This document shows positions 1 through 29,251 of a stretch of 29,251 nt of DNA, piece by piece. A program made the position numbers and the translations under genes. Positions within the stretch are counted from its first letter, which is position 1. Each line of letters opens with the position of its first letter. The notes under the pieces were generated by a model, which saw only the letters and a program-made list of their open reading frames with translations, searched no databases and was not told where the DNA came from. Source of the stretch: a virus; IMG/VR virus record IMGVR_UViG_3300005836_000035, positions 1 to 29,251 of that record. One strand, written 5' to 3'.

Positions 1-417
1 AATCAATATGCCTATCTTTATAACAGCACCGAAATGACCACGACATCGGGGACGTTCGTCTCGCTGGGCGCGAATTTTGAGCAGGCGACATTTGCCTGCA
101 CCGGGCGGCCGCTGCTGGTGCTGTTGCAAGGGCCAGTTCGAGTCGGCGGGTCGAGCGCGGAGGTCGGGCATTTTGATATTGAGGTCGATAGCTCACGGAT
201 TGGTGACAGCGCTGTGGGCATTATTTCGTTCGCGCGGGAACTTTTCGGCGGATCCGTCCTCACTAACGCGCCATATCTGACATCCATCGGGGCGATCATT
301 ACCGGACTGGCTGCCGGGAATCACAGCATCAAAATGATGTGGATCGTGGACAGCGGCGGGATACTGCGGCTCGGATATGGCGGGGCGGCGGTAAAATTTA
401 TCGTCCGGGAGTTGTAA
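1..417 (+). CDS. Tail or fibre-like structural protein, C-terminal part (5' truncated)
   Basis: The frame is open from the first base of the window, encoding NQYAYLYNSTE before the first Met at 34, so this is most likely the C-terminal ~138 residues of a longer protein. The visible part is rich in Gly, Val, Ile and Ser with alternating hydrophobic residues, as in beta-sandwich domains at the tips of phage fibres, and it ends at FIVREL. No catalytic motif is visible. The stop codon overlaps the start of the next gene (TAATG), which indicates translational coupling. The fibre assignment rests on the beta-rich composition and on the neighbouring lysis and tail-end type genes. It is an inference, and a receptor-binding or carbohydrate-binding role is possible but not shown. 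Confidence 0.55.
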   Translation, partial: NQYAYLYNSTEMTTTSGTFVSLGANFEQATFACTGRPLLVLLQGPVRVGGSSAEVGHFDIEVDSSRIGDSAVGIISFARELFGGSVLTNAPYLTSIGAIITGLAAGNHSIKMMWIVDSGGILRLGYGGAAVKFIVREL

Positions 418-821
418 TGAAGCGACTGCTGTTTTTTATCTGGCTGCTGGTGGGGTTTACTCAAGTTGAGATCCCACATTTTGAAATATGGGTCGAATGT
501 GTGGAGCGCGGGCCATATCCAGGGCGGGCGGATGCACGGTTGAGCTATCGCTATGACGGCGCGTTTAGCATCATGGCAGAAGACAGCCGCTATTATGGCG
601 ACGTGGGGACGGAATATATTCAACTGATGCCGATGGTGATTGAGCCGGGGGAACATCGCAATTTTGTGACGATTCACGTGGGCGCGATGAAAGCGGTGCT
701 ATGGAAAATCGTGTTTTTAGATGAACTGCACGTGCTGGCCGTGTGGGATGATCCGGCAGTTCCCGATTGTCCCTGGCAGGTTGAACCGACAGCGACGCCG
801 CAGCCGGGCATTCATTTCTGA
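417..821 (+). CDS. Small exported protein with N-terminal signal sequence
   Basis: A 134-residue protein. The start at 417 overlaps the preceding stop by one base; a longer in-frame reading from 339 would overlap the upstream gene and lose the signal sequence. The N-terminus MKRLLFFIWLLVGFTQV is a typical basic-plus-hydrophobic signal peptide. The mature part is mixed alpha/beta with several Trp and Tyr residues and two Cys residues, and the tail PTATPQP is a short Thr/Pro linker of the kind seen in Chloroflexota exported proteins. No family is recognised. Its position directly after a fibre-like gene is mirrored at 26015-26344, where another small signal-peptide protein follows a beta-rich structural gene. 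It may act in lysis, in superinfection exclusion, or as a fibre-associated factor. Function unknown. Confidence 0.7.
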   Translation: MKRLLFFIWLLVGFTQVEIPHFEIWVECVERGPYPGRADARLSYRYDGAFSIMAEDSRYYGDVGTEYIQLMPMVIEPGEHRNFVTIHVGAMKAVLWKIVFLDELHVLAVWDDPAVPDCPWQVEPTATPQPGIHF

Positions 822-893
822 TAACCGGGATTCGATGATGTAAAGTGTTTGTCCGATAGCTTTTAATAGGATTGGTAGAATACGAATAACGAG

Positions 894-1619
894 ATGTTCA
901 ACCGGCGGGGATTTAATTTGATTGACGAAGTTGGATTAACAGAACAACAAATCGCGTTGATGCGACAAATAGCGCGCGACGAAGTGGCTGTTGCGGCGGA
1001 AACTCTCGCCAGGCGGCTGGACGGAGTGCCAACTGTGACTGAGATGACAATGCTGTTTGAACGCCAGCAGCAGGCCATTCATGAGTTTATCAGCTCGACG
1101 GATTTATATTTGCGCCGGGCGGAAAAAGAATTCGCCAGCATCGGCGACATCAAAAAAGATATGAGTCTATTGATGGCCTCGATTAATATGCGCAACCAGC
1201 AACTGGACGAAGTGCAGCGCGATATTAACAAAATCAACGAACGGGCCAGCCGGAACAGCGAGGGGTTGGTGGATGTTATGGGAAAATATACAGGCTTAAA
1301 AATATCTATTTTTGGAGACCCGGACTCGCCAGAAGTCCCATCATTGACCGCAAAATTAAACGAACGCAGCCATAAGGCTGATGAGCAGCATGAAGAAATC
1401 AAAAGTCTGCTCACCTCTGAAATTAAGCCAATGATCGAGCAGGCGAATGTCAGACTGCGCGACGTTGAGGCGTGGGTTGCCAAACAGCGCCAATGGATGC
1501 AGCTTTTTAAAAACGCGGTGAAATTCGTAGCGGTGAATCCGCGCGTGATCGCCGTGATTTTCGGGGGCGGGGTGATTGGGGCAACGGTGATCGAGTTTCT
1601 AAAAGCAGCGCTGCGGTGA
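894..1619 (+). CDS. Coiled-coil protein with C-terminal membrane anchor
   Basis: A 241-residue protein. Residues ~15-205 are highly charged and heptad-like, with long helical stretches rich in Glu, Gln, Arg and Lys, suggesting an extended coiled coil. The end, from about residue 213 (VNPRVIAVIFGGGVIGATVI), is a single hydrophobic segment followed by FLKAALR, so the protein should be anchored in the membrane by its C-terminus. It lies 72 bases after the small exported protein and 76 bases before a holin-like gene, at the distal end of the tail genes. That is where lysis accessory proteins are usually placed. No specific family is recognised. A role in lysis, or as an adhesin-like membrane protein, is inference only. 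Confidence 0.65.
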   Translation: MFNRRGFNLIDEVGLTEQQIALMRQIARDEVAVAAETLARRLDGVPTVTEMTMLFERQQQAIHEFISSTDLYLRRAEKEFASIGDIKKDMSLLMASINMRNQQLDEVQRDINKINERASRNSEGLVDVMGKYTGLKISIFGDPDSPEVPSLTAKLNERSHKADEQHEEIKSLLTSEIKPMIEQANVRLRDVEAWVAKQRQWMQLFKNAVKFVAVNPRVIAVIFGGGVIGATVIEFLKAALR

Positions 1620-1695
1620 TGAAGCGACGCGCTGGACGCGATTTACAAAACTAATCAGATGGTCATTGAAAAAATCGAAAATGGAGGCGTTTAAG

Positions 1696-2034
1696 ATGGA
1701 CGAGCTGCTGAAGACCCTAGCACTGCTGGGATTCCTGATCATGATGATTGTAGAGGCACTTAAGCCCTGGATGAAGAAACTGCCAGGGAGCGACGCGGTA
1801 CACGATTTTATTTTGCGCCTGTTCGGGATGGGCCTGGGCGTGATCGCCGTCGCCGGGGGCGGAAACGAGTTGAACATCCTGACCCTTTCGCCCGTCTACA
1901 GCCAGCTTAATCCCGGGATCGGGATGGTGCTTACCGGGCTGCTGGTGGGCGGATTCAGCCAGGGATTATGGCTAACTGCAAGTCTATTGGCGCGCAAACG
2001 GATCGAAGCGCCGAATGATGGCGGAGTCGGATAA
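1696..2034 (+). CDS. Holin-like small membrane protein
   Basis: A 112-residue protein when started at the ATG at 1696, which has a GGAGG at 1683-1687 eight bases upstream. An earlier ATG at 1681 lacks this spacing. There are three hydrophobic segments: ~5-22 (TLALLGFLIMMIVEAL), ~35-52 (a glycine-rich hydrophobic helix around LRLFGMGLGVIAVAGG) and ~70-95 (GIGMVLTGLLVGG and following). Length and topology fit a phage holin, which forms inner-membrane lesions that release endolysin. No endolysin gene is visible in the window, so the lysis assignment is by topology and position only. A convergent hairpin at 2143-2180 marks the end of this plus-strand block. Confidence 0.55.
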   Translation: MDELLKTLALLGFLIMMIVEALKPWMKKLPGSDAVHDFILRLFGMGLGVIAVAGGGNELNILTLSPVYSQLNPGIGMVLTGLLVGGFSQGLWLTASLLARKRIEAPNDGGVG

Positions 2035-2040
2035 GCGAAA

Positions 2041-2078
2041 GCTGTTTATCGGAAGTGAAATAACCCTCATGGCGGGGA
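2041..2078 (+). repeat. Intergenic repeat B copy followed by vestigial C-rich palindrome
   Basis: The stretch GCTGTTTATCGGAAGTGAAA matches the intergenic motif also seen at 7722, 8532, 23053 and 24983. It is followed by ACCCTCATGGCGGGGAA, which looks like the C-rich palindromic repeat with its middle deleted. The same order of the two motifs is intact at 24983-25043, and a GTGCGTTGGGGA-type sequence follows here as GCGCGTTGGGGA does there. Confidence 0.45.
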
Positions 2079-2142
2079 AATAAAGATTGTGCGTTGGGGA
2101 ATGACGGAGAGAGTTATCATGTGATCTGAGAGATAACCAGAA

Positions 2143-2180
2143 GAAAGCAGCGCATCAAACTCCCCCGATGCGCTGCTTTC
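2143..2180. terminator. Strong bidirectional hairpin between convergent genes
   Basis: The arms GAAAGCAGCGCATC (2143-2156) and GATGCGCTGCTTTC (2167-2180) form a perfect 14-bp stem with a 10-base loop. It lies between the plus-strand holin-like gene and a minus-strand gene whose stop is 15 bases away. There is no long T tract, so the call rests on stem strength and convergent position. The same arm sequence recurs at 2537-2571. Confidence 0.7.
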
Positions 2181-2195
2181 GATTCTGCGGTTTTA

Positions 2196-2393
2196 CTAAA
2201 GCGAATCGCTTTTTGTGTCCTCAGATGTCGCGGGCTGGTCAACATACCGATCACGAAGATTTTTCTCGGCAAGCATAATTTTCCATAGATCACTGCCTAT
2301 CTGGTTCTCCTCAACCGGTAGTAATGTATTGAGATCATTCACGGCGATCACGATCATATTGAGATATTGCTGTATCAGTTGGTTCTTAGTCAT
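2196..2393 (-). CDS. Small hypothetical protein
   Basis: A 65-residue protein, MTKNQLIQQYLNMIV through to DTKSDSL, mostly helical and acidic towards the end. An AGGAG lies seven bases before the ATG, which supports translation. It is the most downstream gene of the minus-strand block that starts near 5207. A hairpin lies 15 bases past its stop. No family is recognised. Confidence 0.55.
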   Translation of the reverse strand: MTKNQLIQQYLNMIVIAVNDLNTLLPVEENQIGSDLWKIMLAEKNLRDRYVDQPATSEDTKSDSL

Positions 2394-2536
2394 TTTGATT
2401 CTCCTGAATTCCTACACAGCTTATCACGATGTTGCGCGTTCTCATCCCCAATAACGGGGTAATTTGTGTGCGATAGATAGCGATGGGGGGGAACTATACT
2501 ATCATTGAGACTGGAGAATGTGTTTAACCCCCTTAG

Positions 2537-2571
2537 GAAAGCAGCGTGGTAAATGGCGACACGCTGCTTTC
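2537..2571. terminator. Hairpin downstream of minus-strand gene, duplicate of the 2143 hairpin
   Basis: The arms GAAAGCAGCGTG (2537-2548) and CACGCTGCTTTC (2560-2571) form a perfect 12-bp stem with an 11-base loop. It begins 14 bases after the stop of the minus-strand gene at 2586. The arm end and flank CGCTGCTTTCGATTC are shared with the hairpin at 2143-2180, at nearly the same distance from the stop codon. Confidence 0.6.
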
Positions 2572-2585
2572 GATTCGGGGCACTG

Positions 2586-2885
2586 CTATTCTGGACGTTG
2601 AACTGGCTCGACATACATAGATGGTGTATCCAGCACCTTTCGACCCTCATCTGTTATGGCATAATGACTTTCTGGAAACTGCCGTCGCCACTCTTCGGTA
2701 TGCTCAGGGTGATACCGTTGGTCAATATAGAAAATGAGTTTTCGATCCAGTAACTCCTGAAACTCGTCAATGATGTGAATTGTATCCAAAAACGCTTTGT
2801 AGAAGTGTCCGGCAGCATCGGCGTCTCGATTCATTTCAGAGAGAGCAAAATAAATTTCAGCAGGGATTTTGGCGTCATTGTCCAT
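2586..2885 (-). CDS. Hypothetical protein
   Basis: A 99-residue protein from the ATG at 2885; a TTG two codons upstream would give 101. The sequence is helical and charged (DLEF-type helices around IIDEFQELLDRKLIF) and contains a basic/aromatic stretch YIDQRYHPEHTEEWRRQFPE. The C-terminal part, from YAITDEGRKVLDTP, resembles the last helix and wing of small winged-helix proteins (xITxxGRxxL), which would make it a possible transcription factor. This is a weak resemblance. No strong ribosome site is visible. It sits in the minus-strand block of small genes downstream of the first integrase. Confidence 0.5.
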   Translation of the reverse strand: MDNDAKIPAEIYFALSEMNRDADAAGHFYKAFLDTIHIIDEFQELLDRKLIFYIDQRYHPEHTEEWRRQFPESHYAITDEGRKVLDTPSMYVEPVQRPE

Positions 2886-2912
2886 GTTCAACTCATCGAA
2901 TCTTCTTTATCG

Positions 2913-2932
2913 AAAACGCCATAAGGCGTGTT
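2913..2932. terminator. Small hairpin between two minus-strand genes
   Basis: ACGCC (2916-2920) and GGCGT (2925-2929) form a short stem with an ATAA loop, flanked by AAA on one side and TTT on the other, so it could terminate in either direction. It lies between the genes at 2994-3221 and 2586-2885. The stem is only 5 bp, so this is tentative. Confidence 0.35.
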
Positions 2933-2993
2933 TGGTGTGATGCTAGTCTTGAGATTAATCGTCTTTGCGAAAAATCTTACTCGCAGCGTTAGA

Positions 2994-3221
2994 TTAATAG
3001 AACTCGATTACATCAGTTCCAACGTGGCAGTGATAACAGACGTGATTCCAGCCATCAATATCATTACCCATTCGGTCTTGGTCGATTCGCCCCTCCCAGT
3101 AGTCCGCTTGCCTTCCACAAAGCGGGCAATTCGGAGTGTCCGAATAAAGCTCTGTTTCGGTATCACCTACAGGTACGCCTGTTTCCTCATTGTGCCAATG
3201 CCAAATCATCTTCTTTGCCAT
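2994..3221 (-). CDS. Small zinc-ribbon protein
   Basis: A protein of about 75 residues. Two adjacent ATGs occur; the second, at 3221, has a GGAGG six bases upstream and is preferred. Two Cys pairs, CPLCGRQ near residue 32 and CYHCH near residue 62, are separated by about 26 residues. That is the layout of a zinc ribbon of the small phage type. Lar-like restriction-alleviation proteins have a similar size and C-x2-C...C-x2-C arrangement, but the similarity is too weak for that name. It lies in the minus-strand accessory block downstream of the first integrase. Role unknown; nucleic-acid or protein binding is the usual function of such ribbons. Confidence 0.6.
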   Translation of the reverse strand: MAKKMIWHWHNEETGVPVGDTETELYSDTPNCPLCGRQADYWEGRIDQDRMGNDIDGWNHVCYHCHVGTDVIEFY

Positions 3222-3284
3222 CATTCGCCTCCATTAGCGATAATCTTCTTTATGCGCGTGACCATGCGCGCCCCGGATAGCTGC

Positions 3285-3497
3285 CTATTGCAAGGATTTG
3301 ATGCTGTTGACGAATTCGATAGCGGCGATGGCCGATGCTTCGGGCGTGACGCCTTTTGTCACGCAGAAGAAATAGAAGCGGAGCATTGACAGGAGTTCGC
3401 GACGGGATTCATCGCTCATCCACAGAACGATTTCTTTGCGTTCGATGAGCCAGATTGTATTTTGGAGCGACTGACGAGCCTCATAAATCCTAGACAT
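3285..3497 (-). CDS. Small hypothetical protein overlapping the integrase end
   Basis: A 70-residue mostly helical protein (MSRIYEARQSLQN to NSIKSLQ). Its start overlaps the last codons of the upstream integrase by eight bases, and a GGAG seven bases before the ATG lies inside the integrase gene, so the two are probably translated from one mRNA. No family is recognised. The size and position fit a small lysogeny-module gene such as a recombination directionality factor, but the sequence shows no clear DNA-binding motif. Confidence 0.55.
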   Translation of the reverse strand: MSRIYEARQSLQNTIWLIERKEIVLWMSDESRRELLSMLRFYFFCVTKGVTPEASAIAAIEFVNSIKSLQ

Positions 3498-4710
3498 GAT
3501 TGATCTCCTGGGGAACTAAAAGCGCAATTCGTTTGGAGAGCAGGCCAGCGGATAAATCCTGAGCCTGGCCGACATATTTTTCGGTTGTGCCGATGCTGCG
3601 ATGGCGAAGCTGGGCGCGAATCTGATCCCATTCAAAACCGGATTGGCGCATGAGATAAGCACAGGTGCGGCGCATATCGTGGGCGGTGATGCTGCTGCCC
3701 AGGGCGGCGAGAGTGCGGCGCTCGACAATTTTCAAGATAGCACGGGCGGAGATGCCTAACGCAGGGTTGTAGTTGTGCAAACCTGGGGGCGGAATGTGAT
3801 CGCCGCGCAGGAGGGGCTGGAAGATGGGAACGGGGCCGGAAATCAACCCGTCATTAACCTCACCCCCCAACCCCCTCTCCATAAATAGCGAGGGGGAGTC
3901 CAGAAGGTGGGTGTTGAAGGCGGCGACGTAGGATTGGATGAGGGCGTAGGCGGTGGAGTCGATGCCAACGGGGTCATGATTGGAGCGCTTGCCACGCACG
4001 CGAATCTCATAACAATCGTCGCCCTGGGTGATGGAGTCCAATGTCAGACGGGCGATTTCAGCGGCGCGCAGGCCGGACGTGATGCCGAGATAGAACAGTG
4101 CCAGATCGCGCTTGCCCGTTATGGTGTGCAGTTCCGGCTGGAAAGATTCAAAAAGCTGATTGACCTGTTTGAGCGTGAGACGATGGCCGTACTGTTCCAG
4201 CGCCGGGCGATTGGACGTGCGATCTGGCGCGGGATTTTTGACGGAGGCCGCCAGGCGGAATTGACGCTGCACTTCCATGATAAACATGAAGTCCGCGCCA
4301 GACTGCGGGATCACCGGCTGCTCATCGAGCGCGTGCAGGAAGTGACGGACGGCGGCCAGATAGCGGGTGATGGTATTTGATGAAAGGCCGCGACGTTTGC
4401 AATCGGCAATGTATTCCTGCATGACGGGTTTGGCCGGCAGTATCATCCGGCTAAAAATGAAATCGTAGGATTCCTCGGTGTAGTGAATGACGTGGGCACC
4501 ACAATAGCGGCAAAAATCGGCCAGGCTGCTCATGTAGGCGCGCATGGTGTGGCGTTCGTGACGGCTGCCGGGCAGGGTTTCGACGTGGTTCTGCATGGAT
4601 TGGAGGGCGGCGGCGGGGTCGAAATAATTGAGCCACAGGTAGGGATCATAATTCGACTCGCGTTGAGGGCGTGTTATAATTCGATTCTGTGGAGCGGTGA
4701 GAGCAAGCAT
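3490..4710 (-). CDS. Tyrosine recombinase / phage integrase 1
   Basis: A site-specific recombinase of about 406 residues from the ATG at 4710, which has an AAAGGA about ten bases upstream. A TTG at 4770 would give 426 residues but abuts a hairpin. The N-terminal region has a core-binding SAM-like domain (RHTMRAYMSSLADFCRYC and SSNTITRYLAAVRHFL). The catalytic domain shows all expected residues: Arg in GLRAAEIARL, Lys in RGKRSN, HDMRRT (HxxR), His in LRHRSIGTTEKYVG, and its Tyr. A copy of the C-rich palindromic repeat (3858-3898) lies in frame between the Lys and HxxR motifs and encodes DSPSLFMERGLGGEVND, a surface-loop-like insertion. It would integrate or excise the element, or resolve multimers. 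It is one of two integrases here, and no att site is recognised beside it. Confidence 0.9.
   Translation of the reverse strand: MLALTAPQNRIITRPQRESNYDPYLWLNYFDPAAALQSMQNHVETLPGSRHERHTMRAYMSSLADFCRYCGAHVIHYTEESYDFIFSRMILPAKPVMQEYIADCKRRGLSSNTITRYLAAVRHFLHALDEQPVIPQSGADFMFIMEVQRQFRLAASVKNPAPDRTSNRPALEQYGHRLTLKQVNQLFESFQPELHTITGKRDLALFYLGITSGLRAAEIARLTLDSITQGDDCYEIRVRGKRSNHDPVGIDSTAYALIQSYVAAFNTHLLDSPSLFMERGLGGEVNDGLISGPVPIFQPLLRGDHIPPPGLHNYNPALGISARAILKIVERRTLAALGSSITAHDMRRTCAYLMRQSGFEWDQIRAQLRHRSIGTTEKYVGQAQDLSAGLLSKRIALLVPQEINHV
3858..3898 (+). repeat. C-rich palindromic repeat, copy 1 (inside integrase 1)
   Basis: The C-rich arm CCTCACCCCCCAACCCCCTC, a centre containing ATAAAT, then AGCGAGGGGGAG. 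It has the same orientation as all other copies although the host gene is on the minus strand. Its centre resembles that of copy 2 (ATAAATGGAGAGGGGA). Confidence 0.8.
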
Positions 4711-4772
4711 TGCTTCATATCCTTTCAGTTCGGGTAATCCGACTTCTTTAGGTTGAAATTGCCCGGTCAAAG

Positions 4773-4795
4773 TCCCCGCTGATGACGGGGATTTT
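4773..4795. terminator. Hairpin upstream of integrase 1
   Basis: TCCCCG (4773-4778) and CGGGGA (4786-4791) form a 6-bp stem with a 7-base loop, followed on the plus strand by TTTTGATTT. It sits between the minus-strand gene at 4815-5207 and the integrase start at 4710. It could be an attenuator for readthrough into the integrase or a plus-strand terminator. Confidence 0.4.
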
Positions 4796-4814
4796 GATTT
4801 ATCGGGTACGATAA

Positions 4815-5207
4815 CTAACTCTTGAAGGTTTTGCGATCTATCGTGCGATAGGCCGATAGATCTTCTCCGGTCAAGCGTTCCGTGACTTCGTACATATCAT
4901 CGAAATATGCGCATTCATGGCGTTCGCGGGCAATTTCTTTCATCATCTCGTAGAACTGATAGTCGCTGATTCGAGTTCCCTTTACAAGCTGGACAAGTTC
5001 AATGTGTCCCCCGCGGTGGAGTCGTATCCGTTCATGCGCCTGCTCATAATTGGCAAACCAGCGCGGATCACCGCCTACCCAACTGCTATCTTTCTGGAAA
5101 TATCGCGTGAGAAGGTCAAACAGATCATCACGATTGCCGGGCAGATAGCCGTACTCTTTTAATGTGTCATCCAGGAATTTGTTGATTTTTGTTGCTTTAG
5201 TGTCCAT
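4815..5207 (-). CDS. Hypothetical protein of the lysogeny module
   Basis: A 130-residue protein from the ATG at 5207, which is preceded by AAAGGAG five bases upstream. Longer readings upstream would run through the promoter region and are rejected. The protein is charged and helical, with aromatic-rich stretches (GGDPRWFANYEQAHERIRLH) and no recognisable motif. It is the first gene behind the leftward promoter at 5279-5307, so it is the probable leader of the minus-strand transcript that runs toward integrase 1. That position is typical of immunity, antirepressor or excision functions, but nothing in the sequence selects one. It is bracketed by two exact copies of CGGGGATTTTGATT at 4786-4799 and 5233-5246. 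Confidence 0.6.
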   Translation of the reverse strand: MDTKATKINKFLDDTLKEYGYLPGNRDDLFDLLTRYFQKDSSWVGGDPRWFANYEQAHERIRLHRGGHIELVQLVKGTRISDYQFYEMMKEIARERHECAYFDDMYEVTERLTGEDLSAYRTIDRKTFKS

Positions 5208-5251
5208 TGTGTCTCCTTTTTTCGGATTATAGCGGGGATTTTGATTCCGGT

Positions 5252-5268
5252 AGTACCGTAAACGATTA
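5252..5268 (-). promoter_or_regulatory. Candidate operator, copy 2
   Basis: On the minus strand this reads AATCGTTTACGGTAC, sharing 12 of 15 bases with the copy at 5281-5297 and resembling the copy at 5371-5387. It lies just downstream of the expected start of the leftward transcript. Confidence 0.5.
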
Positions 5269-5278
5269 ATGTATCTAT

Positions 5279-5307
5279 AGGATACCAAAAACGATTGCTG
5301 TAGTCAA
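5279..5307 (-). promoter_or_regulatory. Leftward sigma-70-type promoter with operator copy 1
   Basis: On the minus strand, TTGACT (5307-5302), a 17-base spacer, then TATCCT (5284-5279). The spacer carries AATCGTTTTTGGTAT, an operator-like motif overlapping the -10. It drives the minus-strand gene at 4815-5207. It shares TTGACTACA and the downstream motif with the rightward promoter at 5360-5388. Confidence 0.7.
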
Positions 5308-5359
5308 GTACCCAAAAGTAAAGATTTCGTGAAGTCCGGTTACAAAAATGAAACAAAGC

Positions 5360-5388
5360 TTGACTACAATATTCGATTGCGGTATTTT
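5360..5388 (+). promoter_or_regulatory. Rightward sigma-70-type promoter with operator copy 3
   Basis: TTGACT (5360-5365), a 17-base spacer, then TATTTT (5383-5388), 25 bases before the regulator gene. The motif ATTCGATTGCGGTAT (5371-5385) overlaps spacer and -10. The regulator encoded just downstream is the obvious candidate to bind it. Confidence 0.75.
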
Positions 5389-5412
5389 AATAAAACAAAC
5401 AAGGAATGATAG

Positions 5413-5709
5413 ATGAAAAAGCCTCGCTTCCTTATCAACCTCAAAGATGCCCATGAAAAAAGCGGGCTTACCGCCTATGCTGTTGCGAAGCAAATCAACA
5501 GCAACAGCCCACGAGATAAACCTGTTATCACGGAATCGACGGTTCGAAAGTACGCGACCCAGGTCGTTGAGACTACTGAATTAATCAGTCATGTCATTGT
5601 GTTGGCTGAATTTTACGGCGTGGATTGGCACGACCCGGCGATTGTGCAGGTGATCGAAGAGGATGAATCCGAGGGGCAACTAATGGCCCCGCTCATTGTC
5701 CCTGCTTGA
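5413..5709 (+). CDS. Cro/CI-type HTH regulator (candidate repressor)
   Basis: A 98-residue protein with an AAGGA seven bases before the ATG. The N-terminal ~70 residues fit a Cro/CI-type helix-turn-helix: NLKDAHEKSGLTAYAVAKQI is the scaffold and first HTH helix, and ITESTVRKYATQVV contains the recognition helix (TVRKY). It then continues with LAEFYGVDWHDPAIVQVIEE, which resembles the fifth helix and tail of this family. It lacks the C-terminal dimerisation or peptidase domain of lambda CI, so it is a short repressor. It lies between divergent promoters carrying three copies of one motif. I infer that it controls the leftward integrase transcript and its own expression. Confidence 0.75.
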   Translation: MKKPRFLINLKDAHEKSGLTAYAVAKQINSNSPRDKPVITESTVRKYATQVVETTELISHVIVLAEFYGVDWHDPAIVQVIEEDESEGQLMAPLIVPA

Positions 5710-5791
5710 GCGGCTGAACAACGAGCGGGGTGTCACTAAGGACGTGAGCATTATAGCGAAGTATGCGGAGTTTTGAAAATCAGAGGGGATT

Positions 5792-6136
5792 ATGTCGAAG
5801 GGGCGGCAAACGAAATCACAAAACCGGAACAACAGCATTGGTTGCCTGATTCTGATCGTCCTAATTATCGTCCTGGTTAGCCAGCGTACAGCAAATCGCA
5901 GCACGGCCACGCCCCAACCTACAGCGACGATTACGGACCCCCCTATGGCGACGAATACGAATACCCTTACGCCAACATTGACGAATACCGCGACTCTCAT
6001 TCCAGCCACACACATTTCACAGATGATTCCCAAAAATTGCGCGACGGCAGTGGCGATGGGATTGAGCGATGTAGAGGCGGCGAAATGGCCGGGACTGGAT
6101 CGCGATCATGACGGCGTGGCGTGTTATGGAAATTAG
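5792..6136 (+). CDS. Membrane-anchored Excalibur-domain protein
   Basis: A 114-residue protein. Residues ~15-31 (SIGCLILIVLIIVLVS) form one membrane segment after a basic N-terminus. Residues ~32-80 are a Thr/Pro/Ala/Asn-rich spacer (for example TATPQPTATITDPP), as in cell-wall-spanning linkers. Residues ~81-114 match the Excalibur calcium-binding module: NCATAVAMG, then a run ending GLDRDHDGVACYGN, with the paired Cys and the DxDxDG core intact. It should sit on the outer face of the membrane. It is cotranscribed or nearly so with the repressor, as lysogenic-conversion genes often are. Its role is not known; surface modification of the lysogen is inference. Confidence 0.75.
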   Translation: MSKGRQTKSQNRNNSIGCLILIVLIIVLVSQRTANRSTATPQPTATITDPPMATNTNTLTPTLTNTATLIPATHISQMIPKNCATAVAMGLSDVEAAKWPGLDRDHDGVACYGN

Positions 6137-6314
6137 CAAACCAAAAAGCCCTAGACGCTGAGACATTCGAAAGGATCAGCGAAAAGGACTTCTCGGAAAT
6201 GAAATTTTGGTACTACTGGCAGCATTTGCTGCTGCGCAGCTTAACAACATCATAGCATCCAGACCGTGAGTGCTTTCCGAGGTTTGGAATCGGGTCAGGA
6301 AGGAATGACGTTTA

Positions 6315-6349
6315 TCGGGGCAGCGGGATTTGAACCCACGACCTCTTGT
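6315..6349 (-). other. tRNA 3'-end remnant, candidate attachment site core
   Basis: Read on the minus strand, this is a tRNA 3' part: variable loop AGGTC, T stem GTGGG, T loop TTCAAAT, T stem CCCGC, acceptor strand TGCCCCG and discriminator A. The 5' half of a tRNA is absent, so it is not a functional gene. The GTTCAAATCC T-loop and pairing T stem (one G-U) make chance unlikely. It starts 23 bases past the stop of integrase 2. That is the classic layout in which the att core is a tRNA 3' end that restores the host gene on integration. The isotype cannot be read reliably, and the full core may extend to about 6360. Confidence 0.75.
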
Positions 6350-6372
6350 CGTCTGGGTCAATTTTTGCCCAT

Positions 6373-7278
6373 TTAACCATCCCCAAACTTTTCCTCAAAG
6401 TCGATGATTTTGCCGCCTTTTTTGGCGCTCTTATGGGCGAGTTTTTCCATCTCCTTTTGGACACGATCCCAATCATGAGGGTAATAGGACTCCAGGGTAG
6501 TAGTGGGGTTTTCGTGACCGAGTGCCATTGCCGCAATCGTTGGCGCGATTTTGTTGTCGGCGAATTGGTGGCCTTTACGATGGCGCAATGAATGCGGCCC
6601 CCATTGACCGATCTCCGCGCGTTTGCAGATGTGTTCGAAAAGCTGGCCCAGGGAATCATTTTTCATCCGGCTGCCATCCTTCTGAAAAACGTGTTCGCCT
6701 CGTTTGAACGTGACCTGCTGACGCCAACGGTAAAGCGCTTGCGCACAATCTGAACCAAAGAAAACCTTACGGGACTTTTCGCCCTTTTCTGTGACCGTGG
6801 CCGTGCGGGTATCAAAGTCGATGTCTGACCATTTGAGGCCAGCAGCGCCACCAATCCGGCAGCCGGTATCGCCCAGGAAAAGGACGAGCGCATGATAGCG
6901 CGGAGTCCAGCGAGCGTATTCGAGAAGCTGCTCATAAAGATAATCCGACATGGCCTTGTCACGGTCAACAAATTTGCTCTGGCGCTGACGCTTGAGGGCA
7001 TCGGCGGGCGACGGCGGCTGCATGAGGTGGGTCTTGATGCACCAGTTGAAAAACGTGCGAATGGTCTTGACGTGTTTGTTGACGGTAGCTGGTGATTTGA
7101 CTTCCGGGCGGGCGCGAATGTTTTGCATGTGTTCGATCAGATCATCCGGCTTGACGGCATCCAGGGGGCGGGTGAGGCCGATGTAATTTTGCATGGCCTT
7201 GAGAACGTAGAAATAGGAACGGCGGGGGGGGGGGATCTGCTCGCCAAGAAAAAGTGAAAAAGCACGCTGCAATTCCAT
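6373..7278 (-). CDS. Tyrosine recombinase / phage integrase 2
   Basis: A 301-residue protein from the ATG at 7278, chosen because AAAGGAG lies eight bases upstream. In-frame upstream starts would extend it by up to 29 residues. The N-terminal core-binding domain (FYVLKAMQNYIGL; SPATVNKHVKTIRTFFNWC) is followed by a catalytic domain with Arg in GCRIGGAAGL, Lys in TEKGEKSRKVFF, HSLRH, His in LGHENPTTTLESYYP and its Tyr. All catalytic positions are present. The tRNA 3' end just beyond its stop is its likely attachment site. It differs clearly from integrase 1 and is shorter, so the two are not a simple duplication. Confidence 0.92.
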   Translation of the reverse strand: MELQRAFSLFLGEQIPPPRRSYFYVLKAMQNYIGLTRPLDAVKPDDLIEHMQNIRARPEVKSPATVNKHVKTIRTFFNWCIKTHLMQPPSPADALKRQRQSKFVDRDKAMSDYLYEQLLEYARWTPRYHALVLFLGDTGCRIGGAAGLKWSDIDFDTRTATVTEKGEKSRKVFFGSDCAQALYRWRQQVTFKRGEHVFQKDGSRMKNDSLGQLFEHICKRAEIGQWGPHSLRHRKGHQFADNKIAPTIAAMALGHENPTTTLESYYPHDWDRVQKEMEKLAHKSAKKGGKIIDFEEKFGDG

Positions 7279-7290
7279 AAATAGAACTCC

Positions 7291-7317
7291 TTTCATGTTT
7301 GTGAGTCTAGCATGAAA
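7291..7317. promoter_or_regulatory. Inverted repeat between integrase 2 and the divergent gene
   Basis: TTTCATG (7291-7297) and CATGAAA (7311-7317) are perfect inverted arms 13 bases apart, in the 86-base gap between two divergent genes. They could be an operator. No convincing promoter was picked out. Confidence 0.35.
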
Positions 7318-7364
7318 CATTTCACGACAGATAACAGATTGAATTGAGAAACGAGGGTGAAACA

Positions 7365-7715
7365 ATGGCTGATAACGAATTATTGATTACTTGGGGAGAG
7401 CCTGAACTTCATTCGGGAACGGGCAAATGGTGGATAGAGGTGGCAAACCTGACCGAGCGTACCAGTACGTTGGTGTGGTCGCATGACGTGAGTCATCTGG
7501 TGATCGAGGAAGGGCGCGAGGCCAAAATCGAGCTTGGCCGGGCATGGGTGGCGGCCTATGGCGCGTGGCGCTGCTGGTGGCTGCTGCGTGAGGACGTGGT
7601 GGAAACGACGTTTTTAGTGAGCGAAATGCTGCAAGATCGGATGAATGAAGCGCTGGATCGAGATAACCACTATGGCGCGGGGTTCGGAACGAGTCGGTTG
7701 GATTTGTTTCATTAG
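7365..7715 (+). CDS. Hypothetical protein
   Basis: A 116-residue protein. The ATG at 7365 has a GAGGGTG upstream; a TTG at 7344 is in frame but poorer. It is Trp-rich (WWIEVANL, YGAWRCWWLLREDV) with mixed alpha/beta character and no recognised motif. It opens the long plus-strand early region and is divergent from integrase 2. The first half looks beta-rich, and the second half, from about residue 55, is helical. Function unknown. Confidence 0.6.
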   Translation: MADNELLITWGEPELHSGTGKWWIEVANLTERTSTLVWSHDVSHLVIEEGREAKIELGRAWVAAYGAWRCWWLLREDVVETTFLVSEMLQDRMNEALDRDNHYGAGFGTSRLDLFH

Positions 7716-7721
7716 GCGCGT

Positions 7722-7745
7722 GAAAGGCTGTTATCGGAAATGAAT
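7722..7745 (+). repeat. Intergenic repeat B copy
   Basis: GGCTGTTATCGGAAATGAAT is the short motif that recurs in gaps at 2041, 8532, 23053 and 24983. It is immediately followed by a palindrome at 7746. Confidence 0.45.
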
Positions 7746-7767
7746 GGGGCGCAACGTAATGCGCCCC
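7746..7767. repeat. GGGGCGCA palindrome
   Basis: GGGGCGCA (7746-7753) and TGCGCCCC (7760-7767) make a perfect 8-bp stem with loop ACGTAA. It lies in the 68-base gap before the next gene. Only one copy occurs in the window. It could act as a hairpin terminator for the upstream gene, though no T run follows. Confidence 0.5.
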
Positions 7768-7783
7768 TACGAAAGGATTGAAA

Positions 7784-8446
7784 ATGGATACGGAAAAAGC
7801 GGTTTTGACGACAACTCAGATATTGGAACTCACGGATATTGATGATGAGTCTAATCACGGCGATTCATGGTGCGACGTGAGCGAGGTGAGCAAGGACGTG
7901 CTGAAGGAATTGGACAGCGCTGGTTATATCGTCACCAATGCCGAACGCACATCGGGACGGATCACGGCGATGGGGATGAGGGCGCTCAAGAACTATGTAT
8001 TGAGGGGGTCACTCGAGCATGGGCAAATGCTGCTGGAGAAGACAAACGTGCCCAAAAAGCCATATGCGAGCGTGATGCGAAAGTCAAACGGCGATCTTCC
8101 TGAGCGACAGACGGCGGCGAAAGTATGCGTTGTCGAAGGGTGCCATGAGCCGCGCATGGCTACCAAAAAAGGAGTGATGCTGAGGCGCTGCCGGGCACAT
8201 CAACAAGAATGGTGGCGTGAGCAGGCAGCGAAGAAACGCAGTCCAGCCGTGAAAATATCAAAAAAAGAAACGACCGGCAGCGGGGGCGAAAAAATCACAG
8301 CGGTCAATGCGAGCTGCGATCAGGACTGCGACGGGTGCATTCACCGGGAAGTGGTGGCGATGCTGCGGGCGAAATATCCGGGGATTGATGAGCTGGTCGA
8401 TGTGATGACCAGGGCGCGGGAATTGCGGGACGAGTTGGGGATTTAA
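7784..8446 (+). CDS. Cys-rich DNA-binding-like hypothetical protein
   Basis: A 220-residue protein with AAGGA upstream of the ATG at 7784. Residues ~10-70 (DSWCDVSEVSKDVLKELDSAGYI and following ITAMGMRALKNY) resemble a small winged-helix fold. Residues ~110-150 contain CVVEGCHEPRM and RCRAHQQEWW, a Cys2-His-type zinc-binding pattern. A second cluster, CDQDCDGCIHREV, lies near residue 185, before a helical C-terminus. The combination suggests a nucleic-acid-binding protein. It precedes the parA gene. No named family is recognised. Confidence 0.6.
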   Translation: MDTEKAVLTTTQILELTDIDDESNHGDSWCDVSEVSKDVLKELDSAGYIVTNAERTSGRITAMGMRALKNYVLRGSLEHGQMLLEKTNVPKKPYASVMRKSNGDLPERQTAAKVCVVEGCHEPRMATKKGVMLRRCRAHQQEWWREQAAKKRSPAVKISKKETTGSGGEKITAVNASCDQDCDGCIHREVVAMLRAKYPGIDELVDVMTRARELRDELGI

Positions 8447-8470
8447 GAACCCCTCCCCTAGTCTAAATAC

Positions 8471-8510
8471 AACCCCACCCCTAACCCCTCCCCATAAATG
8501 GAGAGGGGAA
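8471..8510 (+). repeat. C-rich palindromic repeat, copy 2
   Basis: ACCCCTAACCCCTCCCC, centre ATAAAT, then GGAGAGGGGAA, in the gap between the Cys-rich gene and parA. An extra C-rich stretch (CCCCTCCCCTA, 8450-8460) lies just before it and may be a partial second copy. Confidence 0.8.
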
Positions 8511-8531
8511 TCAATGCAAAAACGAGGCAGA

Positions 8532-8555
8532 GAAAAGACATTATCGGAAATCAAG
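8532..8555 (+). repeat. Intergenic repeat B copy
   Basis: GAAAAGACATTATCGGAAAT lies 17 bases upstream of the parA start. It shares TTATCGGAAAT with the copy at 7722. Confidence 0.45.
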
Positions 8556-8571
8556 AAAGGACTGAAGGGAT

Positions 8572-9387
8572 ATGAAGACAATCTTGCTACTGAATGAGAA
8601 AGGCGGCGTGGGCAAAACCACGCTGGCGGTTCACATCGCGGCGGTGCTGGCTGCACGGAAAAGCCAAGCAAATCCAAATCGTGGAAATGAGGTGCTGTTG
8701 ATCGATGGCGATCCGCAAGGGAATGCGACGGTACGGATGGGGTGGAAGAAGTCTCCGGGTTTGTATGATCTGCTGGTGCGGGATGCTAGCTTTGGCACTG
8801 TGACTAAAATTGTCAAACCGGAAAAATTCGGCATTCCCGGCGAGCGTTTACCAAAAGGCAATTTGTATGTGATTCCGTCGAATGTGGAGACGCGGAATAT
8901 CGCCAACAGCATCAGCGATGCCGATACGCTAGCTGTGCGATTGTCGGAATTGGAGGGGCGTATGGACATTGTGATTATTGATACTTCGCCCACACCATCA
9001 CTGCTGCACGGGGCATTTTACACGGCTGCGGATGCGATTATTTACCCTACGAAATTGACCTACACCAGCTTCGATGGGCTGGTCGAGAGCATCTTACGAC
9101 GAGAAAAGGCCGATAAAACGCGGGCTGATCGGTGGGGACTGAAGCCGATAGAAGTCATGGGAATTGTACCAGTGGATTACCGGGGGAACACCATCGAGCA
9201 GCAAGAAAACCTGGCGAAGCTGAAGTCTCAATTTGGAAAGAAGGTTTGGAATCCGATCTCACAACGAACGATCTGGACGGAGAGCGAGGGCGCGGCGCTA
9301 CCTGTTTATGCGCTGGATCCAAAAAGTGAGGCGGTATTGGATTGTTGGGAATTAGCGGATCGTATTGAGGAGGCATTGAATGTCTAA
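8572..9387 (+). CDS. parA: ParA-family partition ATPase
   Basis: A 271-residue ParA/Soj-type ATPase. The deviant Walker A motif NEKGGVGKTT is at residues 8-17, Walker A' LLIDGDPQGN is near 43-52, and Walker B-like IVIIDTSPTPS is near 138-148. An insertion around residues 31-38 (KSQANPNRG) lengthens the usual loop. It lacks the N-terminal DNA-binding extension of P1-type ParA. Such ATPases position plasmids or phage-plasmids on the nucleoid, together with a ParB protein and a centromere. The next gene, which overlaps its end by eight bases, encodes a ParB-like protein, so they form one operon. Confidence 0.92.
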   Translation: MKTILLLNEKGGVGKTTLAVHIAAVLAARKSQANPNRGNEVLLIDGDPQGNATVRMGWKKSPGLYDLLVRDASFGTVTKIVKPEKFGIPGERLPKGNLYVIPSNVETRNIANSISDADTLAVRLSELEGRMDIVIIDTSPTPSLLHGAFYTAADAIIYPTKLTYTSFDGLVESILRREKADKTRADRWGLKPIEVMGIVPVDYRGNTIEQQENLAKLKSQFGKKVWNPISQRTIWTESEGAALPVYALDPKSEAVLDCWELADRIEEALNV

Positions 9388-11629
9388 GCGTGATCGTGAT
9401 CGTTTGGATCCCTTTCAGCGGGGTGATCTGGAAGAGGTCGCCGACGAAATTTATGGAAAGCCTGCGCCGTTTCTGGATGCGGGTCGAATCGTAGCGGTAT
9501 CGACGAATATTGATGCAATCTGGGCGGACGTGAAGCAGCCACGCCGGGCCGTACCTGCGTCGATCCGGCTGCACTGGAATGGCAACCCGGTGGACGTGGC
9601 GGAGATGTTGAATCAATGGCACATCATCGCGGGGAAGACGGCGGTTGTTGACGTATACGCGATTTTGCAGGGGAATGGTGAGGGCTTCGAAGTGGAGAAC
9701 GCGCCGGCCATCTTTACGGGCTATCTGGAACTGCTGAGGTTGGCAGCCAGCATCCGAAAGGAGGGGCTGATAAATCCCATTAGCATCGTTGAATTCAGCG
9801 GGCGCAACGTGATCGAAACGGGGGAACGGCGCTGGCTGGCATACCACATGCTGCGGCAATACATGGGCGACGAATGGGCGAAAATCCCGGCGAGAAAGAG
9901 CGAGGAACGCGATTACGTGTGGCGGCAGGCGGCAGAAAACACGGCGCGGCGCGAACTGAATGCCATCGGGATGGCGCGGCAGTTGGCGCTGCTGATTATG
10001 GAAACGCGGCGCGGAATCGAGGGGCAAAGTTACAACGACTTCGACGAGCTGGTGATCGCCGGGGGCTGTGACCGGAAATTCTATGCGCAGATCGCGAACG
10101 GGAATGTTCACCGCGTACCGCGCGGCATGGGCGAACGCATCCAGGGCGCGATGAATCTGAGCGAAAAACGGCTGGCGGATTATCGAAAACTGCTGAAATT
10201 GACAGAGGACGAAGTGGTCAATGACGCGCTGTGGATTCGCGGCGACGTTGGAGATTGGCCGGAATTCACACTCCGAGAAGTCGTGTCTACCTTACCGGAC
10301 GGTAAGGTTCGCGAGATCGTGACGCGGGAAAATTGGACGCTGGGGGACTTGCGAGAGGCGATGGAAGGGGCGAAAAATCAAGCCCCCTCACCCCCTCTTC
10401 CCACAGGGATTTCCTTTGGGCACCCACAAGGCGAGGGGGGGCAAGATGTCCCGCCGACGCCAAGCACAGAATTTCAGATATTGGACAAGGTGCGGACGCC
10501 AGGGGGCCATATCGGGACGGTGGTGCGAGTCAATGGGCGGTTGCTGGATGTGCAGACGGTGAACGGGCTGAAGGCGTACCTGGCGGAACATCTGACGCTG
10601 GTGAGCCGGGCGCGGGAAGAAGAGCAGGAAACCCCTCCCCAACCCCTCCCCACTTCGCAAGCTCATGGAGAGGGGCAGAGAAACGCGAGAATTCCGGTGC
10701 AGCGGATCAACCTGGATGATTACCCGGATGTGATGGCGCTGGGGGCATGGATAGAGCGGTATAAGGCGCTGAAAAAAGTTCGCGGGGCGGATGAACTCCT
10801 ATTCACGCAGACCGCTTACGGGGCCGTCGCGCTGCGCGAAGATGCAAAAAAGGCATTTGGCATCGGTATGGACATGGCGCACGAATATGAAAACACGGAA
10901 CATGGGATGGCGTTTTTCCTGAAAGACCTCAGCGGATTGGATGAGTTCGCGAAACGTTGTTCTGTCGCGATCTATAAAGACTACGCGAATCAGCCAGCAG
11001 TCAATACGTTCTGGGTGAAGCACGTGATGAATAAGAAGGCCGCGGTGCCGACGGTCAAGATGTCTGAAACAGGCAAAGAGATTCCTGTCCTGGATGGCAT
11101 TCCTGTTGGGAACGCGGTGAGAATTGACCACAACGGGAAGATCGGCCAGCTTCTGGGGGTTTCGTATAAAGATGACGAAGAGCCAGGTTACATGGTGCGG
11201 GTTGATGGCAAAACCGAAGAAACGTGGCGGGAAGCGCTGACCGATTTGGGCATGAGTTATGCGGATTGGGTTAAACCCTCACCCCCAACCATCCCACAGG
11301 GAGGGAATGAAACCGGGACTGATAAGGCGGATTCTTTGATCCTGCCGGACGATCACGACTACGTCATCGGGTACGGCAGCGCGGAGTGGCAATTTTTGAA
11401 CGCGATGCGGGAAGCGGCGCGGCTGCTGGAAGATCACGACACCGAAAAAGCCATGACGGAGCTGATCCAGATGACATCAACGGAAGCGCGGCGATGGGAG
11501 GGAAAAGGCGGCATTCGGATGCTGTTGGACGGGTATTCCGACCATATGCTCCAGGTGTTGGCCGGTTGGCAGGAAGTGCGGCTGCAAAATGTGCTGCACC
11601 AGATCGAAACGGCGGGCCAAGATGCTTGA
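9380..11629 (+). CDS. Large ParB-like protein with repeat-derived insertions
   Basis: A 749-residue protein. Residues ~110-210 match a ParB/Srx N-terminal domain: LLRLAASIRKEGLINPISIV, then VIETGERRWLAYH (the ExGERR motif). A helical region from about 175 (AENTARRELNAIGMARQLALLI) resembles the ParB HTH segment. The C-terminal half, from about residue 450, has no recognised family. Three linkers encode copies of the C-rich palindromic repeat: APSPPLPTG to QGEGG (near 335), TPPQPLPTSQAHGEGQ (near 418) and PSPPTIPQGG (near 633). They separate the domains. The start at 9380 overlaps parA. I infer the partition partner of ParA, but typical ParB proteins are 250-350 residues, so extra functions are likely. 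Confidence 0.8.
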   Translation: MSKRDRDRLDPFQRGDLEEVADEIYGKPAPFLDAGRIVAVSTNIDAIWADVKQPRRAVPASIRLHWNGNPVDVAEMLNQWHIIAGKTAVVDVYAILQGNGEGFEVENAPAIFTGYLELLRLAASIRKEGLINPISIVEFSGRNVIETGERRWLAYHMLRQYMGDEWAKIPARKSEERDYVWRQAAENTARRELNAIGMARQLALLIMETRRGIEGQSYNDFDELVIAGGCDRKFYAQIANGNVHRVPRGMGERIQGAMNLSEKRLADYRKLLKLTEDEVVNDALWIRGDVGDWPEFTLREVVSTLPDGKVREIVTRENWTLGDLREAMEGAKNQAPSPPLPTGISFGHPQGEGGQDVPPTPSTEFQILDKVRTPGGHIGTVVRVNGRLLDVQTVNGLKAYLAEHLTLVSRAREEEQETPPQPLPTSQAHGEGQRNARIPVQRINLDDYPDVMALGAWIERYKALKKVRGADELLFTQTAYGAVALREDAKKAFGIGMDMAHEYENTEHGMAFFLKDLSGLDEFAKRCSVAIYKDYANQPAVNTFWVKHVMNKKAAVPTVKMSETGKEIPVLDGIPVGNAVRIDHNGKIGQLLGVSYKDDEEPGYMVRVDGKTEETWREALTDLGMSYADWVKPSPPTIPQGGNETGTDKADSLILPDDHDYVIGYGSAEWQFLNAMREAARLLEDHDTEKAMTELIQMTSTEARRWEGKGGIRMLLDGYSDHMLQVLAGWQEVRLQNVLHQIETAGQDA
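10289..10308. promoter_or_regulatory. Perfect palindrome inside the parB-like gene (parS candidate)
   Basis: ACCTTACC (10289-10296), GGAC, GGTAAGGT (10301-10308). The eight-base arms match exactly. It lies within the coding sequence, and only one copy is seen. It could be a centromere-like site or a coding coincidence. Confidence 0.3.
10383..10441 (+). repeat. C-rich palindromic repeat, copy 3 (in parB-like gene)
   Basis: CCCCCTCACCCCCTCTTCCC, a longer centre containing ACAGGGATTTCCTTTGGG, then GGCGAGGGGGG. In frame, encoding PSPPLPTG to QGEGG. Confidence 0.75.
10631..10676 (+). repeat. C-rich palindromic repeat, copy 4 (in parB-like gene)
   Basis: ACCCCTCCCCAACCCCTCCC, a centre with a CTTCGCAAGCTCAT stretch, then GGAGAGGGGCA. 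In frame, encoding TPPQPLPTSQAHGEGQ. Confidence 0.75.
11275..11306 (+). repeat. C-rich palindromic repeat, copy 5 (degenerate, in parB-like gene)
   Basis: ACCCTCACCCCCAACCATCC, then CACAGGGAGGGA. It encodes PSPPTIPQGG. It is the shortest and most degraded of the copies in this gene. Confidence 0.55.
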
Positions 11630-11870
11630 GCAGATGGTGATTCAACAACGCGTACTCGTCCAGGTGACGAGCCGGGGGCTGGCAGCGGTCAAAGTGATGG
11701 TGCTGCCAGATGGGGCGATACTTTATAACCCATCTGATCGTGTTGAAATTGTGCCGATTTGCCCGATGAATGAGATCATGCCGCTTGATCAGCATGTGGA
11801 CAAAGTGACCACAATTATTTTTTCAGCGCTGGCACTGAAACTCTCGACGCAACGAAAAGGCGAAGACTGA
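11622..11870 (+). CDS. Small hypothetical protein coupled to the parB-like gene
   Basis: An 82-residue protein whose ATG at 11622 overlaps the end of the parB-like gene by eight bases, so translation is probably coupled. No separate ribosome site is seen. Composition is mixed, with a beta-like first half (VLVQVTSRGLAAVKVMVLPDG) and a short helical end. It lies between the partition genes and the replication gene, where copy-number or replication helper proteins may be found. No family is recognised. Confidence 0.6.
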   Translation: MLEQMVIQQRVLVQVTSRGLAAVKVMVLPDGAILYNPSDRVEIVPICPMNEIMPLDQHVDKVTTIIFSALALKLSTQRKGED

Positions 11871-11879
11871 GGACGGATT

Positions 11880-12980
11880 ATGCTGGCGTTGAAGACTATT
11901 CAAAAAATCGAATATCCAAGCGTATGGCGGCCTGTGCTGCAAAGCGTGGTGCTGAATATGCAGGCGGAAATTCGCACAGTGGAGGCATTATGCGCGGCGC
12001 TGGCGCATGATGACACGGATGCGGGGCGGGTGCTGGAGAAGCTGCTGGAATTCCTGCCCCGCAGCATCCGGATGGATGGCGCGATCTGGAAAGCGGACGG
12101 GTACTGGTGGACAGATCACCGCATTAATTATCGCAAGATGGTGCGGGCGCGAAAAAATCTGATGCCCATGATGGCAAGCTGGAAGCAAAAAGCCCAGGGC
12201 GCTCCGACGTGGCATTATCAACTTGATCCTGAAGTGATGTGTTTGAGGCTGGCGCAAGTGCTGGACTGTTCAACGATCTACGTGAGATCGCTGATTCTGC
12301 AAAATCAGAATGGTGAAAACCCCGCCGAAATTGTCAAAAGTGCAAAATCCATAACATTAGATTCTGAATTAGATTCAGAGATTGATTCTTCAAAATCAAA
12401 GACTGTTACGGAAATTGAGTTTTTGCTGCGCAGCGAGGGGATGGCGGCGGCGGCGGCGGGCGAATTCAGCCAGATGAATATCCTGACGGCGCGACGGGTG
12501 ATCGAGACCGTTCGTGATTATGACCGGGCGGGGAAAGTGAAATCGAGGGCGGCGTACCTGGTGGCGGCGCTGCGGAGGGAATTAAGCACCCTCACCCCTA
12601 ACCCCTCTCCCTCATGGCGAGGGGAACAAGACGGGGGGGAGCAAGGCGGGTATCGCGGGACTGATCTGATTTCAGGGCCAAAAAGCGGTCTGCTGGATGA
12701 ATTGGAGAGCCGTGTTGAAGAAAAATATCGGACGGCGTGGGGCGCGGCGAAAGAGCAGTTGCGCTATCAACTGGACGCAGCGACGTTTAACACGTGGCTG
12801 GCCGACGTGCGAATCGTGGGTTTTGAGGCGGGTGAATTCGTGCTGGCGGTGCGAAACGAGCGGGCGTTGGATATGTGCGAGGGGCGGCTGCAAAAGAGCG
12901 TGAAGCGGCTATTGCAGGATACAGGGCTGGGGCCGGTAGACGTGCGGTTTGAATTAATGCAACCGCTGACGGTGAACTGA
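11880..12980 (+). CDS. Replication protein with DnaA N-terminal-type domain at its C-terminus
   Basis: A 366-residue protein with a GAGGA six bases before the ATG. The N-terminal region (~20-150) is helical with Trp-rich stretches (DGAIWKADGYWW, KNLMPMMASWKQ) and resembles a winged-helix replication domain. Residues ~155-180 form an acidic linker (LDSELDSEIDSSKSK) of AT-rich codons. A C-rich repeat near 240 encodes LTPNPSPSWRGEQ. Residues ~282-360 fit the DnaA domain I fold: AWGAAKEQLRYQLDAATFNT, WLADVRIVGFEAGEFVL, and AVRNERALDMCEGRL. DnaA domain I binds helicase (DnaB). I infer an initiator or helicase loader. It follows parA and the parB-like gene. Confidence 0.75.
   Translation: MLALKTIQKIEYPSVWRPVLQSVVLNMQAEIRTVEALCAALAHDDTDAGRVLEKLLEFLPRSIRMDGAIWKADGYWWTDHRINYRKMVRARKNLMPMMASWKQKAQGAPTWHYQLDPEVMCLRLAQVLDCSTIYVRSLILQNQNGENPAEIVKSAKSITLDSELDSEIDSSKSKTVTEIEFLLRSEGMAAAAAGEFSQMNILTARRVIETVRDYDRAGKVKSRAAYLVAALRRELSTLTPNPSPSWRGEQDGGEQGGYRGTDLISGPKSGLLDELESRVEEKYRTAWGAAKEQLRYQLDAATFNTWLADVRIVGFEAGEFVLAVRNERALDMCEGRLQKSVKRLLQDTGLGPVDVRFELMQPLTVN
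12356..12391 (+). repeat. AT-rich iteron-like repeats in the replication gene
   Basis: ATTAGATTCTGA (12356-12367) and ATTAGATTCAGA (12368-12379) are adjacent 12-base repeats with one mismatch, followed by the related GATTGATTCTTC from 12380. They encode the acidic linker LDSELDSEIDSS using TTA and other AT-rich codons unlike the flanking sequence. They may be initiator-binding iterons. Confidence 0.4.
12589..12627 (+). repeat. C-rich palindromic repeat, copy 6 (in replication gene)
   Basis: CCCTCACCCCTAACCCCTCT, centre CCCTCAT, then GGCGAGGGGAAC. In frame, encoding LTPNPSPSWRGEQ between the linker and the DnaA_N-type domain. Close to consensus. Confidence 0.85.
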
Positions 12981-12981
12981 G

Positions 12982-13338
12982 ATGGAAACGGAATGGGACG
13001 AAGCACGACTCGATTGGATGCGTCACCTGGTGCGAATCAATATTGATCGTCTGGAAAACCCGGTAGAGTTGAACGCGCATGATGTGAAACGGCTGAAGTT
13101 TGAAATAGGGGCGCAGCGGGTCGTGCTGTTCAGACTCACAGTGGGGCGGCCACTGACCGGGGTATTGATCGACGTGGCGCGATACATGACGGTCTATGCA
13201 GATTTGCACATTGAATGGTACGGCGGGCGATTGGACGAATGGACGTGTCGCGAGGTGATACTGGAAGCAAAAAAACGCATGTGGGAGTCATTGAGCAGCG
13301 AGGCGAGAAGCTATGTTCAAACGGGACAGCGCGAATGA
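12982..13338 (+). CDS. Hypothetical protein
   Basis: A 118-residue protein starting one base after the replication gene's stop. Charged, mixed alpha/beta, with a helical first part (WDEARLDWMRHLVRINIDRL) and a C-terminal helix (CREVILEAKKRMWESLSSEA). No motif is recognised. Its tight spacing behind the replication gene makes it part of the same transcript. Confidence 0.65.
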   Translation: METEWDEARLDWMRHLVRINIDRLENPVELNAHDVKRLKFEIGAQRVVLFRLTVGRPLTGVLIDVARYMTVYADLHIEWYGGRLDEWTCREVILEAKKRMWESLSSEARSYVQTGQRE

Positions 13339-13495
13339 ACGGCGAAAATGGCGGCGTTGGCTGCGAAAGCGGCGGCGGAAACGGATGGAGCCGGCTGATG
13401 CCACAAAAATCAGCATACGGACAAGGGCGGATTGGCCGCGCACGAAAAGCATCACACGTTATCACCATTTGGAAAAGCGATTTGAATACGGATAA
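13313..13495 (+). CDS. Small Arg-rich hypothetical protein
   Basis: A 60-residue protein overlapping the previous gene by 26 bases. It contains a striking basic run (ERRKWRRWLRKRRRKR) near residues 9-24 and an ordinary globular-looking end (RYHHLEKRFEYG). Its codons keep the G/C-rich third positions of the neighbours. The alternative frame over the same bases gives a Gly/Ser-rich product typical of a shadow reading. A GGCGAG lies upstream at poor spacing. It could be a nucleic-acid-binding protein. Confidence 0.5.
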   Translation: MFKRDSANERRKWRRWLRKRRRKRMEPADATKISIRTRADWPRTKSITRYHHLEKRFEYG

Positions 13496-13516
13496 GCGAG
13501 ATTCGGGGAGGTGAAA

Positions 13517-13978
13517 ATGATGGGGAAGTTTGCAGAAACCACTGATGTTCCTGTGGAGCGCACGATGGAAGAGATTCGCGCCGTGCTGAAACGGTATCAA
13601 GCCAAGTCATTTATTGCCGGGGAGATTGATGACCGGGTGATCGTCATGTTTGAGGCTCATGGGCGGCGTATCCGGTTTGCGTGTCCACTGCCTGATCTGA
13701 ATGACGTTGAATTTCGGGCAGTTGTCGGCAATCAATTCGCGAAGAAAGGTGAACCTTTGCAGGCAAAGTTTGACCAGGCGGTGCGACAACGGCATCGAGC
13801 GCTCCTGCTGACGATCAAAGCGAAGTTGGAGAGTGTCGAAAGTGGCATTGAAACATTTGAGGAAGCATTTATGTCCCAGATCGTGCTACCCAGTGGACAG
13901 ACGATGAGCGAATGGGCGGTGCCACAGATCGAAAAGGCGTATGCAGGCGGGGAGATGCCGCCACTGCTGGGGAGTTGA
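13517..13978 (+). CDS. Conserved phage-type hypothetical protein
   Basis: A 153-residue protein. A GGGGAGG lies before ATG codons at 13517 and 13520; either is plausible. The arrangement ERTMEEIRAVLKRYQAKSF, then VIVMFEAHGRRIRFACPLPD, then RQRHRALLLTIKAKLESVES and FEEAFMSQIVLPSGQTMSEW is a pattern I associate with a conserved but uncharacterised protein of phage early regions. The first part should be an alpha/beta domain and the second a helical segment. Function unknown. It lies after the replication gene in the same transcript. Confidence 0.75.
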   Translation: MMGKFAETTDVPVERTMEEIRAVLKRYQAKSFIAGEIDDRVIVMFEAHGRRIRFACPLPDLNDVEFRAVVGNQFAKKGEPLQAKFDQAVRQRHRALLLTIKAKLESVESGIETFEEAFMSQIVLPSGQTMSEWAVPQIEKAYAGGEMPPLLGS

Positions 13979-14197
13979 ATGATGGCAGTTGATGAAGAGT
14001 GTTATTTCGTAGAAAACGAGAGTGGCGGATACGCATCACTATACACCTTTGAATCCGCCTGCAAAATCGCAGAGGAAGATAGTATTGAGCGTTCGTGCAT
14101 GATGATGGTTCGACATAAAACCGGATACGTCCCGGCGCGAATTTACTACTGCGGGCATATCTATGAGCAGCTTGAGAAAGGAAAGGACGAATCATGA
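13979..14197 (+). CDS. Small hypothetical protein
   Basis: A 72-residue protein whose tandem ATGs (13979 and 13982) begin directly after the previous stop; GGAG upstream favours the second. Sequence ECYFVENESGGYASLYTFES to YVPARIYYCGHIY, aromatic-rich with four cysteines. The next gene's start overlaps its end by four bases. No family is recognised. Confidence 0.6.
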   Translation: MMAVDEECYFVENESGGYASLYTFESACKIAEEDSIERSCMMMVRHKTGYVPARIYYCGHIYEQLEKGKDES

Positions 14198-14472
14198 CCA
14201 ATCTAAAACCGCCACGCCCTGATAAGCCCATTAATAACCTATGGCCTTCGAATGGCATGTTAGAGAATGCAATCCTGCAGATGCTCCAGGGTGATGACGG
14301 CGCGTACTTCACAACTGAAATTACACCACGGTTACGAGCGCCATATTCCGATGTTCGTAACGCTTTACATCGTCTAAAAAACGCTGGCAAGGTCAAGCAG
14401 AAAACCAGCGGTACGGCGAATAATCAATCCATCTGGTGGCTTGCTGGAAAAGAAGGATATATGAGGCCATGA
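14194..14472 (+). CDS. Small winged-helix-type DNA-binding protein
   Basis: A 92-residue protein with AAAGGA upstream of the ATG. Residues ~22-80 show a winged-helix pattern: a first helix MLENAILQMLQG, an HTH (FTTEITPRLRAPYSDVRNALHRL) and a wing (KNAGKVKQKTSGTANNQSIWW). It resembles small phage wHTH proteins that act as local regulators. Starts and stops overlap on both sides, so it is inside a polycistronic early transcript. The target is unknown. Confidence 0.65.
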   Translation: MTNLKPPRPDKPINNLWPSNGMLENAILQMLQGDDGAYFTTEITPRLRAPYSDVRNALHRLKNAGKVKQKTSGTANNQSIWWLAGKEGYMRP

Positions 14473-14837
14473 GTAACCTGAAATTTATGACATTGATTCA
14501 GCGATTGAGCGTGCAGAAGCCGGAGTCGATCATCCGGGCCGACGAGGATTTGGCGGTAAAGGTCAATTTGGGATACCGGGTCGTCTCCGAGATCGTGCTG
14601 GCGGGGGACGACGTTTATACGCGGGTGATTCGGCTGGAGCGGGAGATGGTGCCACTATCACCTGAACCTGAGACAACTATCGGGAAATTGGTACGCGAAC
14701 ATGGCAGCGAACGCGCGAGCCAAATTTTACAGCAAGAAACGATCGACCGGGCGCGCGAGGCGTTTGAATGCCGACGTGCCTATTATCGCAATAACACAAT
14801 AACCGCACCTGTTTTTCCTGTTTTGAGAGAGGACTAA
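14469..14837 (+). CDS. Hypothetical protein
   Basis: A 122-residue protein whose ATG at 14469 overlaps the preceding stop (ATGA type). First half: mixed (IIRADEDLAVKVNLGYRVVS, then VYTRVIRLEREMV). Second half: a helical stretch, IGKLVREHGSERASQILQQ followed by REAFECRRAYYRN. No family is recognised. Two bases separate its stop from the next start. Confidence 0.6.
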   Translation: MSNLKFMTLIQRLSVQKPESIIRADEDLAVKVNLGYRVVSEIVLAGDDVYTRVIRLEREMVPLSPEPETTIGKLVREHGSERASQILQQETIDRAREAFECRRAYYRNNTITAPVFPVLRED

Positions 14838-14838
14838 G

Positions 14839-15360
14839 ATGGCTGAAACGAAACAAAGTAATCAGATTCAGAAAAATCACCCGATGACAGGGGTGCAGGT
14901 TTACTTCAAGTCGCTGTGGGACGCGCTGGAACAAATCCCTGACCCGGTGACACGGACGCAGGCCCGCAATACGCTCCGGGCGGCGTGGAACGACCTGGGT
15001 ATGCTCATGGATCATGCGCAGCGGGAAATCCAAAACGGAGACGCGCTGGTAGAGGCGGCATTAGCGGCGGCCACTTCGCTCTCGCAACAGCGGGCGGAGG
15101 CGGTGCGAGAGATTGAGCGGCTGCAAAGGCACCTGGACGCGGGCGCGGCTGAAACGTATGCAGTGGTGATGGGAAGCATCGCGGCGGAAATTGGAAATGC
15201 GATGGGAATCGGCCCGGAGGCGGCGCGGCTGCTGTTTGACTCATTGATCGGCGATCTGGATGATTTCCCGGATGCGCACGGGATTTCGGGCGAACAGATT
15301 CACGCTTTCCGGTCGGCGATGGTGACGATGCTCAAGGCACTGCGGGGAGATCAACCATGA
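14839..15360 (+). CDS. Helical hypothetical protein
   Basis: A 173-residue, predominantly helical protein with GAGAGAGG eight bases before the ATG. Residues ~70-100 (LAAATSLSQQRAEAVREIER) have coiled-coil character. The C-terminal part (AARLLFDSLIGDLDDFPDAH) is acidic. No motif is recognised. The end overlaps the next gene by four bases (ATGA). Confidence 0.6.
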   Translation: MAETKQSNQIQKNHPMTGVQVYFKSLWDALEQIPDPVTRTQARNTLRAAWNDLGMLMDHAQREIQNGDALVEAALAAATSLSQQRAEAVREIERLQRHLDAGAAETYAVVMGSIAAEIGNAMGIGPEAARLLFDSLIGDLDDFPDAHGISGEQIHAFRSAMVTMLKALRGDQP

Positions 15361-15761
15361 GGCGGTTGCTGGTGTGGGTGTTGAAGTGGATATGGCCGCC
15401 TGAGTGTGTATCCATGCAAACCCACACCTCTCCCACAAGGGGCGAGGAAAAAAAAGGCGAGGGGCGCTGGGTGAGGAATGAGGGTGTGTTATGGGTCGAT
15501 TCGAGCTTGCTGGGGATGAAGCAGGAGATCGGGCTCGAATTTAAGACGTATCCACCTGTGTGGCGAATTTCGGCGCGATTGAAAGTGAACATGGCTGATG
15601 CAGCGTGGATATACAATGCCTGCAATTTTAGTGATCGTGTCCGGGCGCTGGTGACGATCAACGATATGGCGCGGGCATTGAAGGCGGGAGTTCCGATAAC
15701 GGAGATTCGCGAACGCGGAATGGAGCGGATGCTTGAACCCGCTATCTGGGAGCGGCATTAG
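15357..15761 (+). CDS. Hypothetical protein carrying a repeat-derived insertion
   Basis: A 134-residue protein. A basic, hydrophobic N-terminus (MRRLLVWVLKWIWPPE) could be a membrane or signal-like segment. Residues ~20-36 (MQTHTSPTRGEEKKGEG) are encoded by a degenerate C-rich palindromic repeat. The rest (~60-134) is a compact alpha/beta segment with SARLKVNMADAAWIYNACNF and VRALVTINDMARALKAGVPI. No family is recognised. The repeat lies immediately after the N-terminal helix, where an insertion can be tolerated. Confidence 0.6.
   Translation: MRRLLVWVLKWIWPPECVSMQTHTSPTRGEEKKGEGRWVRNEGVLWVDSSLLGMKQEIGLEFKTYPPVWRISARLKVNMADAAWIYNACNFSDRVRALVTINDMARALKAGVPITEIRERGMERMLEPAIWERH
15421..15463 (+). 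repeat. C-rich palindromic repeat, copy 7 (degenerate)
   Basis: CCCACACCTCTCCCACAAGG, then GGCGAGG and a second GGCGAGGGG after an A run. In frame, encoding HTSPTRGEEKKGEG. Confidence 0.55.
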
Positions 15762-15817
15762 GCGGGGCGTTTGGCGCGGACTATAATTCAAGAAAAAGAC
15801 CAGGCGGGCGGCTAGAG

Positions 15818-16126
15818 ATGAACATGACGGAACATATGGACGCGATGTACATGACCATTGAAATAGCGGTGAAATCTGCCCACAGGGATGGGTGGCGCGC
15901 GGTGATGCCATACGAGGTGCAGCGCCGGCTGCCATTTGACCGGGCCGAGGGCAGCTTGCGGCGGGATATGCTGGCGATGTATCGGACGGGGCGGCTGGTG
16001 CGGGTTGGCGGCGAGGGCGCGCGACAGGGGTATCGACTGCCGAGTCAGGTCGAGCGATTGTCATTTCGGATTAATCAGGGTATGTGGCCTTTTGGGGCGG
16101 AGAGGGTTGCGGCATGGGCGAGTTGA
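15818..16126 (+). CDS. Small winged-helix-like protein
   Basis: A 102-residue protein. The region VMPYEVQRRLPFDRAEGSLR to MLAMYRTGRLVRVGGEGARQ fits a winged helix: HTH at about 35-60 and a Gly-rich wing at about 65-75. It ends GMWPFGAERVAAWAS. Several in-frame ATGs lie near the start. The end overlaps the next gene's start by 13 bases. Likely a local transcription regulator near the early/late boundary; this is inferred. Confidence 0.6.
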   Translation: MNMTEHMDAMYMTIEIAVKSAHRDGWRAVMPYEVQRRLPFDRAEGSLRRDMLAMYRTGRLVRVGGEGARQGYRLPSQVERLSFRINQGMWPFGAERVAAWAS

Positions 16127-16407
16127 ATGATTTAAAATTCGATGCTTTCGATGTATTAATAAACGCAATACAGAAGACGACGGTATCTATCCAAGAATTT
16201 GCAGATGCGATTATCGGTGTTTTCGGGAATTTTCCGCCATTTCCTGACGTGTTTGAAGACGAGATATATCAATTCAGGATCGACAACAACCTATGGGATG
16301 CTGTCGATTTTGATCGATTGACGCCGGAGCAGCGTTGGCAATATCAAAAGTGGGTATGGGGCGCGCCGGCGCGCTGGGTGCGGAATAGAATAAATCCTCA
16401 CCCCTAA
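16114..16407 (+). CDS. Hypothetical protein ending inside a repeat
   Basis: A 97-residue protein from the ATG at 16114. Acidic and hydrophobic in the middle (FADAIIGVFGNFPPFPDVFE), ending WVRNRINPHP. The last four codons and the TAA stop come from copy 8 of the C-rich palindromic repeat (CCTCACCCCTAA), so the natural C-terminus was probably replaced when the repeat arrived. No family is recognised. It is the last gene before the packaging module. Confidence 0.55.
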   Translation: MGELNDLKFDAFDVLINAIQKTTVSIQEFADAIIGVFGNFPPFPDVFEDEIYQFRIDNNLWDAVDFDRLTPEQRWQYQKWVWGAPARWVRNRINPHP

Positions 16408-16432
16408 CCCCTCTTCCCACAGGGTGAGGGGA
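16396..16432 (+). repeat. C-rich palindromic repeat, copy 8
   Basis: CCTCACCCCTAACCCCTCTT, centre CCCACA, then GGGTGAGGGGA. It supplies the stop codon of the upstream gene and marks the border between the early region and the terminase genes. Confidence 0.8.
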
Positions 16433-16532
16433 GCAAGATGTGCGTTACGCCCATCGAGCGGGGCGATAATGCTATCACTTTCAATTGATTCATTACGGCA
16501 AATGAGTGTGGCCGGAGCCTATACCCAAACGC

Positions 16533-16673
16533 ATGGGTTCAGTGGCGAAGGATCTCTTCCAGTCTGGCGAGGCTGGTATGCCGAACTGGCTTCCCGAAAA
16601 GGGACGAGAGCGCTCGATGAAATACTGTCGGGCGCTTTTTCGTTGTGCGTTCAAGATGGGTAGAGGTGTGTAG
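16533..16673 (+). CDS. Small ORF upstream of terS
   Basis: A 46-residue reading frame, MGSVAKDLFQSGEAGMPNWL and further to CRALFRCAFKMGRGV. A GTG at 16506 could add nine residues. It lies in the otherwise unexplained 368-base gap between the gene ending at 16407 and terS. Composition is plausible for a small basic protein, but no strong ribosome site is visible. The competing longer frame over this region begins inside the repeat and looks unlike a protein. The remainder of the gap (16674-16775) shows no gene. Confidence 0.35.
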   Translation: MGSVAKDLFQSGEAGMPNWLPEKGRERSMKYCRALFRCAFKMGRGV

Positions 16674-16775
16674 GATTCTTGATACGATTGTTCGGGGTTC
16701 GCATAGCCATATTGCAAAAAAGCGAAAAAGGCGCGGTGATACACGCGGGTTGGACGTGTTTAGACGATTGGTGAC

Positions 16776-17387
16776 ATGAAGAAGCAACAAAAGTTTGACA
16801 TTACGGATTTTCGGCGGGCGATTGACGACGTGGGGGCAGAGCCGACGAAAATTGCCGCGCGAATCGGATGCAGCCGGGGGACGGTCTACACGTATTTGCG
16901 GAAGTATCCTGAGCTGAAGACGGCGTTTGAGGCGCGAAAAGGCGGGAGTGTGCAAGAGCAAGTTTTATTTCCCAAAGAGCGATTTGAAACCGCGATTGTC
17001 GGCAGCATGGGAATCAAAACAGGGATTGCGCAGCGCGTGGGATGCACCAGGCAGACGGTTGAAAACGCGCTGGAGCGATGGCCGGATTTAAAACTGATGA
17101 TTGACGATGAACGATCCAGCATTATTGACCTGGCTGAAACGAAACTGATGCAGCAAGTCACCGGCGGGGAACTGCGGGCGATTCTGTTTACGCTGGAAAC
17201 GTTGGGGAAAGATCGCGGCTGGACAAAACGCACGGAAGTGACCGGGGCAGATGGTGAACGGCTGCTCGACCTCTCGCCGGACGTGGTGAGGCTGGTGGAA
17301 ACGATGGGCCTAGATATGAGCGAAGTCGTGCGGCAATTTGAAACGATGGTGAAGGCGGCTGCCATACAGAAGGGCATTTCTCGGTAA
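16776..17387 (+). CDS. terS: Terminase small subunit
   Basis: A 203-residue protein. Two HTH segments are visible: AEPTKIAARIGCSRGTVYTYL at ~21-41 (KIAARIGCSRGTVYTYL its core) and KTGIAQRVGCTRQTVENAL at ~81-99. The middle (AETKLMQQVTGGELRAILFT, then LETLGKDRGW) matches the oligomerisation part of small terminases. TerS binds phage DNA at pac or cos and recruits the large subunit. The large subunit gene follows after one intervening gene, which supports the call. Its stop overlaps the next start by one base. Confidence 0.85.
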   Translation: MKKQQKFDITDFRRAIDDVGAEPTKIAARIGCSRGTVYTYLRKYPELKTAFEARKGGSVQEQVLFPKERFETAIVGSMGIKTGIAQRVGCTRQTVENALERWPDLKLMIDDERSSIIDLAETKLMQQVTGGELRAILFTLETLGKDRGWTKRTEVTGADGERLLDLSPDVVRLVETMGLDMSEVVRQFETMVKAAAIQKGISR

Positions 17388-18241
17388 TGGATATTCGAGA
17401 TCGCATCATCGAATTTCGGCGGGTGAGTGCTGATGAGCTTGTGCCGAACCCCAAAAACTGGCGGGGACATTCGGATTTGCAGCGAAAGGCGCTGAAGGAT
17501 TTGGTTGCCCAGATCGGTTTTGTTGGAGCGGAACTGGCGCGGCTGCTGCCGGATGGACGGTTGATGCTGATCGATGGGCATTTGCGAAAAGAGACGTTTG
17601 CCGGGGCAGTGCTGCCCGTGCTGGTGACGGATTTAAACGAAGCTGAAGCGGACGCGGTGCTGGCGGCGGCGTCGAATAAATATCCGGCGTGGTGGCTGAA
17701 GGTGTTTCAGGACACGGGAAGCGCGGGCGTTACGGAGTTTGACGCGGCGGCGTTGATTGAAATGGGTATGGCGCGGCCAGTGAGGGAGTTTAAGCCCTCA
17801 CCTGGTTCAACTTCGCTCACCACTTCCGTTGGTCGCCCAGCCCCTCCGCATTCGCGTCAGGGCGAGGGGAGTGAATATGCTCCGGCTGTAGGTGGTTATG
17901 TCCCCCATACTGGAAACGCACATTTGGACGATGGCTCATCCAGGCCGGAGATCGCGCGGCAGCTTACAGAGTTGGTTGAAAAGCCGATGGTGACGGCGGA
18001 GCAGATCAAGAGGCTTAAAGCGCTGGGGTATTGGGTTGAGGATTTGAATGTTAATCCGCATGTACCGAAGGGCGGGGGGCCAAATGTCAAAATCACGCAA
18101 CGCATTACTGCGGGTGAAAGTGCAGATCCAGTTACTAATACTATCGGCTTTGCGTGGATTGTTGTTGATGGTTGGGTTGAAGCACTCGCCCATGCACTCG
18201 ATCACGGGTTGATTACGGATAACAAGGCTTCTGAGGGGTGA
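17387..18241 (+). CDS. ParB-like-domain protein between the terminase genes
   Basis: A 284-residue protein. Residues ~10-90 fit a ParB-like N-terminal domain: ELVPNPKNWRGHSDLQRKAL, then LPDGRLMLIDGHLRKETF (the IDGHLR motif). A disordered segment at ~137-162 is encoded by an extended C-rich repeat (KPSPGSTSLTTSVGRPAPPH). A C-terminal part (~195-284) includes VTAEQIKRLKALGYWVEDLN. Such domains occur beside terminase genes in phages, sometimes as nucleases or DNA-modification specificity modules. No catalytic activity is shown. The stop overlaps the terL start (GTGA). Confidence 0.7.
   Translation: MDIRDRIIEFRRVSADELVPNPKNWRGHSDLQRKALKDLVAQIGFVGAELARLLPDGRLMLIDGHLRKETFAGAVLPVLVTDLNEAEADAVLAAASNKYPAWWLKVFQDTGSAGVTEFDAAALIEMGMARPVREFKPSPGSTSLTTSVGRPAPPHSRQGEGSEYAPAVGGYVPHTGNAHLDDGSSRPEIARQLTELVEKPMVTAEQIKRLKALGYWVEDLNVNPHVPKGGGPNVKITQRITAGESADPVTNTIGFAWIVVDGWVEALAHALDHGLITDNKASEG
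17795..17870 (+). repeat. C-rich palindromic repeat, copy 9 (extended)
   Basis: CCCTCACCTGGTTCAACTTC begins the element, with a longer centre containing CCCCTCCGCATTCGCGTCA, and it ends GGGCGAGGGGA. In frame in the ParB-like gene, encoding PSPGSTSL to SRQGEG. Confidence 0.7.
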
Positions 18242-19683
18242 TCGCAGAACGGGAATTCGCGGCGGGGTTATTTCGCGGGGTGTTTGGGGAAGAGCCGCCG
18301 CAAGTTGTGCCCTGGAATGAATGGGCGATTGAGGTTCACTCGAACGATGGGACGCTGCCGCTGTACGAAATGAACCATGCTGCCGGGGTGCTGCACCTCT
18401 ATTTGCACAAAGGTCAAATACCCGCCTGGGAGAGTCTCAGGCGGTTTGTGTTTATGATCGCCGGGAAGCAGGGCGGAAAAACGATCTTCGGCCCGCCGAA
18501 ACTGTTCCAAAAAATTCAACAGCTTGGGCGCGGGGATTACCTGGCGGTGAGCGCGACGTATGATTTATTCAAGCTGAAGATGCTGCCGACGCTAAAACAA
18601 TTTTTTGTCGAGGATTTGGGGATTGGGCGGTATTGGGCGGGCGACCAGATCATCGAACTGAAAGACCCGGCGACGGGGGCATTTGGGGCGACGTATTCGC
18701 ACGAACACGAAAAAATGTACGTGCGGATTATCCTGCGCAGCGCGGACTCGGAGAAGGGCTTGCAGAGCGCGACGGCGTTATGGGCGTGGTGCGACGAGCC
18801 GGGGTTGTATGAAATGGACGTGTGGAAAGATATTCGCGGGCGGTTGAGCCTGACGGCGGGCGGGGCGCTGGGGACGACAACGCCGTATGACCTGGGCTGG
18901 CTGAAACAACAGATTTACGATGCGTGGGTGCGGGGTGATCCTGAGATTGACGTGATTCAATTCTCATCGAGCGTGTCGCCATTTTTTAGCCAGGCGGAAT
19001 ATAGCAGCCTGCAAAGATCGATGCAGACCTACCAATTCAAGATGGATTATGACGCGGAATTTGGACGGCCTCCAGCGGCGATCTACGAGGATTTTGTCGA
19101 TAAGCTAAAAGACGCCGGCGGGCATAAGGTGAAGCGATTCATTATCCCGACAGAGTGGCCGCGCGTGGCAAGCATCGATCCAGGGGTTGTCAATCCGGGC
19201 AAGATTTTCGCGGCGCACGATCCAAAAGAGGATGTTTATTACATCTATCGGGCGGAAAAGGGCGGCGTGCGGAGGACGAGCAAAGAGCATGGGCGCGACG
19301 ATGTGGCGCTGGCGCGGGCGGGCGGGGAGCGCGTTATCTGGTGGGCCGTTGGCGCAAAATCGGAAAAATACTGGCGCGAAGATTACAAGGCTGCCGGAGC
19401 CGAGGGCGTGAAAGAGCCGGACGTGACCGACGTGGAAGAGGGCATAGACCGGGGGACGCAGCTCATCAAACAGCACCGCATGTTTATTTTTGATGACCTG
19501 GTGGCGTTTGTCGATGAGATGATGCGCTACAGCCGGGTCATTAAAGACGGCGAAGTGACGAAGGATATTAAAGACAAAAGCACCTATCACCTGATGGATG
19601 CCTATCGTTATTTCGCGGTGCAGGTGGTGAAGCCGAGATCGACGGCGAAAAGCAGCACAGGAGCGAGAAGTTATGTTGGCTGA
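18238..19683 (+). CDS. terL: Terminase large subunit
   Basis: A 481-residue protein started by GTG, overlapping the previous stop. It is the packaging ATPase-nuclease. The Walker A motif AGKQGGKT is at residues ~75-82 and Walker B-like ALWAWCDEPG near ~180-189. The RNase-H-type nuclease domain starts near ~308 with RVASIDPGV, and the C-terminal YHLMDAYRYF near ~450-458 supplies the terminal acidic residue. It cuts concatemeric DNA and pumps it into the procapsid through the portal encoded next. The length is normal for the family. Confidence 0.95.
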   Translation: MIAEREFAAGLFRGVFGEEPPQVVPWNEWAIEVHSNDGTLPLYEMNHAAGVLHLYLHKGQIPAWESLRRFVFMIAGKQGGKTIFGPPKLFQKIQQLGRGDYLAVSATYDLFKLKMLPTLKQFFVEDLGIGRYWAGDQIIELKDPATGAFGATYSHEHEKMYVRIILRSADSEKGLQSATALWAWCDEPGLYEMDVWKDIRGRLSLTAGGALGTTTPYDLGWLKQQIYDAWVRGDPEIDVIQFSSSVSPFFSQAEYSSLQRSMQTYQFKMDYDAEFGRPPAAIYEDFVDKLKDAGGHKVKRFIIPTEWPRVASIDPGVVNPGKIFAAHDPKEDVYYIYRAEKGGVRRTSKEHGRDDVALARAGGERVIWWAVGAKSEKYWREDYKAAGAEGVKEPDVTDVEEGIDRGTQLIKQHRMFIFDDLVAFVDEMMRYSRVIKDGEVTKDIKDKSTYHLMDAYRYFAVQVVKPRSTAKSSTGARSYVG

Positions 19684-21169
19684 AATTGCGGCGATTCTGA
19701 TGGACAAAGGACTGATTGCCAGCACGTGGCTGGGCGAGATGAGTCTGAAGGGCAATCTCGTGAAGCTGTACCGCGAATATTACGATGGACAGCACCGGAT
19801 GCGGCTGACGAGCGAAATGCGCAAGATGATGTCGATCACTGACGAGCGGATTGACCGCTACAACGCCAACTACTGCGAGATGGTCGTCTTGGCTATGGCT
19901 GACCGGCTGACGGTGGATACGATTGAGGCGGATATGCCCTCACCCCAGGGCGAGGGGAATAATACAGGGCAGGAAAACCCGGCGCAGGATTGGGTGAATA
20001 AGGTGCTGGATGATAACCGCATTGATGGGCTGCAAATCGACGTGCGGGAGGCGACGCTGCGAGATGGTCTGACGTTCATCATATCGCAATATGACAGCGC
20101 TAATCAGCGCACGATTCTGGCGCATGAACTGGCGTGGGATGGCGATTGCGGATCGATGGTAATTTATAGCCGGCAGGGCAGGGAGATCGTGGCCGGAGTC
20201 AAGGTGTGGTACGAGGGCGAAACGAGGCGCGCGAATATCTATTATCCGAACTCAGTGGCACGCTACAGCTATGAAAAAGTGACCATTCAAGAGGATGGTC
20301 AAACGGTTGAGAAATATCAACTAAACCTGATGGATGCGCCGGAGGACACGACGCGGGATGGGCTGTCTCCCGGTGTGCCGCTGGTGCCTTTTTATAACAA
20401 GAATCGGAAGGGCGCAAGCGAGCTGGTGAACGTGATTCCGCTGCAAGATTCGCTGAACTCGACACTCATCAGTGCGGTGATGAATGCGCTGTTGACGGCG
20501 TTCGCGGTGCTGTTTGCGAAAGGGTGGCAGCCGCCATCGGGCATCACGCCAGGGATGATTTTTAACGCGGCGATTTTGAATCAAGATGGCAGTCCGTTCT
20601 GGGCTGAGTCAAAGGACATTGCGGAAGCGGCGGCGGCGCTGAACGGCTCCTATGATCTGATTCGTATCCAGCCGGGCGAAGTCGAGCCGTTGATTAAGCA
20701 ATGCGATTTCATCATCAGCCAGATCAGCGGAATCAGCAATACGCCGCTGCCGACGATGATGGGGACTGACCCAAGTGGCGAGGCGCTGAAGCAATACGAC
20801 ATCCGGCTGCTGGGGAAGATCAACCGGGCGATGGTGCAGATGGGCAATTCGTGGGAAAACGTGGTTGCGCTGGTGCATATGCAGCAGACGGTTTTCGGCA
20901 CGGAGCGACCACCCGATTCGGCGGGTTGGAACTGCCGCTGGAAAAATGCCGAAATGCGCAATGACGCGAACATTCTGAAGGCGGCGGAACTGCTGCAAAA
21001 ATGGGGGTTTGTGCGAGAGGCGCTGCGCATCTTTAGCCAACTGCCGGGACTCAGCTACAGCGAGGATGATATTAACCGTCTAATGGATGAACAGGCGCAG
21101 GACGCGGGCCGGGCGCTGGGGAATGCGGTTGGAAGCGTGCCGAATTTTGGCGGGTTTAATTTTAATTGA
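19673..21169 (+). CDS. Portal protein
   Basis: A 498-residue portal protein of the Gp6/SPP1-like type. It starts 11 bases before the terL stop. Typical features: an N-terminal helical segment with LVKLYREYYDG, a wing region (LAHELAWDGDCGSMVIYSRQ), a central crown-stem part with LQDSLNSTLISAVMNALLTA, and SQISGISNTPLPTMMGTDPS near 345-365. A short repeat copy encodes MPSPQGEGN at ~87-95, in a loop before NPAQDWVNKVL. It forms the DNA-entry dodecamer at the capsid vertex. Its stop is immediately followed by repeat copy 11. Confidence 0.92.
   Translation: MLAEIAAILMDKGLIASTWLGEMSLKGNLVKLYREYYDGQHRMRLTSEMRKMMSITDERIDRYNANYCEMVVLAMADRLTVDTIEADMPSPQGEGNNTGQENPAQDWVNKVLDDNRIDGLQIDVREATLRDGLTFIISQYDSANQRTILAHELAWDGDCGSMVIYSRQGREIVAGVKVWYEGETRRANIYYPNSVARYSYEKVTIQEDGQTVEKYQLNLMDAPEDTTRDGLSPGVPLVPFYNKNRKGASELVNVIPLQDSLNSTLISAVMNALLTAFAVLFAKGWQPPSGITPGMIFNAAILNQDGSPFWAESKDIAEAAAALNGSYDLIRIQPGEVEPLIKQCDFIISQISGISNTPLPTMMGTDPSGEALKQYDIRLLGKINRAMVQMGNSWENVVALVHMQQTVFGTERPPDSAGWNCRWKNAEMRNDANILKAAELLQKWGFVREALRIFSQLPGLSYSEDDINRLMDEQAQDAGRALGNAVGSVPNFGGFNFN
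19937..19958 (+). repeat. C-rich palindromic repeat, copy 10 (short, in portal gene)
   Basis: CCCTCACCCCAGGGCGAGGG plus GA: a minimal copy with the middle lost. In frame, encoding PSPQGEG. Confidence 0.65.
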
Positions 21170-21207
21170 CCCTCACCCCTAGCCCCTCTCCCTCAGGGCG
21201 AGGGGAA
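21170..21207 (+). repeat. C-rich palindromic repeat, copy 11
   Basis: CCCTCACCCCTAGCCCCTCT, centre CCCTCA, then GGGCGAGGGGA. It starts at the base after the portal stop codon and marks the left edge of the accessory region. Confidence 0.85.
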
Positions 21208-21246
21208 CGAAGACCGATAAAGAAGATTATCAACTTCGAAGCCGAA

Positions 21247-21263
21247 CCCCTAGAAATTAGGGG
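21247..21263. terminator. Small hairpin after the portal gene
   Basis: CCCCTA (21247-21252), loop GAAAT, TAGGGG (21258-21263): a 6-bp stem. There is no T run. It may be a weak terminator between the portal gene and the cassette promoter. Confidence 0.35.
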
Positions 21264-21273
21264 GTGAAATCAC

Positions 21274-21302
21274 TTGATATTATCACTCTAGCGTGATATA
21301 AT
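21274..21302 (+). promoter_or_regulatory. Near-consensus promoter with overlapping operator
   Basis: TTGATA (21274-21279), a 17-base spacer, then TATAAT (21297-21302). The spacer and -10 contain TATCAC (21281-21286) and GTGATA (21293-21298), inverted arms around TCTAGC. A second small palindrome, GTGAAATCAC, lies just upstream at 21264-21273. It drives the three-gene cassette and looks repressible, perhaps by a cassette protein. Confidence 0.8.
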
Positions 21303-21335
21303 GGTTTTATAGTCAGAAAAGAAAGCGAGAGCAAA

Positions 21336-22118
21336 ATGAACATCAACGAAATTAAGTCCAAAATCCAGGCAGAAGTTAACAAAATCTGCGAAGCCAACCG
21401 TAATAAATATCGCCGCCAGTACCCCGTTTCAAAATGGGCACAGGACGAGATCAAGGCATTAGGACTACAGGAATACATTGATGCCTACCCCCGTGCTATC
21501 GGCATGAATGATGCGCAGGATATTATCAACTCTACGCGCACAACCGTCGACGCAAGCGGTAACGATGATGCCTGGAGCTATATTGGCACAATCGGCAGTC
21601 TGCTGAAACAACTGGCAGCGGCGATTGGGGCAGACGACGAATCCGACACGACCTTCGAGTTTTCGCTCAAGGATATGAGCAGCAAGCCCTTCGCCTGGAT
21701 GCTGGAAGGTGTCGAAATCAGCGAAATTGGAAATATTGAAACCTTCGTTGAACAGGCGGCCAGGATGTATATCAATGCGACCAACTATTCAGGTCAGACA
21801 GACGCTCAGGTTTACCAGACCTGGCTCGATGAAACTTACGAGTTTGAGCAGGCAGTTCGTTACATTCGTGAGCAGACCGTTGGCGCGCAGGTCAAAGTAA
21901 CAATGGACTGCGCCTTTGAACTCGATGGCGTCAAGTTTCGTGTCTACCGCAACATTCTGTGGAGCGATGGTGGTGAGTTTGACGATCTGGTCATTCGCGA
22001 ACTCCCAGAAGTGGCCGAATTCACGAATCGCGATCAGACAGTTCAAATTACCATTACCGCCTCAGACATGCGCGAGGCGCGTGAACATCAGGAATATCTG
22101 GCTGAAGAAATTGAATAA
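21336..22118 (+). CDS. Hypothetical acidic protein, first gene of the cassette
   Basis: A 260-residue protein following the near-consensus promoter. The N-terminal ~60 residues are helical and charged (IKSKIQAEVNKICEANRNKY). The middle holds FEFSLKDMSSKPFAWMLEGV and ETFVEQAARMYINATNYSGQ. The C-terminal ~70 residues look like a beta-strand-rich domain (VKVTMDCAFELDGVKFRVYR) with an acidic helix at the end. No family is recognised. Base usage is more A/T-rich than in the neighbouring terminase and portal genes. Its last base overlaps the next start. It could be the effector of a regulated module. Confidence 0.65.
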   Translation: MNINEIKSKIQAEVNKICEANRNKYRRQYPVSKWAQDEIKALGLQEYIDAYPRAIGMNDAQDIINSTRTTVDASGNDDAWSYIGTIGSLLKQLAAAIGADDESDTTFEFSLKDMSSKPFAWMLEGVEISEIGNIETFVEQAARMYINATNYSGQTDAQVYQTWLDETYEFEQAVRYIREQTVGAQVKVTMDCAFELDGVKFRVYRNILWSDGGEFDDLVIRELPEVAEFTNRDQTVQITITASDMREAREHQEYLAEEIE

Positions 22119-22504
22119 TGCCCACCATCACGCTGAACCTCTCAGACAAAACCTACGCCCGCCTCACTGAGTATGCCCGAAACGAGGCGGGCACATTACT
22201 CGAACGTGCCGCCCGCGAAATCCTGGATCAATTTTTTGCTGAGGATTATGAGGTTGTCCAGGAGACAGGCGAACTCCTGGACGACGGCGACAGTGGCTAC
22301 AACACGATGCTCAATCCTGAATATGCCAACCAGACCCTCACCGCCCGCCAGGTCGAGCGGGAATATGGTCTGAAGGCGGGGACAGTTCGTAGCTACATTC
22401 GCTATCACCCTGAAATGGTGGAATCGGGTGAATTTCGCAAGGCTGATGAGCGCACCTGGACGATATTGCGCCTGGTTGCGTATCAGATTTGGGGCGACAA
22501 ATGA
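22118..22504 (+). CDS. RHH-like N-terminus plus HTH, cassette regulator candidate
   Basis: A 128-residue protein. Residues 1-42 resemble a ribbon-helix-helix: strand PTITLNLSDK, helix TYARLTEYARN, helix AREILDQFFA. Residues ~70-115 form a separate HTH of the excisionase/MerR-like kind (LTARQVEREYGLKAGTVRSY, then IRYHP). Between them is an acidic spacer (ETGELLDDGDSGYN). RHH proteins commonly autoregulate and act as antitoxins. The palindrome in the promoter at 21274 is a plausible target. Overlaps link it to both neighbours. Confidence 0.6.
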   Translation: MPTITLNLSDKTYARLTEYARNEAGTLLERAAREILDQFFAEDYEVVQETGELLDDGDSGYNTMLNPEYANQTLTARQVEREYGLKAGTVRSYIRYHPEMVESGEFRKADERTWTILRLVAYQIWGDK

Positions 22505-23052
22505 GAACCAAAGGGCAAAGAAATTTGAGTCAGTCTGAAATAGAGCGCGTCATCGAACTATACGACCAGGGAAATAGCCGCCTTCAAATTCAGATAGAAA
22601 CAAAGCTCACCCAACCCACGGTACGAAAAATCCTAAAAGAAGCGGGGTATTCCTCCATGAATATGACCACCAATTCCATTAGTGACGAACAGCGAGATGA
22701 GGTTGTTCGGTTATCCAATATGGGATTCGCCAGTCGTGAAATTGCAAGACGCCTAAATATCAGCAAAAAATCTGTCCTGAATATTATTCGTGAGCGAGTA
22801 AAGGGTATTAAACCTGTAAATCGCTCAGAGATTAATGTTTTTGAATTCATTCAGATATGGCAAGAGAATGATTCGTGCGAGGATGTTGCGCGAATACTTG
22901 GGTTGACCATGCAAGAGGTCTATAGCAGAGCATATAACTATCGCGCGAAAGGCGTACCTTTAAAAAAATATCCCACCAGGAGAGGGTATAACTGGGACGA
23001 CCTCAAGGAGTTCGCTGAACTTTTTGAGGATGGCACAGAAGATCAGGATTGA
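22501..23052 (+). CDS. Triple-HTH hypothetical protein
   Basis: A 183-residue protein from the ATG at 22501 (ATGA overlap). Three successive HTH-like units are visible: LSQSEIERVIELYDQGNSRL with TQPTVRKILKEAGY (~8-50), DEQRDEVVRLSNMGFASREI with NISKKSVLNIIRERVKG (~62-102), and FIQIWQENDSCEDVARILGL with TMQEVYSRAYNYRAKG (~112-155). The spacing resembles resolvase/Hin-type HTH units. No catalytic domain is seen. Probably DNA-binding; it could be an accessory regulator or a DNA-organising protein. Function unknown. Confidence 0.6.
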   Translation: MRTKGQRNLSQSEIERVIELYDQGNSRLQIQIETKLTQPTVRKILKEAGYSSMNMTTNSISDEQRDEVVRLSNMGFASREIARRLNISKKSVLNIIRERVKGIKPVNRSEINVFEFIQIWQENDSCEDVARILGLTMQEVYSRAYNYRAKGVPLKKYPTRRGYNWDDLKEFAELFEDGTEDQD

Positions 23053-23076
23053 GAATAGCAGTTATCGGTAATTAAG
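23053..23076 (+). repeat. Intergenic repeat B copy
   Basis: GAATAGCAGTTATCGGTAAT follows the cassette stop. With the related copy at 24983 it flanks the minus-strand island containing the MuF gene, as direct repeats. Confidence 0.45.
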
Positions 23077-23108
23077 TTTTTGGGTGCAAAATATGTCGAA
23101 AAATATGT

Positions 23109-23135
23109 AGCCGGGGAGACTCGGCTGTTTTTATT
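23109..23135 (+). terminator. Terminator of the cassette
   Basis: AGCCG and CGGCT form a 5-bp stem around GGGAGACT, followed by GTTTTTATTT. It lies between the plus-strand cassette and the convergent minus-strand MuF gene. Confidence 0.6.
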
Positions 23136-24189
23136 TGGGCTTGAGGGCATCGGTGAGGGAGGCTTCGCGGATCATCTCGTTGAAGACTGGATCGTTGTAG
23201 GGGTGGACGAAATCGCGGAGGGTGACTTTGCCGGCGTTGTAGGCGGCGAATTTGCCGGGGGAATCAACGAAGCTGCGCTGCTGGGCTTGTCGATCAGGAG
23301 GGAGGGATTGAAACCAGTCTTCACCGGGGACGATAGGTAGGGGCGGGCGGCCTTTGACGCGAACCACGCTGGTGCAGCGGCCACTATGGTGATCGTCCAC
23401 GCGGGGAATGGGTGTTCCGGCGTCGGTTGCGGAGTCCCAGATCACATCGCCGTGCTGGGCCACGCAGGAAAGGCAAGTGCGCTCGTCGCGGGTGGCGATG
23501 CGAATGACCTGTTCACAAATGTCCACATTGGCGTTTTGATGAACGGCCGTGCCGTCGCGGTAGCTGGTTAGCTGGAGCGTTCGCATTTGATTGTTGGCGA
23601 CGTGGGCGGGAAGCCCTTCGGTAATCCGGCGAATCTCGCGGGCGGTACGCAGCGGTGAAAAACCGAGGGCTATTCCACGAATGGCCTGATTATTGACGAC
23701 GGCCAGCACATCAGGGCCATAGGCATTCATGAGCGCGGCCCAATCGGAGGACTGCGAATACCCGACGAGGCGGTTGACGGCCTCTGGATCGGGGACGTTC
23801 CAACGAACACCGATGGCGCGAAGCTGTTGATTGGTTATGCCGGGGAGGGCAAGCTGACGCTGGATACTGCCGGCTGCATCGACGCCGGACATCTGTACAG
23901 GTTCGGCTGCACCGTCGATCAGGCGCGAGTCGGTGTTGAGCGTGGTATCAAGATCGGCCAATAATGCGCGAAGGATGGGATTATCCGGCATGAGGCGTTC
24001 GCCAGCATCGGCGAGGCGCTGCGCTTCGGCATCGAGTTCGGTGAGGCGCTGCTGGATGAGGCCGGCATTGGTCGAGCGGGCGACGGCGTTGAGGGTGGGA
24101 CGGGCCGCCTGTTCATAGCCGCGATCCAGCAGCTTGGTGATGAGTTCCGAAACTGTGCCGCGCCGGGGCGGAGTTTGATTGGTTGCCAT
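23131..24189 (-). CDS. MuF-type minor head protein, on the minus strand
   Basis: A 352-residue protein from the ATG at 24189. The C-terminal part carries the Mu gpF-like head morphogenesis domain: YRDGTAVHQNANVDICEQVI, then TRDERTCLSCVAQHGDVI and HHSGRCTSVV, with the CxxC and the later Cys as in that family. The N-terminal ~150 residues are helical. In most phages this gene directly follows the portal on the same strand. Here it lies ~2 kb beyond the portal and is transcribed opposite to all other head genes. No ribosome site is clear. It looks intact, so it is likely functional but from a different promoter. Confidence 0.82.
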   Translation of the reverse strand: MATNQTPPRRGTVSELITKLLDRGYEQAARPTLNAVARSTNAGLIQQRLTELDAEAQRLADAGERLMPDNPILRALLADLDTTLNTDSRLIDGAAEPVQMSGVDAAGSIQRQLALPGITNQQLRAIGVRWNVPDPEAVNRLVGYSQSSDWAALMNAYGPDVLAVVNNQAIRGIALGFSPLRTAREIRRITEGLPAHVANNQMRTLQLTSYRDGTAVHQNANVDICEQVIRIATRDERTCLSCVAQHGDVIWDSATDAGTPIPRVDDHHSGRCTSVVRVKGRPPLPIVPGEDWFQSLPPDRQAQQRSFVDSPGKFAAYNAGKVTLRDFVHPYNDPVFNEMIREASLTDALKPK

Positions 24190-24231
24190 ACGGGGATGGT
24201 AGCGCGGGGGGGATGATTCAACGCGCAAAGA

Positions 24232-24244
24232 GAATTGTCAATTC
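24232..24244. terminator. Palindrome at the end of the minus-strand gene
   Basis: GAATTG T CAATTC is a 6+6 palindrome at the stop of the gene at 24244-24549. The loop is too short for a typical terminator. A weak regulatory or hairpin role only. Confidence 0.25.
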
Positions 24245-24549
24245 TAGTTTCTGCGCTTGATATATTCAATCACTTTCTCATGATTAACTCGATATTTCAA
24301 ACCACCCATTCTTCGTATAAGCCTCATCCGTTCAAGAGTATCAGCGTTTTCTTTGCATGGTGGTGGTAAGCCATCAACGTGTTGATTTCCTATCAGCGTG
24401 TCAAACCCTATCACATCATAGATTGGCTGCTTACCTTCCCCCACGTCATGCCTTATAAGATGAAATTCCATTGGAAGGTGGACATTTCCTGATTGTGCTG
24501 CGATCACTACGGATTCCAACCATCTCTGAAGTTCTGCGTCTAGTGACAT
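24244..24549 (-). CDS. Hypothetical protein, minus-strand island
   Basis: A 101-residue protein with AGAGG before the ATG. The N-terminal region is LDAELQRWLESVVIAAQSGN. The C-terminal ~30 residues (RMRLIRRMGGLKYRVNHEKV, then IEYIKRRN) look helical and basic, like a small HTH or nucleic-acid contact. It has its own promoter (24578-24606) nearly identical to that of the next gene. No family is recognised. It is the middle gene of the minus-strand island. Confidence 0.55.
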   Translation of the reverse strand: MSLDAELQRWLESVVIAAQSGNVHLPMEFHLIRHDVGEGKQPIYDVIGFDTLIGNQHVDGLPPPCKENADTLERMRLIRRMGGLKYRVNHEKVIEYIKRRN

Positions 24550-24577
24550 TTAAACCTCTTAATGTTTTCCCTTTCTC

Positions 24578-24606
24578 ATTTAAGCACGAATCGAAAAAGT
24601 GATCAA
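24578..24606 (-). promoter_or_regulatory. Leftward promoter, copy 1 of a duplicated sequence
   Basis: On the minus strand, TTGATC (24606-24601), a 17-base spacer, then TTAAAT (24583-24578). The spacer ACTTTTTCGATTCGTGC is nearly the same as the spacer of the promoter at 24948-24976. Confidence 0.6.
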
Positions 24607-24608
24607 CT

Positions 24609-24923
24609 CTACTCTCGATAGCTGTCGTAAATCTCGATTGTTTCGTCGTTGAAAATAATGCCTTCCTGGTTGACCTCTTTTGCAAAGGTAATCAACTCTT
24701 CCAGCGAATTAATCTCAATAAACCAGCGTTCAACTTCTAAATCTCGCACAAGGAAATCACCCTCGGTTCTGTGGTTAAATCCATTTTCGCGCCATTCTTC
24801 CCTAGTCCCGCCATCCCAATCTTTACGAACCTCATCTCTAACGATGGTTTTTGCCCGAAACGCTTTTTGATGCGGTTGAGCTTCAAGATCGTGAATTGAT
24901 GTCCTGTAAATTTTAAATCTCAT
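24609..24923 (-). CDS. Hypothetical protein, minus-strand island
   Basis: A 104-residue protein with AAAGGA before the ATG and a promoter at 24948-24976. Charged mixed alpha/beta protein: MRFKIYRTSIHDL at the start, then WDGGTREEWRENGFNHR, then VERWFIEINSLEELITFAKE, and an acidic tail (NDETIEIYDSYRE). The middle-to-C-terminal strand/helix pattern is like small immunity-type proteins, but no family is recognised. First gene of the minus-strand island. Confidence 0.55.
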   Translation of the reverse strand: MRFKIYRTSIHDLEAQPHQKAFRAKTIVRDEVRKDWDGGTREEWRENGFNHRTEGDFLVRDLEVERWFIEINSLEELITFAKEVNQEGIIFNDETIEIYDSYRE

Positions 24924-24947
24924 TTTTTATCCTTTCTGTTTGAGATT

Positions 24948-24976
24948 ATTAAAACACAAATCAAAAAAGCGATCAA
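24948..24976 (-). promoter_or_regulatory. Leftward promoter, copy 2 of a duplicated sequence
   Basis: On the minus strand, TTGATC (24976-24971), a 17-base spacer, then TTTAAT (24953-24948). Spacer and flanks match the promoter at 24578-24606. Confidence 0.65.
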
Positions 24977-24982
24977 CGCGGA

Positions 24983-25005
24983 GAATAGCGATTATCAGAA
25001 GTAAA
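24983..25005 (+). repeat. Intergenic repeat B copy
   Basis: GAATAGCGATTATCAGAAGT, immediately followed by C-rich palindromic repeat copy 12. The same two-part order appears truncated at 2041-2078. Confidence 0.45.
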
Positions 25006-25043
25006 CCCTCACCCCCAACCCCTCTCCCTCATGGCGAGGGGAG
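25006..25043 (+). repeat. C-rich palindromic repeat, copy 12
   Basis: CCCTCACCCCCAACCCCTCT, centre CCCTCAT, then GGCGAGGGGAG. It is nearly identical to copy 6 and forms the right edge of the accessory region that starts at copy 11. Confidence 0.85.
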
Positions 25044-25104
25044 TAAATGCGCGTTGGGGATGGGATGAAGGGGCATAGTGAGGGGGATATAGAAGGAAGA
25101 GACT

Positions 25105-26013
25105 ATGCCTTACGAAGTACGAGATCGGCGGCGGCGGGGGATTGAAATAATTAAATCTCATCTTCGCGTCACTCATTTTTCCCAGTCGCTTGGGGCGGAA
25201 TTGTTCACCAACGGTAATTTTGCATCTGGCACGACGGGCTGGACATTATCTGGAACATCCCCGCCCGACCCGGAAATTACCGTCGTTGCCCCCACTAACC
25301 TGCATGGCGGCGGCGGCACGGGCGCTGTTAATCTGTTTAATTTAACAGGTGGGGCAAGTGTCCCGCGCATGTTTCAATCGGTTGGCGCAGCGAGTTCATG
25401 GTACCAGTTCTCGGCTGATATAACAGCTCGCGCCAGCGGGATTATGCGGCTCACGGACGGGTTTTTGATAAGCCCCAGTTACTCCGCTGTGGGAACCTAT
25501 AAGCGCTTATTGCTGGCGCGCAATGGCGACATGCACATTTATGCGCAGGGGGCTGCACCGCACAACTTCACCGTCGATAATGCTTCGCTGGGCCTGATTA
25601 CCCAAAACGCAACGTCTATCTTTCTGCCCTACGGGACATTTGATTTCCAGTTTGCGCCCGGCACAACCTATGCGGGTCAGCTTATTGGCTTCCGCTACCG
25701 CATTTTATCCGACAGCGATTTTCTCCTGGCGTCCTACCAGCGGAACGTGACGAACAGTGCGTGGGATATTTTCCTGGAAAGTTATGCCAGTAATGTCCCG
25801 ACTACGCTGCGCACGGTCACAGGCGTCGGCACACCGGACACTGTTCGCGTAGTGGTTGACGTGAGTGAGAACCACCAGCTTTATTCGGGCGTGGCAGGCG
25901 TCTATACGCCGCGCGGCGCAGTGGTGAACAGTTCGCTTTACAACACCTCGAAGGGCATCAGCGCGATCTACAGCCCCGGTACCACCCCGAATGAACTGCG
26001 AGCGGTGGTGTAA
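25105..26013 (+). CDS. Beta-rich structural or carbohydrate-binding-like protein
   Basis: A 302-residue protein with AAGGA before the ATG. After a basic N-terminus (MPYEVRDRRRRGIEIIK), residues ~30-130 read like a carbohydrate-binding or jelly-roll module (ELFTNGNFASGTTGWTLSGT, then SSWYQFSADITARASGIMRL). Residues ~145-300 form a second beta-rich region (FDFQFAPGTTYAGQLIGFRY and AWDIFLESYASNVPTTLRTV). The opening pattern, FTNGNFASGTTGWT, is common in exported or virion surface proteins. It lies between MuF and scaffold, so it could decorate the head or be a displaced fibre gene. The next gene starts two bases after its stop. Confidence 0.65.
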   Translation: MPYEVRDRRRRGIEIIKSHLRVTHFSQSLGAELFTNGNFASGTTGWTLSGTSPPDPEITVVAPTNLHGGGGTGAVNLFNLTGGASVPRMFQSVGAASSWYQFSADITARASGIMRLTDGFLISPSYSAVGTYKRLLLARNGDMHIYAQGAAPHNFTVDNASLGLITQNATSIFLPYGTFDFQFAPGTTYAGQLIGFRYRILSDSDFLLASYQRNVTNSAWDIFLESYASNVPTTLRTVTGVGTPDTVRVVVDVSENHQLYSGVAGVYTPRGAVVNSSLYNTSKGISAIYSPGTTPNELRAVV

Positions 26014-26014
26014 T

Positions 26015-26344
26015 ATGCTTCCGATGTGGCTTCTAATTGTTGCGGCACTGCTGTTTGCCCCACCGATGGCGGAGACGCCGGAATGTGAGGCGATTCACGC
26101 ATTGGTGGGCGGTGAGTTGGTCGAATGGCAGGGGTATCCGCAGGGGTGGAATTTACCAACGGATATTGATCGTGTCGCGCATATCGAATTTGCCATCGGC
26201 GGTTTGTGGGAATATCGCGCCCAAAGCCAACGTGGGACGCGCTGGCTTTTTTGGTGGTTGAATTATGACGCGAGCACGGATTCCAATGGCGATCATTACG
26301 GCAATCACAACTTCTGCGGGCCGTACCGGATCACCGATGATTGA
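26015..26344 (+). CDS. Small exported protein
   Basis: A 109-residue protein from the ATG at 26015, just after the previous stop. The N-terminus MLPMWLLIVAALLFAPPMAE is a good signal peptide ending near an Ala-type cleavage site. The mature part is Trp-rich (LFWWLNYDASTDSNGDHYGN) with a DxNGD-like loop and two cysteines. No family is recognised. The pairing of a beta-rich protein with a small exported protein repeats the arrangement at the left end of the window. Confidence 0.65.
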   Translation: MLPMWLLIVAALLFAPPMAETPECEAIHALVGGELVEWQGYPQGWNLPTDIDRVAHIEFAIGGLWEYRAQSQRGTRWLFWWLNYDASTDSNGDHYGNHNFCGPYRITDD

Positions 26345-26441
26345 CATTACGCCGGGCGAGATTTGCATCGGGGTGCTGGCGGTGATCGTGCTGATCGTGA
26401 TGTGGCGGATTTTGACGACGGATCACCCGGATGACGGGTGA
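26337..26441 (+). CDS. Tiny single-span membrane protein
   Basis: A 34-residue frame overlapping the previous gene by eight bases: MIDITPGEICIGVLAVIVLI then VMWRILTTDHPDDG. Most of it is one membrane segment with an acidic tail. Its TGA lies in the right arm of the terminator hairpin. It could be an accessory lysis or holin-type peptide. Small and unproven. Confidence 0.45.
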   Translation: MIDITPGEICIGVLAVIVLIVMWRILTTDHPDDG

Positions 26442-26446
26442 TTTTT
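26422..26446 (+). terminator. Strong intrinsic terminator
   Basis: ATCACCCG (26422-26429), loop GATGA, CGGGTGAT (26435-26442), then TTTT: an 8-bp perfect stem. It ends the transcript of the 25105-26441 genes before the scaffold gene. Confidence 0.85.
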
Positions 26447-26580
26447 CATGTGCGTTAGATGGGGCGGGGCGTGAAATATTTATGAGTATGATGCAATGTG
26501 CCTAGAGAGGGTTGGGACGCTGGCTGCTCGAAGCGCGAAAATTAACAGGTCTGGCGAGATGCCAGGGAGAAAAAGGCGTG

Positions 26581-27306
26581 ATGCCGAACAAATCAGAGCA
26601 GAGAATTGCACTTATCCGACCTCACCCCCAGCCCCTCTCCGCAAGCAGAGAGGGGAGTAAGACAGGGATGAGCCTGACGAGATGGCGGGCGTGGTATGCG
26701 GAGGGTGACACCGGAAAAACACCCGGTGCAGGCGATGGGCAGGGCGATGGAAAAGGCGAGGAAGGCTATAACCCGGCCAGCCTCGACGATGCCAAAAAGA
26801 TTATCGCGGCGCTGGAGAAGCGAGTCGGTGAGCGGGATGCTCAAATCGGAACGCTGCGACAGAGCAACAACGGCCTGGACGAGCGGCTAAAAGCGATTGA
26901 GGACGCTCAAAAACAGCGCTTAGAAAAACAGGGCGATTTTGAAGAATTGGCGCGGCAGCGGGCAGCGGAAATCGAATCGTTGAAACCGACTGCGGAACGG
27001 GCAAAGGCTCTGGAACAAGTTATCCGCGAGAGCAATGAAGCGCGGGTGAAACGTGTGCCGGAGGCGATGCGCTCGGTTGTGCCGGCGGATTACCCCCCTG
27101 AAAAGCTGCAAGCCTGGCTGAACGCGAATGAAGCCCTGCTGACCAAAGCCCCGGCACCAAATTTCGACGGTGGGGCGGGGAATGGCGGAAGCGGCGGCAG
27201 CAGCCGCGAGCCTGAATTGACTGCGGAGGAAAAGGCGATGACCTCACTGATGGGGCTGACGCCGGAGCAGTACGCAGCGGCGAAAAAGACTTTGGGACTG
27301 AAATAA
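26581..27306 (+). CDS. Capsid scaffolding protein
   Basis: 241 residues if started at the ATG at 26581 (AAAGGCGTG upstream), or 212 from the ATG at 26668. The two are separated by repeat copy 13, which would encode RPHPQPLSASREGSK. Which start is used cannot be decided here. The body is typical of scaffolds: an acidic/Gly linker (GKTPGAGDGQGDGKGEEGYN), a long charged coiled coil (KIIAALEKRVGERDAQIGTL and EELARQRAAEIESLKPTAER), a Gly-rich spacer, and a short C-terminal helix (LTPEQYAAAKKTLGLK) for capsid contact. Position before the decoration and capsid genes supports it. Confidence 0.82.
   Translation: MPNKSEQRIALIRPHPQPLSASREGSKTGMSLTRWRAWYAEGDTGKTPGAGDGQGDGKGEEGYNPASLDDAKKIIAALEKRVGERDAQIGTLRQSNNGLDERLKAIEDAQKQRLEKQGDFEELARQRAAEIESLKPTAERAKALEQVIRESNEARVKRVPEAMRSVVPADYPPEKLQAWLNANEALLTKAPAPNFDGGAGNGGSGGSSREPELTAEEKAMTSLMGLTPEQYAAAKKTLGLK
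26620..26657 (+). repeat. C-rich palindromic repeat, copy 13 (at the scaffold start)
   Basis: CCTCACCCCCAGCCCCTCTC, centre CGCAAGCA, then GAGAGGGGAG. It lies between the two candidate start codons of the scaffold gene. Its GGGGAG is ten to eleven bases before the second start and could serve as its ribosome site. Confidence 0.75.
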
Positions 27307-27312
27307 GCAAAT

Positions 27313-27330
27313 CGTCAATTACGATTGACG
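27313..27330. promoter_or_regulatory. Stem-loop between scaffold and decoration genes
   Basis: CGTCAAT (27313-27319), loop TACG, ATTGACG (27324-27330): a 7-bp perfect stem 16 bases before the next start. It may tune the ratio between scaffold and the abundant head proteins, by mRNA processing or partial termination. Confidence 0.45.
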
Positions 27331-27346
27331 GTTGGGAGCAAAGAAC

Positions 27347-27772
27347 ATGGCAGTAACCGATACGAGCGCGGGTTTCAAGTATGAGGGGCGTCTGGGCGGC
27401 GGCCCGGACTTGATCCGCAATTTCACGTTTAAGGACACCGAAACGCTGACGAAGGGTGATCTTGTGAACCTGGAGTCGGGCGAGGTCGATCTGGGCGCGA
27501 CGAATGACGCGGGATTTGTGGGGGCAGCGCGGGAAACCAAAGCGGGCACCGACAGCACCACCGAGATCGAATGTTATTGGGCACCGGATGCGATCTATTC
27601 GGTGTATGACGCCAATGCACGCGCGATGGGCGCGACGTTGGATATTGCCGGGACGACGGGCGCAATGACCATCGCCTCATCCAGCAGTGTGGATTTAATC
27701 GTCGTGGGCGGGTTGGGCGCTGATGAGCGGACACTTGTGATGTTCGCACCTGGCGAACACTTCCTGGTCTAG
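27347..27772 (+). CDS. Decoration / capsid-cement-like protein
   Basis: A 141-residue protein from the ATG at 27347 (GGGAG upstream). A beta-rich protein with NFTFKDTETLTKGDLVNLES, then DAGFVGAARETKAGTDSTTE, and LDIAGTTGAMTIASSSSVDL. The pattern 'treated as a parameter value; GDLVxLxxGxV ... FVGxA' is that of capsid-cement proteins that sit between scaffold and capsid genes. It should stabilise the head shell from outside. It lies 24 bases before the major capsid gene. Confidence 0.75.
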   Translation: MAVTDTSAGFKYEGRLGGGPDLIRNFTFKDTETLTKGDLVNLESGEVDLGATNDAGFVGAARETKAGTDSTTEIECYWAPDAIYSVYDANARAMGATLDIAGTTGAMTIASSSSVDLIVVGGLGADERTLVMFAPGEHFLV

Positions 27773-27796
27773 TGGGAATGAGAAGGAGACTGAATC

Positions 27797-28711
27797 ATGT
27801 TAACAAAAGCTCAATTTGACACCCTGCTCATTCCGATCATCTACCATCATTTTAATGTGGGGATGAACCGCGTGCCGAGTATGCGCAGCCGGCTTTTTAA
27901 CGTCCAGACGAGCAGCCTGGCAGCGGAACTCGGTACGGGTATGGGCGGCATTTCGGTAGACACGTGGGATGTCTACAAAAACAGCGGCGAGGCCGGAGTG
28001 AAGGGGCGGGTTGATTTCGATCAACTGTACACACAGACCTACACGCACACGGAATATCCGGTGCAGCTGGTCATTAAAAAGAACCTGCTGATGAATGACC
28101 AGTACGGTCAGATTCAGAAGGTGATCCAGCGTGTGGGCATTTCTGCCGAACAGAAGATGGAACTCGACTCGGCCAGCCTGCTTAACCTGGCATTCGACAG
28201 CGGGACGACATGGAGCGACGGCAAGCCGCTCTGCTCCGCGACTCACCCGGTGGGGCCGGGCGCAGGGGCAGCGGTGTTCAGCAACCGGGCAACGACTGCA
28301 CTTTCGGCGAAAGCGCTGAAAGATGCGCGCGTGGCGATGATGCGCTTCAAGGACAACAAAAACAACGAAATCGGCGTGATGCCGAATGAGTTGTGGGTGC
28401 CGCCGGAGCTGGAAGAAACCGCGCAGGCGCTGGTCAAGTCGATTGGCGACCCGGAAACGGGCAACCAGGGCGTTAACCCGAAAGCGGCGCAAAACTGGAT
28501 GGTGATCCCCTGGCTGCGTCTGAGCGACACGAAGAACTGGTTTATCAGCGACTCGATGTGGCGGGCTGAAGTGGTCAACTGGTACGTGCGCGAAATCACC
28601 TTGCCAATGCTGGTGGAAGAAAACACGACGGAAGTGGTCTACGAATTCAAGCTGCATTACAGCTTCGGCTGCGATGACTGGCGCTGGATTTACGGCAGCG
28701 AAGTGGCGTAA
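27797..28711 (+). CDS. Major capsid protein (Mu gpT-like, HK97 fold)
   Basis: A 304-residue protein with AAGGAG before the ATG. N-terminal FDTLLIPIIYHHFNVGMNRV, then FDQLYTQTYTHTEYPVQLVI, a central SGTTWSDGKPLCSATHPVGP, and C-terminal TKNWFISDSMWRAEVVNWYV. These match the Mu gpT-like major head subunit. There is no N-terminal delta-domain, which agrees with a separate scaffold gene upstream. It forms the icosahedral shell. A hairpin follows its stop after 23 bases. Confidence 0.9.
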   Translation: MLTKAQFDTLLIPIIYHHFNVGMNRVPSMRSRLFNVQTSSLAAELGTGMGGISVDTWDVYKNSGEAGVKGRVDFDQLYTQTYTHTEYPVQLVIKKNLLMNDQYGQIQKVIQRVGISAEQKMELDSASLLNLAFDSGTTWSDGKPLCSATHPVGPGAGAAVFSNRATTALSAKALKDARVAMMRFKDNKNNEIGVMPNELWVPPELEETAQALVKSIGDPETGNQGVNPKAAQNWMVIPWLRLSDTKNWFISDSMWRAEVVNWYVREITLPMLVEENTTEVVYEFKLHYSFGCDDWRWIYGSEVA

Positions 28712-28734
28712 CCAGGGCCGATAAGAAGCATTCG

Positions 28735-28760
28735 ATGACCTCGTTACGGCGGGGTCATTT
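28735..28760 (+). terminator. Terminator-like hairpin after the major capsid gene
   Basis: ATGACC (28735-28740) and GGTCAT (28753-28758) form a 6-bp stem with a 12-base loop, followed by TTTCAT. Placement after the capsid gene fits partial termination that raises capsid over downstream messages. Confidence 0.5.
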
Positions 28761-28793
28761 CATATAACCTGCAAAAACAGACGAGGTAAAGAA

Positions 28794-29251
28794 ATGAATC
28801 AATGGACGAATTATCCAAACGGCGCAACCAGCCTGGGATTCCCGATTCTTCCGGGGATGATACCGCCTGGGGGGGACGTGTATTTTCTCGATCCGGCGAA
28901 CGGATCAGACAGCAATTCGGGAAACGCACCGGACGACGCATTTTTAACGCTGCCAGCGGCGTATGCGGCACTGACGGCGAATCAAAACGACGTGCTGTTT
29001 TATATCGCCGATGCCAGCAGCATCAACCTGAGCGCACAGTTGGAGTGGGCCAAAAGCTACACGCACTTCATCGGCCTATGCGCGCCGACGATGGTGGGGC
29101 AGCGGGCACGAATCTTTCAGGCAGCGGGCGATTTGAACCTGGCCCCGCTGTTTAAAATCAGCGGTTCGGGCTGTATTTTCGCCAATCTGTACATTTTTCA
29201 GGGGACGGATGATGCGCAATCGCTGATCGACGTGCAGGTGACGGGGCAGCG
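28794..29251 (+). CDS. Beta-helix-type protein, 3' truncated
   Basis: At least 152 residues, running off the window. It starts MNQWTNYPNGATSLGFPILP, then VYFLDPANGSDSNSGNAPDD followed by AFLTLPAAYAAL. This 'Asp-Pro-x-Asn-Gly-x-x-x-x-Asn-Ser-Gly' opening is typical of right-handed parallel beta-helix (pectate-lyase-like) proteins. GSGCIFANLYIFQGTDD near the end looks like the first helix rungs. A GAGG lies upstream of the ATG. It may be a head-attached or tail-spike type protein. The assignment is by fold signature only. A longer reading in another frame over this region is a shadow. Confidence 0.65.
   Translation, partial: MNQWTNYPNGATSLGFPILPGMIPPGGDVYFLDPANGSDSNSGNAPDDAFLTLPAAYAALTANQNDVLFYIADASSINLSAQLEWAKSYTHFIGLCAPTMVGQRARIFQAAGDLNLAPLFKISGSGCIFANLYIFQGTDDAQSLIDVQVTGQ

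Follow-up and report, generated by a model that had tools for sequence, protein, structure and literature searches.

An inverted MuF minor head gene, probably fixed since the ancestor of one phage clade

We analyzed a linear virus record of 29,251 bp (hereafter, the window), in which the gene for a MuF-domain minor head protein lies between the portal and scaffold genes on the strand opposite to the head module. The most probable reading (about 0.8) is that a native head-gene unit was turned once in the ancestor of one clade and has been fixed in that orientation since. The orientation is common to ten non-redundant records and traces to two origins in the phylogeny. The inverted genes are enriched for terminator-like hairpins at their 3' ends. 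Head genes of tailed phages keep their order and direction very consistently.

In the scenario that we propose, the unit between portal and scaffold, consisting of a small gene (preMuF) followed by MuF, would have flipped in the clade ancestor and been kept since. Inverted MuF would be transcribed alone from the scaffold side, divergently from scaffold–capsid and convergently with terminase–portal, and terminator-like hairpins mark the end that faces portal. Three predicted transcription units would replace one, namely, terminase–portal, MuF (with preMuF in the relatives) and scaffold–capsid. In the lineage of the window, where preMuF was not detectable, small low-GC genes (s101, s104, a helix-turn-helix (HTH) gene and others) would have been inserted around MuF.

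The MuF gene and its surroundings

The earlier note on this DNA placed MuF and two small genes on the minus strand, with terminase, portal, scaffold and capsid on the plus strand; these assignments were confirmed, and the decoration gene is also on the plus strand (Table 1). The longest MuF ORF opens at TTG 24228, and the start adopted here agrees with the relatives in the alignment. The scaffold ORF is likewise open from an upstream TTG (26512), ATG 26668 being the likelier start.

Table 1. Features of the head module and adjacent sites and repeats in the window
Feature	Position	Strand	Remark
Terminase large subunit	18238..19683	+	
Portal protein, SPP1 gp6-like	19673..21169	+	
REP-like repeat CCCTCACCCC.A.CCCCTCTCCC	21170..21206	+	second copy 25006-25042
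38-nt site	21205..21242		just after portal
p260, p128, multi-HTH protein	21336..23052	+	variable genes inserted between portal and MuF
38-nt site	23040..23077		left "direct repeat"
Terminator-like hairpin with T run	23107..23135	+	would halt plus-strand transcription before antisense entry into MuF
MuF-domain minor head protein	23131..24189	-	352 aa from ATG 24189; inverted relative to head module
s101	24244..24549	-	101 aa; function unassigned; GC3 0.38; same direction as MuF
s104	24609..24923	-	104 aa; weak match to phrog_11889 (phage families of unassigned function); GC3 0.43
38-nt site	24970..25007		right "direct repeat", between divergent s104 and p302
p302, p117	25105..26344	+	variable genes between minus-strand unit and scaffold
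38-nt site	26590..26627		upstream of likely scaffold start
Scaffold	26668..27306	+	
Head decoration protein	27332..27772	+	
Major capsid protein	27797..28711	+	
38-nt sites, start positions	809, 2024, 4722, 6168, 7709, 8519, 11310, 13480, 15684, 18207, 20220, 21205, 23040, 24970, 26590, 28709		

The window MuF matched PF04233 with an E-value of 7e-4, which is below the gathering score (the MuF proteins of relatives reached 1.8e-6), and a PHROG head family with an E-value of 1e-5; in a tblastn comparison with annotated head morphogenesis and minor head proteins, the best E-value was 5e-12. The Cys/His motif C..C...DHH.GRC is unbroken in the window and retained across the relatives, among which MuF conservation is 48–72%. 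Judging from these comparisons, the gene is genuine and is predicted to code for an intact, SPP1 gp7-like minor head protein. An AlphaFold model built from seven sequences was poor (pLDDT 47.9) and was left unused. In four relatives, MuF carries a C-terminal extension of about 170–200 residues (L008, 9404-11050; L014, 10016-11686; L032, 695-2278; L037, 1942-3552), in which a Pfam scan found no significant match; these proteins are candidates for the extended class of MuF proteins (PMC5576092).

The third-position GC content (GC3) of MuF, 0.69, falls within the range of the head genes (0.64–0.74), and we thus consider MuF native, in agreement with the trees described below. In contrast, GC3 of s101, s104 and the adjoining HTH gene is only 0.38–0.44, so that the island is not one unit but comprises native MuF and later additions. 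Neither s101 nor s104 was found in the relatives, and from their composition both look like later acquisitions. The closest relative, L010, carries other small genes in place of p260, p128 and the multi-HTH protein.

Several other features of the window were recorded. The low-GC3 multi-HTH protein (22489-23052, 187 aa) has repeated HTH domains and weakly resembles the CRISPR repeat-binding protein Cbp1 (NCBIfam E-value 1.4e-10, below the cut-off). Similar stretches upstream of s101 and s104 (24577-24610 and 24950-24980; GTTGATCrCTTTTTyGATTyGTGyTTwAA on the minus strand) are perhaps a duplicated promoter. A ParA-like ATPase precedes a 749-aa protein that has a ParB-like domain (8572-11629), and a second ParB-like protein adjoins terminase (17387-18241), making plasmid-prophage partition possible. 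Searches for RNA families and tRNAs found none.

Orientation of MuF among relatives

Relatives were collected by searches with the MuF protein and a MuF alignment, which recovered viral contigs and one contig of an Anaerolineae MAG (L008), and their gene order was mapped with profiles. The common order is small terminase–terminase–portal–preMuF–MuF–scaffold–decoration–capsid. MuF adjoins portal within the head module but on the opposite strand, outside the usual same-strand context, in ten non-redundant records: the window, L002, L004, L005, L008, L010, L014, L015, L016 and L018. Orientation was judged against whichever head-gene neighbors each record contains, the contigs of L010, L015, L016 and L018 being cut such that the head module is visible on one side of MuF only; L007, which overlaps L005 and comes from the same sample, was not counted separately. 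In about 59 other records, some of them near-duplicates (L003, L006, L017, L019-L048 and 25 further loci), MuF is co-oriented with the head module, and in the annotated phages LuckyBarnes, MinS1 and Mae-JY09 it follows portal in the same orientation. Thus, the comparison of gene order proposed in the earlier note bears out an inversion of the window MuF against the ancestral layout of the head module. The alternative raised there, the same inverted order in all relatives, was borne out by half: one clade is inverted, and its outgroups are co-oriented.

In all six inverted records where both genes are visible (L002, L004, L005, L008, L014 and L015), preMuF is inverted along with MuF. The structural model of preMuF (about 135 aa; pLDDT 83.6) matches capsid decoration proteins, and preMuF is accordingly modeled as a decoration-type gene. 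The co-oriented sister phages L003, L017, L006 and L038 share the common order given above from terminase to capsid and have MuF proteins about 47–60% identical to that of the window, but, unlike in the window clade, their preMuF–MuF pair runs with the head module.

The earlier note left room for mixed orientation or a chimeric join at the island borders. Assembly error is extremely improbable: whereas the REP-like and other short repeats near both borders could in principle mislead an assembler, the same inversion recurs in records of separate metagenomes whose flanking genes differ, and the ten non-redundant records that share it come from different assemblies.

History of the inversion

We built trees for MuF, for portal and for concatenated terminase, portal, MuF and scaffold, merging L012 and L017 in the latter as one phage on positional grounds, because the two come from the same metagenome and both break in the portal gene. 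The concatenated tree places nine inverted records, all but L005, in one clade with moderate support (84/56), and the nearest outgroups are the co-oriented L003 and L017. The portal tree alone also unites the inverted records other than L005, and the MuF tree alone leaves the branching order within this group open. L005 is placed apart, and a single group of all ten inverted records was rejected (AU test, p = 1.5e-6); therefore, at least two inversions occurred, or one with later reversals. The tree is best read as one inversion that was then fixed in the nine-record clade and probably an independent inversion in L005. In the larger clade, the inversion has outlasted a divergence of MuF to about 60% identity. 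The capsid of L002 may have a different history. The L002 capsid protein (gene at 956-1837) is 34% identical to that of the window, compared with 52% for portal and 62% for MuF, and the capsid of the co-oriented L003 is 60% identical; being more divergent than portal and MuF predict, the L002 capsid suggests exchange of this gene within the clade.

These results also bear on the suggestion that MuF was replaced by a foreign gene (moron) that entered the module already inverted. Morons often lie opposite to their neighbors and have their own promoter and terminator, and s101, s104 and the HTH gene beside MuF look moron-like. MuF itself, in contrast, has the composition of the head genes; for the clade, the MuF tree is congruent with the portal/scaffold trees; the nearest MuF relatives occupy the corresponding locus of co-oriented sister phages; and preMuF moves with MuF. 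Replacement is thus very improbable, MuF being a vertically inherited and compositionally native gene.

Convergent gene ends and transcription

Turned round relative to its neighbors, MuF would have to be expressed apart from the other head genes. The expectation of separate expression voiced in the earlier note is supported, and the separate unit would have its own promoters and timing, with MuF presumably incorporated into virions. A folding-based scan, adopted because a strict perfect-stem scan (2/9 inverted versus 3/41 co-oriented records) overlooked hairpins with longer loops, detected a hairpin with a T run no more than 330 nt past MuF in six of the nine inverted records compared with eight of 41 co-oriented ones (about 14% in shuffled sequences; Fisher p = 0.009, with a cut-off picked once some sequences had been seen). 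All six hairpins in inverted records are oriented to stop transcription arriving from portal; that of the window occupies 23107-23128. The inverted L008, L015 and L018 have no strong hairpin, and in L018, the 3' ends of MuF and portal overlap by 83 nt. The enrichment fits a separate transcription unit that would meet portal transcription head-on. Promoter prediction yielded nine promoter-like matches compared with 5.3 ± 2.5, which is not clearly above chance.

Dispersed 38-nt sites and REP-like repeats

The direct repeats that the earlier note took to flank the island are real, 16 nt long, with GAGAATAGCAGTTATC at 23051 and GAGAATAGCGATTATC at 24981, but they do not define its borders, because both belong to one larger site that is dispersed across the genome, with at least 15 copies in the window. 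This site is 38 nt long and pseudo-palindromic, with the approximate consensus AATCA.TTCCGATAA-N6-TTATCGGAA.TGATT, a conserved ATAA-N6-TTAT core with a 6-nt spacer, and conserved arms that reach past 11 bp. A position weight matrix (PWM) trained on five relatives, with the window held out, identified 15 sites in the window compared with 0.2 expected and none in the reversed sequence; the counts in other records were six versus zero in L010, eight versus 0.25 in L012 plus L017, and six in L038. No 38-nt sites were found in the L020, L021, L022 and L029 group or in the inverted L005. Most of the sites lie at gene junctions, such as directly ahead of terminase (several phages), following portal, or in the preMuF–scaffold interval; some are intragenic, such as one in portal. 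Site variants are phage-specific, as in L017 (GCCCAATAA...TTATTGGGCGTGA).

One arm is usually stronger than the other, and the two halves do not covary (505 complementary cells compared with 580 expected under independence); thus, we consider the motif a DNA site and reject an RNA hairpin. Among the strongly asymmetric sites in L002, L004, L015 and L018, 16 of 17 are oriented with head transcription; orientation is mixed in the window and L014. As a first guess, the 38-nt site is probably an operator, and a recombinase site is less likely.

Two further readings were considered and rejected. The host chromosome is not an evident source of the motif: the core matches the Anaerolineae MAG G001 exactly at three places, including one in the phage contig; genome G271 gave ten core matches, most of which fall in coding sequence and lack the outer symmetry, and an exact dif-like pattern was absent from the three genomes searched. 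An integron attC reading of the preMuF–scaffold spacer, prompted by TAACGCRCA...TGYGCGTTA, was inconsistent across records. REP-like repeats, of which none would be expected by chance, number five in the window (12589, 16395, 21170, 25006 and 26619) and none in the other loci. Two of the five flank the 3.8-kb interval from portal to p302.

The MuF unit is flanked by 38-nt sites in the inverted window, L004, L008 and L014 as well as in the co-oriented L017 and L038. The two flanking sites are inversely oriented in L014 and L008, and the portal-side site is absent from L002 and L018. Furthermore, one region of the window carries genes for two tyrosine recombinases (3490-4770 and 6373-7365 (-)), both Xer-like but scoring far below the XerC/XerD equivalog cut-offs. 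In principle, a site-specific recombinase acting on inverted end sites could switch MuF on and off as a phase-variable segment, for which the paired pseudo-palindromic sites with 6-nt spacers, their inverse orientation in L014 and L008, and the two recombinases would be suitable components. However, the spacers of the flanking sites differ from each other and the sites are spread over the whole genome; the borders have no long inverted repeats; L005 is inverted without such sites; and among the loci compared, no near-identical contig pair had opposite orientations, orientation instead tracking the tree. Phase variation is therefore highly improbable.

Recombination between two dispersed sites, by homology or by an Xer-like recombinase, could also have been the molecular cause of the fixed ancestral inversion rather than a competitor to it, with the two origins corresponding to two events. 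Inverted as well as co-oriented phages have sites on either side of the MuF unit, which would supply substrates for inversion, variable genes lie between sites in the window and L010, and the arms with a 6-nt spacer resemble the geometry of the dif sites used by Xer recombinases. Nevertheless, L005 has no sites, L002 and L018 lack the one on the portal side, and the orientation of the asymmetric sites with transcription better suits a regulatory role, rendering this cause rather doubtful. Broader still, the 38-nt sites might be Xer-like recombination sites, served by a phage- or host-encoded enzyme, that create shuffled invertible modules, with inverted MuF as a fixed product. We regard this as distinctly unlikely and retain a dif-module reading at low probability because the 6-nt spacer between ATAA and TTAT fits an Xer-type site and two tyrosine recombinases are present; if correct, the site system would be a phage version of plasmid dif modules.

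Comparison with known systems

The 38-nt sites resemble the stoperators of cluster A mycobacteriophages in being dispersed, short and phage-specific in their variants and in following transcription, but a stoperator is asymmetric, 13 bp long and served by a known repressor (PMC6550527), whereas the sites in the window clade span about 38 nt, are pseudo-palindromic and have a putative binder. They also resemble the pdif/dif modules of Acinetobacter plasmids (PMC6449649, PMC13141974), with dispersed two-arm sites, a 6-nt spacer and variable genes in between; in contrast to pdif, they occur in phages, follow transcription in several of them, and have only a putative role in recombination.

The fixed, clade-wide inversion together with a second, independent one implies that the poorly understood minor head protein MuF need not be co-transcribed with portal and scaffold. 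Natural pairs, such as L017/L003 versus the window/L014, could be used to probe whether MuF dose and timing matter, and caution is due in pipelines that detect MuF by its same-strand neighborhood. The clade is known from fragments. In literature searches of partial coverage, a MuF unit inverted throughout a clade did not come up, a weak indication that the arrangement is new.

The muf genes have been described immediately downstream of portal genes, and this neighborhood was used to define MuF families (PMC5576092). As in the MuF/SPP1 gp7 module (Jamet et al. 2017, PMC5576092), the window has a single-copy MuF-domain protein in a head module with portal, terminase, scaffold and capsid; unlike in that arrangement, a whole clade carries MuF on the opposite strand, convergent with portal. 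The inversion is real and evolutionarily fixed, and is a new version of the known MuF arrangement.
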